NCBI RefSeq assembly: GCF_900130075.1
Contig: NZ_LT671418.1
Location: 744,001-808,000, forward strand
Source of the DNA: Herminiimonas arsenitoxidans
Lineage (GTDB): Bacteria; Pseudomonadota; Gammaproteobacteria; Burkholderiales; Burkholderiaceae_D
Direction: 5' to 3'
DNA length: 64,000 nt
Made by a program: the position numbers and the translations under genes. Shown here piece after piece: positions 1-64,000 of the stretch. Under the pieces are notes generated by a model. The model made no database searches, had not been told where the DNA came from, and saw only the letters and a program-made list of their open reading frames with translations. Within the stretch, counting starts at the first letter, position 1. Every line of letters begins with the position of its first letter.

Positions 1-209
1 ACGGTGAATTCATCTTCCATCCAATGGCCGGAGATGACGAGTACCGCCTTCGGCTTTTCACCGACGAAGGTATGCATATTCCGCAGAAAATCTGCCATGC
101 CATCCCACATGTGTGGATCACCTGGCCAGTCCATGAAAAAACAGGGGCCGCCGCCGTGCGGAATGAAGAAAGTGGGAACACGAGTAGAGTTGGCCATGAT
201 GCTATCCAT
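1..209 (-). CDS. DODA-type extradiol ring-opening dioxygenase, N-terminal part
   Basis: Only the first ~69 residues lie in the window; the gene continues past base 1. The reading frame gives an N-terminus with FFIPHGGGP near residue 15 and VISGHW about 60 residues in. These match the first metal-ligand His region and the conserved second-strand motif of the LigB/DODA (4,5-DOPA dioxygenase, YgiD-like) family, whose members open catechol-type rings with a mononuclear metal. Two in-frame ATGs exist at 209 and 197; the shorter form (MANSTRVP) is the more usual family N-terminus. It lies on the same strand as the ABC transporter upstream, with a ~106 bp gap, so co-transcription is possible but unproven. 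The substrate cannot be told. Confidence 0.75.
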   Translation of the reverse strand, partial: MDSIMANSTRVPTFFIPHGGGPCFFMDWPGDPHMWDGMADFLRNMHTFVGEKPKAVLVISGHWMEDEFT

Positions 210-315
210 TAGCGTTTGAATTTTTCAAAACACTATTGTGCTGCCGCTACAAAATTCTTGCTTGCGAACAGCACAGTGGTTTTTTTGACATCACTGCACC
301 GCTTGCAAGCCACGT

Positions 316-1617
316 TTACTCGGTTTCGTTTTCCGGCAATTTGAGCTGTCCGGTGTGATAGTCGTACTCATAGACTTCACCATAACGGCCCCACTCGACG
401 ACAACTTCCAACACGCGCTTGGCTTCTTCTTCTTTCAAGAATTCTTCCAGTGAATCGAGGAAGCCTTTTTCTGACAATGAACCTGCCGGTTCCTGCTCCA
501 GACTATTGCGGATATGCGCGGCCAAAGGCACGTGCGTCAGCAACTGCTGGCCGAAGATTTCTTTTCTGCGTATGTGCGCTGCTTGCGCATAGCTATGTCC
601 CAGCGCGGTCAGCGTGATATCGCCCTTCTCTACCTGCGCCAATCCCAGTAGGCCGAGTGCTTCGTAAGTCGGGAACAATTCTTCGTCCGGCAACTTTGCT
701 TCTTCCGTCAATTCCGGCAAGTCGGCACGGCCGTTGAATGGCGGCGCGGCCAATAGATCGAGCACACCTTCGATATGCGCGACGTCGGTTTCCGGCAAAC
801 GATAGCTGAGGTTTGCATGCAGTGCAGCACCGGTCGTTGCTTCTTGCGGCGTGCGCATCGTCATCAATGCGTACACTTCATCGATCAAGGCTCTGACTTC
901 AGGTGAATCGACATTGCGTGGTCGCGGCAGATTGATCTTGATCTCGCTGCGTATGCGTCCAGGGCTGCTGGACAGAACGAGGATGCGATCCGACATCATG
1001 ACTGCTTCTTCAATATTGTGAGAAACGATCAAAATGCCTTTGGTTGGAATGCGCTTCTCTTCCCACATTTCCAAAATGTCGTCGCGCAGCGTTTCGCCAG
1101 TCAGCACATCCAATGCAGAAAATGCCTCATCCATCAGCAAAACATCCGGCCCGGTGACCAAGCCGCGTGCGATACCGACACGCTGCTTCATCCCGCCTGA
1201 CAATTCACGTGGCAATGCGCCGCCGAAACCGGCCAGACCAATCAGATCAAGCATGGCATCTGCGCGCTTCTCGCGTTCATCTGGTGGTACGCCTTGCGCT
1301 TCCAGACCCAGCTCCACGTTTTGCTGCACGGTCAACCACGGGAATAGCGCGAAGGACTGGAACACCATCGCGATACCGGCAACCGGGCCGTAAATTTCCT
1401 GACCACGATACTTTGCACTGCCTTCATCCGCAGGAATCAAGCCCGCCATGATGCGCAACAAGGTGGATTTACCCGAACCGGATTTGCCTAACAAAGCGAC
1501 GATCTCGCCTTCTGCCAATGCAAAATCCACTTTCTCCAACACGCTGCAAGGTGTGCCGTCTGCAGTCTGGAAAGATTTATCCACACCGGTCAATTCAATC
1601 AATACATTTTGGCTCAT
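316..1617 (-). CDS. ABC transporter ATP-binding protein with AAA-associated C-terminal domain (nitrate/sulfonate/taurine class)
   Basis: This is the cytoplasmic ATPase subunit of an importer of the NrtD/SsuB/TauB class. Walker A is GKSGSGKST at residues 44-52; the signature LSGGMKQRVG and Walker B VLLMDEAFSALD follow in order. At 433 residues it is ~170 longer than a normal subunit of this class. The extra C-terminal part, rich in Glu and Leu, matches the 'AAA-associated' domain often fused to such ATPases next to double-length permeases. It follows the permease gene by 10 bp, so the two form an operon. No periplasmic binding protein is encoded nearby, so the substrate is unknown. Confidence 0.9.
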   Translation of the reverse strand: MSQNVLIELTGVDKSFQTADGTPCSVLEKVDFALAEGEIVALLGKSGSGKSTLLRIMAGLIPADEGSAKYRGQEIYGPVAGIAMVFQSFALFPWLTVQQNVELGLEAQGVPPDEREKRADAMLDLIGLAGFGGALPRELSGGMKQRVGIARGLVTGPDVLLMDEAFSALDVLTGETLRDDILEMWEEKRIPTKGILIVSHNIEEAVMMSDRILVLSSSPGRIRSEIKINLPRPRNVDSPEVRALIDEVYALMTMRTPQEATTGAALHANLSYRLPETDVAHIEGVLDLLAAPPFNGRADLPELTEEAKLPDEELFPTYEALGLLGLAQVEKGDITLTALGHSYAQAAHIRRKEIFGQQLLTHVPLAAHIRNSLEQEPAGSLSEKGFLDSLEEFLKEEEAKRVLEVVVEWGRYGEVYEYDYHTGQLKLPENETE

Positions 1618-1627
1618 GACGGCCCTC

Positions 1628-3361
1628 TCAATGACTACGGTCTTCTGCCAGCAAATACAGTTTGCGCCAGAAAAATCTGTTTAATAACATGACAAATATG
1701 CACATCACGCCGATGCCGAGCGCAATGCGATGGAAGTCGCCGGCATCAGTCATTTGCTTGATGTAACTCCCTAATCCTTCGGCGACCAGTGTCGTTTTGC
1801 CCCAAGTCACATACTCGGCAACGATGCTGGCATTCCACGAGCCACCACTAGCCGTAATTGCGCCCGTCACATAACTAGGGAATACGGCTGGCAGATAGAC
1901 ACGTTTCCATTTCAGCCAGCCCTTCAAACCTAGATTGTCAGAAGCCAGACGCAACTCATTTGGTATCGTCGAAGCACCGGCTACCACGTTGAACAGGATG
2001 TACCACTGCGTACCGAACACCATCAAAGGACTGAGCCAGATATTGGGGTTGAGTTGCATCGTCAGCAGCACATACACGACCAACGGAAACATCAAGTTAA
2101 CCGGGAACGCAGCCAGAAATTGCGCAACACCTTGCACACGTTGCGAATACTTAGGATGCAAGCCGATCCAGACTGCAATCGGCACCCAGATCAACGATGC
2201 CAAGGCAATCAGCACCAACACGCGCGTCAACGTAATCAAGCCCAGCCACACAACATGGACAACTTCCGGCCAACCGACATCACTATGTACGAAGGTAATC
2301 AGTCGATAGATCGCCAGCGCGGTAGCAAGCAAAATCACTACGCTCCATGCACGCGACCATAAAGGATGGATAACACGCGCACTGGCTTGCGGTGCTGTAC
2401 CGTCGTAGCGCACGCTGAACCAGCCCAAGGTGCTGCGCAACATCGTCCAGACACGATCCGTGAATGCGCGCATCCAGCGGCTGCGGCGTCCCCAATTCAA
2501 TAACCACGAACGCTGTTCGGTCTCACCTTGCGATTCTTCAAAACGGAATTTATCCGCCCATGCCAACAGTGGCCGGAAGAACAATTGGTCATACAAGACG
2601 ATCCCGGCAAGCATGGCTCCAATAGCCCAACCGATCGCATGCAGATCCTTGGCCTCGATCGCGACTGCGATATAAGCGCCGATGCCAGGCAGCTTGATAT
2701 CTTGCCCTGCGACCGAGATCGCCTCTGCCGCCACCAGGAAGAACCAGCCGCCAGACATGGACATCATCATGTTCCACAACAAGCCCGGCATCGCGTAAGG
2801 CAATTCCAGTCGCCAGAAACGCTGCCAACCGGATTGACGGAACACGCGCGAAGCCTCGCTCAGTTCAGCCGGCACAGTCCGTATCGATTGATACAGGCTG
2901 AAAGCCATATTCCACGCCTGTGAAGAAAAAATCGCAAAAATCGCCGCGCACTCAACGCCCAGCAGGTTACCCGGGAAGAATGCAATGAACGGCGCAATCG
3001 CAATCGCCTGAAAGCCAAGAATCGGCACCGATTGCAGGATATCCAGCATCGGTATCATGACCTTTTCGGCAGCGCGATATTTGGCCGCAATTGCAGCGAA
3101 GATAAAGCTGAATAGCAACGCAAAAGCCAGCGCGATGAACATACGCAAAATCGTGCGCAGCAAGTAATAAGGAAGATTGGAAGGATCAAGCGAGATCGGC
3201 GTTACTTCGCCGACCACAAATGGCCTGGTCATCTGCATCGCGCCAAAGCCCACCGCAACAAACACGGCCAGCACCAGTGGTAACAATGCCCAATCCCAGC
3301 GATTTGGAGAAATCGCAAGCAAGGACTGATCTGCCCGACGTGGGGCAAACAACTCAAACAT
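1628..3361 (-). CDS. Double-module ABC transporter permease (two BPD_transp_1 domains)
   Basis: This inner-membrane permease of 577 residues carries two homologous permease modules in one chain. Each module has several hydrophobic helices and an EAA-type cytoplasmic loop for contact with the ATPase. The first loop is near residues 165-190 (starting LSEASRVFRQSGW) and the second near 465-495 (starting PNELRLASDNLGL). Usual family members have one module (~270 residues), so this protein probably pairs with two copies of the ATPase without a second permease. It is the first gene of the pair; the start is set by the ATG at 3361. The substrate cannot be inferred. Confidence 0.88.
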   Translation of the reverse strand: MFELFAPRRADQSLLAISPNRWDWALLPLVLAVFVAVGFGAMQMTRPFVVGEVTPISLDPSNLPYYLLRTILRMFIALAFALLFSFIFAAIAAKYRAAEKVMIPMLDILQSVPILGFQAIAIAPFIAFFPGNLLGVECAAIFAIFSSQAWNMAFSLYQSIRTVPAELSEASRVFRQSGWQRFWRLELPYAMPGLLWNMMMSMSGGWFFLVAAEAISVAGQDIKLPGIGAYIAVAIEAKDLHAIGWAIGAMLAGIVLYDQLFFRPLLAWADKFRFEESQGETEQRSWLLNWGRRSRWMRAFTDRVWTMLRSTLGWFSVRYDGTAPQASARVIHPLWSRAWSVVILLATALAIYRLITFVHSDVGWPEVVHVVWLGLITLTRVLVLIALASLIWVPIAVWIGLHPKYSQRVQGVAQFLAAFPVNLMFPLVVYVLLTMQLNPNIWLSPLMVFGTQWYILFNVVAGASTIPNELRLASDNLGLKGWLKWKRVYLPAVFPSYVTGAITASGGSWNASIVAEYVTWGKTTLVAEGLGSYIKQMTDAGDFHRIALGIGVMCIFVMLLNRFFWRKLYLLAEDRSH

Positions 3362-3879
3362 GGTGACACCTTGTATTCATGATTATCCAGTCTGAGCACA
3401 CCGGGAAAAGGTATAGGACCTTTACCGGCAAGAATACGCATGCTGATCCGAGTGTGTGAAGACGCGATTAAGCGGCGTCAACAGTCAGACCATGCTTGCG
3501 AGTCATCAGCAAGATACAACGCACTCAAGCTCGTACAGGTGGACACGAGATCACACCGCAAGAGCGATATATGCAATCAATTTAAAAACTAAGGGAGTAG
3601 AAAAAGAACAATCGAGGACCGATTGCCTTAAAGCCACTACCCGCCATTGCGGCAAGGTAGCGATGAGAAATCGTGGGCTACCTTGCCAGCATACTATCGG
3701 TATGAGAACTACAACTGGAACTGCCCATTCAAAAACCCCATCGGAAAATAATCGACGCACTTTACCACTCGCTTCCCCATCTTGCAATGAGCGCCGTCAT
3801 TTCGGCGCACCTTGAAAAAGGCAATTCCGGCGACAGCGTTTACAATGACGCCTCTGATCGCAAAAATGGAACGAGGAAA
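3362..3879. other. Non-coding stretch between ABC permease and ferredoxin genes
   Basis: 518 bp separate the divergent permease and ferredoxin genes. I see no convincing reading frame here. The only clear structure is an 11-bp inverted repeat at 3651-3687 (listed separately). Promoters for both flanking genes must lie in this stretch, but I cannot place them confidently. Confidence 0.6.
3651..3687. repeat. 11-bp perfect inverted repeat, loop 15
   Basis: Arms GGCAAGGTAGC (3651-3661) and GCTACCTTGCC (3677-3687) are exact reverse complements. No T-run follows on either strand, so this is not an ordinary intrinsic terminator. It could be an operator, an mRNA leader structure for the ferredoxin gene, or a degenerate mobile-element end. 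Confidence 0.6.
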
Positions 3880-4224
3880 ATGCCGTTTGTCGTCACTGAA
3901 GCATGTATTCAATGTAAATATACCGATTGCGTTGTGGTTTGCCCGATGGATTGTTTTTTTGAAGGCCCCAACTTCCTTGCGATCAATCCGGATGAATGCA
4001 TCGATTGTTCCGTATGCGTACCGGAATGCCCCGTCAATGCCATCGTTAACGCGGCTGAAATCTCGCCCGAACAACAGCATTTCGTCGCATTGAATCGTGA
4101 GTTATCCATGCGCCCTGACTGGAAACGCATCAGCCAGGCCAAGACGCCTATGCCTGAACATGAAAAATGGGCGCAGCGTAAGGATAAGTTGCCCTTGTTA
4201 CAGATTGATGACAAGATCACATGA
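3880..4224 (+). CDS. fdxA: 7Fe ferredoxin (3Fe-4S/4Fe-4S), FdxA type
   Basis: This small soluble electron carrier of 114 residues has Cys9, Cys17, Cys21, Cys25 and then Cys40, Cys43, Cys46, Cys50. The order matches Azotobacter FdI-type 7Fe ferredoxins, in which C9/C17/C50 would hold the 3Fe-4S cluster and C21/C40/C43/C46 the 4Fe-4S cluster. The start at 3880 is chosen because GAGGA lies 6-10 bases upstream and MPFVVTEAC is the standard family N-terminus; an upstream in-frame ATG at 3787 is rejected. An Fnr-type regulator gene follows 86 bp downstream on the same strand. The redox partner is unknown. Confidence 0.93.
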   Translation: MPFVVTEACIQCKYTDCVVVCPMDCFFEGPNFLAINPDECIDCSVCVPECPVNAIVNAAEISPEQQHFVALNRELSMRPDWKRISQAKTPMPEHEKWAQRKDKLPLLQIDDKIT

Positions 4225-4229
4225 GTCGC

Positions 4230-4248
4230 CTCAGTCTTCAAGACTGAG
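4230..4248. repeat. 9-bp inverted repeat after ferredoxin gene
   Basis: Arms CTCAGTCTT (4230-4238) and AAGACTGAG (4240-4248) face each other across one base, just downstream of the ferredoxin stop and ~60 bp before the Fnr-type gene. There is no U-tract, so a regulatory site or weak attenuating hairpin is as likely as termination. Confidence 0.45.
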
Positions 4249-4310
4249 CCTCTCACCGTTAAACCAGTCACCGCACCCATACCGCATCGCGGTTCGACTA
4301 AGCAAAGAAT

Positions 4311-5069
4311 ATGAGCCAGCCTTCCTCCTCTACCGTTGATGCAGCATTGAACGTCAACGCCTTGCGCGCCAGTTGCTCCACTTGCAGCATGCATCAGTTG
4401 TGTCTGCCTATGGGCCTGGGCGAAAACGATATGGAGCGCCTGGATCAAATCATCGGCCGCCGGCGCAAAGTGTCACGCGATGAATATCTGTATCGCATGG
4501 GTGATCCCTTTGTTAACTTGTATGCGGTGCGCGTTGGTCACTTCAAAACCTGCCAGATCAACGCTGGTGGCGAACAGCAGATTACCGGTTTCCAGATGAC
4601 CGGCGAATTGCTCGGCATGGATGCCATCAGTACCGACCTCCATCACTGTGATGCGATTGCGTTGGAAGATAGTGAAGTCTGCGAAATCCCATTTCCACGA
4701 CTGGAAGAGTTGTTCAGCACCATGCCAACACTGCTGCGTCACTTCCATCGCATGATGAGCCAGGAAATCACGCGTGAGCAAAGCGTCATGCTGCTGCTCG
4801 GCAACATGCGCGCAGAACAACGCTTTGCGGCCTTTTTGCTGAATCTGGCTTCGCGTTATATGGCACGCGGCTACTCCTCGACCAACTTCCAGTTGCGCAT
4901 GTCGCGTGAAGATATAGGCAACTATCTCGGCTTGACGATAGAAAGCATCAGCCGCTTGCTCTCCAAGTTCAAGAAAGAAGGCTTGCTGAAAGTGAGCAAT
5001 CGCGAGATAGAACTGCTGGCTCCCGCTATTTTGAAAGAAATGGCTGCCGGTAATGCCAGCTGCCGTTAA
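4311..5069 (+). CDS. fnr: Fnr-type Crp family transcriptional regulator
   Basis: This is probably a cytoplasmic oxygen-sensing activator/repressor. An N-terminal cysteine cluster (C22, C25, C31) together with C124 in SEVCEIPF matches the four 4Fe-4S ligands of E. coli FNR (C20, C23, C29, C122). A cyclic-nucleotide-binding-like beta roll spans ~45-150, then a dimerisation helix, then a winged helix near 195-240. The recognition helix (LTIESISRLLSKF) carries the E-x2-SR pattern that reads TTGAT half-sites. The length of 252 is normal. It follows the 7Fe ferredoxin gene. An FNR-like box lies just after its stop. Confidence 0.92.
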   Translation: MSQPSSSTVDAALNVNALRASCSTCSMHQLCLPMGLGENDMERLDQIIGRRRKVSRDEYLYRMGDPFVNLYAVRVGHFKTCQINAGGEQQITGFQMTGELLGMDAISTDLHHCDAIALEDSEVCEIPFPRLEELFSTMPTLLRHFHRMMSQEITREQSVMLLLGNMRAEQRFAAFLLNLASRYMARGYSSTNFQLRMSREDIGNYLGLTIESISRLLSKFKKEGLLKVSNREIELLAPAILKEMAAGNASCR

Positions 5070-5078
5070 ATCCAGGTA

Positions 5079-5092
5079 TTGATTTTATTCAA
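5079..5092. promoter_or_regulatory. Candidate FNR box
   Basis: TTGAT-TTTA-TTCAA (5079-5092) matches the FNR consensus TTGAT-N4-ATCAA at 9 of 10 defined bases. It lies 10 bp after the Fnr-type gene stop and ~150 bp before the Rossmann-protein gene at 5243. Function is inferred from sequence only. Confidence 0.5.
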
Positions 5093-5242
5093 GGCGCCCC
5101 GACCTTGAGCACACGTTCTTACATATCAATTTGAATAAGAAATTGGAGTAACGAAGCTAACGCCATTCATGCGTTGGCTATTCAGTGATCGCATGCACGA
5201 TGCACTCGCGCGTTTAACGTTGGGCTTACCGAAGAGGATGAA

Positions 5243-5902
5243 ATGAATATATTGATATTCGGTGCGACTGGTATGGTTGGCCAAGGCGTATTGCGCGAAT
5301 GCCTGCTCGATCCAGATGTCACACTGGTAAAAACCATAGGTCGCAGCAGCACTGGCCAGCAGCATTCCAAATTGCGTGAAATCGTACACTCTGATTTGCT
5401 TGATTACGCGGCCATCGAAGATGAGTTGCGCGATATCGATGCCTGCTTTTTCTGTCTCGGCATTTCATCCGTTGGCATGACGGAGGCCGACTACACTCGC
5501 ATCAGTTACGACATGACGCTGGCGGCAGCCACAACATTGGCCAGACTCAATCCGAATATGACATTCATCTATGTATCCGGTGCCAGTACCGATAGCTCGG
5601 AACAGGGATCCGTAATGTGGGCACGCGTAAAGGGAAAAACCGAGAATGCCTTGCTGCGTCTGCCCTTCAACGCTTATATGTTCCGTCCCGGTGTGATACA
5701 GCCATTACACGGCATAAAATCAAAAACCAGGTCTTATCGTCTGCTTTACGCCTTATCAGCACCACTATTCCCGATTCTTCGCGCCATATTCCCCACGCAG
5801 ATCACCACTACCGAAGCCTTGGGCAAGGCCATGCTGGCTGTCGCCAGGCATGGCGCTGATAAACATGTACTGGAAAGCAAGGATATCGCTACGCTGCGAT
5901 AA
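5243..5902 (+). CDS. NAD(P)-binding Rossmann-fold protein (atypical SDR, NAD-dependent epimerase/dehydratase-like)
   Basis: 219 residues opening with a dinucleotide-binding strand and glycine loop (ILIFGATGMVGQGV, G-x2-G-x2-G). A YVSGAS strand lies in the middle, and GKTENALLRL follows where the atypical-SDR Lys sits. It resembles the HTATIP2/TIP30-like and NAD(P)H-binding atypical SDR group, many of which lack the catalytic YxxxK. The start at 5243 is supported by GAGGA seven bases upstream. It lies upstream of the ABC-2 exporter genes on the same strand (90 bp gap). A candidate FNR box lies ~150 bp upstream. Substrate and reaction are unknown. Confidence 0.8.
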   Translation: MNILIFGATGMVGQGVLRECLLDPDVTLVKTIGRSSTGQQHSKLREIVHSDLLDYAAIEDELRDIDACFFCLGISSVGMTEADYTRISYDMTLAAATTLARLNPNMTFIYVSGASTDSSEQGSVMWARVKGKTENALLRLPFNAYMFRPGVIQPLHGIKSKTRSYRLLYALSAPLFPILRAIFPTQITTTEALGKAMLAVARHGADKHVLESKDIATLR

Positions 5903-5992
5903 TGCGTATCTGCAGTATTTCTGCATACTAAAAAACTGACAGTCACTCGCAAGCTACGCGAGTTGGCATCATCCATCTATTACGGAGGCAGT

Positions 5993-6919
5993 TTGCAATC
6001 GATTATTTCCGTCAAGGGCCTGACCAAGCAATATGCGTCAGGCTTTCAGGCGCTCAAAGGCATCGATCTCGATATCCGTCGCGGCGAAATTTTCGCCCTG
6101 CTCGGACCGAACGGTGCGGGCAAAACCACATTGATCAGCATCATCTGTGGCATCGTCAATCCGAGTGAAGGTACTGTACTGGCCGATGGTCACAATATCG
6201 TGACCGACTATCGCGCTGCACGTACCAAGATCGGGCTGGTACCACAAGAGCTATCGACCGACGCATTTGAAACGGTATGGGCCACAGTCAATTTCAGTCG
6301 CGGCATATTCGGCAAGCCGAAAGATCATGCGTACGTCGAAAAAATCTTGCGCTCTCTTTCGCTGTGGGAAAAGAAGGATTCCAAGATCTTTGCCTTGTCC
6401 GGCGGTATGAAACGACGCGTGATGATCGCCAAGGCACTCTCGCACGAGCCACAGATACTCTTCCTCGATGAACCGACTGCCGGCGTCGATGTGGAACTGC
6501 GTCGCGATATGTGGGAAATGGTGCGCGGCCTGCGTGAGAGCGGCGTGACTATCATCTTGACTACACACTATATTGAAGAAGCCGAAGAGATGGCCGACCG
6601 TATCGGCGTCATTCGCAAAGGCGAACTGATTTTGGTCGAAGACAAGGCAGCCTTGATGGCCAAGCTGGGCAAGAAGCAATTACGCCTGCATTTGCAACAT
6701 CCTTTGCAAATCATCCCTGCCGAGCTTTCTCATTTACAACTCGAACTTTCAACAGATGGTAACGAGCTGACCTATACCTTCGATGCCCAAAGCGAGCAAA
6801 CCGGCATCGCCGAACTCTTGAAAAAACTGAGTGAACACAATATCGACTTCAAGGATTTGCAATCGAGTCAAAGCTCACTGGAAGAGATTTTTGTCAGCCT
6901 AGTGCACAGCAAAGATTGA
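5993..6919 (+). CDS. ABC-2 type exporter ATP-binding protein (YadG-like)
   Basis: ATPase subunit of a drug/polysaccharide-export-type ABC-2 transporter. Walker [10 protein letters not shown], signature [15 protein letters not shown], Walker [13 protein letters not shown] and the switch His ([11 protein letters not shown]) are all present. A C-terminal ~90-residue extension is typical of the YadG/CcmA-like family. I place the start at TTG 5993 because GGAGG at 5984-5988 precedes it; another in-frame TTG at 5963 would add ten residues without a ribosome site. The permease gene starts 10 bp after the stop, so the two form one operon. The cargo is not known. Confidence 0.88.
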
Positions 6920-6929
6920 GAAGATAACT

Positions 6930-7691
6930 ATGAACATATACGCAATCCGCGCTATTTATAAATTCGAACTGGCGCGTACCTGGCGCACACTGATGCAAAG
7001 CATTGCATCGCCGGTTATTTCCACCTCGCTCTACTTCGTCGTGTTTGGTGCAGCCATCGGTTCACGCATGGTCGAGGTCAACGGTGTCAGCTATGGCGCC
7101 TTCATCGTGCCCGGCTTGATCATGATGGCGTTGATGACAGAGAGTATTTCGAATGCGTCCTTCGGCATCTTCATGCCGAAATACGCCGGCACGATCTACG
7201 AGATACTCTCCGCACCGGTGTCTTATGTGGAAATCGTGATCGGCTATGTAGGTGCAGCCGCGACCAAATCCATTATTCTCGGCGTCTTGATACTGGCAAC
7301 GGCACGGCTCTTCGTCACGTTTGAAATTGCACATCCGTTGTGGATGCTGACTTTTCTGATTCTGACGGCAGTCACCTTCAGCCTGTTTGGTTTCATCATC
7401 GGCATCTGGGCGACTGGCTTCGAGAAGCTGCAAATCATTCCTATGCTGATCGTGACTCCACTGGCTTTCCTTGGTGGCAGCTTTTATTCGATCAGCATGT
7501 TGCCAGCAGTATGGCAAAAGATCGCACTGGCAAATCCAGTCGTGTATCTGATCAGCGGCTTCCGCTGGAGCTTTTATGGCGTCTCTGACGTCAGCGTTCT
7601 CGTCAGTATCGTCATGACCTTGGTCTTCCTGAGCGCATGTCTGGTCGCCGTCTGGTACATCTTCAAGACTGGATATCGACTGAAAACCTAG
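6930..7691 (+). CDS. ABC-2 type transporter permease (YadH-like)
   Basis: Inner-membrane permease of 253 residues with six predicted hydrophobic segments: ~20-45, 55-75, 105-130, 140-165, 170-195 and 222-245. The ABC-2 signature-like stretch [13 protein letters not shown] precedes the last helix pair. Paired with the ATPase immediately upstream, it forms a complete exporter of the YadGH type. The substrate is unknown. No membrane-fusion protein is encoded beside it. Confidence 0.88.
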
Positions 7692-7807
7692 ATAGGCGTC
7701 TAGCAGACAGTTTATTGACGTTAATCAAAATATGAAGCAAGCTGCTGCCGTATGCTGCTAGTCTTGCTGAAGACGCATGTGCTTATTAATTTTTTGACAG
7801 GGATATG

Positions 7808-8215
7808 ATGAATAAAATCACACTGGCTTTTTTGACCTTGCTTCCGATCAGCGCTTTTGCACAACAGGTTGATCTCTGTCTGTCCAAAGGGTCGCCGCAG
7901 GAAATGAATAGCTGCGCAAAAGAAGAATACAAAAAGGCGCACGACAAGCTGGATGTCACCTACAAAGCCTTGCTGAAACAAATCCCAAATCAGGATCAGG
8001 AAGGCATTCCTTACGTAGCGACTAAAAAGCAATTACGCGTCGCGCAAAAGGAATGGACTGCTTTTGTTGAACAAGATTGCAAGACCATCAGCATCTATAA
8101 CAAAGGCAGCATCATGAAGGACATTGAGTTCTTCAGCTGCATGCGTTTGCATACGGAACAGCGCACGTCCGATCTGGAGCGCTTCCTCAGCCGTCGAAGC
8201 AAAGCCAAATCCTAA
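7808..8215 (+). CDS. Periplasmic LprI-like (DUF1311) protein
   Basis: 135 residues with a clear Sec signal peptide (KITLAFLTLLPISAFA, cleavage near residue 18). The mature domain has four spaced cysteines (first two at 24 and 36) and the LxxxYKALL and QRxWxxF-like motifs of the lysozyme-inhibitor LprI N-terminal family. Family members are small periplasmic proteins; lysozyme inhibition is shown for only a few, so activity here is inference. Start 7808 is favoured over 7805 because AGGGA then sits at a workable distance. It is transcribed convergently with the SnoaL-like gene; a 13-bp hairpin lies between them. Confidence 0.8.
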   Translation: MNKITLAFLTLLPISAFAQQVDLCLSKGSPQEMNSCAKEEYKKAHDKLDVTYKALLKQIPNQDQEGIPYVATKKQLRVAQKEWTAFVEQDCKTISIYNKGSIMKDIEFFSCMRLHTEQRTSDLERFLSRRSKAKS

Positions 8216-8230
8216 GCACTGCATAAGTAC

Positions 8231-8262
8231 GAATTTGAACGAATTAACGTTCGTTCAAATTC
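8231..8262. repeat. 13-bp hairpin between convergent genes, possible bidirectional terminator
   Basis: Arms GAATTTGAACGAA (8231-8243) and TTCGTTCAAATTC (8250-8262) pair perfectly around a 6-base loop. The right arm overlaps the last codons of the minus-strand SnoaL-like gene. There is no proper U-tract on either side, so termination is plausible but unproven. Confidence 0.55.
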
Positions 8263-8678
8263 GCGCGCATGCTGCCATACGGATCGTCGATGATGTAACG
8301 CCACGATCCATCTTCCTGCTTGCGCAATACCTCTAGCGTATCAACGCTGGCATGCACCAACTTCCCTTCCGCATCTTTCCACGACAGATTCGCCTTCATG
8401 CGATTGGTCGCAAGCGTACCGTCGCCACTGATTGTGGACTTGATGAAATCGATAGCGAACGTGGGTTTCAAGGCGATCAACGATGCATTGTTTTGACGGA
8501 TCGCATCCAGTCCTGTCATCGTCCTGCCTGATTTTGAAAACAGAACCGCAGTTGGCTCATACAAAGCGACCGATATTTCTATATCGCCTGATTCCAGCGC
8601 GGCAACCAGAATGCGACTGCAATCGTCCGGTAGTCGTGCACGCTCGCTCAGTTGTATCTCGATGTCTTTACTAGCCAT
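8244..8678 (-). CDS. SnoaL-like/DUF4440 family protein
   Basis: 144 residues with the alpha+beta cone-fold pattern of the SnoaL/NTF2-like superfamily. It has an N-terminal helix region with GDIEISVALYEPTAVLF, a TGLDAIRQN turn, and C-terminal strands ending GSWRYIIDDPYGS. Members are small ligand-binding or isomerase-like proteins; I cannot assign a reaction. The start at 8678 is chosen over an upstream ATG at 8750 because GAGAG precedes it and the family begins here. It is on the same strand as cysC, 99 bp after it, so it may be the tail of that operon or a separate unit. Confidence 0.7.
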   Translation of the reverse strand: MASKDIEIQLSERARLPDDCSRILVAALESGDIEISVALYEPTAVLFSKSGRTMTGLDAIRQNNASLIALKPTFAIDFIKSTISGDGTLATNRMKANLSWKDAEGKLVHASVDTLEVLRKQEDGSWRYIIDDPYGSMRANLNER

Positions 8679-8777
8679 GATCGCTCTCGGAATAATTGTC
8701 TTCAGACATCTGAAGGAAGACTGAATGTCTATCCGAATCAATTTTGCCACGAATGATGGCGATAGACGCTATTCGAA

Positions 8778-9377
8778 TCAAGCGTTACGTGTCAGCGGCA
8801 AGTTCGCAAGTACATAGAAGATTAGTTTTTCGGTGCTTACAGCCAACGTCTCACTGGCGCTGTTGACGACGCATTCTGCCTGTTCCGGCGCTTCATACGG
8901 CGCGCTGATGCCGGTGAATTCCTGTATCTGCCCTGCTCGTGCTTCCTTGTAGAGACCTTTGGGATCGCGCGTTTCGCAAGTAGCAAGATCAGCTGCGACA
9001 TGAATTTCATGGAAAGTCTGACGACAACACGCACGGGCACGCGCACGATCTGCGCGATATGGTGAGATGAAAGCTGCGATACAAATCAGACCCGCATCAG
9101 CAAACAAGGAAGCAACTTCACCCACACGCCGGATATTTTCCGTTCTACCTTCGTGACTAAAGCCAAGGTTGGCATTCAAGCCTCTGCGTACATTGTCGCC
9201 ATCAAGCACATAACAGGAATAACCGAGCTTGGTCAGCGCATGTTCAAGATTCATAGCCAGACTGGACTTGCCTGCGCCAGACAAGCCGGTCAGCCATAGC
9301 ACCGCACCTGCATGACCGTAATGCGCCTGGCGGTCTGCTGCGGTAAGCGTATGCGCGACTGTCGTGAGTTTATTCAC
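8778..9377 (-). CDS. cysC: Adenylylsulfate (APS) kinase
   Basis: The enzyme phosphorylates APS to PAPS, the donor for sulfotransferases. P-loop GLSGAGKSS lies at 31-39, the substrate loop DGDNVRRGLN at 59-68, and then ENIRRVGEV and FISPYRADR, which are diagnostic APS kinase motifs. The length of 199 is normal for a stand-alone kinase. Its start overlaps the end of the sulfotransferase gene by 8 nt, so translation is probably coupled and both products made together. No ATP sulfurylase or PAPS reductase gene is nearby, which points to sulfation rather than assimilation as its job here (inference). Confidence 0.93.
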   Translation of the reverse strand: MNKLTTVAHTLTAADRQAHYGHAGAVLWLTGLSGAGKSSLAMNLEHALTKLGYSCYVLDGDNVRRGLNANLGFSHEGRTENIRRVGEVASLFADAGLICIAAFISPYRADRARARACCRQTFHEIHVAADLATCETRDPKGLYKEARAGQIQEFTGISAPYEAPEQAECVVNSASETLAVSTEKLIFYVLANLPLTRNA

Positions 9378-11484
9378 TGTGTTCTATTTTCAATGCTGCC
9401 AATAATGGCGCAAGGTGAGCGGCATTTCTTTTCCAGCGCCCCTTTGATGTTTTATAGATAGGTTGGCGCACTTGATTAACGCTGGCAGTACGAACCACAC
9501 GACGGGTTTTGTGAAAGTCTAGACATGCTTCATCCCACGGCATGCCGACAAAATCAATCAAGCGCTTGGCCTCACCTTCCAGATCATCTACTACTGCTTC
9601 GTAATCCACTTCTATGAATCTATCGTCTGGCAGCACCTGACGCCAGTGATCCATCAGCGCTTGATACGCAAGATGGAATTGCCCCAATTCCGTCTGGTCG
9701 TAACTGAACAACTGTTCACCCGTGAAGTGTTTGCTGTAGCACGACAGACAAGTATCAACTGGATCACGTCGGCAATGGATAATGCGTGCACCCGGCAAGA
9801 TCAGCGGGATCAAACCGGCATAAAAGAAATTGGACGGCATCTTGTCGACCAGACGCTTTTTGCCGTTTGCCAGCTGTGTAATGTGCGCCAGATAATCGTG
9901 GCCGATCTGCGCCAAAACATCTGATGACGGATTCGCGACGCTTTCCGGAAAAGTACCTGCTTTCTCAATCGCCAAACGCAAAGCACTCAACTCGCCCGCA
10001 CCATGTATATGCGGATGTGAAGCAAGTATTTGCTCGACCAAAGTCGTACCAGAACGTGGCATGCCGATAATAAATACTGGCAATTCAGATGACACATCTA
10101 CGCCAGTGTGCTGAGCCAGCAAATCTGCATTAAAGGTAGCCGCAATGCGCTCCATCCATAGCTTTGTGACGGCAGCGTCGTAATTGAACGTGGACCGCTT
10201 CAAACGATTGCCTGCATCCAGATGATAAAAGGCTCGCGCCGAATTGCGCGTATCGAGATATGCCTTGCCGAGCGCAAAATGCACAGCCATACGATCCATC
10301 AGGGACAGACTATCGGCTTGTACTAACGACGCTTCCATCGTTGCAATATCCGGGTCGTTGGATAGATATATTTTGGTATCGTTGCGATTGGTCATGACGC
10401 GTATTGAGCCTGGGAACGCGAGCAAGGTCTGATCGAAAGCAGCAATCGCATCTTCCACACGACCGCTTTCCATGAACAGCGAAGCACGACTAACCAATGC
10501 CTCTTCCTTAACCGAACCCGGCAACACCGCAGCCTGATCAAATGCTGCCAGTGCTTCCTCATGTAGACCCAATGCCTGCAATACCAGTCCCAATGTGTTG
10601 TGCGCATTAGCGTTATCGGGAGCCAGCGCCAATGCTTGCCGTGCACAGATCAGCGCATCCTCATTGCGCTCCATCTTTTTCAAAAGCTGTGCGCGCGCCG
10701 TTAATGCGGCTACGTGCTGCGGTGCGAATGCGATCAAGGCATCCAGCGAGCGAAATGCCTCGGCATGACGCAAACGTGTAGTTTCCACATCAGCCAGATT
10801 CAGATAGGCATCGACCAGTTGCGGGTTGATCTCTATCGCTTGGCGTGCGGCAGCAGCAGCCTGATCGAACTGTCCCTGACTATTCAGTAAAAAAGCCATA
10901 TTGCTATGTGCTTCAGCATAGTTAGGCTTGAGCTCCAGTGCTTTTTTATAGTGCTCTTCGGCGCGTTCCAGACGGTTTAAGCGTCGATAGGTATTTGCCA
11001 GATTGTTGTGTGCGGTGGCTTCGTCCGGTGTCAGATTGACGACGCGCTGCAAGCATTCGAGACTGGCATCTAGCTTGCCGCTTTCCTGCAGAATGATACC
11101 CAGGTTATTCCATGCATCGACCAGATTAGGATTGAGTTTGATCGCCTGTTGTGCGGCCTGCTCCGCTTCTGCCAGCAGACCTTTTTGACGACAAATTTCG
11201 GCAAAGTTGCTGAAATAAACCGCCGGAGCAGTTTGTGCCGTGCAAGCCTGACGCAGATGGCTAACAGCCATATCCAGATGACCGTAGGCATGTGCAATCA
11301 GTCCCAGCAAATGCATGGCATCGGTCTGATAAGGCCATGCCAACAACACGTATTGGCATAGTTTTTCTGCCTCAGCAGCCTGCCCGTCATTCCAATGCGC
11401 ATAGGCACGATTCAAGGCTTCTGGAATACTCAACTGCGAAGTATGAGGAAAGTTTTTCCCGAAGCCGGTCATCGAAGGCATCAA
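9370..11484 (-). CDS. TPR-repeat sulfotransferase
   Basis: 704 residues. Residues ~20-370 are tandem tetratricopeptide repeats (recurring patterns such as DAWNNLGIILQESGKLDASL and AEAHSNMAFLLNSQGQFDQA). A sulfotransferase domain follows: PRSGTT at 476-481 is the 5'-phosphosulfate loop, and CRRDPVDTCLS near 571-581 is the 3'-phosphate-binding motif. TPR domains normally hold proteins, so a protein or peptide acceptor is likely. The ATG overlaps the TGA of the upstream autotransporter gene (ATGA, 4 nt), and the stop overlaps cysC, which would supply PAPS. No signal peptide is visible, so it should act in the cytoplasm before export. The acceptor is not known. Confidence 0.9.
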   Translation of the reverse strand: MMPSMTGFGKNFPHTSQLSIPEALNRAYAHWNDGQAAEAEKLCQYVLLAWPYQTDAMHLLGLIAHAYGHLDMAVSHLRQACTAQTAPAVYFSNFAEICRQKGLLAEAEQAAQQAIKLNPNLVDAWNNLGIILQESGKLDASLECLQRVVNLTPDEATAHNNLANTYRRLNRLERAEEHYKKALELKPNYAEAHSNMAFLLNSQGQFDQAAAAARQAIEINPQLVDAYLNLADVETTRLRHAEAFRSLDALIAFAPQHVAALTARAQLLKKMERNEDALICARQALALAPDNANAHNTLGLVLQALGLHEEALAAFDQAAVLPGSVKEEALVSRASLFMESGRVEDAIAAFDQTLLAFPGSIRVMTNRNDTKIYLSNDPDIATMEASLVQADSLSLMDRMAVHFALGKAYLDTRNSARAFYHLDAGNRLKRSTFNYDAAVTKLWMERIAATFNADLLAQHTGVDVSSELPVFIIGMPRSGTTLVEQILASHPHIHGAGELSALRLAIEKAGTFPESVANPSSDVLAQIGHDYLAHITQLANGKKRLVDKMPSNFFYAGLIPLILPGARIIHCRRDPVDTCLSCYSKHFTGEQLFSYDQTELGQFHLAYQALMDHWRQVLPDDRFIEVDYEAVVDDLEGEAKRLIDFVGMPWDEACLDFHKTRRVVRTASVNQVRQPIYKTSKGRWKRNAAHLAPLLAALKIEHSE

Positions 11485-14294
11485 AATCTCCAGCGCGCGA
11501 TCAGACTGCCCGTCTGAGAGGTATAAGCGCCGCCGGACTCCAGCGTGTAGTTGGTCGATAACGTCAAATTGTCATTGCGCAGCAGCGTCAGCCCCAAAGA
11601 CAACACAGCAGTATCCGAAACTGGCTTTGCTCCTGTGGTCACGAAGGTCGTCGCACCAGAAGTATCGGCCGCGAAGTTGGCAACCGATTGCAAACGCGTG
11701 TCGCTGTATTCATGTCGCCAAACTAGTTGCACCGTCGGCTTCAGCAAACCGTATGAGGTTTTGTATGTGCGCTCCAGCTTGGCACCCAGATCACTTTTCA
11801 GCGAATGCGTATCCGTGCCATCGACACGCAAAGCCGCGCCGTTGCCACCGGTCTCCGTATAGCCATCCATGCGCAAGCTACTGTATGTGAGGCCCGCAAG
11901 CGGCGTGACGATCATATCGTTCACATTGAACGGATAACCCGCCTGTACCGCAGCGATGTACTGCATGCCCTTATAGCTGCTGTTGGCAATGCCATTGAAA
12001 CCGGCAAAGTTAATCGCACGATGTGCATTTACATCGTTGCGCATCGCGCCAATAGACATGTTTAGATACCACGGCTTGCTTGTGTAACCGGCGTAAGCGG
12101 TCAAACCGTAGAAATCGACCTTGGCATAACTGCCAGTGTTATTGCCATCGTTAGATAGCGACGTGGTGGCATAACTAAACAGACCGCCAACGCGCCATTG
12201 ATCGTTTAGCGCTGTGTCTACGCCGAGCAGCAAGCCGCTGTAGCTGGCGTGATAACCGGAGATGCCATCGCGTCCCTTGTCCGATGCGCGACCGCCAAAG
12301 GCTTGCCCCCAAGCCGCACTCTCGCTGCTGCCATCACCACTGGATAAACCACTGCCACCAGTTGGCGCGGATGCAGTGTTGTTCAAGTGATCGAATGCGA
12401 TGGCGCTGACTTGGCGAGAAACCGTTGTAGATGAACCTGCAACGCCGGCAGCCATCGCCGACGGATCCAATTGCGAACCTGCACGATTGGCATCCTCTGG
12501 TGTATCAAGCGCCGCACCTGCATTAAACAAATTCATCAAGCCAGCATCAGTTCCGGTGTACTTGAACAAACCTTCTAGTGATGATCGTGCATTTGCATTG
12601 TTGGCTGGATTGATGACTTCACCGTCCAGCGTCAGTAGCAAACCAAGATTACTGCCATCGACAATAGTGCTGCCGGTGATATTTCCTCTGTAACCGTCTG
12701 CCTGATATTGCAATGTGCTTTCGTTGTAATTGCTACCGGCATTAGCAGCTTGAATAACCAGATAGCGCTGGCCGTTGGCGAATCGATAGCTGCCGTTCTT
12801 TTTCAAATCCACGCTTGAGCCGGCATCAATGACGGCAGCACCGGAAACAATCAGCCGCCCGTAACCGCTGTCGCTGATAGCGCCATTGGCAATCGCATTG
12901 CTGCCCACACCAATATTCAATGTTGCCGCCGCGCTTTGCTGGTAATTGCCAGTAATGTTGATCTGATTATTGAGTTGCAACACACCGGCCGAATTGATGA
13001 CCTTATTGGTACCAACATTAATGTTGTCATTCAACAGCAGATTGCCCCCGCCAAATACCCAATTGGAGTGTGTATTGCTAATCAGACCGATGGCGCCATT
13101 GAGGCCGGTTAATGTACCGAAAACAGAACCCGTACCGCCGGAGATAGTTTGCGCTCGCGTTGAATTGTTGATGATGTTGCCGGCTATCGTTCCAGAATTG
13201 ATGAGCGTCGTGATAGTCGCATTGCTGTCGATAACAATCGCATTGATCGCACTGATCATGCCGCTGTTATTCAAAGTCCCTATCGTTCCCTTTACATTAT
13301 GGATGGCAGTGATGCCGTTCGTATAGGCACCACCATTCACACTGGTAACAGCAGTGCTTAGATCGGTGATGGTACCGGCATTGTTCAGTGTGGTGATGAT
13401 GTTCTGGTTGATCAAGCCACCGCTGATCGTCCCATCGATACGATTATTCAGCGTCGTGATTTTCCCTCCATCATCGTTATATACACCAGCAACGCCACCA
13501 TCGATCAAGCCGCTATTATTCAGTTCTGTGATGACCGCAGTACTCGATGCCCTATAGTTGTAGACGCCGTTGAATTGACCGTAAATGGTTCCGCCGCTAT
13601 TGTTGTTGATGACATTAATCGTCCGATGATTATCGATACCATTACTATAGTAGCTGGTCGCACCCAGACTACTCGTCCCGCCACTAATAAGACCGCTATT
13701 GCTTATTGTTCCTATAGTGCGCGAGTTATAGATGGCTGCATTTAGGCTCCCGCCAGAAATGACAGCGCCGCTGTTATTGATCAGGGTATTGATGGTTCCT
13801 TCGTTATAGATGCCATTGAAGCCATTCGCGATGGTGCCTATTGTTCCACTGTTCGTCAGCGTTCTAACAAGGCTAGAACTGGAATAAATGCCGATACCAT
13901 GCGTGCTGCCGTTAATGGAACCACTGCTGGTATTGTTTATTTCTTCTATCGCATTTCCATCGACATAGACACCGAACCAGCTTCCGCTGAGTTGCCCGCT
14001 ATTGCTCAAGGTTCCAAGCGATGAGCCTCCGGCAATCACGCCTGTACTTCCGCCACTAATGGCAACGCCGGGATTAATCGCCAGATCACCGCCAGACCAT
14101 GTGTACGTCCCCGAGATCGAACCCGTAATCGGCGCATCCGCTTGCGCTGACGGCGCTGCCATCATGGACAAGGCGGCCGTGACGGCAAGACTTAATGGTT
14201 TCAGTTTCCATACGCCGGCAAACGTACGATGTCGCGCACGTTTCTTATCTGGCAAAAATTGACTGGTGCAATCGCGGAGAATGATTTGACTCAT
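11481..14294 (-). CDS. Autotransporter (type Va) with repeat passenger, paralogue 2
   Basis: 937 residues. An extended signal region (basic N-terminus, then a hydrophobic core LSLAVTAALSMMAAPSAQA ending near residue 53) is followed by a passenger of ~20-residue repeats of the form INNSGTIxG/LNNSGLI, expected to form a beta helix. The C-terminal ~280 residues are an autotransporter beta barrel ending in aromatic ARWRF, the usual outer-membrane assembly signal. The barrel and linker are near-copies of the neighbouring 1226-residue autotransporter, so the pair arose by duplication. AAGG precedes the start. Its stop is fused to the sulfotransferase start (ATGA), making it a candidate sulfation substrate (inference). 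Confidence 0.9.
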   Translation of the reverse strand: MSQIILRDCTSQFLPDKKRARHRTFAGVWKLKPLSLAVTAALSMMAAPSAQADAPITGSISGTYTWSGGDLAINPGVAISGGSTGVIAGGSSLGTLSNSGQLSGSWFGVYVDGNAIEEINNTSSGSINGSTHGIGIYSSSSLVRTLTNSGTIGTIANGFNGIYNEGTINTLINNSGAVISGGSLNAAIYNSRTIGTISNSGLISGGTSSLGATSYYSNGIDNHRTINVINNNSGGTIYGQFNGVYNYRASSTAVITELNNSGLIDGGVAGVYNDDGGKITTLNNRIDGTISGGLINQNIITTLNNAGTITDLSTAVTSVNGGAYTNGITAIHNVKGTIGTLNNSGMISAINAIVIDSNATITTLINSGTIAGNIINNSTRAQTISGGTGSVFGTLTGLNGAIGLISNTHSNWVFGGGNLLLNDNINVGTNKVINSAGVLQLNNQINITGNYQQSAAATLNIGVGSNAIANGAISDSGYGRLIVSGAAVIDAGSSVDLKKNGSYRFANGQRYLVIQAANAGSNYNESTLQYQADGYRGNITGSTIVDGSNLGLLLTLDGEVINPANNANARSSLEGLFKYTGTDAGLMNLFNAGAALDTPEDANRAGSQLDPSAMAAGVAGSSTTVSRQVSAIAFDHLNNTASAPTGGSGLSSGDGSSESAAWGQAFGGRASDKGRDGISGYHASYSGLLLGVDTALNDQWRVGGLFSYATTSLSNDGNNTGSYAKVDFYGLTAYAGYTSKPWYLNMSIGAMRNDVNAHRAINFAGFNGIANSSYKGMQYIAAVQAGYPFNVNDMIVTPLAGLTYSSLRMDGYTETGGNGAALRVDGTDTHSLKSDLGAKLERTYKTSYGLLKPTVQLVWRHEYSDTRLQSVANFAADTSGATTFVTTGAKPVSDTAVLSLGLTLLRNDNLTLSTNYTLESGGAYTSQTGSLIARWRF

Positions 14295-14318
14295 ATATAA
14301 CCTTGCTGAACTCGCGCC

Positions 14319-17300
14319 TTAGAAACGCCAACGCGCCATCAAGCTACCTGTCTGAGAGGTGTAACCACCACCTGATTCCAACGTGTAGTTAGTCGACAGC
14401 GTCAAATTTTCATTGCGCAGCAATATCAGACCCAAAGACAACACGCCGGTATTGGCGACAGGCTTGGCTCCTGCGGTCACGAAGGTCGTCGCACCAGATG
14501 TATCTGCCGCGAAATTGGCGACCGATTGCATGCGCGTATCGCTGTATTCATGACGCCACAGCAATTGCGCTGTCGGTTTCAACAAGCCGTACGAGGTCTT
14601 GTAATTGCGTTCCAACTTGACACCCAGATCGCTTTTTACTGAGTGCGTATCGGAGCTACCTACCTGCAAAGCGGCACCGTTGCCACCGGTTTCGGTATAA
14701 CCGTTTTGCTTCAGAGTGCTATAGGTCAAGCCAGCCAATGGCGTCAGCACCAGGCCAGGCAATACATGATCAAAGTTGAGTGGATAACCGGCTTGTGCTG
14801 CGGCGATGTAGTGCATGCCGTTGTAACTGCTATTGGCAATGCCATTGAAACCGCCAAAGTTCACTACACGATGTGCATTCACATCGCTGCGCATCGCGCC
14901 GACCGACATGTTGACGTACCACGGCTCGCCGGTATAACCGGCATACGCCGTCACACCATACGAATTGACGCGCGAGTAACTACCAGCGTTGTCGCCGTCG
15001 CTGGATACCGATGTGCTTGCATAGTTGAACAAGCCACCAGCACGCCATTGATTGTTCAGCTCTGTATCTGCACCAAGCAGCAAACCGCTGTAACTGGCGT
15101 GATAGCCGGAAACACCATCACGCGCATCAGCCGATGCACGACCACCAAAGGCTTGTCCCCAGAAAGCGTTATTGCTCATGCCGTCACCACCAGACAAGCC
15201 GCTGCCACCTTGTTGCGGTGCAGACGAACCACTGTCCAGACGATTGAATGCGATGGTGTTGACTTGTTGCGACACTGCCGTAGATGCACCGGCGACACCC
15301 GCTTTGCCGGAAGTTGGACTCAGTTGCGAACCGGCACGATTACCTTCTTCTGTTGAGCCGACAGCAGCAACTGCATTGAACAGATTCATCAAACCGGCAT
15401 CGGTACCGGTGTAATTAAAGAGACCGTTGAGCGTCGATTGCGCATTGCTGTTGGTCGCCTGATTGACTGTCCCGCCATCCAGTGTCAACACCAGATCCAG
15501 ATTGCTACCATCCACAACGCTACTGCCGCTCACTGTGCCATTGAAGCCGGTCGCTCCATAGCGCAAGGTACTTTCGTTGTAGTTGGTGCCAGCACTATCT
15601 GCCTGCACGACCAGATAGCGTTGACCATTGGCAAAACCGTAGCTGGTAACTTTTTTCAGCATCACGCTGGAACCGGCATCGATGATGGCATTGCCGGAGA
15701 CAATCAGACGACCGTAACCGAGGTCACTGCTGACGCCATTTGTTACGGCTCCGCCTGCCACACCTATGTTCAGTGTTGCAGCAGCATCCTGACGATAATC
15801 GCCTGTGATGTGGATTTGATTATTGACCTGCAGTACGCCGCCTATATTGGCGACGATATTGCCGTCGACATCGATGTTGTCATTGAGAAGTTGATTGCCG
15901 GATCCGAATACGACATTCCCGTTCTGATTGTTGATCTGACCGATATCTGCCACACCTTTTCCACCGCTGGAGCCAGTCAGCAAGCCGAAGGTCGAACCGC
16001 TGCCACCGTTGATGTAAAGATCTTGTGTAGAGAAATTACTGATGGTGCCGGCTATGGTGCCGCTATTGGTGAGGATGCCCAGCGTGCTGCTGCTATCGAG
16101 ATAAATTGCATCGACCGGCGATGTGATCAAACCACTATTGTTCAGCGTTCCTATATTGCCTTCGTTATATAAAGCATAGGCAGTTGTACTCGTGCTGGAG
16201 CCGGCGATCGTGCCTTTGTTGTCCAGGCTAATGATGGAACCGTTGGAATTATTGGAAATGCCATTTTGTATGACGCCGCCGATTTTATTATTCAGGGCAG
16301 AGATCAAACTACTGTTGCTGATGGCAGCTTGATTGTCGCCAATGATGGTACCGCTATTGTTCAATACCCCTATCGCCCCCCCGGACGTATTCATGATGCC
16401 GTTTGCAACGCCGTGAATCAGACCATTGTTTGTCAGTGTCGTGATCGTGCCTATATTGCCTATCCCTACCGCACCTTCCAAGGTGCCACTGCCGTTGTTG
16501 TTGATTGTAGTGATGGTGCCAGCATTGACAATGGCAGCGATATCGCTGCTGATCGTGCCGCTGTTGTTGAGCGTACCGATACTGCTGTTGAAGGCGTTAC
16601 TGATACCTGCTACGTTACCGCTACTACTCGTACCCCTGATCGTGCCACTATTAGTTAAGGTCCCTATCATTCCTGTGTATGTGGTTGCAGTGGTGCCGCT
16701 TCCTATCGTACCGCCATTGCTGATTCCTGTAGCACCGTGGATATCGCCACTATTGCTCACTGTTCCAATCAGACCGGCATTAAAGATGCCATCCGCCCAT
16801 GTGCTAGCAATGACGCCGCCTACCGTATTGTTCAGGGTCGTGATTTCGCTACCAGTGTTGTTGTAGATGGCAGCGCTGAACTCGCTACTGATGGTGCCAC
16901 TATTGGTCAGGGTACTGATGGTGCCGTCATAGTTAGCAATGCCGGAACCTCCCGCGCCAGCGATAGTGCCGCTATTGGTCAAATTGCCGATGTGTCCGCT
17001 GCGACTGACCATGCTTGTGCCAGAGCCGACAATGCCTCCATTTATCAAGCCAATCAGACCGCTGATGGTGCCTTGATTATTCAAGGTATTGATCGTGCCA
17101 ATATTAAAGACACTGTCTATCGTGCCGCTGGCTTTGTTTTCCAATACGGTAGTCGTGCCACCATTAGTCAGTGCCATTCCATAAGACGCGGAACTATTAA
17201 TCACACCGCTGTTTTCCAGCTTGCTGATAGTGCCGTCGTTTATGAAATCAGTGATCGTGCCATTGTTTGCATTTTCCAGACTACTGATAATACCGCTTGA

Positions 17301-17996
17301 TTGATTGTGGAAGCTTCCGATGACGCCTTGATTATTCAAGGTATTGATCGTCCCGATATTCAAGACACTATCTATCGTGCCACTGGCATTGTTTTCCAGT
17401 ACGGTAATCGTGCCGCCATTAGTCAGTGCCATTCCAGAAGGCGTAGAACTATTGATCACACCGCTGTTTTCCAGCTTGCTGATAGTGCCGTCGTTTATGA
17501 AATCAGTGATCGTGCCATTGTTTGTATTTTCCAGGCTACTGATAGCGCCGCCTGACTCATTGAGGAAGCTTCCGATGTTGCCGTCATTGAGTATGCCGCC
17601 AGCAATACCATTGATAATGCCGTCATTGCTGAATACATTAATCGTAGCGCTAAAATTGGCAATGCCATAGTAAGTACCGCCCAGAATATTGCCATTGTTA
17701 TGCAAGCGATTTATGTCGTTGGTGGTGGTGATGCCGCCATCTGCTCCATTGATCGTTCCATTATTCGTCAATATTCCCAGCACACCGCCGCCGTCACCAA
17801 ACACGGCGGTATCGCCTGCATCAGAGAATAATGAAACTCCAGCATTGACAGTAAAGTCGCCATCACTCCAATGCTGTGTCGCGTTTGTATTGGTAGAAAT
17901 AACAGTCTGTCCCAGCGTCACAGTCGGTGCCATTGCTGTCAGTGCTGTGGCTATCGCCAAACTGAGTGCTGTCCGTTGCGGTTGATTCATTTTCAT
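14319..17996 (-). CDS. Autotransporter (type Va) with repeat passenger, paralogue 1
   Basis: 1226 residues: signal peptide (TALSLAIATALTAMAPTVTLG), a ~700-residue passenger of short repeats (GTINTLNNQG, GTITDFINDG, ENSGVINSS), a linker starting GVLQVNNQIHITGDYRQ, and a C-terminal barrel ending ARWRF. The start is placed at 17996 because AGGGA sits 8 bases upstream; an in-frame ATG further out at 18053 has no ribosome site and overlaps the promoter-proximal gap. The passenger holds a nearly exact 85-residue tandem duplication (17071-17580). It lies 75 bp after tpsB and 24 bp before the second autotransporter on the same strand. Likely an adhesin or aggregation factor (inference). Confidence 0.9.
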   Translation of the reverse strand: MKMNQPQRTALSLAIATALTAMAPTVTLGQTVISTNTNATQHWSDGDFTVNAGVSLFSDAGDTAVFGDGGGVLGILTNNGTINGADGGITTTNDINRLHNNGNILGGTYYGIANFSATINVFSNDGIINGIAGGILNDGNIGSFLNESGGAISSLENTNNGTITDFINDGTISKLENSGVINSSTPSGMALTNGGTITVLENNASGTIDSVLNIGTINTLNNQGVIGSFHNQSSGIISSLENANNGTITDFINDGTISKLENSGVINSSASYGMALTNGGTTTVLENKASGTIDSVFNIGTINTLNNQGTISGLIGLINGGIVGSGTSMVSRSGHIGNLTNSGTIAGAGGSGIANYDGTISTLTNSGTISSEFSAAIYNNTGSEITTLNNTVGGVIASTWADGIFNAGLIGTVSNSGDIHGATGISNGGTIGSGTTATTYTGMIGTLTNSGTIRGTSSSGNVAGISNAFNSSIGTLNNSGTISSDIAAIVNAGTITTINNNGSGTLEGAVGIGNIGTITTLTNNGLIHGVANGIMNTSGGAIGVLNNSGTIIGDNQAAISNSSLISALNNKIGGVIQNGISNNSNGSIISLDNKGTIAGSSTSTTAYALYNEGNIGTLNNSGLITSPVDAIYLDSSSTLGILTNSGTIAGTISNFSTQDLYINGGSGSTFGLLTGSSGGKGVADIGQINNQNGNVVFGSGNQLLNDNIDVDGNIVANIGGVLQVNNQIHITGDYRQDAAATLNIGVAGGAVTNGVSSDLGYGRLIVSGNAIIDAGSSVMLKKVTSYGFANGQRYLVVQADSAGTNYNESTLRYGATGFNGTVSGSSVVDGSNLDLVLTLDGGTVNQATNSNAQSTLNGLFNYTGTDAGLMNLFNAVAAVGSTEEGNRAGSQLSPTSGKAGVAGASTAVSQQVNTIAFNRLDSGSSAPQQGGSGLSGGDGMSNNAFWGQAFGGRASADARDGVSGYHASYSGLLLGADTELNNQWRAGGLFNYASTSVSSDGDNAGSYSRVNSYGVTAYAGYTGEPWYVNMSVGAMRSDVNAHRVVNFGGFNGIANSSYNGMHYIAAAQAGYPLNFDHVLPGLVLTPLAGLTYSTLKQNGYTETGGNGAALQVGSSDTHSVKSDLGVKLERNYKTSYGLLKPTAQLLWRHEYSDTRMQSVANFAADTSGATTFVTAGAKPVANTGVLSLGLILLRNENLTLSTNYTLESGGGYTSQTGSLMARWRF
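17071..17580 (-). repeat. 255-bp tandem duplication inside an autotransporter passenger
   Basis: Two copies, ~17071-17325 and ~17326-17580, match at most positions with a period of 255 bp (85 codons); for example CCTTGATTAT begins at 17071 and 17326, and AAGCTTCCGATG at 17311 and 17566. The duplication is in frame and keeps the repeat register of the passenger. Confidence 0.85.
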
Positions 17997-18071
17997 TTTC
18001 TTATCCCTGATTTTGTGAGTAGTGCGCGTCGTCTCTCTCAATGCCGACGTCAAATAGTTTTTATATTTTTC

Positions 18072-19763
18072 TTAAAATCCGATGCTGGCTTGTACCCACA
18101 ATGTCGGCGTATGCACAGCCGATTGCGGTATGGAAATCGGATCTTCATTACTGGTGCGCCAGGCGAGAGACGCCTTGATCTGGACATTGGAGAACAACGC
18201 ATTCAAACCGATACCTGCGCCAGCCAATGCGCGCGTGTTCGGTGCTGCGGGTCCAAAAGGTGTGTGATTTATTTTTACTGAGCCGGTGTCGTAGAACAAT
18301 GTGCCTTGCAAGGCCGCGTTGAAGTTATGACGAAGTTCAACAGTAGCCAACACGCCTTCATCACCTATGCCTTCACCTTGTGGATAAGCACGCACACCGG
18401 TGGCACCGCCCAATGCGAATTTTTCGGAAGAATCCAGGTTCTTGCTTGCCTCCTGGCCATACACCGTGACATACAAGGTGTTGCTATCGTTCAGTCGTTG
18501 TAGTCGTGCAAGGTTGTAAGACACGCGCGCATAACTGCCATTAGTTTTGGCCGATGCCTTATCGATGATCAGTGCGGATGGTGACTTGATATCCAATTGA
18601 CCGAATACTGCTGACAAACTCATGCTGTTGATGCCGCCACCAGCGAAAGCATCTTGTCGCGTGCCGTAGAGTCCAGCCGTCATCAACTTCGCACTCTTGT
18701 CGGTTGTTGTCAGCGTCGCATCGACGCTATCGCTCAGTTTCTTTTGTTCCCAACTCAAGGTGCCGTTCAGATTCGCGAGTTGACTACGGATGAATGGGTA
18801 AGCTGCAAAGACGCTGGTGCTGCTGGCTGTGCCATGTGCATTCAATGATTTGAATTCCTTGCCGAGCTCATAGCGCGTTTCAAAATACGCTGCGCCTATA
18901 CGCAAGCCGTCGCTGCCAACCGGCAACTGATAAGCGACACGTCCGTAGTTCAGCCCATCACCGCTAGTCAATACATTGGCCGTCAATACGTCACCGATCT
19001 TGAGCGGGCTGTTGACGTTGAGCGTGCCGCTCAGACGATACTCACCGACATAACGATTGCCGTAGTTATCGAAATCCACGCTACCGTTATATGCCGCGCC
19101 CTGTTCTAACTGCACGACCAGATCCGATGTGCCGACACTGGCACCCGGCTGCAAGGTTGCGCGTGCATTGCTGACGCCAGGCGTGTCGTTCAACAACAGC
19201 AAACCTCTATCGATACGATCAGAACGTATCGTTTCGCCATCGGGCACCTGATTCAGATACGCCGCCGCACGTTCATCCGAAAGTCGCGATTGGTTTTTCA
19301 GTTGATGCGCAGAGATGCGCCCTTCAACGATGGCTATCGTGACGGTGCCATTTTTGATTTCCTGTGCAGGTAAATAGGCACGTGCAACGGGATAACCCTG
19401 TTCGCGGTAATACGCCGTGATACGCGCTGTGGCAGCGTTCAAATCTTTCAAGGTGCGCGAACTACCTTCCAGATCAGCCACCAGCGACTGCAGCGTTGCG
19501 GTCGGAATCACTGTGTTGCCACTGATCAGAATCGTCTTGACGTCAAAGCTTGTTTCATCCCCGACTGCTGCACTCAATGCACGTTCTTCCACCTCGACAG
19601 AAGGACCTGCCTTGGGAGCGGTCAGTTCTGGCTGTTGCTGCAATTCACGGAGGATCTGCCCGGCATTAGGTGGTGTTTGCGCAGAACTGGTGACGCTATG
19701 CAGCAGCGTTAATGTCAGTGCACACAAGAGCGGTGATTTATTGCAACGAGCAGAGAACGTCAT
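18072..19763 (-). CDS. TpsB outer-membrane transporter (ShlB/FhaC/HecB family)
   Basis: 563 residues. A signal peptide (LLCALTLTLLHSVTSSAQ, cleaved near 29) precedes two POTRA-like domains (~70-220, including VKTILISGNTVIP and AYYREQGYPVARAYLPAQEIKNGTV), then a 16-strand barrel. The conserved L6 loop motif appears as GATGVRAYPQGEGIGDEG, and the chain ends in a phenylalanine (VQASIGF). It exports the TpsA partner encoded 64 bp upstream on the same strand. The start is the ATG at 19763; the ribosome site is weak, perhaps because of coupling to tpsA translation. I give no family-member symbol because specificity cannot be read. Confidence 0.93.
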   Translation of the reverse strand: MTFSARCNKSPLLCALTLTLLHSVTSSAQTPPNAGQILRELQQQPELTAPKAGPSVEVEERALSAAVGDETSFDVKTILISGNTVIPTATLQSLVADLEGSSRTLKDLNAATARITAYYREQGYPVARAYLPAQEIKNGTVTIAIVEGRISAHQLKNQSRLSDERAAAYLNQVPDGETIRSDRIDRGLLLLNDTPGVSNARATLQPGASVGTSDLVVQLEQGAAYNGSVDFDNYGNRYVGEYRLSGTLNVNSPLKIGDVLTANVLTSGDGLNYGRVAYQLPVGSDGLRIGAAYFETRYELGKEFKSLNAHGTASSTSVFAAYPFIRSQLANLNGTLSWEQKKLSDSVDATLTTTDKSAKLMTAGLYGTRQDAFAGGGINSMSLSAVFGQLDIKSPSALIIDKASAKTNGSYARVSYNLARLQRLNDSNTLYVTVYGQEASKNLDSSEKFALGGATGVRAYPQGEGIGDEGVLATVELRHNFNAALQGTLFYDTGSVKINHTPFGPAAPNTRALAGAGIGLNALFSNVQIKASLAWRTSNEDPISIPQSAVHTPTLWVQASIGF

Positions 19764-19827
19764 AAGGTCGGGCTAACTGAAAAATGAAATAAATGAGAAA
19801 GAAAAATTTCCTGGCAATCTGTGTTTA

Positions 19828-22800
19828 CTAACAGCCCGCGCCGCTCGGCATTTGCATGCCGCAGCCAGTGAAGTTCAGACGTGGCGTAATTTGCGACGCA
19901 TCAGCGGCTTGCTTGCCCTTTTCCTGCGCAGCCATCAGAGCAAGCTGCATCTCCTTGCTCTTGTCGGATTTATCGAGACCGCTGCTGACAGCATTGATCG
20001 CAGAGTTATAAGCAGATTCCAATGTGGAGCCACCTAACGCCGCGCTACTTTGACTGACAGGATTGATGACGAGCGCACCATTAACGAAAGTCATCGTGTA
20101 ATTGCTACTACTCAATCCATTTGCCGTGATCGTGTAATTGCCGATGCCAGTCGCACCCTGCGCCGTGCCGCCGTAATTAAGGGAACCGAACAGATCGGCT
20201 ATCGTTTCGCCATTGACGAAGCCAGCAATCGTGCTGCCGTTACCACCGCCATAAGCAATACCGTCATAGAACTTGTTGGCGGAATTGGCCGTAACGATCA
20301 GCGATGCCGGTGTGATATTTGCTGAGGTACTAGCAACATTGGAGATCAGGTTGTAGTTACCCGCATCGGTGCCACTCAGAATGATGTTGTTGACGTCGAC
20401 AGTCTTGTTGTTGCCAACGTTCTTGTCGTTGAAGCTCGCATTACCAGTAAAGTTCAATACATCACCGGTAATACGATCATCGTTGTACGTGACCGATGCA
20501 TTCGTCAGACCGTTATAAATCTTGTCGATGCCGTTAGCTGTGACGTTCAGATCTGCTTTATTGATCGTGCTGCTGGTGTTATCGACATAGCTGATGTTGT
20601 AGTTGCCAGTCATGTCAGCGCCACCAGCATCTTCAATGGTTACTCCACTGGCGCGTACGGTTTTGCCAGAGCCGGCATTCTTGTCGAGGAACGTCTGACT
20701 TCCGTTAGCACTCACCGAGTCACCCACGCCGGCCAGCGTATCCGCTATGCCGCTACCGCTTGCATTCAGCGTACCGTCATAGGTTTTGACTACCTGTTGC
20801 GCGGTGACGATCAGGTCAGCTTTATTGATCGTGCTGCTGGTGTTATCGACATAGCTGATGTTGTAGTTGCCAGTCATGTCAGCGCCACCAACATCTTCGA
20901 TGGTTACTCCGTTGGCACGTACCGCCTTGTTGTCACCAGCGTTCTTGTCGAGGAAAGTCTGGCTGCCCGTCGAGGCGACCGTGTCGCCCAGGCCAGCCAG
21001 CGTGCCGGCAATGCCGTTGCCGGCGGCATTCAATGTGCCGTCATAGGTTTTGCTCGTCTGCTGTGCGGTAACAGTCAGGTCGGCCTTGCTGATTGTGCTA
21101 GCGACATCATCGACATACGTGATGTTGTAGTTGGCGCTGACGTTGGTACCGCCCGCGTCCTTGATCGTGACTGCTGCGGCGCTAACGGTTTTGTTGTCGC
21201 CAGCATTCTTGTCGAGATAGGATTGACTGCCACCCGTCAGAATAGATTCGCCAGCTGCAGCGCCTGCTAATGCACCAACGACGGCATTGCCTGCGCTCGT
21301 CGTGCCGTCATAGACCTTAGTAGTTTGCTGCGCAGTGACCGTCAAATCTGCTTTGCTGATCGTCAGGCTGGCATCTGCATAGCTGATGTCGTAACCCTGC
21401 TGGCCGGAATACAGTCCTGACTGTGTCAGTGTGCTGTTTGCCGTGCTGTAGCTACCGACGTTCTTCGAGTCGCTGGTATAGATCAGGCCGCCATCCAGCA
21501 CCGCTCCGTTGACATCGGTGGTGTAGCCGCTTGAGGTGTTGGTCGAGCCGTCGTAGGTCTTGCCGCTTGCATCGCCAGTGACCGTGACCGCTGTGAGGAA
21601 GGAACGTAACAACGGTCCGCTCTGTCCTTCATAGATGCGCCAGATCGTGCCAGTGCCGCCAGTTGCGTCTATATCCCAACCTGCGTTGGCAAAGGTCGCT
21701 TTCTGACTCGCAAGCGTATTATTAATAGCGCTGATTCCGTTGGCACCGCTGCTTCCGCCACCGAAGTCGCCGACGGCTATCCCGTTACCAGATGTTTGAG
21801 AGTTCCACAGTGCGTTGTAAATACTCCAACCGTTATAACCGGCCACCCCACCAAGAATTCCAGCAAGACCACGCACTTTGCCAGTGGCATATACATAGCT
21901 GATCGTGCCTGCACTGTTATAACCAACGATCCCACCTGCGTAACCGTTCTGCTGCGCCGTGACGTCGCCTGTTGCATAGGCATTGGTAACAGAACCATAA
22001 TCGCTGATACTACCTATCAGGCCACCCGCATTACCGCTTTGCCCGCCGATTACATCGCCCGTCGCATAGGCGTTGCTGACAACACCCAGACTGTGGTGAT
22101 CACCGATCAAGCCGCCGGCATTACCGCTTGCCTGCCCCGTCACGTCGCCGATTGCGTAAACACGTTCTATCGTACCCAGCGTGTTGTAGCCGATCAAACC
22201 GCCCGCATTGTAGCCAGTCACTACACCAGTCGCATAAGCGTCGCGGATATTGCCGCTGTTTGTTCCTACAAGACCGCCAGCGTTGGTATCGCCGGTAACG
22301 ACACCCTTCGCATAAACGGAATTAAGATCACCAAAGACGTTCTCCCCGATCAAGCCGCCTGCAACACGACCGGTAACGTTGCCGATCGCATTGGCATTAC
22401 TGATGGTTGCCCCGTTGTTGTAACCGATCAAACCACCGGCATTACCATCTTGTGGTCCGCTCACGTTGCCGCTTGCATAGACATCATTGATCGTACCGGA
22501 GTTATAGCCGACCAAACCACCTGCATGACCGTCCGACACACCGCTGCTGTTACTGACGGTACTGCCGTTTACATCGCCAGTGGCATAGGAGCCGGAGATA
22601 TTTCCCCCGGCTTCGCCGACCAGTCCGCCGACTATGTAACCTTTAACATCACCGGTAGCATAGGACGTATTGATAGATGAAAAACTTTTGCCAACCAATC
22701 CGCCCGTGTAATACCCCGTCACTGCGCCTTCGGCATGGGAACCAGTGATACTTGCAGAGCTCTGACCCACAAGGCCGCCCGCAAAGCCTTCACGCTGACC

Positions 22801-25800
22801 AGTCACCACACCGGTGGCGTAGGAGTTGCTGATATTTCCATCGCTCTGGCCCACCAGCCCGCCGGTATAACCGGTCTGATCCAACATCGTGTCATTACCG
22901 ATTACTGTACCGGTCGCATGGGAGCCAGTAATCGTGCTGGAACTGTAGCCAACGAGGCCACCTGCGTAATATCCTGTCACGGTACCAGTACCGCTCGTAT
23001 AAGAATCGGTGATTTGTCCAGAACTGCTCCCGACCAAACCGCCAGCGTAGTAACCGGTCACATTACCGGTTGCATACGAGCCCGTGATGCGTCGACTATT
23101 CTTGCCAATCAAGCCACCGGCATAGTCGTGAATATCATCGCCACCAGTGACGTTACCTTTGGCGTATGAATCTGTAATGAGACCTGAGTTATTACCGATC
23201 AAACCACCGGCATACTGCGATGCCTGTCCATTCACATCACCTGTTGCGTACGATCTTGTGATATCGCCGCCATTCAAACCGATCAGGCCGCCAACATAAC
23301 CACCGAATACAACATCCTGCAACCCGGTTACGTTTCCACTTGCATGCGAGTCTGTGATGTTGGCATTGTTGCTGCCTACCAGACCGCCGGCGTAAGCACC
23401 CGCAACCCTACCCGTTGCATAGGCATTGCTGATGTCGCCCCAGTTCTCTCCGACCAGACCACCTGCGTAATAACCGTTTGCCTTTCCTGCTGCGTGGACA
23501 TTGGTGAGCGTGCCTTCGTTGTAGCCAATCAGACCACCGGCTGAACCCACGTCAAAATCGGCATTGACGTCGCCGCTTGCGTAAGCGTTCTCGATCGTGC
23601 TGCCGCTGCTGTTGTAGCCGACCAGACCGCCGACATTTTGGCCGTTAAGAGTATCGGTACCCATGACATTGCCCGTTGCATAGGCATTGCTGATGTTGCC
23701 CCTGTTTTCACCGACCAGACCGCCTGCATTGCCGCTATCGCCCCGCACATTGCCCGAAGCGGACACAGTGTCGAGGACGCCACCGTTGTTGTAGCCGATC
23801 AACCCGCCGACGTCGTAGTTGCCGAGGACGGTAGCGCCCGCATGGACATTGTCTACCGTGCCGCCATTCAGACTGCCGGCCAGGCCGCCGACATAGTCGT
23901 GACCGGAGATACTGCCACCGACCAGACTGACGTCGCGAATCGCGCTGCCAATGACGGAACGAAACAAACCGACATAATCCATTGTCGGCATATTGATCGT
24001 CAGATTGCTGATGACGTGATTCTGCCCATCGAAGGAACCAGTGAACTCCCAGCCGTAAAGGTTACCGACAGGAGCGAAGCCTTGCGTACTCCACATGCCG
24101 CTCGCATTGCTGCCGTTGGTTGCACTCGCATCGATATCATTCGCCAGCGTGTAATTGGCCGTTACATTCAGTCCCATCAACTGCAACTGATGCGCGTTTT
24201 TTATCGAAGTCGAATACTCGCTATACAAAAATGGGCGTGTTGATCCTTCAAACATGACCCATGTCTGGCCACTGCTGTCAGTTGCTACCCACGCACCGCC
24301 GAATACCTGATTCCACGTGCCAAGATTGGCATAGCTGGAGCGACTGTAGGCACTGCTGCCCGAGATCATGGTGGCATTGACCGAAGAACCACTGGCAATA
24401 CCACCCGCGGCGCTGGATTGAGCAGTTGTTACGCCATCCCAGTAACTGTTGACGACTGCGCCGCTGCGAGCGTTATAACCAATCAGTCCTCCAGAAAGCG
24501 TATCGCCTGTCACCTTGCCTGTCGCATAGGCATGGTCGATGACCCCTTCGTTATAACCAACCAATCCGCCGTTATACATAAAGCCTGTGACTTTTCCGGT
24601 TGAATATGCATTGGAAATACTGCTTCCAGCAGCGTTATTTCCGACCAGACCACCGACAGTGCCGTTGGAAGTGGCCGTCACATTACCTGTTGCATACACA
24701 TTGCTCACCGCGCCACGGTTGCTGCCTACCAGGCCACCAACATACAGCGTCCCGGTAACGGCACCGGTGGCATAGGAATTTTTAATATTGCCCTCATTGG
24801 ATCCTGCCAATCCACCTACATCGATCGAAGTATTTCCATTCGGAAGATCGCTGCCCTTCACCGCACCGGTGGCATAGGAGTTACTGATACTCACACCATT
24901 ATTGAGAGAACCAACCAGTCCACCCACGCTTGAATGCCCGCTCACGAGGAGTGTCGAATACGTATTGGAGATCGTACTGTTCAACACCACGCCAACCAGC
25001 GCACCAACGGAATCCTTTCCTTTAACGCTCCCGTCGACGAGGCCTACATTACGAATGGTTGCGCCCACGGCGGAGCCAAACAAGCCGACGCTACTTTGGG
25101 TCGATTGGTTGATGGTCAGGTTACGAATGACATGCCCCAGACCGTCAAAAACACCGCCGAAAGTTCCAATCGGGTTGAAACCACCAATCCAGTCTCTGGC
25201 AATGAATGCATCAATATCGCTGCCAAGAACATAATTGCCCGTCAGATTGCCGTTGATGCCTTGCAGGTCGGTGCCGGTCCCGCTGCCAGCATTCCCTAGA
25301 TCCGTGATGACCTGGTATTGGACCGTATTGCCGTCGCTACCGAGTTTTGTGCTGAAGTTGTTGCCCGCCTTCAGGTTGATCGGTGCATTGACGTTGTAGT
25401 TGGCGGTATTGCCCGCATTGACTGCGCCTTGTCCATACGCCAGCGCCAGCTTGCCGTTGGCGCTCTGCGCGGTAATGCTTTGATTGATATTGATGTTGCG
25501 TTCGGCGTTGAGCGTCAGTGTCGTTGCTGCATTCCACGTCACGGCATCGTTGACGTTGATGTCGCCGTTGCCACCCGCCGTACCCATCGTCGCAGTTTGA
25601 ATTTCAAAGTCAGTGTTGTTCAACGTAGCAGACACATCGGCGCCGGTCATGTCGCCACCGCTAGCCGCAATCGTGAAGTCGTTGGGATCGATCAGCCATT
25701 TGCCGGTCTTGCCATTGGCGGCCTTCGTCGTGACCTTGGTACCTGTCGCAACCTTGACGTGAGCTGCTGATGTTTCGACAAAGCCGCCGTCGCCACCGGT

Positions 25801-26748
25801 CGGTGCAGACGCATCCAACGTGCCGCCGACGTTAACCGTGCCGACTTCCATATCGCCCATCAGCATGATGCGACCGTTGCGATTCTCTACCGTCTTCGCT
25901 TCGATGATGCCGGTGTTGTTCACAACGGCAGTCGTCAGATTATTCAGCGCCTTGGCCGACATCAAGACTTGTCCGCCATTCGCCTGTATCAGTTGCTTGT
26001 TCTCGGCCAGCGCATTCAATGCGCCATGATCTATGCTGTAGCCGAGCAGGCTACCGTTGTTGATATTGAGCGTGACCTTGTTACCGGCGGCCAGCAATGC
26101 AGTACCCAGACGTGCATTGATATTGCCTTCATTGCGTACCGTACCGGCGATCAGCGCGACATAGCCGCCATCTGCGGCATTGATCGTTCCTTTATTGATC
26201 ACACTGCCATTGGCATTGCCGTCCAGCGCAAAGACCATGCGTCCTGCTGCCAGATCCGCATTGCTCATGCTCAGCGTAGACGCAACAAGACCACCGACAT
26301 TCACCTGCGCACCGGCACCGAACAAGACGCCATTCGGATTCAGGATGAAGACTTGTCCATTTGCCGTCAGGCTGCCGAGCAAAGTACTGGGGCTGGAGCC
26401 GGTGATGCGGTTCAGTGCAATCGCAGCAGAGTTGGGTTGATTGAAGATCAGCGCTTCATTCGCAGCCGTCGATAAACCGACCCAGTCAATCGCGATGTTC
26501 TGCGTATGCTGATTGATGGTGGTGGTATTGCCGACCGTATTGACGTTACCGTTACCGAGAGTAACTGTCGCATCGGCCGCGCTGGCAGCATAGGCAAATG
26601 GTGTGAACAATGCTCCACCTGACAATACCAGTGCACTGACACTTAACTTGCGCGCGCCGATTGCCTTACCGTGTGCTTTCGCATTTTCTGCAACGGCAAT
26701 CCAGGCATTGGCTAACTGGCTCCAGACTAGTCGGTAGATATGGTTCAT
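19828..26748 (-). CDS. Giant TpsA exoprotein with GLUG and YDG/MBG repeats and C-terminal cysteine pair
   Basis: 2306 residues, secreted by the two-partner route. An ESPR-type extended signal (MNHIYRLVWSQLANAWIAVAE) leads to cleavage near residue 55. The TPS/haemagglutination-activity domain follows, with NPNG at 137-140. Then come about thirty GLUG-type repeats (GGLVGxN...SYATGxVTG), four YDG domains (VTAQQTxKxYDGT, period 88-89 residues) and MBG-like domains. The chain ends CGMQMPSGAGC. On reading I saw no cysteine except these two (2296 and 2306), as in cysteine-hook TpsA adhesins such as HMW1 and CdrA. Start 26748 is chosen for AGGGA 7 bases upstream; ATG 26778 is rejected. Confidence 0.93.
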   Translation of the reverse strand: MNHIYRLVWSQLANAWIAVAENAKAHGKAIGARKLSVSALVLSGGALFTPFAYAASAADATVTLGNGNVNTVGNTTTINQHTQNIAIDWVGLSTAANEALIFNQPNSAAIALNRITGSSPSTLLGSLTANGQVFILNPNGVLFGAGAQVNVGGLVASTLSMSNADLAAGRMVFALDGNANGSVINKGTINAADGGYVALIAGTVRNEGNINARLGTALLAAGNKVTLNINNGSLLGYSIDHGALNALAENKQLIQANGGQVLMSAKALNNLTTAVVNNTGIIEAKTVENRNGRIMLMGDMEVGTVNVGGTLDASAPTGGDGGFVETSAAHVKVATGTKVTTKAANGKTGKWLIDPNDFTIAASGGDMTGADVSATLNNTDFEIQTATMGTAGGNGDINVNDAVTWNAATTLTLNAERNININQSITAQSANGKLALAYGQGAVNAGNTANYNVNAPINLKAGNNFSTKLGSDGNTVQYQVITDLGNAGSGTGTDLQGINGNLTGNYVLGSDIDAFIARDWIGGFNPIGTFGGVFDGLGHVIRNLTINQSTQSSVGLFGSAVGATIRNVGLVDGSVKGKDSVGALVGVVLNSTISNTYSTLLVSGHSSVGGLVGSLNNGVSISNSYATGAVKGSDLPNGNTSIDVGGLAGSNEGNIKNSYATGAVTGTLYVGGLVGSNRGAVSNVYATGNVTATSNGTVGGLVGNNAAGSSISNAYSTGKVTGFMYNGGLVGYNEGVIDHAYATGKVTGDTLSGGLIGYNARSGAVVNSYWDGVTTAQSSAAGGIASGSSVNATMISGSSAYSRSSYANLGTWNQVFGGAWVATDSSGQTWVMFEGSTRPFLYSEYSTSIKNAHQLQLMGLNVTANYTLANDIDASATNGSNASGMWSTQGFAPVGNLYGWEFTGSFDGQNHVISNLTINMPTMDYVGLFRSVIGSAIRDVSLVGGSISGHDYVGGLAGSLNGGTVDNVHAGATVLGNYDVGGLIGYNNGGVLDTVSASGNVRGDSGNAGGLVGENRGNISNAYATGNVMGTDTLNGQNVGGLVGYNSSGSTIENAYASGDVNADFDVGSAGGLIGYNEGTLTNVHAAGKANGYYAGGLVGENWGDISNAYATGRVAGAYAGGLVGSNNANITDSHASGNVTGLQDVVFGGYVGGLIGLNGGDITRSYATGDVNGQASQYAGGLIGNNSGLITDSYAKGNVTGGDDIHDYAGGLIGKNSRRITGSYATGNVTGYYAGGLVGSSSGQITDSYTSGTGTVTGYYAGGLVGYSSSTITGSHATGTVIGNDTMLDQTGYTGGLVGQSDGNISNSYATGVVTGQREGFAGGLVGQSSASITGSHAEGAVTGYYTGGLVGKSFSSINTSYATGDVKGYIVGGLVGEAGGNISGSYATGDVNGSTVSNSSGVSDGHAGGLVGYNSGTINDVYASGNVSGPQDGNAGGLIGYNNGATISNANAIGNVTGRVAGGLIGENVFGDLNSVYAKGVVTGDTNAGGLVGTNSGNIRDAYATGVVTGYNAGGLIGYNTLGTIERVYAIGDVTGQASGNAGGLIGDHHSLGVVSNAYATGDVIGGQSGNAGGLIGSISDYGSVTNAYATGDVTAQQNGYAGGIVGYNSAGTISYVYATGKVRGLAGILGGVAGYNGWSIYNALWNSQTSGNGIAVGDFGGGSSGANGISAINNTLASQKATFANAGWDIDATGGTGTIWRIYEGQSGPLLRSFLTAVTVTGDASGKTYDGSTNTSSGYTTDVNGAVLDGGLIYTSDSKNVGSYSTANSTLTQSGLYSGQQGYDISYADASLTISKADLTVTAQQTTKVYDGTTSAGNAVVGALAGAAAGESILTGGSQSYLDKNAGDNKTVSAAAVTIKDAGGTNVSANYNITYVDDVASTISKADLTVTAQQTSKTYDGTLNAAGNGIAGTLAGLGDTVASTGSQTFLDKNAGDNKAVRANGVTIEDVGGADMTGNYNISYVDNTSSTINKADLIVTAQQVVKTYDGTLNASGSGIADTLAGVGDSVSANGSQTFLDKNAGSGKTVRASGVTIEDAGGADMTGNYNISYVDNTSSTINKADLNVTANGIDKIYNGLTNASVTYNDDRITGDVLNFTGNASFNDKNVGNNKTVDVNNIILSGTDAGNYNLISNVASTSANITPASLIVTANSANKFYDGIAYGGGNGSTIAGFVNGETIADLFGSLNYGGTAQGATGIGNYTITANGLSSSNYTMTFVNGALVINPVSQSSAALGGSTLESAYNSAINAVSSGLDKSDKSKEMQLALMAAQEKGKQAADASQITPRLNFTGCGMQMPSGAGC
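20560..21360 (-). repeat. Tandem YDG-domain coding repeats, period ~264 bp
   Basis: The same coding segment recurs with 264-bp spacing (a shared GAT position at 20563, 20827 and 21091, and 267 bp further at 21358). The two copies nearest the C-terminus are almost identical in DNA, suggesting recent expansion or gene conversion inside the exoprotein gene. Confidence 0.75.
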
Positions 26749-26864
26749 TTTGCTATTCCCTGTCAACGGCCGGAGCATGCTTCGGCAACAAAATCCAAAG
26801 CGTTACGCCGCCCTTCCTCGCCAAGCCACGTGCGCTTTTATGGTATTTTTAAGTGCCATGACTA

Positions 26865-26907
26865 TATGTAGAGCGGCTGTTCTTGTATGTAGAACAAATG
26901 TGCTACA
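26865..26907. promoter_or_regulatory. Cluster of TGTAG boxes in the tpsA/response-regulator divergent promoter
   Basis: TATGTAGA occurs at 26865-26872 and again at 26886-26893, exactly 21 bp (two helical turns) apart. A third, inverted half (GTGCTACA, 26900-26907) follows. TGTTCT (26878-26883) and AGAACA (26891-26896) also form an inverted repeat. These lie between the exoprotein gene and the LuxR-type regulator, where that regulator would be expected to bind (inference). Confidence 0.5.
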
Positions 26908-26943
26908 CGGAACGTTTACAGTCCGGCGTACAATGGCTGACCC

Positions 26944-27639
26944 ATGAATTCCCCTACCACTACTCAGGAATCACTCCCCATCCACGTCGTCATCGTCGAG
27001 GACGACCCAAGCTTTCGTGAAGCATTAAGCAAAGTTGTGCTGTCGGCACCGGATATGCAACTGGTTGGTATGGCAGGTACCCGAGCAGAAGGATTGGCTT
27101 TGTTGCAAGGTCCGCCTGCGGATGTATTACTGGTCGATTTAGGTTTGCCGGATGGTTCGGGGATAGATGTGATTCAGGCCGCTGTAGTGCAGTGGCCGAG
27201 TTGCAGCATCATGGTCAGCACCAATTTTGGCGATGAGACGCACGTGATGCGTTCGATTGAATCTGGTGCTGCGGGCTATCTGCTAAAAGATAGCTCACAA
27301 GCCAAAATGATCGACGAGATTCGCAGCATCGCCAATGGCGGCAGCCCGATCAGTCCTATCATTGCGCGTCAGATTCTGGCGCGTTTTCGGCCCAATGCTG
27401 CAAGCAGCACAAGTAGCCCGCCACAGGCTGAGGACCTTGCGACCTTGCTGTCTGCACGCGAAAAAGAAGTCCTGGATTTCATCAGCAAAGGTTTTACGGC
27501 ACAAGAAATTGCCAAGCTGATGCAGCTATCTCATTTCACAGTCCGTACGTTCGTGCGACGTATTTACAGCAAGCTCAAAGTCACCTCTAAAGCAGAAGCA
27601 CTCTATGAGGCCAGGACACAGGGCTTGTTGTCGGATTAG
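26944..27639 (+). CDS. LuxR/NarL-family response regulator
   Basis: 231 residues: a receiver domain (1-130) with acidic pocket E19/D20/D21, phosphoacceptor D65 (LLVDLGLPDG) and the conserved Lys in LLKDS. A linker of Ser/Ala/Pro follows, then a GerE-type helix-turn-helix (LSAREKEVLDFISKGFTAQEIAKL). It diverges from the giant exoprotein gene, 195 bp apart, and is followed by its probable kinase 64 bp downstream. It most likely controls the secretion/sulfation locus, itself, or both. The start is the ATG at 26944; no strong ribosome site is visible. Confidence 0.92.
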   Translation: MNSPTTTQESLPIHVVIVEDDPSFREALSKVVLSAPDMQLVGMAGTRAEGLALLQGPPADVLLVDLGLPDGSGIDVIQAAVVQWPSCSIMVSTNFGDETHVMRSIESGAAGYLLKDSSQAKMIDEIRSIANGGSPISPIIARQILARFRPNAASSTSSPPQAEDLATLLSAREKEVLDFISKGFTAQEIAKLMQLSHFTVRTFVRRIYSKLKVTSKAEALYEARTQGLLSD

Positions 27640-27703
27640 CAGAGCCTACCGTCATGCCGTACCCATCATTGCCTCTGCTATTAGCGATAGGACAGTCTGA
27701 ACA

Positions 27704-29629
27704 ATGAACCGACGCTCGGCATTGCTCTCAGCACTTTTGCTGATATTTTCAGTGGTCTTGCTTGCGCTGGTCGGTGCATTTTCGATGGGTGGTTATGGCA
27801 AATCAGATGCCGATCTAAAGCTGCAACAAGCACAATGGCAAGTCACCGATGCTACCGGTTTCAGCCCGCTCACTCCTTCCAGTATCGATAGCCAGACTCT
27901 GCCGTCAAACTGGCAAATGGTTACCTTGCCTTTTGCGCCACCAATCGCCCTGTTGAAGCAAGCCAATGGCGCCCGTGCATCAGTCGGCAGCCGAACGACT
28001 TGGTTCAGATTGCAGCTTCCGAATATCGCGACCAATAAACAAACATTGGCCCTATATGCCAGCCGCGTGCGAACCGACGGCACCATTGCCGTGTATGTAA
28101 ATGGTCATCTAGTACATAGAGCACAGCAGAACGGCCCCTTGTGGAATAGCAGCCGCACACCGCTGTGGGTGGAACTGAATCGATCTGACGACAACGTACC
28201 TCTACACGAAATTTTGATCCGACTAGAACATACGGCGCATACCCAAGTCGCCCTATCGTCGCTGTGGGTCGGTCCGACCGAATCTCTCTATGCGCGTTAC
28301 CACTTGCGCTTATGGTTGCAACAGGAATTGCCGGCGATGCTCAGTACTGCATTCATGGCCGTTGGCATATTCGCGCTATTTGTCTGGATGCGGCGACGTC
28401 ATGAAATCGGCTATCTGCTGTTCTTCAACCTCGCTGCTACAGGCTTTCTGCGCGGCCTGCATTTTTATACGGACCTGCCGATCGCCAACGACTGGTTCGC
28501 CTGGTTGACGGTCAACGCCCTGTTCTGGCTGGTTACTGCAGTGCATTTCTTCCTGCGCCAGTTGCATGGTCGTCCGCTCATCTGGCTGACGCGTGCGCTG
28601 GTCACTACAACCATACTGATAGGCGTACTCACGCTGCCGGTGCTAGCCGTCTTGCCTAATACGCCCAAGGTCACGCCATTGATCTATCTGGTCGCAGCGG
28701 TGATGGGAGCTACCGCTGGCCTGGTAGGCGGCATCAACGCCTGGCGTGTTTCAACTGAAGGACGGTTGGTGGCGGTTGGCATTCTCGTTTGCACCTTGTT
28801 CGGTGTGGATGACTGGCTGTTGCAAAACAATTTCATCAGTCCGGAAGGTTGGTATCTGGGTGCTTATACCAATGCGGTCTGCTTCAGCGTGTTCGGCATA
28901 TTGATGTATCGACGCTATATCAATGCGATTGGTGAAGTAGAACAGGCCAATGCGAATCTGGCACAACGCCTGCAAGCCCGAGAAGCCGAACTGGAGCTGA
29001 GTCATCAGCGCTTGCGTGAAGCAGAATTCCGACGGACGATCAGCGACGAGCGCCAACGTCTGATGCAGGACATGCACGACGGTTTAGGTTCATCGCTGAT
29101 CAGTGCAATTCGATCAGTTGAACAAGGTGATGTCAGCGATTTGAATATCTCGCAAATTCTCAAGGACTGTCTGGATGATTTGAAGCTGACCATAGACTCA
29201 ATGGAGCCGGTCGAAGCTGACTTGCTGCTATTGCTGGCGACGTTACGCTTCCGCCTGGAGCCTCGGCTGGAAAATACCGGCATTACGTTGCAGTGGGAAG
29301 TACAAGAATTACCAACATTGACATGGCTTGATCCTACCAGCGCGCTACACATTCTTCGTATCGTGCAAGAAAGTATCGCCAACATCTTGCGTCATACCAG
29401 CGCGAATGAAATTCGGGTTGGCACTGCAATAGATGCCAACGGCGTAACGGTCAGCATAGAAGACAACGGCCAAGGCTTTGATATTGAAAAAGCGCTCCGC
29501 AGCGCCGCAGGACGTGGTTTGCATAATCAGCGACGACGCGCGAGTGCAGTTGACGGTACGGTTGCCTGGCAATCTGGCGCGAGCGGAACACGATTTGTTC
29601 TATGGCTACCGCTGGAACGTACTGCATAA
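27704..29629 (+). CDS. Membrane sensor histidine kinase (7TMR-DISM-like, HisKA_3)
   Basis: 641 residues. An N-terminal signal/TM anchor (~7-27) is followed by a ~180-residue periplasmic domain with a jelly-roll-like pattern, then about seven hydrophobic helices (~205-400), resembling 7TMR-DISM receptors. A short coiled coil leads to a HisKA_3 dimerisation domain with H458 in MQDMHDGLGSS and an HATPase domain (QESIANILRHT; EDNGQGFD; GRGLHNQRRRA). This class phosphorylates LuxR-type regulators, fitting the gene just upstream. The ligand is unknown. The final 30 codons precede an acetyltransferase gene that begins 7 bp later. Confidence 0.9.
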   Translation: MNRRSALLSALLLIFSVVLLALVGAFSMGGYGKSDADLKLQQAQWQVTDATGFSPLTPSSIDSQTLPSNWQMVTLPFAPPIALLKQANGARASVGSRTTWFRLQLPNIATNKQTLALYASRVRTDGTIAVYVNGHLVHRAQQNGPLWNSSRTPLWVELNRSDDNVPLHEILIRLEHTAHTQVALSSLWVGPTESLYARYHLRLWLQQELPAMLSTAFMAVGIFALFVWMRRRHEIGYLLFFNLAATGFLRGLHFYTDLPIANDWFAWLTVNALFWLVTAVHFFLRQLHGRPLIWLTRALVTTTILIGVLTLPVLAVLPNTPKVTPLIYLVAAVMGATAGLVGGINAWRVSTEGRLVAVGILVCTLFGVDDWLLQNNFISPEGWYLGAYTNAVCFSVFGILMYRRYINAIGEVEQANANLAQRLQAREAELELSHQRLREAEFRRTISDERQRLMQDMHDGLGSSLISAIRSVEQGDVSDLNISQILKDCLDDLKLTIDSMEPVEADLLLLLATLRFRLEPRLENTGITLQWEVQELPTLTWLDPTSALHILRIVQESIANILRHTSANEIRVGTAIDANGVTVSIEDNGQGFDIEKALRSAAGRGLHNQRRRASAVDGTVAWQSGASGTRFVLWLPLERTA

Positions 29630-29636
29630 ACCCGAG

Positions 29637-29984
29637 ATGCGGTCCAAGCAATTGATTTATCCTGACGCCATGAAGCACGCCTCCGAATCTGAAGAAACGC
29701 CCCTCCAACGCTACGAATGGATAGATGATGGCCGTCTGATCGGCTTCATCGACTATTACGTATTCGATCAGGTATGCATGGTCATGCACACGGAAGTAGT
29801 ACCGGCGCTTGCCGGTCAGGGATTTGGCTCGCTGCTGGCGAATCAGGCTATGGAATATGTGCGCAGTCAGGGCAAACGCATCGTGCCTGTGTGCGGCTTT
29901 CTCGTGCATTACTTACGCAAGCATCCACAACACCACGAGTTGGTGACAATAGAAAGCCGACGCATTTTCGGCATCGGCTTGTAG
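29637..29984 (+). CDS. Small GNAT-fold N-acetyltransferase (YidJ/GNAT_acetyltr_2-like)
   Basis: 115 residues from the ATG at 29637 (a second ATG at 29670 would give 104). The acetyl-CoA loop appears as VVPALAGQGFGSLLANQAMEY, and the C-terminal PVCGFLVHYLRKHP motif is characteristic of the short YidJ-like acetyltransferase family. The reading frame is open far upstream (to 29478) inside the kinase gene, but that part is a shadow because the family is ~90-110 residues long. It lies 7 bp after the kinase gene, so read-through transcription is likely, though a functional link is not evident. The acceptor is unknown. Confidence 0.78.
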   Translation: MRSKQLIYPDAMKHASESEETPLQRYEWIDDGRLIGFIDYYVFDQVCMVMHTEVVPALAGQGFGSLLANQAMEYVRSQGKRIVPVCGFLVHYLRKHPQHHELVTIESRRIFGIGL

Positions 29985-29990
29985 GAAAAC

Positions 29991-30022
29991 TGCGCATCCA
30001 ACTCGCTATCAGTGGATGCGCA
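29991..30022. terminator. Hairpin between convergent acetyltransferase and flavin reductase genes
   Basis: Arms TGCGCATCCA (29991-30000) and TGGATGCGCA (30013-30022) pair perfectly around 12 bases. On the minus strand GTTTTCC follows, giving a short U-run for the flavin oxidoreductase transcript; the plus side lacks one. Confidence 0.55.
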
Positions 30023-30031
30023 TCAAAACAA

Positions 30032-31087
30032 TCATGCCAGCGCTGGATAATCCGTATAGCCTTGCGCACCACCACCGTAGAAAGTTTCTGCGTTCGGTGG
30101 ATTCAAATCCGCATTCTTTTGCAAGCGCGCCGGCAAATCGGGATTGGCTATAAAGACGCGACCGAATGCTGCCGCGTCAGCTTCACCTGCCTGCAGTGCC
30201 TTCTCAGCGGATTCTTTCGACAAGCCATCGTTGACGATATACACACCGTGGAACAGTTTTTTCAACTGCGGACCAAGACGATCATCACCAAGCACCTCGC
30301 GTACGCAGACGAATGCGATACCACGACGATCCAGCTCCTTCATCACATAGCCAAAAGTGGCGAGTGGATTACTGTCACTGATTGAATGCGATGCGCCACG
30401 TGGCGACAAGTGCAAGCCGACGCGATCTTTACCCCAGACGTCAACACATGCGTCTACAACTTCCAATAACAGGCGTGCACGATTCTCAATCGAACCACCA
30501 TACACATCCGTACGCTTGTTCGTGCTGTCTTGCAAAAACTGATCGAGCAAGTAGCCGTTCGCACCGTGCACTTCGACACCATCAAAGCCGGCAAGTTTTG
30601 CATTCTCGGCACCCTTGCGATAGGCAGCAACTACACCAGGAATTTCTGTCAGATCCAGCGCACGCGGCACGACATATTCCTTTTTGGGACGTACCAGACT
30701 GACATGTCCTTCTGCAGCGATTGCACTTGGCGCAACCGGTAATTCACCATTCAGATAAACCGGATCAGAGATACGGCCTACATGCCAGAGTTGCAGATAA
30801 ATGCGTCCACCTGCCTTGTGCACGGCGTCGGTTACCAGCTTCCAACCTTCTACCTGCCCTTCCGACCAGATGCCTGGCGAATCTGGATAGCCGACACCTT
30901 GCGGCGTGACCGAGGTGGCTTCACTAAGAATCATGCCGGCCGACGCACGCTGTGCGTAGTAATCGGCCATCAGTGCATTTGGTACACGGCCTGCGCTGGA
31001 ACGCAGACGCGTCAAAGGCGCCATGATCACGCGGTTAGGAAGAGTGATGTCGCCAACTTTAATCGGGGTAAATAAATGATTCGTCAT
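30032..31087 (-). CDS. Old Yellow Enzyme family alkene reductase (NemA-like)
   Basis: FMN-dependent NAD(P)H oxidoreductase of 351 residues, a single TIM barrel. Family marks are NRVIMAPLTRLRS near the N-terminus, the HxxN-type pair in EVHGANGYLLDQFLQDS, the following YGGSIENRARLLLEV, and GRVFIANPDLPARL at the phosphate end. Relatives reduce N-ethylmaleimide, enones and nitro compounds. Start 31087 (MTNHLFTPIKVG) is supported by GGAAAG upstream; the longer frame from 31159 overlaps the MFS gene and is rejected. It is the last gene of an ArsR-MFS-OYE operon, which suggests electrophile or quinone detoxification (inference). Confidence 0.92.
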   Translation of the reverse strand: MTNHLFTPIKVGDITLPNRVIMAPLTRLRSSAGRVPNALMADYYAQRASAGMILSEATSVTPQGVGYPDSPGIWSEGQVEGWKLVTDAVHKAGGRIYLQLWHVGRISDPVYLNGELPVAPSAIAAEGHVSLVRPKKEYVVPRALDLTEIPGVVAAYRKGAENAKLAGFDGVEVHGANGYLLDQFLQDSTNKRTDVYGGSIENRARLLLEVVDACVDVWGKDRVGLHLSPRGASHSISDSNPLATFGYVMKELDRRGIAFVCVREVLGDDRLGPQLKKLFHGVYIVNDGLSKESAEKALQAGEADAAAFGRVFIANPDLPARLQKNADLNPPNAETFYGGGAQGYTDYPALA

Positions 31088-31115
31088 GATGTTCTTTCCA
31101 GAAAAATTGTTTAAA

Positions 31116-32288
31116 TCAAGCGACGGCAGCGGCACATGCCGGCACTTCGTCGCGAGCAAGGCGCAGTGATACGCGCATTGCCAAAACTGCCGTCAGCGCG
31201 AGTGCTCCTGCTGCCAACGGTACTGCTTGCAATCCAAGACCGGCGCTGATGACAGAGCCGCCGACCCATGCACCAAGTGCATTACCTAAATTAAATGCGC
31301 CGATATTCAATGTCGCTGCCAGGTTAGGTGCAGCCTTGCCGAATATCATGACGTTGACCTGCAAGCCTGGAACCGCAGCGAAGGAGACCATCGCCCACAG
31401 GAAGAGATTGATTTCCACCGGAATCAAACTTGGGCTGGTCCAGCGCACGATGGAACTGACCACTGCCAACACGATGAAAATTCCCGTCAACGCAGTACCC
31501 AAGCTCCAGTCAGCCAAACGACCGCCGATGTAATTACCGACCGTCAAACCAAGGCCGATCAAAAACAAGGTCCAGGTAATGCCTTGTGGCGACAGATGTG
31601 TCACGTCTTCCAGCAAAGGAGCAACGTAAGTAAACAAGGCGAAGGTCGCGGCAGAGAACAGCATCGTAGTTGACAGCGCTGCCCACAAACCGGCATTACG
31701 CAACTGACCAATTTCTGCACGCAGATCTGTTTTTTCTTCATCGTGCCCGCTCGGCATCACACGCCACAAACCAATCAGCGACAACACGCCAAGAACAGCG
31801 ACGACCCAGAATGGCATCTGCCAACCGGCGACTTGACCAAGTGCGGTACCCAGCGGCACACCAAGCACGTTCGCCAAGGTCAAACCGGTGAACATCAATG
31901 CAACTGCTGATGCTTTTTTATTCTCTGGCACCAGACTCGCAGCAACCACAGAACCGATACCAAAAAATGCGCCATGGCATAAGGCCGTGATGATGCGCGC
32001 CACCATCAGGAAGTTGTAATCAGTCGCCACTGCACACAAGACGTTGCCGACGATGAAAATTCCCATCAATAACAACAAGGCACGCTTGCGCGGCAAGGAA
32101 GCCGTTGCTACCGCCATGATCGGCGCACCTATGGCAACGCCCAGCGCATAACCGCTGATCAGCCAGCCAGCGCTCGGAATTGATACCGACAAACTGCGCG
32201 CCACATCAGGCAGCAAGCCCATGATCACGAATTCGGTGGTGCCTATGGCAAAAGCGCTTAGCGCCAATATAAGTAAAGCTAAAGGCAT
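31116..32288 (-). CDS. MFS efflux transporter (DHA1, AraJ/YdhP-like)
   Basis: 390 residues with twelve predicted membrane helices. The N-terminal GTTEFVIMGLLPDVA stretch and the loop-2 motif after helix 2 are typical of the AraJ/YdhP sugar- and drug-efflux group. It lies between an ArsR repressor gene (24 bp upstream) and the flavin reductase gene (28 bp downstream), all on the minus strand. The probable role is export of a reactive compound or its reduced product (inference); the substrate is not readable from sequence. Confidence 0.88.
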   Translation of the reverse strand: MPLALLILALSAFAIGTTEFVIMGLLPDVARSLSVSIPSAGWLISGYALGVAIGAPIMAVATASLPRKRALLLLMGIFIVGNVLCAVATDYNFLMVARIITALCHGAFFGIGSVVAASLVPENKKASAVALMFTGLTLANVLGVPLGTALGQVAGWQMPFWVVAVLGVLSLIGLWRVMPSGHDEEKTDLRAEIGQLRNAGLWAALSTTMLFSAATFALFTYVAPLLEDVTHLSPQGITWTLFLIGLGLTVGNYIGGRLADWSLGTALTGIFIVLAVVSSIVRWTSPSLIPVEINLFLWAMVSFAAVPGLQVNVMIFGKAAPNLAATLNIGAFNLGNALGAWVGGSVISAGLGLQAVPLAAGALALTAVLAMRVSLRLARDEVPACAAAVA

Positions 32289-32312
32289 ACAGTCTTTCTT
32301 TGAATAAGGGTT

Positions 32313-32609
32313 TTACAGATCGCCGTGTATCGAATCGAGAAAGGCTTGAATCGTGGCTTCGTTACGTTTGAAGAAAACCCATTGACCGATGCGTCTAGGC
32401 ACGATGAGTTCCGCCGCTTGCAAAGTCGCCAAGTGAGCGGAAATAGTTGACTGCGACAAACCACTACGCTTGTCGATCATGCCGCAGCACACGCCGAAAT
32501 CCAGCGGATGTTCCTGCTCGGCAAAATACTCTCCAGGCGACTTCAGCCAGTTCAGAATCTGCCTGCGTACCGGATTGGCCAGCGCCTTGTGGATCGCGTC
32601 TATGTCCAT
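32313..32609 (-). CDS. ArsR-family repressor with adjacent Cys pair
   Basis: 98-residue winged-helix protein: helices from MDIDAIHKALANPVRRQIL, then a recognition helix in LSQSTISAHLATLQAAELI, then a wing (RIGQWVFFKRNE). Cys41 and Cys42 (FGVCCGMIDK) lie just before the recognition helix and could sense electrophiles or oxidants, which would suit the Old Yellow Enzyme in the same operon. Metal-binding boxes of classical ArsR/SmtB are not evident. It is the first gene of the operon. Palindromes with TCGTC halves lie immediately upstream, indicating autorepression (inference). Confidence 0.88.
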   Translation of the reverse strand: MDIDAIHKALANPVRRQILNWLKSPGEYFAEQEHPLDFGVCCGMIDKRSGLSQSTISAHLATLQAAELIVPRRIGQWVFFKRNEATIQAFLDSIHGDL

Positions 32610-32631
32610 GGGGTTATCCTTTTTGTTAGCT

Positions 32632-32694
32632 TTTCGTCAAAAGACGAAATAAATATCGTCTTTCTTGAAATTTAATATCGTCATTATACGATAT
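32632..32694. promoter_or_regulatory. Multiple TCGTC palindromes upstream of the arsR-like gene
   Basis: Three overlapping or adjacent inverted repeats are present: TTTCGTC/GACGAAA (32632-32638 and 32643-32649), AAAGACGA/TCGTCTTT (32640-32647 and 32656-32663) and ATATCGT/ACGATAT (32675-32681 and 32688-32694). The AT-rich setting and position upstream of the gene are those of a promoter with ArsR operators. Confidence 0.65.
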
Positions 32695-32828
32695 ATAAAA
32701 AATGTGTGCAGGACACGTCATTTCTTGGTGTTTACAGAGGGGAAATTGAAGAGATACGCCAGTTGGCACTGGGCCATTCGAAATACAAAATTGCAGTTAA
32801 TCGCCTAATTTAAATGTCAACTAAGCAT

Positions 32829-33764
32829 TTATATCAATAACAATTGTCGACGCTCATCGCTGAACCGATGACATTCCTCTTTTAACCACAGAGAAAACAC
32901 TGCTGTACGACGATCATCTGCGCGCTGGATCAACAACATATAGTGCGCCGGGGACGGTACCAAACGATCGAACACCTTCACCAGCCGGCCACTTTTGATT
33001 TCGTCGAGTACCAGCGCAGTACGCGCCATGGCGACGCCTTGGTGATTGAGTGCCGCACCTATGACCAAACTCGCCAGATTGAACTGTATTCCACCCAACT
33101 CAGCTAACCAATCAGGACGTTCCGCCTCCATCCATGTACGCCATTCAATGAACTCGGGCGCCCCACTCCATGGCGTTGCATCATGCAGCAGAGTCACGCC
33201 TTGCAGCGACTGCCCGGCGGCAAATGCCGGATGTTCCGAGAGAAATTTTGGTGTTGCTACCGGCATCAGATATTCATCAAGTATCCGCTCTGCTTGCAGA
33301 TTGCCGTATTGCCCGGGATCGAAGCGTATCGCTACGTCGATATCATCGGCCTGCATCGCATGCAGATCCAGAGTCTGGAATTCTGCTTTCAGCCGCACTG
33401 CAATTGCCGGGTGCAGATGCTGAAAATCGCTTAGACGCGGCATCAACCATTGCAGTGCAAAAGACGGCAAACAGTTGACTTGCAAGGGAGCCTCCGCTGG
33501 CTCCAAACGTCTGAGCGTTTGTTCTATATCAAGAAAAATCCGGCTCGCACATTCAAACAGCGCCTGTCCCTTATCGGTAAGAATCAGACTGCGATGCCGG
33601 CGCACAAATAGCGGATAACCGAGATTTTCCTCAAGATGTCGGATCTGCTGGCTGACGGCACTCTGGGTAAGATTAAGCGCTTGTGCGGCCTTGGTGAAAT
33701 TAAGCAGACGCGCTGCCACTTCAAAGCAGCGCAGGTTCGCAAGTATCGATGGATGAAGTTGCAT
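32829..33764 (-). CDS. LysR-type regulator (GcvA/DsdC-like), probable activator of D-serine dehydratase
   Basis: 311 residues. The N-terminal winged helix (LRCFEVAARLLNFTKAAQALNLTQSAVSQQIRHLEE) is followed by a substrate-binding domain of the GcvA subgroup (VNCLPSFALQWLMPRLSDF; DVAIRFDPG). It is transcribed away from the D-serine dehydratase gene with 112 bp between starts, the same arrangement as dsdC/dsdA in enterics. D-serine as inducer is therefore likely but inferred. Palindromic TATAGC sites lie in the gap. Domain content and length are normal. Confidence 0.85.
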   Translation of the reverse strand: MQLHPSILANLRCFEVAARLLNFTKAAQALNLTQSAVSQQIRHLEENLGYPLFVRRHRSLILTDKGQALFECASRIFLDIEQTLRRLEPAEAPLQVNCLPSFALQWLMPRLSDFQHLHPAIAVRLKAEFQTLDLHAMQADDIDVAIRFDPGQYGNLQAERILDEYLMPVATPKFLSEHPAFAAGQSLQGVTLLHDATPWSGAPEFIEWRTWMEAERPDWLAELGGIQFNLASLVIGAALNHQGVAMARTALVLDEIKSGRLVKVFDRLVPSPAHYMLLIQRADDRRTAVFSLWLKEECHRFSDERRQLLLI

Positions 33765-33773
33765 TCGAATTAG

Positions 33774-33826
33774 TATAGCTAATGCTATAAGTAGGAAATA
33801 TCATTTTTCAGAATAGGCTTATAGCC
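33774..33826. promoter_or_regulatory. Palindromes in the dsdA/LysR divergent promoter
   Basis: TATAGC-TAAT-GCTATA (33774-33789) is a perfect inverted repeat, and GGCTTATAGCC (33816-33826) repeats the TATAGC element. The spacing suits two sites for the LysR-type protein. Confidence 0.55.
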
Positions 33827-33876
33827 TTAGGATCATCACCTAACCCTATAAATCATTGCTCGTACAATTGCCTTCC

Positions 33877-35196
33877 ATGAATTCTATACTGAAAAGTTTT
33901 CCATCCAATCTATTAGCACAGCTACAGTCACGCACACCCTTGCTGTGGCTTAATCCTGGCTTGGGCAGTTCGCTTCCCAAGGATGCTCCCGGCATTGCCG
34001 ATGTGGCCGAAGCCGAAGCACGACTCGCGCGCTGTGCCGGGCTAATGGCAACACTTTTCCCGGAATTGAAGGCTAGCGCTGGCCGGATCGAATCTGAATT
34101 AATCGCCACGCCGCAATTACAGCAAACGATGAGCAGCGATCCAGAATGCGCTGGCAGCTGGTTCATCAAAGCCGACCATGCGCTACCTATCGCCGGCTCC
34201 ATCAAGGCACGCGGTGGATTCCACGAAATATTGGCTTTGGCAGAATCGATTGCCATCGATCATGGCCTCCTTCTTCCTGATGGCGATCGTCTGCAACTTG
34301 CATCCGAAGCGGCACGCACTTTATTTGCTCGCTATACCGTCACGGTTGGTAGCACGGGCAATCTGGGACTGAGCATAGGCGTGATGGCAGCAGCATTGGG
34401 TTTCAAAGCTGTCGTCCACATGTCCACCGATGCCAAAGCGTGGAAAAAAGATCGTCTGCGCCTGCGTGGCGTCGAGGTTGTCGAACACGATGGCGATTAC
34501 GCAGCAGCGGTAGCCGCTGGACGAGCGCAATCGCAGGCCGATCCGTATGGTTACTTTGTCGATGACGAGCATTCGTTGATGCTGTTTCTTGGTTATGCCG
34601 CTGCTGCGCGACATTTCGCTGTGCAACTGAAGGCAGCAGGACGCACTGTCGATGCGACTCACCCGCTCTTCGTCTACATACCTTGTGGTGTTGGTGGCGC
34701 GCCCGGTGGCATTACTTTCGGACTCAAAGCATTGTTCGGCGAGCATGTGCATTGCTTCTTCGCAGAGCCAGTCGCATCACCTTGCATGCTGGTGCAATTG
34801 GCATCTCAACAAAACACGCCGCTTTCGGTTTATGACATAGGCTTGGACAACATTACGGAAGCTGATGGCTTGGCTGTCGGTCAGGCATCACCTCTTGTTA
34901 GTCCTTTAATGGCTGTGCAGTTATCTGGCGTCTTCACAGTAAGTGACCGGCAGTTGTACACGCAACTGCTACAAGTACTGCGCACAGAAGATATCGCGCT
35001 TGAGCCTTCGGCTGCAGCTGGTGTGTGTGGACCTGACTGGCTCACGAACAGTGACCCTGGTCGCACCTACTTGCGTCACCATGACTTGGAACATCATCTG
35101 AACGATGCAACTCATGTCATCTGGACGACCGGCGGTTCGCTGGTTCCTCCGGAAGAACACCGTCGTTTTCTATCCATAGCTGCACAGTACGGATAA
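33877..35196 (+). CDS. dsdA: D-serine dehydratase (D-serine ammonia-lyase)
   Basis: PLP enzyme converting D-serine to pyruvate and ammonia in the cytoplasm. The Schiff-base Lys is K110 in SIKARGG, corresponding to K118 of E. coli DsdA. The substrate/phosphate loops VGSTGNLGLSIG, DAKAWKKDRLR and FVYIPCGVGGAPGG, and the C-terminal WTTGGSLVPPEEH, all match DsdA. Start ATG 33877 (MNSILKSFPSN) parallels the E. coli N-terminus; a TTG seven codons upstream is less likely. 439 residues, normal length. A LysR-type gene diverges from it. Confidence 0.93.
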   Translation: MNSILKSFPSNLLAQLQSRTPLLWLNPGLGSSLPKDAPGIADVAEAEARLARCAGLMATLFPELKASAGRIESELIATPQLQQTMSSDPECAGSWFIKADHALPIAGSIKARGGFHEILALAESIAIDHGLLLPDGDRLQLASEAARTLFARYTVTVGSTGNLGLSIGVMAAALGFKAVVHMSTDAKAWKKDRLRLRGVEVVEHDGDYAAAVAAGRAQSQADPYGYFVDDEHSLMLFLGYAAAARHFAVQLKAAGRTVDATHPLFVYIPCGVGGAPGGITFGLKALFGEHVHCFFAEPVASPCMLVQLASQQNTPLSVYDIGLDNITEADGLAVGQASPLVSPLMAVQLSGVFTVSDRQLYTQLLQVLRTEDIALEPSAAAGVCGPDWLTNSDPGRTYLRHHDLEHHLNDATHVIWTTGGSLVPPEEHRRFLSIAAQYG

Positions 35197-35549
35197 CAAA
35201 ACATCTATCTTCTTAAAGATACTGCTCGCGCCTTTAGTCCGTGGCCTTTAGTCCGTGTTGAGCGTTCGGATCAAGTGAACGCTCAACACCTGAAAAAGAA
35301 CAACGCAGCTATCAACTTCCCCTCCTGCTCTCGCTAAAAATTCGGGCGCGCCTTCGTCCTTATCCTCATTTCCAAGCAAAGCAATTGCGTTTAAAGCATT
35401 TTCCCGACAGCTTCTTGTCATGAACTTGTCATGCTCCAGTGCAACAATTCCGTCCAGCAACTGAAAGTCCGCATCGCCTGTCGAGGTCGCCATTACCCGA
35501 GCGTGCTACCTGAGGCTCTTGCTCTTTACATCTAATGGGAATTCCTGCC
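35197..35549. other. Non-coding stretch with tandem repeat and hairpin
   Basis: This gap of ~350 bp follows dsdA. It contains a 14-bp tandem repeat, GCCTTTAGTCCGTG, at 35230-35243 and 35244-35257. A 13-bp hairpin partly overlaps it: GTGTTGAGCGTTC at 35255-35267 and GAACGCTCAACAC at 35277-35289. The hairpin probably ends dsdA transcription, although no U-tract follows. An 81-codon minus-strand frame (35248-35493) lacks a ribosome site and recognisable features; I do not call it. Confidence 0.6.
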
Positions 35550-37976
35550 ATGACTATTCGCCTACGCATCACCCTCCTCGTCATCTTCACCTTCATTGCC
35601 ATTTCGCTGATTGGTGGCTATGCCGTATTCCAGTCGCGCGGTAGCGCGGTGGAAGTAAGGACGGTGACCGAAGGCGTCGTACCCAGCACACTCGCGTCGT
35701 CCGATCTGGTTGCGCAACTTAAAGAAGTGCAGTTATCGGCTATGGCCATCGTGTCGGAGCCGGATGAACAAATCGCGATACAAAACAACGAAAAATTAAC
35801 CGGCAAGAAAGCCATACTGGAAAAAGCACTCGATCTGCAATTGGCGCAAGTCGATAGTCCAACGCAACGCGGCCTGGTCGAACAGGCGAAGGAAAGTCTG
35901 GTCAATTACTTCGATGCCATCGACAGCACGATGAAGCTCAAGCTGGCTGGCAAGGATGAAATCGCTAAAGCTTCCCTGTTCGGTAATGTGGTGCAGTTCC
36001 AGCAAGAACTGGAACAAATCATCGACACACTCAGAATCGAAAAAAATCGCAGTAAAGACGTCGCGATTGCCGCATTGAATGAAAATCTGGCGACCACCAC
36101 TACTGCAATTACTGTCGTCACCATCTTCGCCGTCATCTTCCTTACTATCATCGGCTTCCTGCTGTATCGCCAGATCACCGGCCCTATCAGCCGCATGCAA
36201 AAAATGATGAGCGAAATCGCAGCGAGTCAGGACTTTACACGCCGCGTGCCTATCGCGCGCATGGATGAAGTTGGCCATTCGATCAAAGCCTTTAACGGCA
36301 TGCTGGAAAAAATTCAGGAAGCATCTGCACTGGTGCGTCAAAAAACCGCAGACATCCAGACCATGCTGCAAAACATCCCGCAAGGTATCTTGACCATCGT
36401 CGATGGCAACAAGATCCATCCGGAGTATTCGGCTTATCTGGAAACTGTCTTCGAAACCAAAGACATCGTCGGCCGAGACATCATGGACTTCGTCTTCGCC
36501 GATACCAATCTTGGCGCAGACACCTTGGCGCAGATGGAAGCAATCGGCGGTGCTTGCATAGGTGAAGACTTGATGAACTTCGAGTTCAACCAGCATTTGA
36601 TGGTGGGCGAAATCGAAAAACGCATGACCGATGGCCGTGTCAAAATTCTCGATCTGAGCTGGTCACCTATCGTTGATGAAAACGACATGATCGTCCGTCT
36701 GATGCTGTGCGTACGCGATGTGACTGAACTGCGCCAACTCGCAGCAGAAGCCAACGAACAAAAACGTGAACTCGAAATCATTGGTGAAATCCTCGCCGTC
36801 AGCCAGGATAAATTCCACGAATTCATCACCAGTTCGATCAAGTTTATCGATGAAAACGAACACGTGATCCGCCACAACAACGAAGCCAGCGCCTTTGCCG
36901 TCGCCAAGCTGTTCCGCAATATGCACACCATCAAGGGCAATGGCCGCACATACGGCTTGTTGCATCTGGCCGATATCGTGCATGAAGCCGAACAGCATTA
37001 CGAAGAATTGCGCGATCCGAATAGCGGCCGTGCGTGGGATCAAGCGCTGCTGCTGGATGAGCTGGCCGGCGTCCGCGCTGCAGTCGAGCGTTATGCACGC
37101 ATCAATGAAGTCAGCCTGAGCCGTCAAGGTCCGGGCCGCGGTGGCAAGGTCGATAGCCATTTGATGATAGACAAGAAGCATATTCAAGAAAGCCTGCACA
37201 GACTGGAAACCGTCAATACCGCCAACCTGCATGAACTGGTCGCAGTACGCAATGCTGTGCGTCGTACTCTGCGCCTGCTTGGCACCGAGCGCATCGATGA
37301 AACGCTGGCAGGCGTCATCGAATCGATGCCGGCTCTGGCACAAGAACTGGGCAAAAAAGCACCGACAATCAGCATCAAGGATGGCGGCTACGTCATCCAT
37401 AACCAGATTAGCGGTTTGCTCAAAAATGTCTTCATGCACCTGATCCGCAACGCGATGGATCACGGCCTGGAAACACCGGAAGTACGCGTTGCGCAAGGCA
37501 AGCCGGAAGCCGGCAAGATCAGCCTGCACATGCGCCAGGTAGATCAAATGCTGCAAATTTCATTGCGCGACGACGGTCGTGGCTTGGCGTTGAATCGCAT
37601 ACGCAAGATAGCCGCTGAAAAAGGCCTCAGCGATGTACCGGAACAATTAGACGATCTGGCTGCAGCGCGCTTGATCCTGCAAGCTGGCTTCTCCACTGCT
37701 GAAAAAATCACCGATGTTTCCGGCCGAGGTGTTGGCATGGATGCGGTGCTGGCTTTTGTCAGTCGCGAGAATGGCAACATCGATATCCGCTTTGACGACA
37801 ATGCCGTGGGTGCGGATTTCCGCCAGTTCAGCATCATCGTTTCACTGCCGGCAGCGTTTGCCGTTAAAGCCGATGCAGCCGACGACGATCTGTTGCAGGA
37901 ACTGTTGCAGACGCCATTGTCGGAACACGGCAGCGTACCGCCTAATTCCGGTGATACCGATAGTCAGGTTGCCTGA
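35550..37976 (+). CDS. Membrane-bound CheA-like histidine kinase (4HB sensor-HAMP-PAS-HPt-HATPase)
   Basis: 808 residues. TM helices at ~5-25 and ~180-205 flank a four-helix-bundle type periplasmic sensor. A HAMP domain (~206-260) and a PAS-like segment (~270-390, IPQGILTIVDGNKIH) follow. A CheA-type HPt domain has H459 in NMHTIKGNGRTYG, and a CheA-type HATPase has N634 in LIRNAMDHGLE, then DDGRGLALNRI and SGRGVGMDAV. The chain ends ~45 residues after the HATPase, so the CheW-like domain that couples CheA to receptors is missing. Receptor and kinase appear fused. Start ATG 35550 follows GGGAAT; ATG 35535 is rejected. First of four genes. Confidence 0.85.
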   Translation: MTIRLRITLLVIFTFIAISLIGGYAVFQSRGSAVEVRTVTEGVVPSTLASSDLVAQLKEVQLSAMAIVSEPDEQIAIQNNEKLTGKKAILEKALDLQLAQVDSPTQRGLVEQAKESLVNYFDAIDSTMKLKLAGKDEIAKASLFGNVVQFQQELEQIIDTLRIEKNRSKDVAIAALNENLATTTTAITVVTIFAVIFLTIIGFLLYRQITGPISRMQKMMSEIAASQDFTRRVPIARMDEVGHSIKAFNGMLEKIQEASALVRQKTADIQTMLQNIPQGILTIVDGNKIHPEYSAYLETVFETKDIVGRDIMDFVFADTNLGADTLAQMEAIGGACIGEDLMNFEFNQHLMVGEIEKRMTDGRVKILDLSWSPIVDENDMIVRLMLCVRDVTELRQLAAEANEQKRELEIIGEILAVSQDKFHEFITSSIKFIDENEHVIRHNNEASAFAVAKLFRNMHTIKGNGRTYGLLHLADIVHEAEQHYEELRDPNSGRAWDQALLLDELAGVRAAVERYARINEVSLSRQGPGRGGKVDSHLMIDKKHIQESLHRLETVNTANLHELVAVRNAVRRTLRLLGTERIDETLAGVIESMPALAQELGKKAPTISIKDGGYVIHNQISGLLKNVFMHLIRNAMDHGLETPEVRVAQGKPEAGKISLHMRQVDQMLQISLRDDGRGLALNRIRKIAAEKGLSDVPEQLDDLAAARLILQAGFSTAEKITDVSGRGVGMDAVLAFVSRENGNIDIRFDDNAVGADFRQFSIIVSLPAAFAVKADAADDDLLQELLQTPLSEHGSVPPNSGDTDSQVA

Positions 37977-38040
37977 GCGTGCCAGCACTCGATAAAGACA
38001 CATCGCATTTGAACAACTGAACAGAGAATCGATTTTCATC

Positions 38041-38760
38041 ATGCTCAACTCCATTATTTTTTTCGCACTCGGTCTGCTGTGTTGCGGCATCGTCCAGCAA
38101 TGGCGCATCAAAAAACTGAGACAGCGTCTGTCCGGCATGGTTGATATTGCACAAGCACAGGCGCTGGAACAGGATTTGCAAAACGTGATGCAGGATATGC
38201 AGCAAAAGATGGAGCAGCATCAGGAATTACTGGAGCAGGAAAAACTGTTGAATCAGGATCAGCTCTCGCAATTGCAGGAAGAACATGCGCAATTGATCCA
38301 AAGCCTGTCGGACCGCAATGCCGACAGCAATGCAGTCGCCGTAGAAAACTGCGAACGTGCCGCCGATACCATCACGCGTCTGATGGGCTTGATCAAAACC
38401 TTCGAACGCTGGCATGACGATATGGGCATGCTGATCAAGCACAACCGCGAAATGCGCGTGAAGAACGATGAGTTCGCACTGATCGTCAATCAAGTCATCA
38501 TCGTCGCTCTCAACGCTTCCATTGAAGCAGCGCGCGCCGGCGAACACGGTCGCGGCTTTGCCGTGGTCGCTTCCGAAGTACGCTCACTGGCACAGCGTGC
38601 AGAGAAATTATCCAAGAGCTACCGCAGCAACCTGCATGAGAACGATTTGATCACCACCACGACATTTCAGGATCTGCAGGCTGGCGGCAAGATGATCATC
38701 AGTGCCGTCATCGGTCTGAATCTGGCCAACGACAAAACCAAAGAAGCGCTCACCACATAA
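38041..38760 (+). CDS. Short membrane-anchored MCP-tip protein
   Basis: 239 residues. One N-terminal TM helix (~3-20) leads into a long glutamine- and glutamate-rich coiled coil (~30-105). The highly conserved chemoreceptor hairpin tip then appears (158-187, starting [19 protein letters not shown] and followed by EVRSLAQRA). No periplasmic sensor or HAMP is present, and only ~50 residues follow the tip, far less than a normal receptor signalling domain. It may be a scaffold or adaptor that contacts the CheA-like kinase encoded upstream (inference). It starts 64 bp after the kinase gene. Confidence 0.82.
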
Positions 38761-38766
38761 AGCATC

Positions 38767-39318
38767 ATGATCAGCACACAAGCACAAGACGGTTTTGACC
38801 ATTTACTCATACGCTCGCTGAAAGCCAGCCTGCCCGGCTCGATAGAAAACTGCGACATCGGCATCACCAGCGACGTGACAGGAATCGAAGGCCAGGAATC
38901 CGTCGTTCTCACCGTTTCTTCCTATTTGTTCCGCTTGATGGTGATGATCCATTTCAAGGCAGATGCCACAACCATGGAATACATGGCACGCATGAATGGC
39001 ATGCAAGTAGAAGAAATGAATCAACAATCCTTCCACGATGCACTTGCGGAATACGGCAATCTTTGCTGCGGCATTCTGAATCGTGAACTGGGTGCATTCT
39101 TCCCGCACATAGGCATGTCCACACCCAACTTCATCGATGGGCAGTGCATGAGCTACATACAAATGCTCAATTGCAGCCACGTTCAGCATTTTGTAGTTGG
39201 CGTCGATGGCGCAGCACTCTTCCACGTCAGTCTGTGCGTCAGTGCGTATGCCGATCTGGATTTTGAAGTGACAGAAGATGAAGAAAACGCCAATACCGGC
39301 GAGCTTGAATTATTTTAA
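38767..39318 (+). CDS. CheX-like CheY phosphatase-family protein
   Basis: 183 residues with the CheC/CheX/FliY fold signature. The helix ALAEYGNLCCGILNREL carries E95-x2-N98, the catalytic E/S-x2-N pair that removes phosphate from CheY-P. A C-terminal beta strand region (FVVGVDGAALFHVSLCVSA) and an acidic tail follow. It starts 6 bp after the MCP-tip gene and ends 18 bp before a CheY gene, so the natural substrate is probably that CheY. The four cysteines are not known ligands in this family. Confidence 0.8.
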   Translation: MISTQAQDGFDHLLIRSLKASLPGSIENCDIGITSDVTGIEGQESVVLTVSSYLFRLMVMIHFKADATTMEYMARMNGMQVEEMNQQSFHDALAEYGNLCCGILNRELGAFFPHIGMSTPNFIDGQCMSYIQMLNCSHVQHFVVGVDGAALFHVSLCVSAYADLDFEVTEDEENANTGELELF

Positions 39319-39336
39319 TTAAACGAAAAGAAAAAC

Positions 39337-39702
39337 ATGGCACAAATACTGGTAGTCGACGATTCCGCCACAGTCCGCAATGAAGTGGGCGATTTTTTGA
39401 AGAAGAACGATCTGGATGTCATCCTCGCCGTGGATGGTCGCGATGGCTTGGCCAAGCTGAAGAGTGATAGCAGCATCAAGCTCGTGATCTCCGACGTGAA
39501 TATGCCGAATATGGATGGCCTCACGATGGCAGAAAAAATCCGTAGTGAACTCGGTAACTCGAGCGTCAACATCATCATGCTGACTACCGAGAATTCACCA
39601 TTGATGAAAGAACGCGGCAAGGCTGCCGGCATCAAGGGTTGGATCGTTAAACCGTTCAAAGGTGATGCAGTCTTGGCGACGTTCAAGAAATTGGTCGCCT
39701 GA
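39337..39702 (+). CDS. Single-domain CheY-like response regulator
   Basis: 121 residues, receiver domain only. Acidic pocket D8/D9, phosphoacceptor D53 (LVISDVNMPNMDG), Thr in IMLTTEN and the conserved Lys in IVKPFKG are all present. It has no output domain, so it works by protein contact, as CheY does. It closes the four-gene module kinase/MCP-tip/CheX/CheY; phosphotransfer from H459 of the kinase is expected. Whether it reaches the flagellar motor or another target cannot be told. Confidence 0.92.
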   Translation: MAQILVVDDSATVRNEVGDFLKKNDLDVILAVDGRDGLAKLKSDSSIKLVISDVNMPNMDGLTMAEKIRSELGNSSVNIIMLTTENSPLMKERGKAAGIKGWIVKPFKGDAVLATFKKLVA

Positions 39703-39774
39703 TAGCGCCCTGCTTCCAGACACTGCAATCTCTCCTTCAGCCTGCGTCAATACCAGCATTTGACGCAGTGCTTC

Positions 39775-39799
39775 AAAAAAAGACGCCATTGCTGGCGTC
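39775..39799 (-). terminator. Intrinsic terminator of gltS
   Basis: On the minus strand a GACGCCA stem, four-base loop and TGGCGTC stem (39782-39799 on the plus map) are followed by seven T residues. It lies 37 bp after the gltS stop. Confidence 0.85.
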
Positions 39800-39835
39800 C
39801 ATGTTCAAGCTCACAACATTATTCCTACAGCACTG

Positions 39836-41047
39836 TCAGTTATAAATCGGCAGTGCCAGGAATAATTTAATGACGAGCGCATTCGCGATGTCGATAAAGA
39901 ATGCGCTGACCATAGGCACCACCAGGAAAGCCACGTGCGACGGTCCGAAGCGCCCTGTCACCGCCTGCATGTTGGCAATCGCCGTCGGCGTTGCACCCAA
40001 GCCAAAACCACAATGCCCAGCGGCCAGCACTGCCGCATCGTAATTCGAGCCCATCACGCGGAACGTCACAAAGGCGGCATACGCTGCCATTGCCACTGCC
40101 TGTACTGTCAGGATCAGCAAGACCGGCAAAGCCAGCGTCGCCAGATCCCACAAACGCAAACTCATCAGCGCCATCGCCAGAAACAGCGACAAGCTGACGT
40201 TACCCAACACTTGAATCGCGCGCTCAAAAATCTTATATCCAACCAGCAGCGACAAACCATTACTCAGCAAGACGCCGACAAACAGTACACAAACAAAAGT
40301 CGGCAGTTCAAACGCAGTGCCGTTCAATTGATTCGCAATCGTGGTACCAGCAGAAAGACTTACTGCAATCAAGGCAAGTGCTTCTATGAAGGCCTGCGGT
40401 GTAATCAGCTGCACTGCTTTCGGTTGTTCAAAGCTCTGCTGCACCTCATCATCGCTTGCTTGTGTGTCTGCAGTTGCTTGCAACTTGAAGCGTTTTACCA
40501 AGAAACCTGCCACCGGCCCACCAACCAGCCCGCCCAACACCAGACCGAAGGTAGCGCAAGCGATGGCGATTTCGGTCGCTGCTGCCAGGCCATGTCGTTC
40601 CGCAAATACCTTGCCCCAGGCTGCTCCGGTACCGTGACCACCAGAAAGCGAAATGGATGCACCCAGCAAACCGATCAAGGGATCGAGTCCCATGATTTTT
40701 GCCATGCTGATGCCGATGATATTTTGCGCGACCAGCAATCCCAGCACCACTGCCAGGAACAAGGCTAGCGTGCGACCGCCGGCTTTCAAGCTGGCGAGAT
40801 TCGCATTCAGACCAATAGTGGCAAAGAAAGCCAGCATGAGCGGCCCTTGCAAGCCGCCATCGAACTGCACTTGTACGTTTGAGAAGCCACGCAGCGCAAA
40901 TAGCAGCAAGGCGACCAATAGGCCGCCGACTACCGGCTCGGGAATACTGTAGGTTTTGAGAAAGGAAGAAGACGAGACCAACTTGCGTCCCAATAACAAC
41001 ACCAGCGATGCAGCCACCAGCGTTTCCAGAATGTCGAAACTAATCAT
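39836..41047 (-). CDS. gltS: Sodium/glutamate symporter GltS
   Basis: Inner-membrane Na+-coupled glutamate uptake protein of 403 residues with ~10 hydrophobic helices. Recognisable family stretches are TYSIPEPVVGGLL near residue 35, the glycine-rich reentrant loop SLSGGHGTGAAWG near 150, and the repeat-related GHCGFGLGATPTAIANM near 345. Both loops are hallmarks of the ESS/GltS family. A strong intrinsic terminator follows. The gene stands alone; no regulator is adjacent on the same strand. Confidence 0.93.
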   Translation of the reverse strand: MISFDILETLVAASLVLLLGRKLVSSSSFLKTYSIPEPVVGGLLVALLLFALRGFSNVQVQFDGGLQGPLMLAFFATIGLNANLASLKAGGRTLALFLAVVLGLLVAQNIIGISMAKIMGLDPLIGLLGASISLSGGHGTGAAWGKVFAERHGLAAATEIAIACATFGLVLGGLVGGPVAGFLVKRFKLQATADTQASDDEVQQSFEQPKAVQLITPQAFIEALALIAVSLSAGTTIANQLNGTAFELPTFVCVLFVGVLLSNGLSLLVGYKIFERAIQVLGNVSLSLFLAMALMSLRLWDLATLALPVLLILTVQAVAMAAYAAFVTFRVMGSNYDAAVLAAGHCGFGLGATPTAIANMQAVTGRFGPSHVAFLVVPMVSAFFIDIANALVIKLFLALPIYN

Positions 41048-41206
41048 TTACTCCCTTTCGGTTCTTTGACCCTAGATCAGAAAATACCAGATAACAATGT
41101 CTTGGAGAAGACAAAGACTGGGCATTCAAGCGCTGATCATTAAATTGTTCAAGGGAATGCGACACTGGTGATTTTCAAAAATTGCTCATGCTGATAACGC
41201 GCACCT

Positions 41207-42103
41207 TCAAGCAACTGCAATTGCTCCTTCAGCCGGCATCGGCGTTACCGACAAGCGCAGCGCTTCGGAGAACGAAGTCAGCGCTGGCGTCCATGTATTC
41301 GTTTCCGCCGCGACAAAATAGGTATTCACTTCACCCAGTCTAGCCGACAATGCCAGACTGTAAATCGGGAAACGATGTTGATGCGCATCAAAGACCACCT
41401 TCGGTATAAGCGCATAACCCATCCCCGCACCAACGCAGCCAAGAATCGCATCCAGCGACCCAAAGTCCACCATGCGCGACGAGTACACGCCGCTATCTGA
41501 TAACAAGACATCGACCCGCTGACGATAACTGCAACCCTGTCCAAAAACGAGAAAAGTGGATGAAGCCAATTCTTCGGCTGATGGCATGACAGTCAGCGGT
41601 GTCGCTGAAACCAGCACCAACTCTTCCTTGTAAGCCTTGAATTGATAGAGGCGTGGATTCTCCAGCTTGCCTGCGATGAACACGCAATCGAAGCGCCCTT
41701 CGTTCAAACCGGCAACCAGATCGGCCGTTGGGCCAGTTGTGAGCTTTAGATCGACTTCAGGAAAAGCAGAGTGGAAATGCGTGAGTAATGGCGGAAGTCT
41801 GAGCGCCGTCGTAGTTTCCATCGCCCCAACACGCAAACTGCCGCTGATATGTCCGCCTTTGAACAAGGCTATCGCTTCGTCATGCGCCTGAATAATCCGT
41901 TCAGCATAGGTCATCATCGTAAAGCCGGCAGAAGTCAGACGCACACGCCCACCGCGATCGATCAGTTGCACACCGACTTCATCTTCCATTTTCTTGATAT
42001 GTGCCGTCACATTGGATTGCACCGTGTGATGGCGCTCGGCCGCCGCGACAAAGCTACCGGTTTCGGCAACGGCTATGAACAGGCGTAATGACTTCAAATC
42101 CAT
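41207..42103 (-). CDS. LysR-type transcriptional regulator
   Basis: 298 residues: N-terminal helix-turn-helix (LRLFIAVAETGSFVAAAERHHTVQSNVTAHIKKMEDE) and a periplasmic-binding-like effector domain. It diverges from a YbfB-type MFS gene, 137 bp between starts, with clean GTGATAC palindromes in the gap. The likely role is control of that transporter and the GST gene behind it (inference). The effector is unknown. Confidence 0.9.
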   Translation of the reverse strand: MDLKSLRLFIAVAETGSFVAAAERHHTVQSNVTAHIKKMEDEVGVQLIDRGGRVRLTSAGFTMMTYAERIIQAHDEAIALFKGGHISGSLRVGAMETTTALRLPPLLTHFHSAFPEVDLKLTTGPTADLVAGLNEGRFDCVFIAGKLENPRLYQFKAYKEELVLVSATPLTVMPSAEELASSTFLVFGQGCSYRQRVDVLLSDSGVYSSRMVDFGSLDAILGCVGAGMGYALIPKVVFDAHQHRFPIYSLALSARLGEVNTYFVAAETNTWTPALTSFSEALRLSVTPMPAEGAIAVA

Positions 42104-42133
42104 AAGAGCACCTTGATATCAACATCTCTAAAT

Positions 42134-42183
42134 GTGATACAGCTTATCACTACTAATCGTTTGTAGTGTTCAGCATGTATCAC
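42134..42183. promoter_or_regulatory. GTGATA palindromes between LysR regulator and MFS gene
   Basis: GTGATA-CAGCT-TATCAC (42134-42150) is a perfect inverted repeat. A further inverted GTATCAC half lies at 42177-42183. The T-N11-A-like dyad and position suit LysR-type binding. Confidence 0.6.
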
Positions 42184-42240
42184 TATGATCCTATTAACAG
42201 GATCGCTATTTCGCCTGCCCTATTACTCGATGGAACACAC

Positions 42241-43455
42241 ATGGCCACACGTACCGACCTACCCGCTATCGCCGTTGGCATGAGTGCAACTTTGGCTGCA
42301 GTCGGTTTGGCACGGCTCGCGTACACGCCACTCTTGCCGGCTGTCATCCATCACGGCTGGTTCTTGAGTTCACAAGCCGTTTACCTCGGCGCCGCCAATT
42401 TACTTGGGTATCTGCTTGGCTCGCTGATGGCGTATCGCTTATCCGAACGCTTTGAGGCACGTGGACTGTTAGGCATGGCCTTCCTTAGTGTCGTACTGAG
42501 TTTTATCTTATGCTCGCTGCCGGGCCCATTTGTCTGGTTTTTCTTCTGGCGTTTTGTGTCAGGCGCCGCCGGCGGCATCTTGATGGTGGTCGGCCCATCG
42601 CTGGCATTGATGGCCGCTTCCACTGGACGAAAAACGACTGTTGCCTCCTTCGTCTTCACCGGCATAGGCATGGGCGCAATACTCTCTGCGACGGTAGTAC
42701 CACTGCTACTCAGCATCAGCTTGACGGGTGCCTGGTTGGCACTCGGCGCCATCACCCTGCTTGCGGGCCTTGCCTGCGATTGGGGCTTGCGTCGCATCCG
42801 TGTGCAGCAAGCGGAAACACCAGCACAGCAAACAGTAGATTCATCACCTGTGCAAGCAGTCAGCATCGCCGCACTCATCGTCGTGGTCGCTTACGGCTTC
42901 GACGCTGCCGGCTTCATACCGCACACCGCTTTCTGGGTTGATTTTCTGGATAGAGAAAAATCTCTGGGAACAAGCGCGGCCTCATTCCAATGGCTGTTGT
43001 TCGGAATAGGTGCAATTGCCGGTCCAATGGTTGCCGGTTTTCTTGGGAATCGTTTCGGTTGGCATCGCAGTTTGGCACTGGGATTCTTTATCAAGGCAGC
43101 AGCAATTGCCATTCCCTTACTGTCGATCTCATTCTTCTGGCGCTCGGCATCTTCACTCATCGTCGGCACCATGGTGACCGGATTGGTAGCACTGACATCC
43201 GGGCGCGTCATGGAGCTGGTCGGGCCGAAAGCATACAAACGTGTCTGGGGCATGGGCGCAGCATCCTTCTCCAGCGCGCAGGCTTTGTCTGGTTACGGCA
43301 TGTCTGCCCTCTATGGCGTGCTCGGCACCTACGTACCACTCTTCGCCATCGGTAGCATCTTGCTCGCAAGCGGTGGCCTGCTCATTATGCTCACACCAAA
43401 AGCACACACTTCCCCTGCGGCAGCCGCGCTGGCTTTATCTAAAAAAGGAAATTGA
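42241..43455 (+). CDS. YbfB/YjiJ-family MFS transporter
   Basis: 404 residues with twelve predicted helices. The early GLARLAYTPLLPAVI and YLGAANLLGYLLG stretches are typical of YbfB/YjiJ proteins. Start ATG 42241 is preferred, with GATGGAA just upstream; a GTG at 42166 would add 25 residues inside the operator region. The glutathione S-transferase gene begins one base after the stop, so the two are certainly co-transcribed. The substrate is unknown. Confidence 0.88.
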   Translation: MATRTDLPAIAVGMSATLAAVGLARLAYTPLLPAVIHHGWFLSSQAVYLGAANLLGYLLGSLMAYRLSERFEARGLLGMAFLSVVLSFILCSLPGPFVWFFFWRFVSGAAGGILMVVGPSLALMAASTGRKTTVASFVFTGIGMGAILSATVVPLLLSISLTGAWLALGAITLLAGLACDWGLRRIRVQQAETPAQQTVDSSPVQAVSIAALIVVVAYGFDAAGFIPHTAFWVDFLDREKSLGTSAASFQWLLFGIGAIAGPMVAGFLGNRFGWHRSLALGFFIKAAAIAIPLLSISFFWRSASSLIVGTMVTGLVALTSGRVMELVGPKAYKRVWGMGAASFSSAQALSGYGMSALYGVLGTYVPLFAIGSILLASGGLLIMLTPKAHTSPAAAALALSKKGN

Positions 43456-43456
43456 T

Positions 43457-44056
43457 ATGCAACTCTTCCTCAATCGCACTTCACCTTACGCTCGCGTCGC
43501 GCGTATCGTCGCATTGGAAAAAGGACTGGAATCAAATCTGTTATTACTCTGGAGCGATCCGTGGGCAGACGAAGCAGATTTACTGCAGCGCAATCCTGTC
43601 GGACGCGTCCCAATTTTGATAACTGACCACGGTCAGAGCATTGCAGAATCATTGCTGATTGCGTTGTACCTGGACCAAGCGTCAGACATCAATAAGCTGA
43701 TCCCAGAAAATGATCTGGCGCAAACACTGCATATCGTCGGACTCGGACAAGGTTTGATGGATGCATCTTTCTCGACCATGATCATGCGCAAGCATCATGG
43801 CAATGAGATTGATGCCAGCGTTCTTGGTCAACGCCGCCAGCGCGCCATTGAGCGCACGCTATTGTCATTGAATGAAACCTACAGCGCATTGCCTACGGAT
43901 CGATTGACGCTGGCGGAAATCGTCGTGGCAGTCGCACTGGACTATGTCGCATTTCGATTGCCGCAAGTTGCATGGCAGCAGAAGTACGCGGCCTTAGTCG
44001 ATCTGCACGAACAGATGAAAACGCGCGAGAGCTTTTCGCAAACGGTATTTGCATAA
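43457..44056 (+). CDS. Glutathione S-transferase family protein
   Basis: 199 residues: a thioredoxin-like N-terminal domain (MQLFLNRTSPYARVARIVALEKGL; NPVGRVPILI with cis-Pro; GQSIAESLLIALYLD for glutathione gamma-Glu binding) and an all-helical C-terminal domain. The first active-site region carries Ser (RTSPYAR), as in many bacterial GSTs. The start at 43457 is set by AAAGGAA upstream and the one-base gap to the MFS stop. The pairing with an exporter suggests conjugation and efflux of one compound (inference). Confidence 0.88.
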   Translation: MQLFLNRTSPYARVARIVALEKGLESNLLLLWSDPWADEADLLQRNPVGRVPILITDHGQSIAESLLIALYLDQASDINKLIPENDLAQTLHIVGLGQGLMDASFSTMIMRKHHGNEIDASVLGQRRQRAIERTLLSLNETYSALPTDRLTLAEIVVAVALDYVAFRLPQVAWQQKYAALVDLHEQMKTRESFSQTVFA

Positions 44057-44119
44057 GCCAAGCTGATCGAGCAATGGCAGCAAAAATTTTCTCCACTTTG
44101 CTGCCCTCCAAATATCTAG

Positions 44120-44156
44120 CCAAACAATCATCAAAATACTGTTTGGTTTGTTTTTT
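44120..44156 (+). terminator. Weak intrinsic terminator after GST gene
   Basis: CCAAACA (44120-44126) and TGTTTGG (44140-44146) pair, followed by TTTGTTTTTT. The stem is short and AT-rich, so strength is doubtful. Confidence 0.5.
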
Positions 44157-44160
44157 CATT

Positions 44161-44184
44161 ATATTTCAATTATTATTGAAATAT
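44161..44184. promoter_or_regulatory. 24-bp palindromic operator upstream of arsR
   Basis: Perfect 10-bp arms ATATTTCAAT (44161-44170) and ATTGAAATAT (44175-44184) flank a TATT spacer, 17 bp before the arsR start. Position and TTCAA/TTGAA character suit an ArsR operator. Confidence 0.75.
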
Positions 44185-44200
44185 TGAATTAAGGAGCCAC

Positions 44201-44536
44201 ATGGATACCAAAGACACCATTGCAGCACTCGCCGCACTCGCTCAGGAATCGCGTCTCGCCGTATTTCGCTTGCTGGTTCAGCTTGGCCCAGAAGGCATGG
44301 CAGCCACCAAAATTGGGGAACAGTTGGGCATTGCGCCCTCGTCCATGTCCTTTCACCTCAAGGAGCTGGTGCATGCAAACCTCATCGCGTCACGGCATGA
44401 AGGTCGCTTTGTCATTTACTCGGCCAACTTCAGCACGATGAATGCACTGATTGGCTTTCTGACGGAGAACTGCTGCGGTGGCAATGTGTGCTCGCCGGTT
44501 GTCGCTTGCTGTCCGTCTGAAGACGTGCGCTCTTGA
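44201..44536 (+). CDS. arsR: Arsenic-responsive ArsR repressor
   Basis: 111 residues: winged helix with recognition helix APSSMSFHLKELVHANLI and wing RHEGRFVIYSA. A cysteine-rich C-terminus holds C91, C92, C97, C103 and C104. The absence of the classical CVC box in the DNA-binding helix, together with C-terminal cysteines, matches the Acidithiobacillus-type ArsR group, in which three C-terminal cysteines bind As(III). AAGGAG precedes the ATG. It leads arsR-acr3-arsC-arsH, with its palindromic operator just upstream. Confidence 0.92.
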   Translation: MDTKDTIAALAALAQESRLAVFRLLVQLGPEGMAATKIGEQLGIAPSSMSFHLKELVHANLIASRHEGRFVIYSANFSTMNALIGFLTENCCGGNVCSPVVACCPSEDVRS

Positions 44537-44592
44537 TTTAACTCCGACTATTCTCTGCCAATATCAACAATGCTTACGCTATACAAGGTGTG

Positions 44593-45669
44593 ATGAAAAT
44601 GTCTGTTCAATGTGAAGTCACCGGCAAACATGCAGCAAATGCACCTATGAGTGTTTTTGAACGCTATCTCACGCTCTGGGTGGGCTTGTGCATCATCGCC
44701 GGCATCGTTCTTGGTCAGATATTTCCAGTTGCGATACAAACCATAGGTTCACTGGAAATTGCGAAGGTCAATCTGCCTGTCGGCTTGTTGATTTGGGTAA
44801 TGATCATCCCGATGCTGATCAAGATAGATTTCTCTGCATGGAATCAGATAAAGGGACACGTACGTGGCATAGGTGTGACCTTGTTTATCAACTGGGCCGT
44901 CAAACCATTCTCGATGGCCTTTCTTGCATGGCTGTTTATTCGTCACTGGTTCGCGCCGTATTTACCAGCCGATCAACTGGATTCGTATGTGGCTGGTCTT
45001 ATTCTGCTGGCTGCCGCGCCATGCACGGCGATGGTTTTCGTATGGAGTCGCCTGACCGGTGGCGATCCCTACTTCACACTATCGCAAGTTGCGATGAACG
45101 ATCTCATCATGGTGTTTGCATTCGCCCCCTTGGTAGCTTTGCTACTAGGCGTATCTAGCATTACCGTGCCGTGGGCCACGCTCGCCACATCCGTGCTGCT
45201 CTACATTGTTGTGCCTGTGGTGATCGCGCAAGTCTGGCGCAAGCTTTTATTAAAGCGCGGACAGGCCAGCTTCGATCAGGCGATGGAGCGCATACAACCT
45301 TGGTCTATTTCCGCCTTGCTGCTTACCTTGGTCTTATTGTTTTCCTTCCAGGGCAATACGATTATCGAACAACCGTTCGTGATCGCATTACTGGCTGTGC
45401 CTATCTTGATACAGGTATTTTTCAATTCGGCATTGGCTTATTGGCTGAATAGAGTTGTTGGTGAAAAGCACTCGATTGCCTGCCCATCCGCATTGATAGG
45501 CGCATCCAATTTCTTTGAACTGGCCGTAGCGGCAGCAATCAGCCTGTTCGGTTTTAAATCAGGTGCAGCACTTGCCACCGTTGTCGGTGTGTTGATTGAA
45601 GTGCCTGTCATGTTACTCATCGTCAGCATCGTCAATCGCAGCAAAGGCTGGTACGAAGCCAAAAGCTGA
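44593..45669 (+). CDS. acr3: Arsenite efflux permease, Acr3 family
   Basis: Ten-helix inner-membrane As(III) exporter of 358 residues. Diagnostic are the catalytic Cys144 in LAAAPCTAMVFVWSRLTGGDP and the C-terminal GASNFFELAVAAAISLFG; the protein is not of the ArsB antiporter type. Start choice is uncertain among GTG 44590, ATG 44593 and ATG 44599; AAGG lies at 44585-44588. It is the second gene of the ars operon, 56 bp after arsR. Confidence 0.93.
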   Translation: MKMSVQCEVTGKHAANAPMSVFERYLTLWVGLCIIAGIVLGQIFPVAIQTIGSLEIAKVNLPVGLLIWVMIIPMLIKIDFSAWNQIKGHVRGIGVTLFINWAVKPFSMAFLAWLFIRHWFAPYLPADQLDSYVAGLILLAAAPCTAMVFVWSRLTGGDPYFTLSQVAMNDLIMVFAFAPLVALLLGVSSITVPWATLATSVLLYIVVPVVIAQVWRKLLLKRGQASFDQAMERIQPWSISALLLTLVLLFSFQGNTIIEQPFVIALLAVPILIQVFFNSALAYWLNRVVGEKHSIACPSALIGASNFFELAVAAAISLFGFKSGAALATVVGVLIEVPVMLLIVSIVNRSKGWYEAKS

Positions 45670-45711
45670 GTCACATCGATCACCTTAAAAAAACATCACG
45701 GAAGCACATAT

Positions 45712-46143
45712 ATGAACGCCACGATTTATCACAACCCTGATTGCGGCACATCACGCAATACCCTGGCGCTCATACGCCATGTCGGAATCGAACCTGAAGT
45801 CATTGAATATTTAAAACAGCCGCCATCACTGCAAACACTGAGCGCATTGATTGCAGATGCCGGCCTGTCGGTCCGCGCAGCGATCCGACAAAAAGGCACG
45901 CCTTATCTTGAACTGGGTCTGGATGATCCTGCGATCACTGACGCGCAACTGCTGGAAGCCATGATTGCCCATCCCATTTTGATTAATCGTCCATTTGTAG
46001 TGACGCCGTTAGGCACAAGATTGTGCCGACCATCCGAGTTGGTGCTGGATATCCTGCCACCATCGCCTAAAGCATCGTTCACGAAAGAAGATGGCGAGCT
46101 TGTCATCAATGCGGAGGGACAACGTGTCACTCAAAGCAACTGA
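45712..46143 (+). CDS. arsC: Glutaredoxin-dependent arsenate reductase
   Basis: 143 residues. The active-site loop is [11 protein letters not shown] with Cys11 (C12 in R773 ArsC). The conserved basic pocket is represented by RQKGTPY and [20 protein letters not shown]. It reduces As(V) to As(III) using glutathione and glutaredoxin, feeding Acr3. The gene's last 20 nt overlap the arsH start. Confidence 0.93.
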
Positions 46144-46846
46144 TTTACCAAATATCGTTCCTGAACATTTTCAGGTTCCGACCCGAGAAAGTTTTGCGTC
46201 TATCGAAAAGTCATCTCACGCACCAAGATTTTTGCTGTTATACGGCTCCTTACGCGAAACATCCTATAGTCGGATGCTGACCATGGACGCAGCCCGTCTG
46301 CTTGAAGCGATGGGCGGCGAAGTTGAAATCTTTGATCCTCGCGGTTTGCCTCTGCCAGACAGCGAACCGGAGACGCATCCAAAAGTGCAAGAGTTGAGAG
46401 ATTTGGTGCAATGGGCAGAAGGCATGGTGTGGACCTCACCCGAACGACACGGTGCCATGACAGGCATCATGAAAGCACAGATAGACTGGATTCCATTAGC
46501 GATAGGAGCGGTACGTCCGACACAAGGAAAAACCCTCGCGCTGATGCAAGTATCCGGCGGCTCGCAGTCATTCAATGCACTCAATCAGATGCGCGTACTT
46601 GGCCGCTGGATGCGCATGATCACCATCCCCAACCAGTCTTCTGTCGCCAAGGCATTTCTTGAGTTTGATGAGCACGGACGCATGAAGCCATCGGCTTATT
46701 ACGAACGCGTTGTCGATGTCATGGAAGAGCTTTACAAATTCACTCTGCTAACGCGCGATGTCTCATCGTATCTGGTTGATCGTTACAGTGAGCGCAAAGA
46801 AAGTGCCGACGAATTAAGTAAACGAGTTAATCAAAAAGCAATTTAG
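46124..46846 (+). CDS. arsH: ArsH, NADPH-dependent FMN oxidoreductase
   Basis: 240 residues from a GTG at 46124, chosen because GGAGGG lies 6 bases upstream inside the arsC 3' end; an upstream ATG (46109) and the track start have no such site. The flavodoxin-like FMN loop is GSLRETSYS (41-49). [20 protein letters not shown] and [21 protein letters not shown] are ArsH-specific. Known ArsH proteins oxidise trivalent organoarsenicals or reduce dyes and quinones. Last gene of the ars operon; 20-nt overlap with arsC implies coupling. Confidence 0.92.
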
Positions 46847-46902
46847 GAAGTGGCAGACCTTCGATCACATGCCTACATATATTTTCAATATTATTAATTT
46901 CT

Positions 46903-46935
46903 TTTAAGACATTCTTAAGTTTCATCTCCTAATAT
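46903..46935 (+). promoter_or_regulatory. PmrA-type box and -10 element before the PAP2 gene
   Basis: TTTAAG-ACATT-CTTAAG (46903-46919) fits the PmrA/BasR consensus YTTAAK-N5-YTTAAK at every defined base. TAATAT (46930-46935) follows 10 bp later as a -10 element, so the box covers the -35 region, as at known activated promoters. A PmrA-like regulator is encoded two genes downstream. Confidence 0.75.
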
Positions 46936-46967
46936 GCATCCCATAGCTGATCAAACTACGGGATGCA
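46935..46967 (+). repeat. 8-bp inverted repeat in the PAP2 gene leader
   Basis: TGCATCCC (46935-46942) can pair with GGGATGCA (46960-46967), whose GGGA is the only good ribosome-binding sequence before the GTG at 46971. A hairpin would hide it if the left arm is transcribed. Confidence 0.5.
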
Positions 46968-46970
46968 TGC

Positions 46971-47681
46971 GTGAATCAAACCGATGAAATTACAGTATTA
47001 GAGCCTTACACAGACCTTCGCTCCCACGAGCGCCAACTAACGTTTTTCGGCAAAACATATCTAGCTAAAAACGTTACGATCCTGTTGGGCATTGCCTTTC
47101 CGCTCTTTCTTTTTCTTGCTCTGGCTATCGATATCAAGCATGGCGTCGCTTACGCGCTTGATACATCGTTCCTACTGACGCTGCATTCCTATGCGACGCC
47201 CTTGCTGGATCTTCTGGCACTCAAAATATCAGCGTTTGTGACCTTATTCAGCTTGCTTGTGCTGGCTTTTCTGGCGTTCCGTCGCCAGTGGCGTATAGCC
47301 TTTTTCTGGCTGCTGGCTGTCGGTGGCTCTGCCATTTTGAATTCGCTCGCCAAACACCTTTTTGAACGCGTCAGACCTGCCCTGTGGACACTGGTTGCGC
47401 CGGAAAGCACATTCAGCTTTCCCAGTGGCCATGCAATGCAGGCAATGACGATTGCTCTCACCCTCATTATTTTGCTGCGCGCCAGCCGTTACATTCGTGG
47501 CGTTGTCATTGCCAGCGCTGGATTTGTCTTGCTCGTCGGTTTATGCCGCATGTATCTGGGCTTGCATTACCCGTCGGATATCGTCGCTAGTTACCTGCTG
47601 TCAATAACATGGGTAAGTATTCTCATTACGTTTTTTAGTGAGCGCTACTACACGCCACTTGCTGGTTTATCCAAGCGTTAA
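46971..47681 (+). CDS. PAP2-superfamily membrane phosphatase
   Basis: 236 residues, about six TM helices. The three phosphatase motifs are present: KHLFERVRP (K-x6-RP), FPSGHAMQ (PSGH) and CRMYLGLHYPSD (SR-x5-H-x3-D type, with C in place of S). The active site should face the periplasm and act on lipid phosphates such as undecaprenyl-PP, phosphatidylglycerol-P or lipid A. It starts with GTG at 46971 after GGGAT. Genes for PmrA/PmrB and ArnT-like proteins follow on the same strand, so a role in lipid A or carrier-lipid metabolism is likely (inference). Confidence 0.85.
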   Translation: MNQTDEITVLEPYTDLRSHERQLTFFGKTYLAKNVTILLGIAFPLFLFLALAIDIKHGVAYALDTSFLLTLHSYATPLLDLLALKISAFVTLFSLLVLAFLAFRRQWRIAFFWLLAVGGSAILNSLAKHLFERVRPALWTLVAPESTFSFPSGHAMQAMTIALTLIILLRASRYIRGVVIASAGFVLLVGLCRMYLGLHYPSDIVASYLLSITWVSILITFFSERYYTPLAGLSKR

Positions 47682-47788
47682 ACCTTACTGCCATGCAACT
47701 TAACCCGCTCTTAACGGGACCGTTAGTACCCTCCACGAATGACGGCACATCATGTGCAGGGTCAGGTGTGGACGAAAGGGAGTGCGGT

Positions 47789-48451
47789 ATGCGCGTATTG
47801 CTTATTGAAGATGATTCAATGATCGGTGAAAGCCTGGAAGAAGGCTTGCGTAAAGAACGTTATGCAGTGGATTGGGCGCGGGATGGCAATACAGCCGACC
47901 TTGCGCTGCGCAGCCATGAATACGACATTATCCTGCTCGATCTTGGCTTACCCAAAAAAGATGGCATTACCGTGCTGGATGAATATCGCCGCAGAAAAGG
48001 TGATGCAGCGGTACTCATCATCTCCGCGCGTGATGCAACAGCAGCGCGCATACAAGGACTCGATGCTGGAGCCGATGATTACCTGATCAAGCCATTTGAT
48101 TTGGATGAGTTATTTGCCCGTATGCGCGCACTTCTACGCCGTCGTTCCGGGCGCAGCAATCCTGAAATGGCTTACGGCGAATTAACCATCAATCCTGCTA
48201 CACGTGAAATCACTTTCAAGGGCTTGCCCCTGCACTTGTCTTCGCGCGAATTTACCGTGCTCCTTGCCTTGCTCGATCAACCCGGCCGCATCATGTCGAG
48301 AGCGCAACTGGAAGAACGACTGTATGGCTGGAACGAGGAAATCGGCAGTAATGCAGTTGAAGTTTATGTGCATGGATTGCGCAAAAAACTTGGTCCCGAC
48401 TTCATCCAAAACGTGCGCGGCATAGGATACAAGGTCGGTATCGCGGCATGA
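47789..48451 (+). CDS. OmpR-family response regulator (PmrA/QseB-like)
   Basis: 220 residues: receiver with D51 (ILLDLGLP), Thr/Ser in IISARD and Lys in LIKPFDLDEL, then a winged-helix domain (LHLSSREFTVLLALL; EVYVHGLRKKLG). GGGAG precedes ATG 47789; an upstream in-frame ATG (47693) is rejected. The stop overlaps the kinase start (ATGA), so the pair is coupled. A PmrA-type box upstream of the PAP2 gene supports PmrA-like specificity, but QseB-like is possible. Confidence 0.88.
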   Translation: MRVLLIEDDSMIGESLEEGLRKERYAVDWARDGNTADLALRSHEYDIILLDLGLPKKDGITVLDEYRRRKGDAAVLIISARDATAARIQGLDAGADDYLIKPFDLDELFARMRALLRRRSGRSNPEMAYGELTINPATREITFKGLPLHLSSREFTVLLALLDQPGRIMSRAQLEERLYGWNEEIGSNAVEVYVHGLRKKLGPDFIQNVRGIGYKVGIAA

Positions 48452-49845
48452 TGACAATACGTCGTCAGCTTCTCATCTATCTGTTTGGCGGCATGATCTC
48501 AGCCACGCTGTTGGCAGGTTTTGCCACCTACATTCAGGTGCGATCCGAGATGGGCGAGATGTTCGATTATCAAATCAAGCAAATTGCGATTGCACTGCCA
48601 GCTGAGTTATCGAACGGTCACCAATTGCCAGATGAAAGCGATTTAGATGATGAAATCGTGATGCAGATATGGGATGGAGACGGCCAGCTCGTATTTACAT
48701 CCTCACCGATGATACAGCTGCAGAAGGTCAAAGGTTTTGGCTTTAACTACACGTCCTTCAAAGACAAGAAATGGCGTATATACAGCGAACTTGACCAAGG
48801 TCGCACAATTCAGATTTCGCAACCTGTAGCCATCCGCAATCGCATGGCTGTATCAATGGCATTGCGCTCGCTAATACCGTTTGTCATTCTCATTCCTATA
48901 CTGGCACTCCTTATCTGGATAGTCGTTGGACGCGGTCTTGCCCCTATGCAGCGCCTGGCAAAATCCATCAGTCAACGCTCGCCAGATGCGCTCGATCCAT
49001 TACCGGATGAAAGCTATCCACCAGAGCTGCGTCCGATGTTCATCGCATTGAACGGCCTGTTAACAAGAGTGGATCAAGCCCGCTCGGCACAGCGCGCGTT
49101 TGTCTCGGATGCTGCGCACGAATTGCGTACACCTTTGGCAGCATTGAAGCTGCAATTGCAATTGGTTGAACGTGAAAACACCGATCGCACATTGGAACCA
49201 GGTTTCGCCAAATTGCATGAACGCATCAATCGGGCTACGCACTTGGTGCAACAATTATTGACACTGGCAAGACAAGAACGACAGATGCCAGAGCGCACTT
49301 ACAAGCATATCGATTTGCGCGAATTGGTTGCTCGTGTTGTGTCTGATCACATGCCGCAAGCTGAACACAAAGGCGTTGATCTCGGCGTAGTCACACAGGA
49401 TGACGACAATGGAAGTCCAATCACGATCGTGGGCGACGAAGACAACTTGCGCATACTGCTGGGCAATCTTGTTGACAATGCCGTGCGCTACACACCTGTC
49501 AACGGTCGTGTTGATGTCAGTGCATCCATGACTGGCGGCACCGCATTGCTGCGTGTTGCAGACAATGGTGCTGGCATTCCCGTCGAGGATCACAACCGCG
49601 TATTCGATCGCTTCTATCGTCGTGAAGGAACGGGGCAATCAGGTAGCGGACTTGGTCTTTTTATCGTAAAAACCATCGCCGCCCAACATCACGCCACAAT
49701 CAAACTGGGTACCGCACAAAGCATAGGTGGCTTGCTCGTTACTGTCTGCTTCCAACCCGCACCAACAACAAATTCTCCATCTCGTGAAAGCGCTTCTGCT
49801 TCCACTCTTCTTCGAGACACCAATGAGTCACCTAGCATTTCCTGA
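48448..49845 (+). CDS. Sensor histidine kinase (PmrB/QseC-like)
   Basis: 465 residues: TM1 (~8-30), an acidic periplasmic domain of ~105 residues (LPDESDLDDEIVMQI), TM2 (~137-160) and a short HAMP-like linker. HisKA follows with H224 in SDAAHELRTPLAALK, and HATPase with N box LGNLVDNAVRYTP, G1 ADNGAGIP and G2 GSGLGLFIVK. The acidic periplasmic patch could bind metal ions or cationic peptides, as in PmrB (inference). The ArnT-like gene overlaps its 3' end by 23 nt. Confidence 0.9.
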   Translation: MMTIRRQLLIYLFGGMISATLLAGFATYIQVRSEMGEMFDYQIKQIAIALPAELSNGHQLPDESDLDDEIVMQIWDGDGQLVFTSSPMIQLQKVKGFGFNYTSFKDKKWRIYSELDQGRTIQISQPVAIRNRMAVSMALRSLIPFVILIPILALLIWIVVGRGLAPMQRLAKSISQRSPDALDPLPDESYPPELRPMFIALNGLLTRVDQARSAQRAFVSDAAHELRTPLAALKLQLQLVERENTDRTLEPGFAKLHERINRATHLVQQLLTLARQERQMPERTYKHIDLRELVARVVSDHMPQAEHKGVDLGVVTQDDDNGSPITIVGDEDNLRILLGNLVDNAVRYTPVNGRVDVSASMTGGTALLRVADNGAGIPVEDHNRVFDRFYRREGTGQSGSGLGLFIVKTIAAQHHATIKLGTAQSIGGLLVTVCFQPAPTTNSPSRESASASTLLRDTNESPSIS

Positions 49846-51298
49846 ATTAAGACCGTTTACAGCATCCGTCGGTAACAACGCGCGACCTGCAATCACGCGT
49901 ACACCGCATCGTTATCTGCGGTGGTTGCTCGGCGCAGCTATCCTGTTGCTGATCTATCGCATAGGGCTCATGGCTTTACTGCCATTGGCCGACACCACTG
50001 AAGCGCGCTATGGCGAAATTGCCAGACAAGCCGTCGCCAACGGTTTTTGGCTGATGCCGCACATCGATCCGAACACGCCCTTCTTTGCCAAACCACCGCT
50101 ATCGACATGGGCCAGTGCCGTCTCGATGATACTTTTCGGCGTCAATGAATTTGCCGCACGCTTGCCGGCCTTGCTGGCATCGCTGATCGCACTGTGGGTA
50201 GCAATGTCATTCGCCAAAGAACTGCAAATACGTCAACGTTGGCTGGTCGCACCGGTGCTCGCGACATCACCGTTATTCTTTCTGTGTGCCGGTGCCGTCA
50301 TGACGGATGCGCTGCAGATGGTCTTGATTGTCGCTGCGCTGTATTTTGCATGGCGCGCATTGGATGCTGCTGACAAAGGTCATCCTGAACGCCACTGGCG
50401 CATCGCATTCTGGGTCATGATAGGTCTTGGCGCACTGTGCAAAGGTCTCGCAACATGGGCCTTGATCGGCTTGCCCCTGATTGCTTACGCAGTGACAGAA
50501 CGACGCCCTTTGCAAATGTTCAAGCAAGTCTTCGATTGGGGCGGCGTTGCGATTGCTGCGTGCATTTTTATGCCTTGGTATATCGCGGCTGAATATTACA
50601 ATCCCGGTTTCTTGAATTACTTCATCATTGGTGAGCACTTCGCGCGTTTTTTGGTACCGGGCTGGAAAGGTGATCACTACGGCATCGCACAACATCAACC
50701 TATCGGCGCTATCTGGATTTTCTGGACGCTGGGCATCTTGCCGTGGATAGGCGTGTTTGTAATGGAACTGCTACGTCTGTTTTCCAAACAACGTAAACAG
50801 ACAAAACCGATAGAGCGTTTCTTGTGGTGCGCTACCTTGGCACCGCTGATTTTCTTTACTTTCAGCCGCAATATCATCTGGACCTACGGGCTAACTGCAG
50901 CATTGCCGTTTAGCGTACTCGCTGCGCGTTGGTTGGAGAAAGCTTCAGCCACGATGCAGAGACGCGCCAGCATAGGCGTCATGGCCATTGCGTGCCTCTA
51001 CGTTCTAAGTGGACCATACGTACAAGAAAAAGTCGCAGCCAATTCAGATCGCGATCTTATAGCCGCCTTTAATCGCATTGCCGAACCCGGCACAGAACTA
51101 GCCTATCGCATGCATCCGGCATATTCATCCGACTACTATTCAAGAGGCAATTTGGAATACGATCCAAATGCCGCACTGGCAAATAATCCAGAGAAAGAAT
51201 TGGTCGTGATTGATAGCAGCGACATCCAGAAGGATGGGATCAAAGCTGATCATGTGCTGTATGTTGGGAAATTTCACGCTTTGATACGCCCCGAATAA
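49823..51298 (+). CDS. GT39/ArnT-like lipid-linked sugar glycosyltransferase
   Basis: 491 residues with ~12 TM helices. The periplasmic catalytic loop near the N-terminus reads ADTTEARYGEIARQ (D57/E60 region), and FFAKPPLSTWASA and GLCKGLATWALIGLPL-type stretches follow, as in ArnT. ArnT moves 4-amino-4-deoxyarabinose from undecaprenyl phosphate to lipid A; whether this enzyme uses that sugar is unproven because no arnBCADEF genes are here. Start ATG 49823 lies within the end of the kinase gene, so the operon is PAP2-RR-HK-GT39. Confidence 0.82.
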   Translation: MSHLAFPELRPFTASVGNNARPAITRTPHRYLRWLLGAAILLLIYRIGLMALLPLADTTEARYGEIARQAVANGFWLMPHIDPNTPFFAKPPLSTWASAVSMILFGVNEFAARLPALLASLIALWVAMSFAKELQIRQRWLVAPVLATSPLFFLCAGAVMTDALQMVLIVAALYFAWRALDAADKGHPERHWRIAFWVMIGLGALCKGLATWALIGLPLIAYAVTERRPLQMFKQVFDWGGVAIAACIFMPWYIAAEYYNPGFLNYFIIGEHFARFLVPGWKGDHYGIAQHQPIGAIWIFWTLGILPWIGVFVMELLRLFSKQRKQTKPIERFLWCATLAPLIFFTFSRNIIWTYGLTAALPFSVLAARWLEKASATMQRRASIGVMAIACLYVLSGPYVQEKVAANSDRDLIAAFNRIAEPGTELAYRMHPAYSSDYYSRGNLEYDPNAALANNPEKELVVIDSSDIQKDGIKADHVLYVGKFHALIRPE

Positions 51299-51310
51299 AC
51301 AGGTAAGGCT

Positions 51311-51946
51311 CTATCCAGGTCTACGTCGAAACCATCCTGCAAGCGATAAGCGATCTCGCGTTGCTGGCAATACTTCATGCAGCATATCGGCCGATAGAAA
51401 CAATACGAGGCGACTGCCTGAAGGCGAAATATCTTCGGTAGATTTTCCTTCCGGATGCAGACGTAGTGCGCCGCCCTCTTCCAGCAACCACTCATGGTTG
51501 AGATAAATCACGACCGAGATCGTGCGGCAGTCGTCGTCGCGAAAACGATCCAGATGTTTTAAGTAAGAAGCACCGGGTGAGTAAAAGGCGAAATGACTTT
51601 CGTACTCTTCCAATCCCAGATAGAGCGTGCGATTCAAGGCGACGCGTAGTTCTTCCATGATCTGCAAATACCGATCACACGCGATCGACTGCCCGGCTTT
51701 GAGCCAGACAATTTGATCGCCACGTATCTCTGGCCGTACTGCTTGCACATCGCCACGACCTACGCCAGCCAGTTTCAACGCGCCACTGCCCATCAATGCC
51801 TGGCACTCTGCAGCCAAAGCCAGCGTCAACTCTTCCGATAAAAAGAGATTCTGCTGCGACCAACCTTGCTCGCTTAAATCGTCACCAATATTCAGCCGCA
51901 GCGCGTCGCTGAAATGTTCGGGATGAGCGGAGAATGCTGTAAGCAT
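51311..51946 (-). CDS. 2-oxoglutarate/Fe(II)-dependent oxygenase (prolyl-4-hydroxylase-like fold)
   Basis: 211 residues. The metal triad is H131-x-D133 (YLKHLDRFRDD) and H190 (SADMLHEVLPA); R199 in RDRLSLAGWF should bind the 2-oxoglutarate carboxylate. This is the P4Hc-type arrangement found in bacterial hydroxylases of proteins or small molecules. It converges on the ArnT-like gene with only 12 bp between stops. It lies downstream of the SufR-like gene on the same strand (80 bp gap). The substrate is unknown. Confidence 0.85.
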   Translation of the reverse strand: MLTAFSAHPEHFSDALRLNIGDDLSEQGWSQQNLFLSEELTLALAAECQALMGSGALKLAGVGRGDVQAVRPEIRGDQIVWLKAGQSIACDRYLQIMEELRVALNRTLYLGLEEYESHFAFYSPGASYLKHLDRFRDDDCRTISVVIYLNHEWLLEEGGALRLHPEGKSTEDISPSGSRLVLFLSADMLHEVLPATRDRLSLAGWFRRRPG

Positions 51947-52026
51947 CGTTTTGAGTCTTTTCTAAAAAACGTGCTTTTAAATACATCACCGCTAGTCATT
52001 ACCCATGACGCAGCAATCACAAAGTA

Positions 52027-52659
52027 CTACTCTCCGCTGGCAACGATGCGATAAACGCATCGCCCTGCATCGGCCAGCAAATGCTGCTCGCGTGTCACGG
52101 TAGCATCCTTTCCCACAACCTCTTGGAACAATTTCAGCTCGGAGCGACAAAAGCCCTGACATGTTCGCGCTGCGGCACAAATAGGACAATGATCCTCGAT
52201 CAGCAGCCAATCCTTGCCATCGCGCTCAACACGCGCCATATAGCCTTCTTCCGTGCGTACTGCGGCCAATCGTTTCAATCGCTCTTGCACCGTTTTGCCG
52301 GTACAGCTTTGTATGTACACCGTGCGGGTTTCTGACTCACGCTGGGTAATCAAGCGCTCCAATCCTTCTTCACCAAACAGTTGCCGCACGCTGCCTATCA
52401 ATTGCACCGTCAACTGCGCATGCGTATCGGGAAAGCGTGCATTACCTGCATCAGTCAGCACCCAGCTCTGACGTGGGCGCCCGACACCAGACGCAGCTTC
52501 CTGACGACCTGCTATCAAGCCCGCAGTCATCAGCTTCTGCACCTGCTGCCGCGCAGCTTCAGCGGTCATGTCCAATGCACGCGCCAGATCGGCAGTCGAG
52601 GTTGGCCCCTTTGTCTTGATAAAGAAGAGGATGCGATCTGCAGTTTGTGTGGAATCCAT
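52027..52659 (-). CDS. SufR-like winged-helix regulator with C-terminal cysteine cluster
   Basis: 210 residues. The N-terminal helix-turn-helix (GPTSTADLARALDMTAEAARQQ) with a wing containing GRPRQSW is of the DeoR/SufR kind. C158, C161, C167, C171 and C201 form a cluster near the C-terminus (HCPICAAARTCQGFC), likely binding an Fe-S cluster or metal. Start 52659 follows TTGGA; an ATG at 52689 is possible. The start region overlaps a perfect palindrome, and a second 13-bp dyad lies upstream, before the divergent MFS gene. Probable redox- or iron-sensing repressor of itself and the pump (inference). Confidence 0.82.
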   Translation of the reverse strand: MDSTQTADRILFFIKTKGPTSTADLARALDMTAEAARQQVQKLMTAGLIAGRQEAASGVGRPRQSWVLTDAGNARFPDTHAQLTVQLIGSVRQLFGEEGLERLITQRESETRTVYIQSCTGKTVQERLKRLAAVRTEEGYMARVERDGKDWLLIEDHCPICAAARTCQGFCRSELKLFQEVVGKDATVTREQHLLADAGRCVYRIVASGE

Positions 52660-52665
52660 ATTTTC

Positions 52666-52679
52666 CAAGTAATTACTTG
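52666..52679. promoter_or_regulatory. 14-bp perfect palindrome at the SufR-like gene start
   Basis: CAAGTAATTACTTG (52666-52679) is fully self-complementary and sits 6 bases before the chosen start codon, overlapping its ribosome-binding region. Candidate autoregulatory site. Confidence 0.55.
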
Positions 52680-52696
52680 CATAATTCATTGCGTCA

Positions 52697-52730
52697 GCCT
52701 ATTATCCAAGACAATGATTGGATAATAGGC
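52697..52730. promoter_or_regulatory. Operator with 13-bp perfect arms between SufR-like and MFS genes
   Basis: GCCTATTATCCAA (52697-52709) and TTGGATAATAGGC (52718-52730) are exact reverse complements around 8 bases. The dyad lies 28 bp before the MFS start, and such length is unlikely by chance. Confidence 0.75.
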
Positions 52731-52757
52731 CGTCGTGGCCATCATGTCGAGGAAATA

Positions 52758-54182
52758 ATGAGTAACAACCATATCCCACCTGCCACTTGGGGCGCTCTGT
52801 TGCGTGGGCAAAACGGCTTGCGCGCACTGGCACTGACGGGCGGCGTCGCACTGCATGCCATCAATGTACATATCGTCACGACCGTTTTACCCTCCGTCGT
52901 CCGAGAAATCGGTGGACTGGATTGGTATGCATGGAACACCACCCTGTTTATGGTGGCCTCCATCATAGGTGCGGCTTTTTCGGTGCGCCTGCTGGCGGCG
53001 CTCGGGCCACGTTCGTCTTATCTGTCAGCCTTGCTGATATTTACCGTTGGCTCCGCCGTCTGCGCCATGGCCAGTTCGATGCCCATGATGCTGGCTGGAC
53101 GCAGCATTCAAGGTTTGGGTGGTGGCTTTTTGGCAGCGCTCAGTTATGGTTTGATACGTGTCGTGTTTGAACCACCTCTGTGGCCACGCGCGATTGCACT
53201 GGTATCCGGTATGTGGGGCATCTCCACCTTATGCGGACCGGCAGTCGGCGGTTTGTTCGCAGAAGCAGGTCATTGGCGCTGGGCGTTCTGGACTTTGCTG
53301 CCGATTGCCCTCGCCCAAGCCTCGCTTGTCGCAGTACAGTTGCGCCCGGAAAATCTGGCAACGGTGCCACGCGCTAAAACTGCACCGCCCGTACCGCTAC
53401 AACAAATCGCTTTACTCACCGTGTCAGTCTTGGCTATCGCTGCGGGCAGTCTGTCGCCAGTGCTGTTATGGCAAACCGTGGGAGTGGGCATAGGCTTGCT
53501 GCTTGGTGCCGCGACGATATACTGCGAACGCCGAGCCAGCGTACACATGTTGCCGACGCGCGGCACCGAACTCAGCACGCCGCTGGGCGCGGTGTATGCC
53601 AGTGTTGCCTTGCTGCTGATAGGGATCATGACGGAAATTTTCGTCCCCTACTTCCTGCAAACCTTGCATGGTCACGCGCCATTGACTGCGGGTTACCTGA
53701 CTGCTGCGATGGCTGCCGGTTGGAGCGTAGGTTCGTTGCTGTCGTCTGGGCATAACAATGCAGGCGCGGCACGCATGTTACGGACCGGACCGACCTTGTG
53801 CACGATCAGCTTGATAGCACTGGCCATCCTGATTCCATTTGATCTGGGCTTGCATGTACATCTGCGTACAACGCTGTGCGCAATTGCACTGGCTGGTGTC
53901 GGTGCCGGCGTCGGCATAGGTTGGCCGCATCTGGTGACACGCGTGTTGACACTGGCGCCGCATGGTGAAGAGTCCACTGCTTCTGCTGCAGTAACCACTG
54001 TGCAGCTTTACGGTATGGCAGTCGGTGCGGCGATTGCCGGGTTGGTGGTGAATGCTGCCGGCATAACTTCACCGGGCGGTGTCGCCGGCGCGCAGTCGGC
54101 AGCTGTATGGCTGTTTGCCAGTTTTGCTTTAGCACCAGCTTTGGCAGCATTACTTGCACGCCGTATCACTACACACAATTAA
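52758..54182 (+). CDS. MFS multidrug-type transporter
   Basis: 474 residues with ~14 hydrophobic helices (DHA2/EmrB-like). Motif C-type glycine/proline runs such as GMWGISTLCGPAVGGLFAE and motif D1-like GRSIQGLGGGFLAALSYGLI are visible. Start ATG 52758 follows GAGGAAA; the longer frame from 52647 runs back through the operator and regulator gene and is rejected. It diverges from the SufR-like gene. A strong hairpin follows the stop. The substrate is unknown. Confidence 0.88.
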   Translation: MSNNHIPPATWGALLRGQNGLRALALTGGVALHAINVHIVTTVLPSVVREIGGLDWYAWNTTLFMVASIIGAAFSVRLLAALGPRSSYLSALLIFTVGSAVCAMASSMPMMLAGRSIQGLGGGFLAALSYGLIRVVFEPPLWPRAIALVSGMWGISTLCGPAVGGLFAEAGHWRWAFWTLLPIALAQASLVAVQLRPENLATVPRAKTAPPVPLQQIALLTVSVLAIAAGSLSPVLLWQTVGVGIGLLLGAATIYCERRASVHMLPTRGTELSTPLGAVYASVALLLIGIMTEIFVPYFLQTLHGHAPLTAGYLTAAMAAGWSVGSLLSSGHNNAGAARMLRTGPTLCTISLIALAILIPFDLGLHVHLRTTLCAIALAGVGAGVGIGWPHLVTRVLTLAPHGEESTASAAVTTVQLYGMAVGAAIAGLVVNAAGITSPGGVAGAQSAAVWLFASFALAPALAALLARRITTHN

Positions 54183-54184
54183 TA

Positions 54185-54216
54185 AAGCGGTGTTGCCTGA
54201 CTAGGCAACACCGCTT
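54185..54216. terminator. Bidirectional hairpin between convergent MFS and lactate dehydrogenase genes
   Basis: AAGCGGTGTTGCC (54185-54197) pairs perfectly with GGCAACACCGCTT (54204-54216) around 6 bases, 3 bp after the MFS stop and 21 bp after the lldD stop. U-runs are minimal, but stem strength and placement suit shared termination. Confidence 0.75.
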
Positions 54217-54237
54217 CAAATGCAGAACAAACAAAGA

Positions 54238-55383
54238 TTAGTAAGTGCCTGGGATCAGGATGTTTTTGTCGACTCGCTTCACGTCCGTCAGGCCGCAAAA
54301 CGCCATCGTCAAATCAAGTTCGTTTTCAATAATCTCCAGGCATCTGGTGACGCCTTCTTCGCCCATCGCACCCAAGCCGTACAAAAACGAGCGACCGATG
54401 TAGACGCCTTTCGCGCCTAAAGCGATCGCCTTGATCACGTCTTGGCCGGAACGTATGCCGCCATCCATTTGTACTTCAATTTGATCACCGACTGCATCGA
54501 CAATGCTAGGCAGCGCAGCAATGCTGGACAAAGCGCCATCCAATTGACGACCACCGTGATTGGAAACTATCAGCGCATCCGCACCGCTCTCCACCGCGAG
54601 TCGCGCATCTTCTGCATCCATGATGCCTTTGATGATCAGCTTGCCGCCCCAGCGCTGCTTGATCCATTCCACGTCTTTCCATGACAGCGCCAGATCAAAT
54701 TGCTGCGATGTCCATGCCGACAACGACGACATATCCGATACATCGCTGGCATGACCGACGATATTGCCAAAGCTGCGACGTTTGGTGCCCAGCATGCCCA
54801 TGCACCAGCGCGGCTTGGTCATCATGTTCAGGATGTTGGCAATGGTCAGCTTCGGTGGTGCAGACAAACCATTTTTCAAATCCTTGTGGCGTTGGCCCAG
54901 TATCTGCAAATCCAGCGTCAAAACCAGCGCAGCGCAATTTGCTGCTTTCGCTCTATCGATCAAGCGTTCGATGAATGCACGATCCTTCATCACATACAGC
55001 TGAAACCAGAACGGCTTGCTGGTATGCGCTGCGATATCTTCGATAGAGCAAATACTCATCGTTGATAAAGTAAATGGAACGCCAAATTTTTCAGCGGCTT
55101 TGGCTGCCAGAATCTCACCGTCGGCATGCTGCATACCGGTCAAGCCAGTTGGAGCAATCGCAACCGGCATACGTACTTCTTGCCCGACCATCGTGGTTTT
55201 GAGCGTGCGATTTTCCATATTCACGGCAACACGCTGGCGAAACTTCATCTTCGCAAAATCGCTGCTATTGGCGCGATAAGTCGATTCCGTCCACGAGCCG
55301 GAATCGGCGTAATCGTAGAACATGCGGGGAACGCGCTTCTGCGCCAGTACGCGCAAATCTTCGATATTGGTGATGACCGCCAT
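54238..55383 (-). CDS. lldD: FMN-dependent L-lactate dehydrogenase (alpha-hydroxy-acid oxidase family)
   Basis: 381 residues, membrane-associated flavoenzyme oxidising L-lactate to pyruvate with electrons to quinone. FMN and substrate marks are MFYDYADSGSWTE near the N-terminus, APTGLTGMQH, FQLYVMKDR, LTLDLQILGQRHKDLKNG, and the catalytic H276/R279 in SNHGGRQLDG (H275 in E. coli), then DGGIRSGQDV and GRSFLYGLGA. Other members of the family act on glycolate or mandelate, so the exact acid is likely but not certain. An upstream AT-rich region of ~370 bp holds two palindromes. Confidence 0.88.
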   Translation of the reverse strand: MAVITNIEDLRVLAQKRVPRMFYDYADSGSWTESTYRANSSDFAKMKFRQRVAVNMENRTLKTTMVGQEVRMPVAIAPTGLTGMQHADGEILAAKAAEKFGVPFTLSTMSICSIEDIAAHTSKPFWFQLYVMKDRAFIERLIDRAKAANCAALVLTLDLQILGQRHKDLKNGLSAPPKLTIANILNMMTKPRWCMGMLGTKRRSFGNIVGHASDVSDMSSLSAWTSQQFDLALSWKDVEWIKQRWGGKLIIKGIMDAEDARLAVESGADALIVSNHGGRQLDGALSSIAALPSIVDAVGDQIEVQMDGGIRSGQDVIKAIALGAKGVYIGRSFLYGLGAMGEEGVTRCLEIIENELDLTMAFCGLTDVKRVDKNILIPGTY

Positions 55384-55757
55384 GAATAAGTCTCCTTTTT
55401 AAACGATCAATTCAGATTGATTCGCTGGATGTGTGCATCAGATTCGTGATTTTTCCACATGGCATTCTATTTCCTCCTTGTCTGCTTTGAGTTGAATGTT
55501 TTTAACCGATACGCCTACATTTGGCTCAAGCGGCTTTCCCATACCTGATTTTGATCCTTAAGAACATAAGAGCGCTCTTGAGAAAGCCGTCAAATATATG
55601 TTGCGTTTGATATGCAACATATTTAAACTTCTCCCCTTGAAACGCCTGTTTCGTATTAAATAGGCATGCACAATCAATTCACCGCAACTTTATAAAACAG
55701 CGCCAGCCAAGCGCCCTGTGATGTAATGCCGGATCAAGTATTTTTGCTAGGAGCAGT
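55384..55757. other. Divergent promoter region with two palindromes, lldD/HPP
   Basis: 374 bp without a gene. AAGAGCGCTCTT (55568-55579) is a perfect 12-bp palindrome. ATATGTTGC (55596-55604) and GCAACATAT (55614-55622) form a 9-bp dyad with a 9-base spacer. The region is AT-rich and presumably holds promoters for both neighbours; no adjacent regulator gene explains the sites. Confidence 0.6.
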
Positions 55758-56939
55758 ATGGTTCAATCGGCATGGAAGTCGCTACTTCATTTGTTCCCTA
55801 CTCCAGGCACAGTCGATCGCTTTGAAAAAATGCGCGCCTGCGCTGGCGCATTGTTTGGCATCGTTCTGACCGGTCTTTGCACTTATTTCATATTGGGCAA
55901 GGACATACACGCAGCCTGGCTGATCGCGCCTATGGGCGCATCATCAGTCTTACTGTTCGCCGTTCCTGCCAGTCCTTTGGCGCAACCATGGTCCATCATG
56001 GGCGGCAATTTCTTCGCGGCCTTGATCGGCGTTACCTGTGCCAAACTGATAGACGAACCAATATTGGCCGCCGGCCTTGCCGCCTCGCTTGCAATCGCCG
56101 CCATGTTTGCCTTCCGCTGCATTCATCCGCCTAGCGGTGCGGTTGCCCTGACCGCCGTATTGGGCGGACCGGCAGTACATGCGATGGGATACAGCTTCGT
56201 ACTGATGCCGGTCCTTCTTAATTCTCTGTTGCTCTTGTTGACTGCCTTGTTCTACAACAATGCAACCGGTCGCCGTTATCCGCATCGCCCCTTGCCCGAC
56301 AACAGTAATAAGCACAAGACCTCGGACGTCGCTCCAACCGAACGCATAGGCATCGCACCGCAAGATCTGGATGCAGTGCTGACGCGTTACAACCAGGTGC
56401 TCGATATCAGTCGTGACGATCTCGAAGCCATCATGCTGCAGACAGAAATGCAGGCATACCGTCGACGCTTGGGTGAAACGCTCTGCTCCAGCATCATGTC
56501 GAAAGACGTCGTGACGGTTGAGTTCGGCACCGAACTTGGTGCAGCATGGACACTGCTCAAGGAACATGATCTGACCGCGCTACCTGTCATCGACAGAGGC
56601 CGACATGTCATCGGCATTATCACCAAGGCCGACTTCCTGAAGCATGCCGAGATCGAACCACATGAAGGCCTGGCTGAGCGATTAACGCATTTGATCCGTC
56701 CTTCACAACTGACGCATACCGAGAAGCATGAAGTCGTTGGCCAAATCATGACCACAGAGGTCTACACCGCCAATGCAGATCAATCCATTCTTGATTTGGT
56801 GCCTCTGATGTCCGATGCTGAATTGCATCAAATGCCCGTGATCGATGCACGTGGTCGTCTGGTTGGCATGATCTCGCAAACCGACATGATAGCTGCGCTG
56901 TACGAGCACAGCCTTGCAAGTGAATACGTAAATCGCTAA
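55758..56939 (+). CDS. HPP-family membrane protein with C-terminal CBS pair
   Basis: 393 residues. The first ~180 residues contain four to five TM helices with the family signature FRCIHPPSGAVALTAVLGG. A cytoplasmic linker leads to two CBS motifs (~245-385: MSKDVVTVEFGTEL; MTTEVYTANADQSIL; VGMISQTDMIAAL), which bind adenosyl ligands. Some HPP proteins transport nitrite; the CBS pair may gate transport according to energy state (inference). AGGAG lies 7 bases before the ATG. The PAS-protein gene follows after 29 bp. Confidence 0.87.
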   Translation: MVQSAWKSLLHLFPTPGTVDRFEKMRACAGALFGIVLTGLCTYFILGKDIHAAWLIAPMGASSVLLFAVPASPLAQPWSIMGGNFFAALIGVTCAKLIDEPILAAGLAASLAIAAMFAFRCIHPPSGAVALTAVLGGPAVHAMGYSFVLMPVLLNSLLLLLTALFYNNATGRRYPHRPLPDNSNKHKTSDVAPTERIGIAPQDLDAVLTRYNQVLDISRDDLEAIMLQTEMQAYRRRLGETLCSSIMSKDVVTVEFGTELGAAWTLLKEHDLTALPVIDRGRHVIGIITKADFLKHAEIEPHEGLAERLTHLIRPSQLTHTEKHEVVGQIMTTEVYTANADQSILDLVPLMSDAELHQMPVIDARGRLVGMISQTDMIAALYEHSLASEYVNR

Positions 56940-56968
56940 TTTGATTCAGCCGTAACCAGGAGAAAAGA

Positions 56969-57439
56969 ATGCAAACCACGAATGACGCTATCAATTTGGC
57001 CCTGTCCAAAGCCATCGTAGATCAAGCCCCGGATGCCATCATCTTCGCTGATCCTAGCGGCAAGATCATAATTTGGAATAGCGGCGCAGAAAGAATCTTC
57101 GGCCACAAGGCGGCAGACGTCATGGGCGGCCCGCTGGATATCATCATCCCGGAACAACTGTCGCAGGGTCATCACAACGGCTTTAACCATGCGATGTCTT
57201 CCGGCGAGATGAAGTATGCCGACAAGGTACTGACTACGCGCTCCATGCACAAAGATGGCACTCGCATCTACGTCGATATGAGTTTCGGTTTTGTGCGTGA
57301 TGAAGCAGGAAAAATTTTAGGTGCACTTGCTATTGCCAGAGACATCACCGAACGTCAGGCCAATGACAGAGCACAGCGTCTGCGCATCGCTGAACTGGAA
57401 AAAGCACTGCAGGAAAAATCTGGAACAGATGGCAAATAA
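56969..57439 (+). CDS. Stand-alone PAS-domain protein
   Basis: 156 residues: one PAS fold (~10-130) with IVDQAPDAIIFADPSGKIIIWNSGAERIFGH and a PAC end (LGALAIARDITERQ), then a short C-terminal coiled coil. No output domain is present, so it probably signals by protein contact. The HPP-CBS gene is 29 bp upstream and a good terminator follows, so the two form an operon. Ligand or cofactor not evident; a heme-ligating His cannot be assigned by eye. Confidence 0.85.
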   Translation: MQTTNDAINLALSKAIVDQAPDAIIFADPSGKIIIWNSGAERIFGHKAADVMGGPLDIIIPEQLSQGHHNGFNHAMSSGEMKYADKVLTTRSMHKDGTRIYVDMSFGFVRDEAGKILGALAIARDITERQANDRAQRLRIAELEKALQEKSGTDGK

Positions 57440-57455
57440 GTTTTAGCGTCATCAT

Positions 57456-57496
57456 AAAAACGGCAACCAGGCTATCAACCTTGTTGCCGTTTTTTG
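57456..57496 (+). terminator. Intrinsic terminator after PAS gene
   Basis: CGGCAAC (57461-57467) and GTTGCCG (57483-57489) form the stem; preceding A-run and following T7 make it usable for both strands, so it may also end the ClC transcript arriving from the other side. Confidence 0.85.
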
Positions 57497-57513
57497 TTAT
57501 TCAGCAAGAGACA

Positions 57514-59253
57514 TCAAGCCTTGAACAGACGTTCCCTCACATGTTCTTCATGGAAGGCTGTATGCGACGGTTTGAGCAAATCGCTACGACTGATAACTCC
57601 TATCAATCGCTTCGACTCCTTATCTGCCAGCACCGGCAATCTCTCGACATGCTGGATCGCCATGCGCCGTCCTACGACCTGACAAGTTTCTGTCGGCAAG
57701 GCAAATTTCAACGGTACATTTTCAAACAAGACAGCAAGTGAGTGATCCTTGCTGTGCGCAGCAACCAGCGTCAGCAGCAATTCCCTGTCGAGCATGCCCA
57801 GCAATGCGCCCTGTTCATTCACAACCGGGAAGCTGCGATGCTTCTGATCCAGGTCAAAGTATTGCTGTGCGACCTCACGCAGAGTAAGGTTTGCGGCAAT
57901 GCTGATCACTTCAGTTGACATCACTTCACTGACAAAAGCACGCTCTTGCGGATCAACACTGTATTCGCGATAGATATGCAAACCTCTACGCGCGATTTTC
58001 TCTGTCATGATCGAGCGTCGCATCACCAGCACGGTGAAGCCGTATGACACACCAGTCGCCAGCAACAAAGGCAGCAAGGCATTGAAGTCACCAGTCAAAC
58101 CCAAGGCAAAGATCGCTGCAGTCAGCGGTGCACCCAACACGCCAGCCAACACTGCAGCCATGCACACCAACGGCCACAAAGTCGGATCGCTGCCTGGCAC
58201 CAGATTCGCAATCACTGCACCCAAGCCCGCGCCCAACATTAGCAAAGGTGCCAGCACGCCACCAGATGTACCCGAACCGAGCGCGACCACCCAGATGATC
58301 ATCTTGACCAGTAACAGAGACAAAGCGACTGATAACACAATATGATTGTTTAACAGATCAGAGATCACGTCATAGCCGACACCCAGCGCACGTGGCTGAA
58401 AGTAGCCGCCTATGCCGACTACTAATCCACCTATCGCCGGCCACCACATCCAATGCACTGGTAACTTGCCGAACAAGTCTTCGACGCGATACAAAGCCAG
58501 CGACATGGTTGCGGACAACATGCCACTCAGCAAACCCGCCACGATGCAAATCCCGAATGCGGTCAAGCCAACAGGTGCTGTATGAATCGGGAACAAAGGT
58601 CCGGAATCCAACAACAAGGGACGACAGAAAGCCGCCACTGCACAGGCCAGTATCACCGGCAACAAACTACGTGGTCGCCATTCAAACAAGAGCAATTCAA
58701 CCGCCAACAAAACCGCGGCAACCGGCGTGCCGAACACAGCTGTCATACCGGCTGTAGCGCCCGCCACCAGCAAGGTTTTTCTTTCAGCCGCACTGATGGA
58801 AAAGTTTTGTGCGATCAGCGAACCGATGGCACCGCCCGTCATGATGATGGGACCTTCCGCACCGAAAGGACCGCCACTGCCGATCACGATGCCTGAGGTC
58901 AAAGGCTTGAGCACTGCGACCTTGGGGGACATCTGACTTTTACGAAACAGTATCGCTTCTATCGCTTCCGGGATGCCGTGACCACGCACTTTATCGGAGC
59001 CATAGCGTGCGATCAAACCCGCAATCAAACCACCGATCACCGGCAGCGCTATCACCCACACACCCAGTGTATTTGTCGCAGGCGAGCGATCCTCGAACGA
59101 GAATGTCTGGAAGAAGAAAAGATTGGTGAAGAAGTGTATCGAGTTAAGTAATACATAAGCAGCAACCGTACTGATCGCACCGATCACAATCGCGATGGCA
59201 CACAGTAAGAGAACTCGTTTATCCGGAGAAAAATCACGTTGATGAGCACGCAT
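57514..59253 (-). CDS. ClC-family chloride channel/antiporter with C-terminal CBS pair
   Basis: 579 residues, ~11 membrane helices. Selectivity motifs are GHGIP (91-95, where E. coli ClC has GSGIP), GAEGP (131-135, with gating Glu133), and SGTSGGVLAP further on. The helix AVELLLFEW holds the position of the proton-path glutamate. Two CBS domains (~445-575) end the chain. Start ATG 59253 (MRAHQRDF) lies 4 bp after the MarR stop; the frame's longer form overlaps that gene and is rejected. Whether it is a channel or H+/Cl- exchanger is unsettled; both glutamates favour an exchanger. Confidence 0.9.
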   Translation of the reverse strand: MRAHQRDFSPDKRVLLLCAIAIVIGAISTVAAYVLLNSIHFFTNLFFFQTFSFEDRSPATNTLGVWVIALPVIGGLIAGLIARYGSDKVRGHGIPEAIEAILFRKSQMSPKVAVLKPLTSGIVIGSGGPFGAEGPIIMTGGAIGSLIAQNFSISAAERKTLLVAGATAGMTAVFGTPVAAVLLAVELLLFEWRPRSLLPVILACAVAAFCRPLLLDSGPLFPIHTAPVGLTAFGICIVAGLLSGMLSATMSLALYRVEDLFGKLPVHWMWWPAIGGLVVGIGGYFQPRALGVGYDVISDLLNNHIVLSVALSLLLVKMIIWVVALGSGTSGGVLAPLLMLGAGLGAVIANLVPGSDPTLWPLVCMAAVLAGVLGAPLTAAIFALGLTGDFNALLPLLLATGVSYGFTVLVMRRSIMTEKIARRGLHIYREYSVDPQERAFVSEVMSTEVISIAANLTLREVAQQYFDLDQKHRSFPVVNEQGALLGMLDRELLLTLVAAHSKDHSLAVLFENVPLKFALPTETCQVVGRRMAIQHVERLPVLADKESKRLIGVISRSDLLKPSHTAFHEEHVRERLFKA

Positions 59254-59257
59254 GATC

Positions 59258-59692
59258 TTAAGCTGCGCCTTCACTGTCGTTGAAAGCGGAAATGCGCGCC
59301 ACCTTGAACACATTGGATAAAGAGCGCAATTCATTGCGATGCAACTCAGCCAGGTGACGCAATTGCTTCTCGCCAACAGCCGTCAGTCGCACACACACCT
59401 GTCTCCTGTCCTCCACACCTGATGAGCGCGTCACAAGACCAGCTTTTTCACAGCGCGATATCAAGGCCACCGCGCCATGATGCTGAATCTGCAAGCGCTC
59501 TGCCAACTGCCCTATCGTCGCCCAGTCTTGTCCAGGAAAACCTTTGATGTGCAGCAACACAAGGTAATGCAGCGGCGTCAGGCCCGCACTCTGCGCAGCA
59601 TCTTCACTGAACTTGAGAAAGCGGCGCAATTGATAACGAAATTCAGAAAGAGCTTCGTACTCAGCTTGTTCAAGGGATGCAGAATCCGACAT
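59258..59692 (-). CDS. MarR-family regulator
   Basis: 144 residues with the MarR winged helix: GLTPLHYLVLLHIKG, recognition region TIGQLAERLQIQHHGAVALISRCEKAGLV, and wing SSGVEDRRQVCVRLT (DxR). It is co-transcribed with the ClC gene downstream (4 bp gap), so it may control anion transport or stress response. Start 59692 (MSDSASLEQ) is preferred over 59725 for family length; the ribosome site is weak in both. Confidence 0.85.
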   Translation of the reverse strand: MSDSASLEQAEYEALSEFRYQLRRFLKFSEDAAQSAGLTPLHYLVLLHIKGFPGQDWATIGQLAERLQIQHHGAVALISRCEKAGLVTRSSGVEDRRQVCVRLTAVGEKQLRHLAELHRNELRSLSNVFKVARISAFNDSEGAA

Positions 59693-59813
59693 GAAATGCG
59701 TCCAATACCAAAAGATCGAAAACACAAATCATATCATATTGTGATGTATTTCCTAAAATGGCCCAGACACTCCTGCTCTCGTCACAACAAACCCGCCACA
59801 TGAATACCAGAAT

Positions 59814-59843
59814 GTAAAAAACCCGACTATTGAGCCGGGTTTT
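59814..59843 (-). terminator. Terminator of the minus-strand catabolic operon
   Basis: Arms AAAACCCG (59818-59825) and CGGGTTTT (59836-59843). On the minus strand the stem runs into six T residues, 44 bp after the TctC stop. Confidence 0.75.
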
Positions 59844-59886
59844 ATTGTCCGCCGATGCTTTATGAAAATTCACATGAACATCGAAC

Positions 59887-60852
59887 TTACTCTGCCTTCG
59901 CGCCTGCTGCCTTGATGACTGGGTCCCATCGTTTAATTTCAGCCGCCGTGTGCTGACGCAAAGCTTCAGGCTTAAGCCGATCGCCCTGAGGAATGACGAT
60001 ACCCATTTCAGTGAAGCGCTTGATTAAATTGGGATCATTGAACGCATCGCGTATCGCCTTGTTCAGGCGCTCAACGACGGCAGGCGGCGTACCTTTAGGC
60101 GCATAAACGCCATGCCACACCGCAAGCTCAAAACCTGGCAGTCCTGACTCGTTGAATGTAGGAACTTCCGGCATGGTCGAAATACGCTCTTTCGTCGCCA
60201 TTGCATAGGCTTTCAACATGCCCGACTTGATATAGGAACCTGTAGCGATCGGCTGGTCGCAGATCAAATCCACGTTGCCAGCGATCAGATCCTGCAAGGC
60301 TGGGCCTGTGCCGCGATAAGGAACCATCGTTACCGTTGTGCTGGCGGTCTGATTGAACAGCATGGCGCAAAGATGGGACGTGGCTCCTATACCTGCATGC
60401 GAGAACTTGACCTCTCCCGGCTTGCTCTTCATGTACTTGATCAGTTCAGTCACGGTGGTGGGCGCAAAGCTCTTGTTGCGCACCAGGATCATGGGTACAT
60501 CACCGACCAGCGCAATCGGCTCCAGATCCTTGTTCACATCGAAAGGCAGTTTGCTGTACAAGGCGGGAGCCGTGGCGATACCCATGTTGTGCAGCAAGAC
60601 GGTATAGCCGTCATTGGGCGCGCGTACTACCTTGCCGGTTCCTATGGTGCCACCAGCACCTCCTGCGCTATCCACGATTACCGGCTGCCCGAGGCTATGT
60701 GCCATGGATGCTGCAAGTATGCGTGCCAACGCATCGGTGGACCCGCCTGCCGCGTAGGGAACAATAATAGTGATAGGTTTAGTCGGAAATGCCATTGCCG
60801 TCGAAGCGATCACCAGCGTCGCGGCAAGAATAATTTTTTTCAGATTGCGCAT
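59887..60852 (-). CDS. Tripartite tricarboxylate transporter receptor (TctC/Bug family)
   Basis: Periplasmic solute-binding protein of 321 residues. Signal peptide KKIILAATLVIASTAMAF with cleavage near residue 21. The Bug family marks ITIIVPYAAGGSTDALARILA and GAGGTIGTGKVVRAPNDGYTVLL are clear, and PYRGTGPALQDLIAGNVDLICDQ follows. GGAG 6 bases upstream sets the start at 60852. It is the last gene of an operon encoding an aldehyde dehydrogenase and a hydroxyacid dehydrogenase, so the ligand is likely a carboxylic acid feeding them. No TctA/TctB membrane genes are here; Bug receptors often rely on distant ones. Confidence 0.92.
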   Translation of the reverse strand: MRNLKKIILAATLVIASTAMAFPTKPITIIVPYAAGGSTDALARILAASMAHSLGQPVIVDSAGGAGGTIGTGKVVRAPNDGYTVLLHNMGIATAPALYSKLPFDVNKDLEPIALVGDVPMILVRNKSFAPTTVTELIKYMKSKPGEVKFSHAGIGATSHLCAMLFNQTASTTVTMVPYRGTGPALQDLIAGNVDLICDQPIATGSYIKSGMLKAYAMATKERISTMPEVPTFNESGLPGFELAVWHGVYAPKGTPPAVVERLNKAIRDAFNDPNLIKRFTEMGIVIPQGDRLKPEALRQHTAAEIKRWDPVIKAAGAKAE

Positions 60853-60894
60853 TGTTGTCTCCAATATGTTTTAACAGCTCATGCCTTGGCTCTT

Positions 60895-62361
60895 CTAGGC
60901 ACTCCTTATTGAGCCAAAGCACACAAACTTCAGTTCGGTGTACTCCTCCAATCCATGATGCGACCCCTCTCGCCCCAGACCTGATTGCTTGACGCCGCCA
61001 AACGGCACGACCTCACTGGAAATCAGCCCGGTGTTCACACCTACCATTCCTGACTCGATGGCTTCTGCAACACGAAAGCAACGCGTCACGTCTTGCGAGA
61101 AAAAGTAGCTGGCCAGTCCAAATTCCGTCGAATTGGCAAGTTCTATAACTTCTTGCTCTGTATCGAATCGGACTAGCGGTGCAACGGGGCCGAAGGTCTC
61201 CTCATGCATGCACAGCATTTGCTGTGTCACGTCCAAAAGCACCGTAGGCTCCATGAAGTAGCCGGCTCCTTCGATGGACTTGCCGCCTATGGCCACATGC
61301 GCTCCCTGCTCTACTGCATCGGCGATGTGCGACAAGGCTTTGCGCCGGGCTGCTTCATTGATCAATGGACCTTGCGTGACGCCTTCCATCAGACCGTAGC
61401 CAGACTTCAGCCCCTGCACACGCGCAACCAGCTTCGCGGCAAACGCGTCATAGACACCCGCTTGTATATACAAGCGATTGGCACAAACACAGGTTTGCCC
61501 GGCATTGCGAAATTTGGAGGTCATGGCAGCTTCGACGGCAGCATCAAGATCGGCATCATCAAAAACGATGAAGGGAGCATTTCCACCCAGCTCCAATCCC
61601 AGCTTCTTGATCGTCGGAGCACATTGCGCCATCAACAATTGACCGACACGCGTGGAGCCGGTAAAGCTGAGCATGCGGACTACTGACGACTCAGTTAGCA
61701 CGCCACCAATTTCAGCAGCATCTCCAACTACGACGTTCAGCACGCCAGCTGGAATACCGGCCTCGTGAGCAAGTTCCACCAGCATGAGGGCGGTTAGCGG
61801 TGTCAGTTCGGATGGCTTGATGACCATCGTGCAGCCTGCCGCCAGCGCAGGTGCGGCCTTGCGCGTGACCATCGCCGCCGGGAAGTTCCATGGCGTAATG
61901 GCAGCACACACACCGACAGCTTCCCGCGTCACCATGTTCCGCTTGTCTTGCGACGTGGAGGGTATGGTTTCGCCGTAGATGCGCTTGGCTTCTTCCGCGA
62001 AGAACTTGACGAAGCTGGCGGCGTAGCCAACTTCGCCCAATGCTTCGGCAAGAGGTTTGCCTTGTTCCAGCACCATGGTGTGAGCGATGGCCGGCGCATG
62101 CGCTTCGATCAGATCGAACCAGCGCTCCAGCAGTTTGCTGCGCTCTGCTGCCGTCCGTGCTTTCCAGGAAGGCAGTGCCACACGCGCAGCCTCAATAGCT
62201 TCGACAGTGTGTGCGGCGGAGGCCATAGGCACGCGTGCCACCAACTCTCCTGTAGCAGGATTGTTCACAGCGATGATCCGACCGTCGCTATGGGACAAGG
62301 GACTGCCATTGATGACACCCCACCCGTACTTCTCGGACAGTGAAACAAGATTCAAGCGCAT
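60895..62361 (-). CDS. NAD(P)+-dependent aldehyde dehydrogenase (succinate-semialdehyde dehydrogenase type)
   Basis: 488 residues. Catalytic Cys lies in NAGQTCVCANR and the general-base Glu in LELGGNAPFIVF; TPWNFPAAMVTRKAAPALAAGC and FTGSTRVGQ bind the nucleotide; SGLGREGSHHGLEEY closes the chain. Closest in style to GabD. In this operon it may instead oxidise another semialdehyde, such as tartronate or malonate semialdehyde (inference). Its start overlaps the preceding hydroxyacid dehydrogenase gene by 10 nt. Confidence 0.9.
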   Translation of the reverse strand: MRLNLVSLSEKYGWGVINGSPLSHSDGRIIAVNNPATGELVARVPMASAAHTVEAIEAARVALPSWKARTAAERSKLLERWFDLIEAHAPAIAHTMVLEQGKPLAEALGEVGYAASFVKFFAEEAKRIYGETIPSTSQDKRNMVTREAVGVCAAITPWNFPAAMVTRKAAPALAAGCTMVIKPSELTPLTALMLVELAHEAGIPAGVLNVVVGDAAEIGGVLTESSVVRMLSFTGSTRVGQLLMAQCAPTIKKLGLELGGNAPFIVFDDADLDAAVEAAMTSKFRNAGQTCVCANRLYIQAGVYDAFAAKLVARVQGLKSGYGLMEGVTQGPLINEAARRKALSHIADAVEQGAHVAIGGKSIEGAGYFMEPTVLLDVTQQMLCMHEETFGPVAPLVRFDTEQEVIELANSTEFGLASYFFSQDVTRCFRVAEAIESGMVGVNTGLISSEVVPFGGVKQSGLGREGSHHGLEEYTELKFVCFGSIRSA

Positions 62362-63224
62362 GATGACTTGCCAACGAACTTGTAGAGTTCGGTGTGATCT
62401 GCCTTGGGTCCCAAGGTCTGCGAAGCGTCGGCTGTCATGGCATTTACCTTCTGCGCCAAGTCCATCGGTAGTTGCATGGACTTGCCCAGCGCTGCTGCAA
62501 TACCAACGTCCTTGGATTGCAAGGCCAGCGAGAACCCCGAGTTGAAGGCGTCATTCAGCATGAACTGATGCGCCTTGTTTTCGGTGGTGTTGTTCTTGCC
62601 AGTCGAAGCGTTGATGACATCAACAATGGTGTTCGCATCGATGCCGAATGCTGCACCAACGTGAATGGCTTCAGCGGTAGCGATCAGCGCTGCTGCAGAC
62701 ACGTAGTTGTTGAGCGCCTTCAAAGCATGGCCGGAGCCAACCGGACCGACATAAGTAATGGCTTTGCCCATCACTTCGAGTATCGGTTTTTGCTGTTCGA
62801 AAACAGCCGGGTCGCCACCTACCATGATGGCCAGCGTGCCATTGACGGCTTTCTTCACACCGCCGGAGACGGGTGCGTCGATCAGCGCAATGCCCCGCTC
62901 TTGCAAAGAAGCTGCCAACACTCTCGTTTTGATCGGATCAGCCGAGCTCATCTCGATGATGCAGCTGCCCGCTTTTAAATGCGGTGCCAGATCGCTCACC
63001 ACCGCATCGACGATGTCGGAGTTCGGCAACATGGTGATAAGCACATCGCAATCCGCGAACGATGCATTGTTGTTGGCGACCACGGTACCTGAGTGTGAGG
63101 CAGCGAAATTTACTTCGACATCGTGGTTTGCATCTTTCACCACGAGTTGGTGGCCTGCTGCGTGCAGCAGATGGGCCATGGGCGTACCCATCATCCCCAG
63201 GCCAATAATTGCAATGCGACTCAT
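62352..63224 (-). CDS. NAD(P)-dependent beta-hydroxyacid dehydrogenase (3-hydroxyisobutyrate/tartronate semialdehyde reductase type)
   Basis: 290 residues: N-terminal Rossmann motif IAIIGLGMMGTPMA, substrate loop DAPVSGGVKKAVNGTLAIMVGG, and the catalytic Lys in GHALKALNNYVSAAALIATAEA. These are the HIBADH/GarR family signatures. Start 63224 (MSRIAIIG) is favoured by AAGGGG upstream; a TTG at 63242 would overlap the previous gene. It lies 14 bp after the CMD gene and overlaps the aldehyde dehydrogenase gene. The two enzymes could act in sequence, alcohol to aldehyde to acid. Confidence 0.9.
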   Translation of the reverse strand: MSRIAIIGLGMMGTPMAHLLHAAGHQLVVKDANHDVEVNFAASHSGTVVANNNASFADCDVLITMLPNSDIVDAVVSDLAPHLKAGSCIIEMSSADPIKTRVLAASLQERGIALIDAPVSGGVKKAVNGTLAIMVGGDPAVFEQQKPILEVMGKAITYVGPVGSGHALKALNNYVSAAALIATAEAIHVGAAFGIDANTIVDVINASTGKNNTTENKAHQFMLNDAFNSGFSLALQSKDVGIAAALGKSMQLPMDLAQKVNAMTADASQTLGPKADHTELYKFVGKSSCA

Positions 63225-63238
63225 GTTCGGCCCCTTGC

Positions 63239-63637
63239 TCAAATGTCCATCTCTTTAAACACTTCCGATGCGACACGGAAGGAGTCGATGGCTGCCGGCA
63301 CACCACAGTAGATGGCTGCTTGCAGGAATACTTCCTTCACTTCGTCCTTGGTCAAACCGTTGTTGATGGCGCCGCGTACATGCAGCTTGAGTTCATGTGG
63401 ACGATTGAGTGCTGTGATCATCGCGAGATTGAGGAAAGAACGAGTCTTGCGATCCAGCCCTGGGCGGTTCCACACATCGCCCCAGCAGTATTGGGTGACC
63501 AACTCTTGCATATCGATGTTGAAATCGGTTGCGTTCTTGATCGAAGTATCGACGTACGCGGCACCCAGCACCTCACGGCGGGTAGCCAAACCTTTATCGA
63601 AAAGTTCTTGGTTCTTTGGTGCGTATGGACGTGTCAT
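63239..63637 (-). CDS. Carboxymuconolactone decarboxylase (CMD/AhpD) family protein
   Basis: 132 residues, all helical. Family stretches are LATRREVLGAAYVDTSI, TQYCWGDVWNRPGLDRKTRSFLNL, and LHVRGAINNGLTKDEVKEVFLQAAIYCGVPAA. It resembles PcaC (gamma-carboxymuconolactone decarboxylase); the CxxC pair of AhpD peroxidases is absent, so thiol peroxidase activity is unlikely. AAGGAG precedes the ATG. First gene of the catabolic operon, facing a GntR regulator. Whether it decarboxylates an aromatic-ring-derived lactone here is not established. Confidence 0.87.
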   Translation of the reverse strand: MTRPYAPKNQELFDKGLATRREVLGAAYVDTSIKNATDFNIDMQELVTQYCWGDVWNRPGLDRKTRSFLNLAMITALNRPHELKLHVRGAINNGLTKDEVKEVFLQAAIYCGVPAAIDSFRVASEVFKEMDI

Positions 63638-63699
63638 GTAAGGCTCCTTGATTGAAATATGAGAATGAATGTTCGCTGCTACGTTTTGGAATATATCAG

Positions 63700-63712
63700 A
63701 TTGTCTGACAAT
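63700..63712. promoter_or_regulatory. GntR/FadR-type operator
   Basis: ATTGTC-T-GACAAT (63700-63712) is a perfect dyad of the TNGTNNNACNA form recognised by FadR-subfamily GntR proteins. It lies between the catabolic operon and the divergent GntR gene. Confidence 0.7.
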
Positions 63713-63797
63713 AATACATAATATTATCTACAATTAATCAAACGACTATCTGTTTGTGGGATAATGTTTCCCTGTAAGAATCTAGTGGGATTGCCTA

Positions 63798-64000
63798 ATG
63801 AATCAGATGCTGCGTGTTCCGCGCGAAGAGACTTCCCTGCGTGAGAGAGCCACACAAACCCTGCGCAAAGCCATACTTGATGGGCACTTCGCCCCTGGGC
63901 AAAAGCTCTCCGAGCGGGAGCTTTGTGAAGACTTGGATGTAAGTCGCTCGTGTGTACGCGAGGCGCTGCAACACCTTCAGGCCGAAGGCTTGATCACCAT
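63798..64000 (+). CDS. GntR-family regulator (probable FCD/FadR subfamily), N-terminal part
   Basis: The first 67 codons are present; the gene runs off the window. The winged helix reads LRERATQTLRKAILDGHFAPGQKLSERELCEDLDVSRSCVREALQHLQAEGLI (shown here in part: LSERELCEDLDVSRS), a standard GntR DNA-binding domain. Translation begins at ATG 63798 after AGTGGGA. It diverges from the CMD gene across 160 bp that contains a FadR-type operator, so it most likely represses that operon until an acid inducer binds (inference). Confidence 0.88.
   Translation, partial: MNQMLRVPREETSLRERATQTLRKAILDGHFAPGQKLSERELCEDLDVSRSCVREALQHLQAEGLIT

Follow-up and report, generated by a model that had tools for sequence, protein, structure and literature searches.

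A TPR-sulfotransferase gene linked to autotransporter genes: a predicted module for cytoplasmic sulfation

The gene row described here is best read, as judged from its sequence, as a module for dedicated cytoplasmic sulfation of autotransporter passengers, which in most relatives would perhaps be glyco-sulfation. It was found in a window of 64,000 nucleotides (the whole stretch of DNA that was analyzed) from Herminiimonas arsenitoxidans, the genome of which is a single contig of 3.78 Mb. The link between its TPR-sulfotransferase (ST) and autotransporters is supported, by comparison of gene neighbourhoods, as conserved and as specific to the ST subfamily.

We consider it probable that ST sulfates the passengers in the cytoplasm before export with PAPS predicted to come from the neighbouring APS kinase CysC. 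ATP sulfurylase would make APS, as in the established pathway (CysD-like and APS-reductase-type CysH genes lie elsewhere in the genome), and the local CysC would convert APS to PAPS. A TPR superhelix like that of O-GlcNAc transferase (OGT) would hold the still-unfolded repeat passenger, and a domain like that of protein-tyrosine sulfotransferase (TPST) would transfer the sulfate. The most likely acceptor in this genus would be a side-chain hydroxyl, since the glycosyltransferase present in most relatives was not found here. The passenger would then exit via Sec and its own barrel. In this scheme we infer the PAPS flow, the substrate, the acceptor group and the timing of sulfation.

Gene order and sequence features of the locus

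Six consecutive genes occupy the minus strand of the window in the order TpsA, TpsB, AT2, AT1, ST and CysC. The TpsA exoprotein (19828..26748) carries ESPR, TPS (121.2 bits against a Pfam cut-off of 33.5), GLUG, YDG and MBG domains. Its open reading frame 19828-26778 encodes 2316 amino acids counted from the first ATG, and the ATG at 26748, which opens the ESPR-type signal MNHIYRLVW, is the more likely start compared with 26778. TpsB (18072..19763; 563 amino acids) matches PF03865 and PF08479 (ShlB 84.9 bits, cut-off 22.7). Together with PF05860 these families mark TpsA/TpsB as a predicted two-partner secretion pair. The products of AT2 (14319..18053; 1,244 amino acids from the listed TTG) and AT1 (11481..14294; 937 amino acids) have a C-terminal PF03797 barrel (201.1 and 210.4 bits, respectively, cut-off 26) behind a repeat passenger and are thus predicted to be classical type Va autotransporters. 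AT1 adjoins ST (9370..11484; 704 amino acids from the listed TTG), which matches PF13469 (Sulfotransfer_3, 160.3 bits, cut-off 27) and TPR families. The last gene encodes CysC (8778..9377; 199 amino acids; PF01583, APS_kinase, 219.6 bits, cut-off 21.1). Since these whole-protein scores exceed the Pfam cut-offs by far, the assignments are not due to chance.

For AT2 and ST the ATG codons at 17996 and 11481, respectively, are more likely starts than the listed TTG codons. The gaps amount to 64 bp between TpsA and TpsB, 75 bp between TpsB and AT2 (using the ATG of AT2) and 24 bp between AT2 and AT1. If ST starts at the listed TTG, its gene shares 4 nt with AT1; if it starts at the ATG that follows immediately, the two genes have TGATG in common. 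ST and CysC share the 8 nt gtgaataa. The six-gene order on one strand with these gaps and overlaps had been claimed in the original prediction, as had P-loop, APS-kinase, PRSGTT and RDPxDxxxS motifs and TPRs; both claims were borne out by the open reading frames, the motif positions and the Pfam and NCBIfam searches. Scans of the window with Rfam and for tRNA genes gave no matches. A promoter scan yielded 12 sites compared with a shuffle mean of 19.9, and a terminator scan 23 compared with 17.3.

The PRSGTT motif of ST starts at residue 476 and RDPVDTCLS at residue 573. R477, E498, R573 and S581 are identical in all 121 aligned sequences (the query and the 120 best among the matches listed). 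Roles for the 5'-PSB and 3'-PB motifs, the Arg, the Ser and the Glu/His base were taken from PMC6637879. With its Pfam match, both motifs and a base between them, ST is predicted to be a PAPS-dependent Sulfotransfer_3 enzyme. No other Sulfotransfer_3 match was found in the window's genome (E 0.001). Herminiimonas glaciei and Janthinobacterium sp. Marseille contain its nearest named homologues. The best PDB matches of the ST-domain profile were protein-tyrosine sulfotransferases, seven sequences of which headed the ranking (E 2.6e-14 to 1e-11), followed by polyketide-synthase sulfotransferases (2.9e-9 and 5e-6); heparan sulfate 3-O-sulfotransferases were also reached (1.3e-3). When the window ST sequence was used singly, the polyketide-synthase sulfotransferase 4gox came first (1.2e-5) and the tyrosine enzymes followed from 8e-5 on. 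By profile, the ST domain thus appears closest in sequence to TPST. The TPR part resembles OGT, which ranks first apart from one engineered repeat protein. The AlphaFold model of ST is confident (pLDDT 87.8). TPR proteins filled the best 50 matches of a fold search with the whole model, and the assignment of the ST domain therefore rests on sequence profiles and not on a structure match.

Linkage of the sulfotransferase to autotransporters

An alignment built from 20 homologues of ST (A1) served to search GTDB contigs. Out of 362 relatives the 79 best loci were kept, selected by ST similarity alone. The window brought the set to 80 loci; the locus of the sister genome G001 (L116) lies outside it. 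Loci with at least 2 kb upstream and at least 2.5 kb downstream of ST were regarded as testable, which left 62 and dropped 18. Neighbours were called by profile searches over all open reading frames; a greedy choice of frames lost ST to overlapping ones in 11 loci.

An autotransporter or AT1-like passenger was detected within 1.5 kb of ST at 52 of the 62 testable loci, the barrel proper at 46; at the other 10 no passenger was found within this distance. Such passenger matches are not always autotransporters, as that of L071 ends in a PEP-CTERM motif. The linked gene lies upstream on the same strand at 37 of the 52 loci (with a gap of at most 200 bp in 27 of these), upstream on the opposite strand at 8 and downstream at 7. 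When the entire stretch was considered, an autotransporter or passenger was present at 57 of the 62 loci and absent from L044, L060, L072, L084 and L088. The 52 linked loci span 22 of 29 genus labels, 16 of which are named genera of the alpha-, beta- and gammaproteobacteria. This recurrence in 16 named genera makes it likely that the cell sulfates passengers before export. G001 keeps the order AT2-AT1-ST-CysC as well, without TpsA/TpsB.

As a control, TPR-sulfotransferases were collected from the same phylum, where they occur in 148 of 398 genomes (E 1e-60). Forty places were taken, 31 below 500 bits and 9 of the 11 above; the remaining two above are the window itself and G082, which was analyzed as locus L117. 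None of the 31 lower-scoring enzymes had an adjacent autotransporter, and only one had an autotransporter in its 20-kb stretch (L222, 3 kb away). The difference in adjacency (52/62 versus 0/31) corresponds to a Fisher p of 2.5e-16 with relatedness ignored. Autotransporter matches numbered 12 in the window's genome and were absent from 29 of the 60 genomes searched; consequently, their general abundance does not explain the adjacency to ST. Among 11 places above 500 bits clear type V neighbours were found in six (the window, G460, G082, G387, G446 and G225), and G268 had an ESPR match just below the cut-off (24.8 versus 25). No type V neighbour was seen for the corresponding enzymes of G260, G362, G242 and G326; the stretches of G362 and G242 end within about 0.5 kb upstream of ST and that of G326 within about 0.4 kb downstream. 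Five further distant TPR-sulfotransferases of relatives (L121 to L125) had no autotransporter in their stretches.

The 31 controls without an adjacent autotransporter indicate that this fold does not by itself imply a connection with type V secretion. Together with the wide distribution of TPR-sulfotransferases and with polyketide and carbohydrate sulfotransferases as weaker relatives of the ST domain, they speak for an ST that acts on lipopolysaccharide, capsule or a small molecule and has the autotransporter merely as a co-regulated neighbour. We regard this as rather unlikely. The link is specific to the ST subfamily, extends across many genera and occurs on both sides of ST, and no glycan-assembly gene was present among the genes examined next to the unit, which cover part of the window.

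The original prediction had counted TpsA/TpsB as part of the unit. This did not hold: a TpsB 78% identical to that of the window lies in G001 at 1.83 Mb beside TpsA homologues, about 1.2 Mb away from ST at 0.59 Mb. The 78%-identical TpsB of G004 is encoded on contig C12, whereas the autotransporter pair of this genome, which has no close ST, is on C20. On the strength of these positions TpsA/TpsB were rejected as core members for the genus. Moreover, TPS-domain and TpsB profiles, which are weak since they were built from one window sequence each, matched none of the other 79 loci. Because the relatives in the sister species lie elsewhere, we consider TpsA/TpsB a neighbour and not a conserved member. 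TpsA as the main substrate, by comparison with HMW1, would agree with its shared strand, the short distances of 64 and 75 bp and the TpsA-type proteins beside two more distant STs. One of these (L117, in G082) adjoins a 2363-amino-acid protein with ESPR, GLUG, YDG and MBG domains, without a TPS-domain match at E 0.001, followed by TpsB; the other (L195) adjoins a YDG/MBG protein followed by HMW1C. In view of the separate locations in G001 and G004 and of the profile searches we judge this substrate improbable. Detection of TpsA/TpsB around the control STs was weak, with profiles derived from one or two sequences.

Conserved co-occurrence of TPR-sulfotransferase, cysC and type V genes, on which the prediction could be checked, was thus observed for the autotransporters, for CysC in part (within 6 kb of ST at only 21 of the 62 testable loci) and not for TpsA/TpsB. 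Likewise, the proposal that ST modifies the encoded surface proteins before export gained support for AT1 and AT2 from the autotransporter link and from the kinase tracking in the genus described below, and lost it for TpsA/TpsB.

Glycosyltransferases, acceptor and known systems

At 48 of the 62 testable loci a glycosyltransferase (GT) with TPRs and a GT9/TibC fold accompanies ST, in some cases fused to it. A glycan therefore has to be taken seriously as an alternative acceptor to the protein chain. ST would then sulfate a sugar first attached to the autotransporter by a cytoplasmic glycosyltransferase, which in Herminiimonas would be encoded elsewhere. The GT is missing from the other 14 loci, which are dispersed over the ST tree (about 11 changes) and of which 12 keep the autotransporter. 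Searches of the window's genome for a GT with a single GT sequence, the GT alignment A2 and TIGR04414 were negative, with positive controls for the latter two; one HMW1C-type match was present. Neither the GT alignment nor the TibC model matched in G000, G001 or G004, whereas both did in control genomes, and G001, which has both ST and CysC, contained no HMW1C-type match. The GT partner is invisible from the window alone because the genus lacks it. For these reasons we hold sulfation of an attached sugar in the genus to be unlikely, though somewhat less so than a target outside the autotransporters, and favour direct sulfation of the passenger.

A fold search placed the GT of the relatives in the TibC/GT9 GT-B fold, among the matches listed. 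The GTs of L037 and L060 have N-terminal TPRs and no TIGR04414 match at E 0.001, and the TIGR04414 matches in G387 sit on contigs other than that of its fused ST-GT. A classification of the GT as BAHT (TibC/AAH) was therefore rejected in the absence of a TIGR04414 match; only the GT-B fold is common to both. In the distant locus L195 HMW1C stands in one row with a fused ST-GT-ST.

Under the preferred reading AT1 and AT2 would be the substrates of ST. The passenger repeats of AT1 are rich in Asn, Ser, Thr and Gly. In the passengers G, T, S, A and N are abundant and K, R, D and E scarce, and Tyr accounts for 2.4%. No acceptor emerged from their composition, from the contexts of their tyrosines or from a three-species comparison between passengers of ST-bearing and ST-less relatives, and neither an enrichment nor a signal was seen for Tyr. 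The two autotransporters of the G004 pair share 67% and 59% identity with AT1 and AT2, respectively; no ST lies beside them and no close ST was found in the genome. Of the tyrosines common to the ST-bearing species, 14 of 15 and 12 of 12, respectively, are conserved in this pair. Apparently, ST is not required for the persistence of the pair, since G004 keeps it without ST.

Dedicated enzymes that modify type V proteins in the cytoplasm before export are known (2021 review, PMC8151025); the review names two dedicated classes of cytoplasmic glycosylation, HMW1C-like and TibC-like. In HMW1A/HMW1B/HMW1C and EtpABC a type Vb adhesin is served by an N-glycosyltransferase of its own in the cytoplasm (PMC8151025, PMC2877744). 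The locus described here resembles them in the gene of a dedicated modifying enzyme beside that of a type V exoprotein and in its predicted cytoplasmic action, but sulfation is predicted, and it is a classical autotransporter rather than TpsA/TpsB that is conserved beside the enzyme. TibA/TibC and AIDA-I/AAH are autotransporters with dodecameric heptosyltransferases (PMC4358343). They share with AT1/ST a repeat-passenger autotransporter beside its own cytoplasmic transferase, and TibC shares its GT9 fold with the GT of the relatives. In contrast, ST is not a glycosyltransferase, and the L037 and L060 enzymes differ by their N-terminal TPRs and the missing TIGR04414 match.

Xanthomonas RaxST/RaxX/RaxAB combines a sulfotransferase modelled on TPST2, PAPS as donor and an exported polypeptide (PMC6637879). 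The likeness is a bacterial sulfotransferase for an exported polypeptide, which here is a prediction. RaxX, however, is a small peptide with type I secretion, PAPS stems from core genes and the part of PMC6637879 available mentions no TPR domain; here type V genes occupy the place of the RaxX-type peptide and type I exporter in the row. The ST-domain profile finds TPST first and the TPR superhelix resembles OGT, as outlined above, but in ST the TPST-like and OGT-like parts are predicted on one bacterial chain, whereas TPST1 and TPST2 act in the Golgi (PMC9372746).

The words 'sulfation', 'sulfated' and 'sulfotransferase' are absent from the 2021 review on type V folding (PMC8151025). Titles and the beginnings of abstracts retrieved by full-text searches of the open-licence literature described no sulfated type V protein and no autotransporter-TPR-sulfotransferase system, in agreement with the earlier statement that a description of a sulfated two-partner or autotransporter adhesin was not known to its author. 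On balance we lean slightly towards a third class of systems that modify type V proteins in the cytoplasm. This would be an alpha-, beta- and gammaproteobacterial line of (glyco-)sulfation with an OGT-like TPR groove and a TPST-like head, in places fused to a TibC-fold GT, with its own PAPS kinase at part of the loci, that lays an anionic sulfate coat on autotransporter adhesins before export. If true, it would bring new chemistry to the dedicated modification of type V proteins, which as a kind of system is already known, with sulfate being new for this secretion class. Due to the recurrent gene order it can be tested, for example, in Herbaspirillum, Paraburkholderia, Pseudomonas, Nitrospirillum and Sphingomonas.

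PAPS supply

CysC carries the P-loop GLSGAGKS at residue 31 and scored 233.9 bits with the apsK equivalog TIGR00455 (cut-off 138.7). It is therefore classified as a putative APS kinase and predicted to make PAPS. Thirteen genomes of the genus were compared. A full-length APS kinase above 200 bits was found in both of those with a close ST (G000 and G001), whereas the 11 that lack such an ST had none (Fisher 0.013, not corrected for their common ancestry). Most of the 11 ST-less genomes gave only partial P-loop matches, and the fragment of G006 contains an internal stop. Two cysteine pairs in CysH of the window's genome, KECC and GCEPC, are taken to mark it as the APS reductase type. In the 3.5 kb read, its gene lies between a putative CysD-like and a putative sulfite-reductase-like gene, and a whole-genome search detected no APS kinase at this cluster. 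CysC looks dedicated to PAPS for sulfation because the kinase tracks ST in the genus and CysH appears to be of the APS-reductase type; the genus seems to need no PAPS for assimilation. A second, weaker APS-kinase-like gene of the window's genome (127.5 bits) is clustered with a CDP-glycerol-transferase-type gene.

The most complete locus and accessory genes

The most complete form of the autotransporter-sulfotransferase module among the loci seen is a single row of genes in the genome G387 (G387:C4:1-40000, loci L195 and L255). This row encodes a YDG/MBG protein, HMW1C, a PPIase, a fused ST-GT-ST protein (ST, TPR-sulfotransferase; GT, glycosyltransferase), a hydrolase, the APS kinase CysC and two glycosyltransferases, together with a 5540-aa frame which carries an ESPR signal and a barrel match.

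A lipoprotein-like alpha/beta hydrolase (Hydrolase_4; e.g. L039:12067-12906) was found in the vicinity of the ST at 39 of the 62 testable loci. An IalB-family protein (PF06776; e.g. L060:9479-9970) accompanied the ST at 11 of the 62; according to their titles, these 11 loci are alphaproteobacterial.

Variant passengers and multiple sulfotransferases

At locus L071 the ST adjoins a 1642-aa repeat passenger (4764-9692) resembling AT1, the autotransporter next to the ST in the window. No barrel match was detected in this passenger, which ends in a C-terminal PEP-CTERM motif, perhaps an alternative anchoring for the same type of substrate.

In Herbaspirillum sp. alder98 two autotransporters are flanked on either side by an ST, giving two STs in total (L046); the same genome contains further ST-autotransporter loci (L052 and L062). 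At L201 (G136:C42:1-20000) five long and one short ORF, in one row on one strand, showed TPR-sulfotransferase matches.

Candidate regulators and related genes in the genus

On the plus strand, at window positions 26944-29629, genes for a NarL-type response regulator and a histidine kinase point away from the row at its TpsA end and are possible regulators.

Elsewhere in the genome of the window (G000), an HMW1C-type glycosyltransferase match and a TpsB match lie approximately 1 kb apart (G000:C1:1556782-1557033 and 1558181-1558741). A second APS-kinase-like gene (G000:C1:109439-109876, L126) is clustered with PEP-utilizer, methyltransferase and CDP-glycerol-transferase-type genes. The congener G006, which has no close ST, carries an APS-kinase fragment with an internal stop (G006:C24:120995-121237) approximately 4 kb from a TpsB relative (115189-116832).
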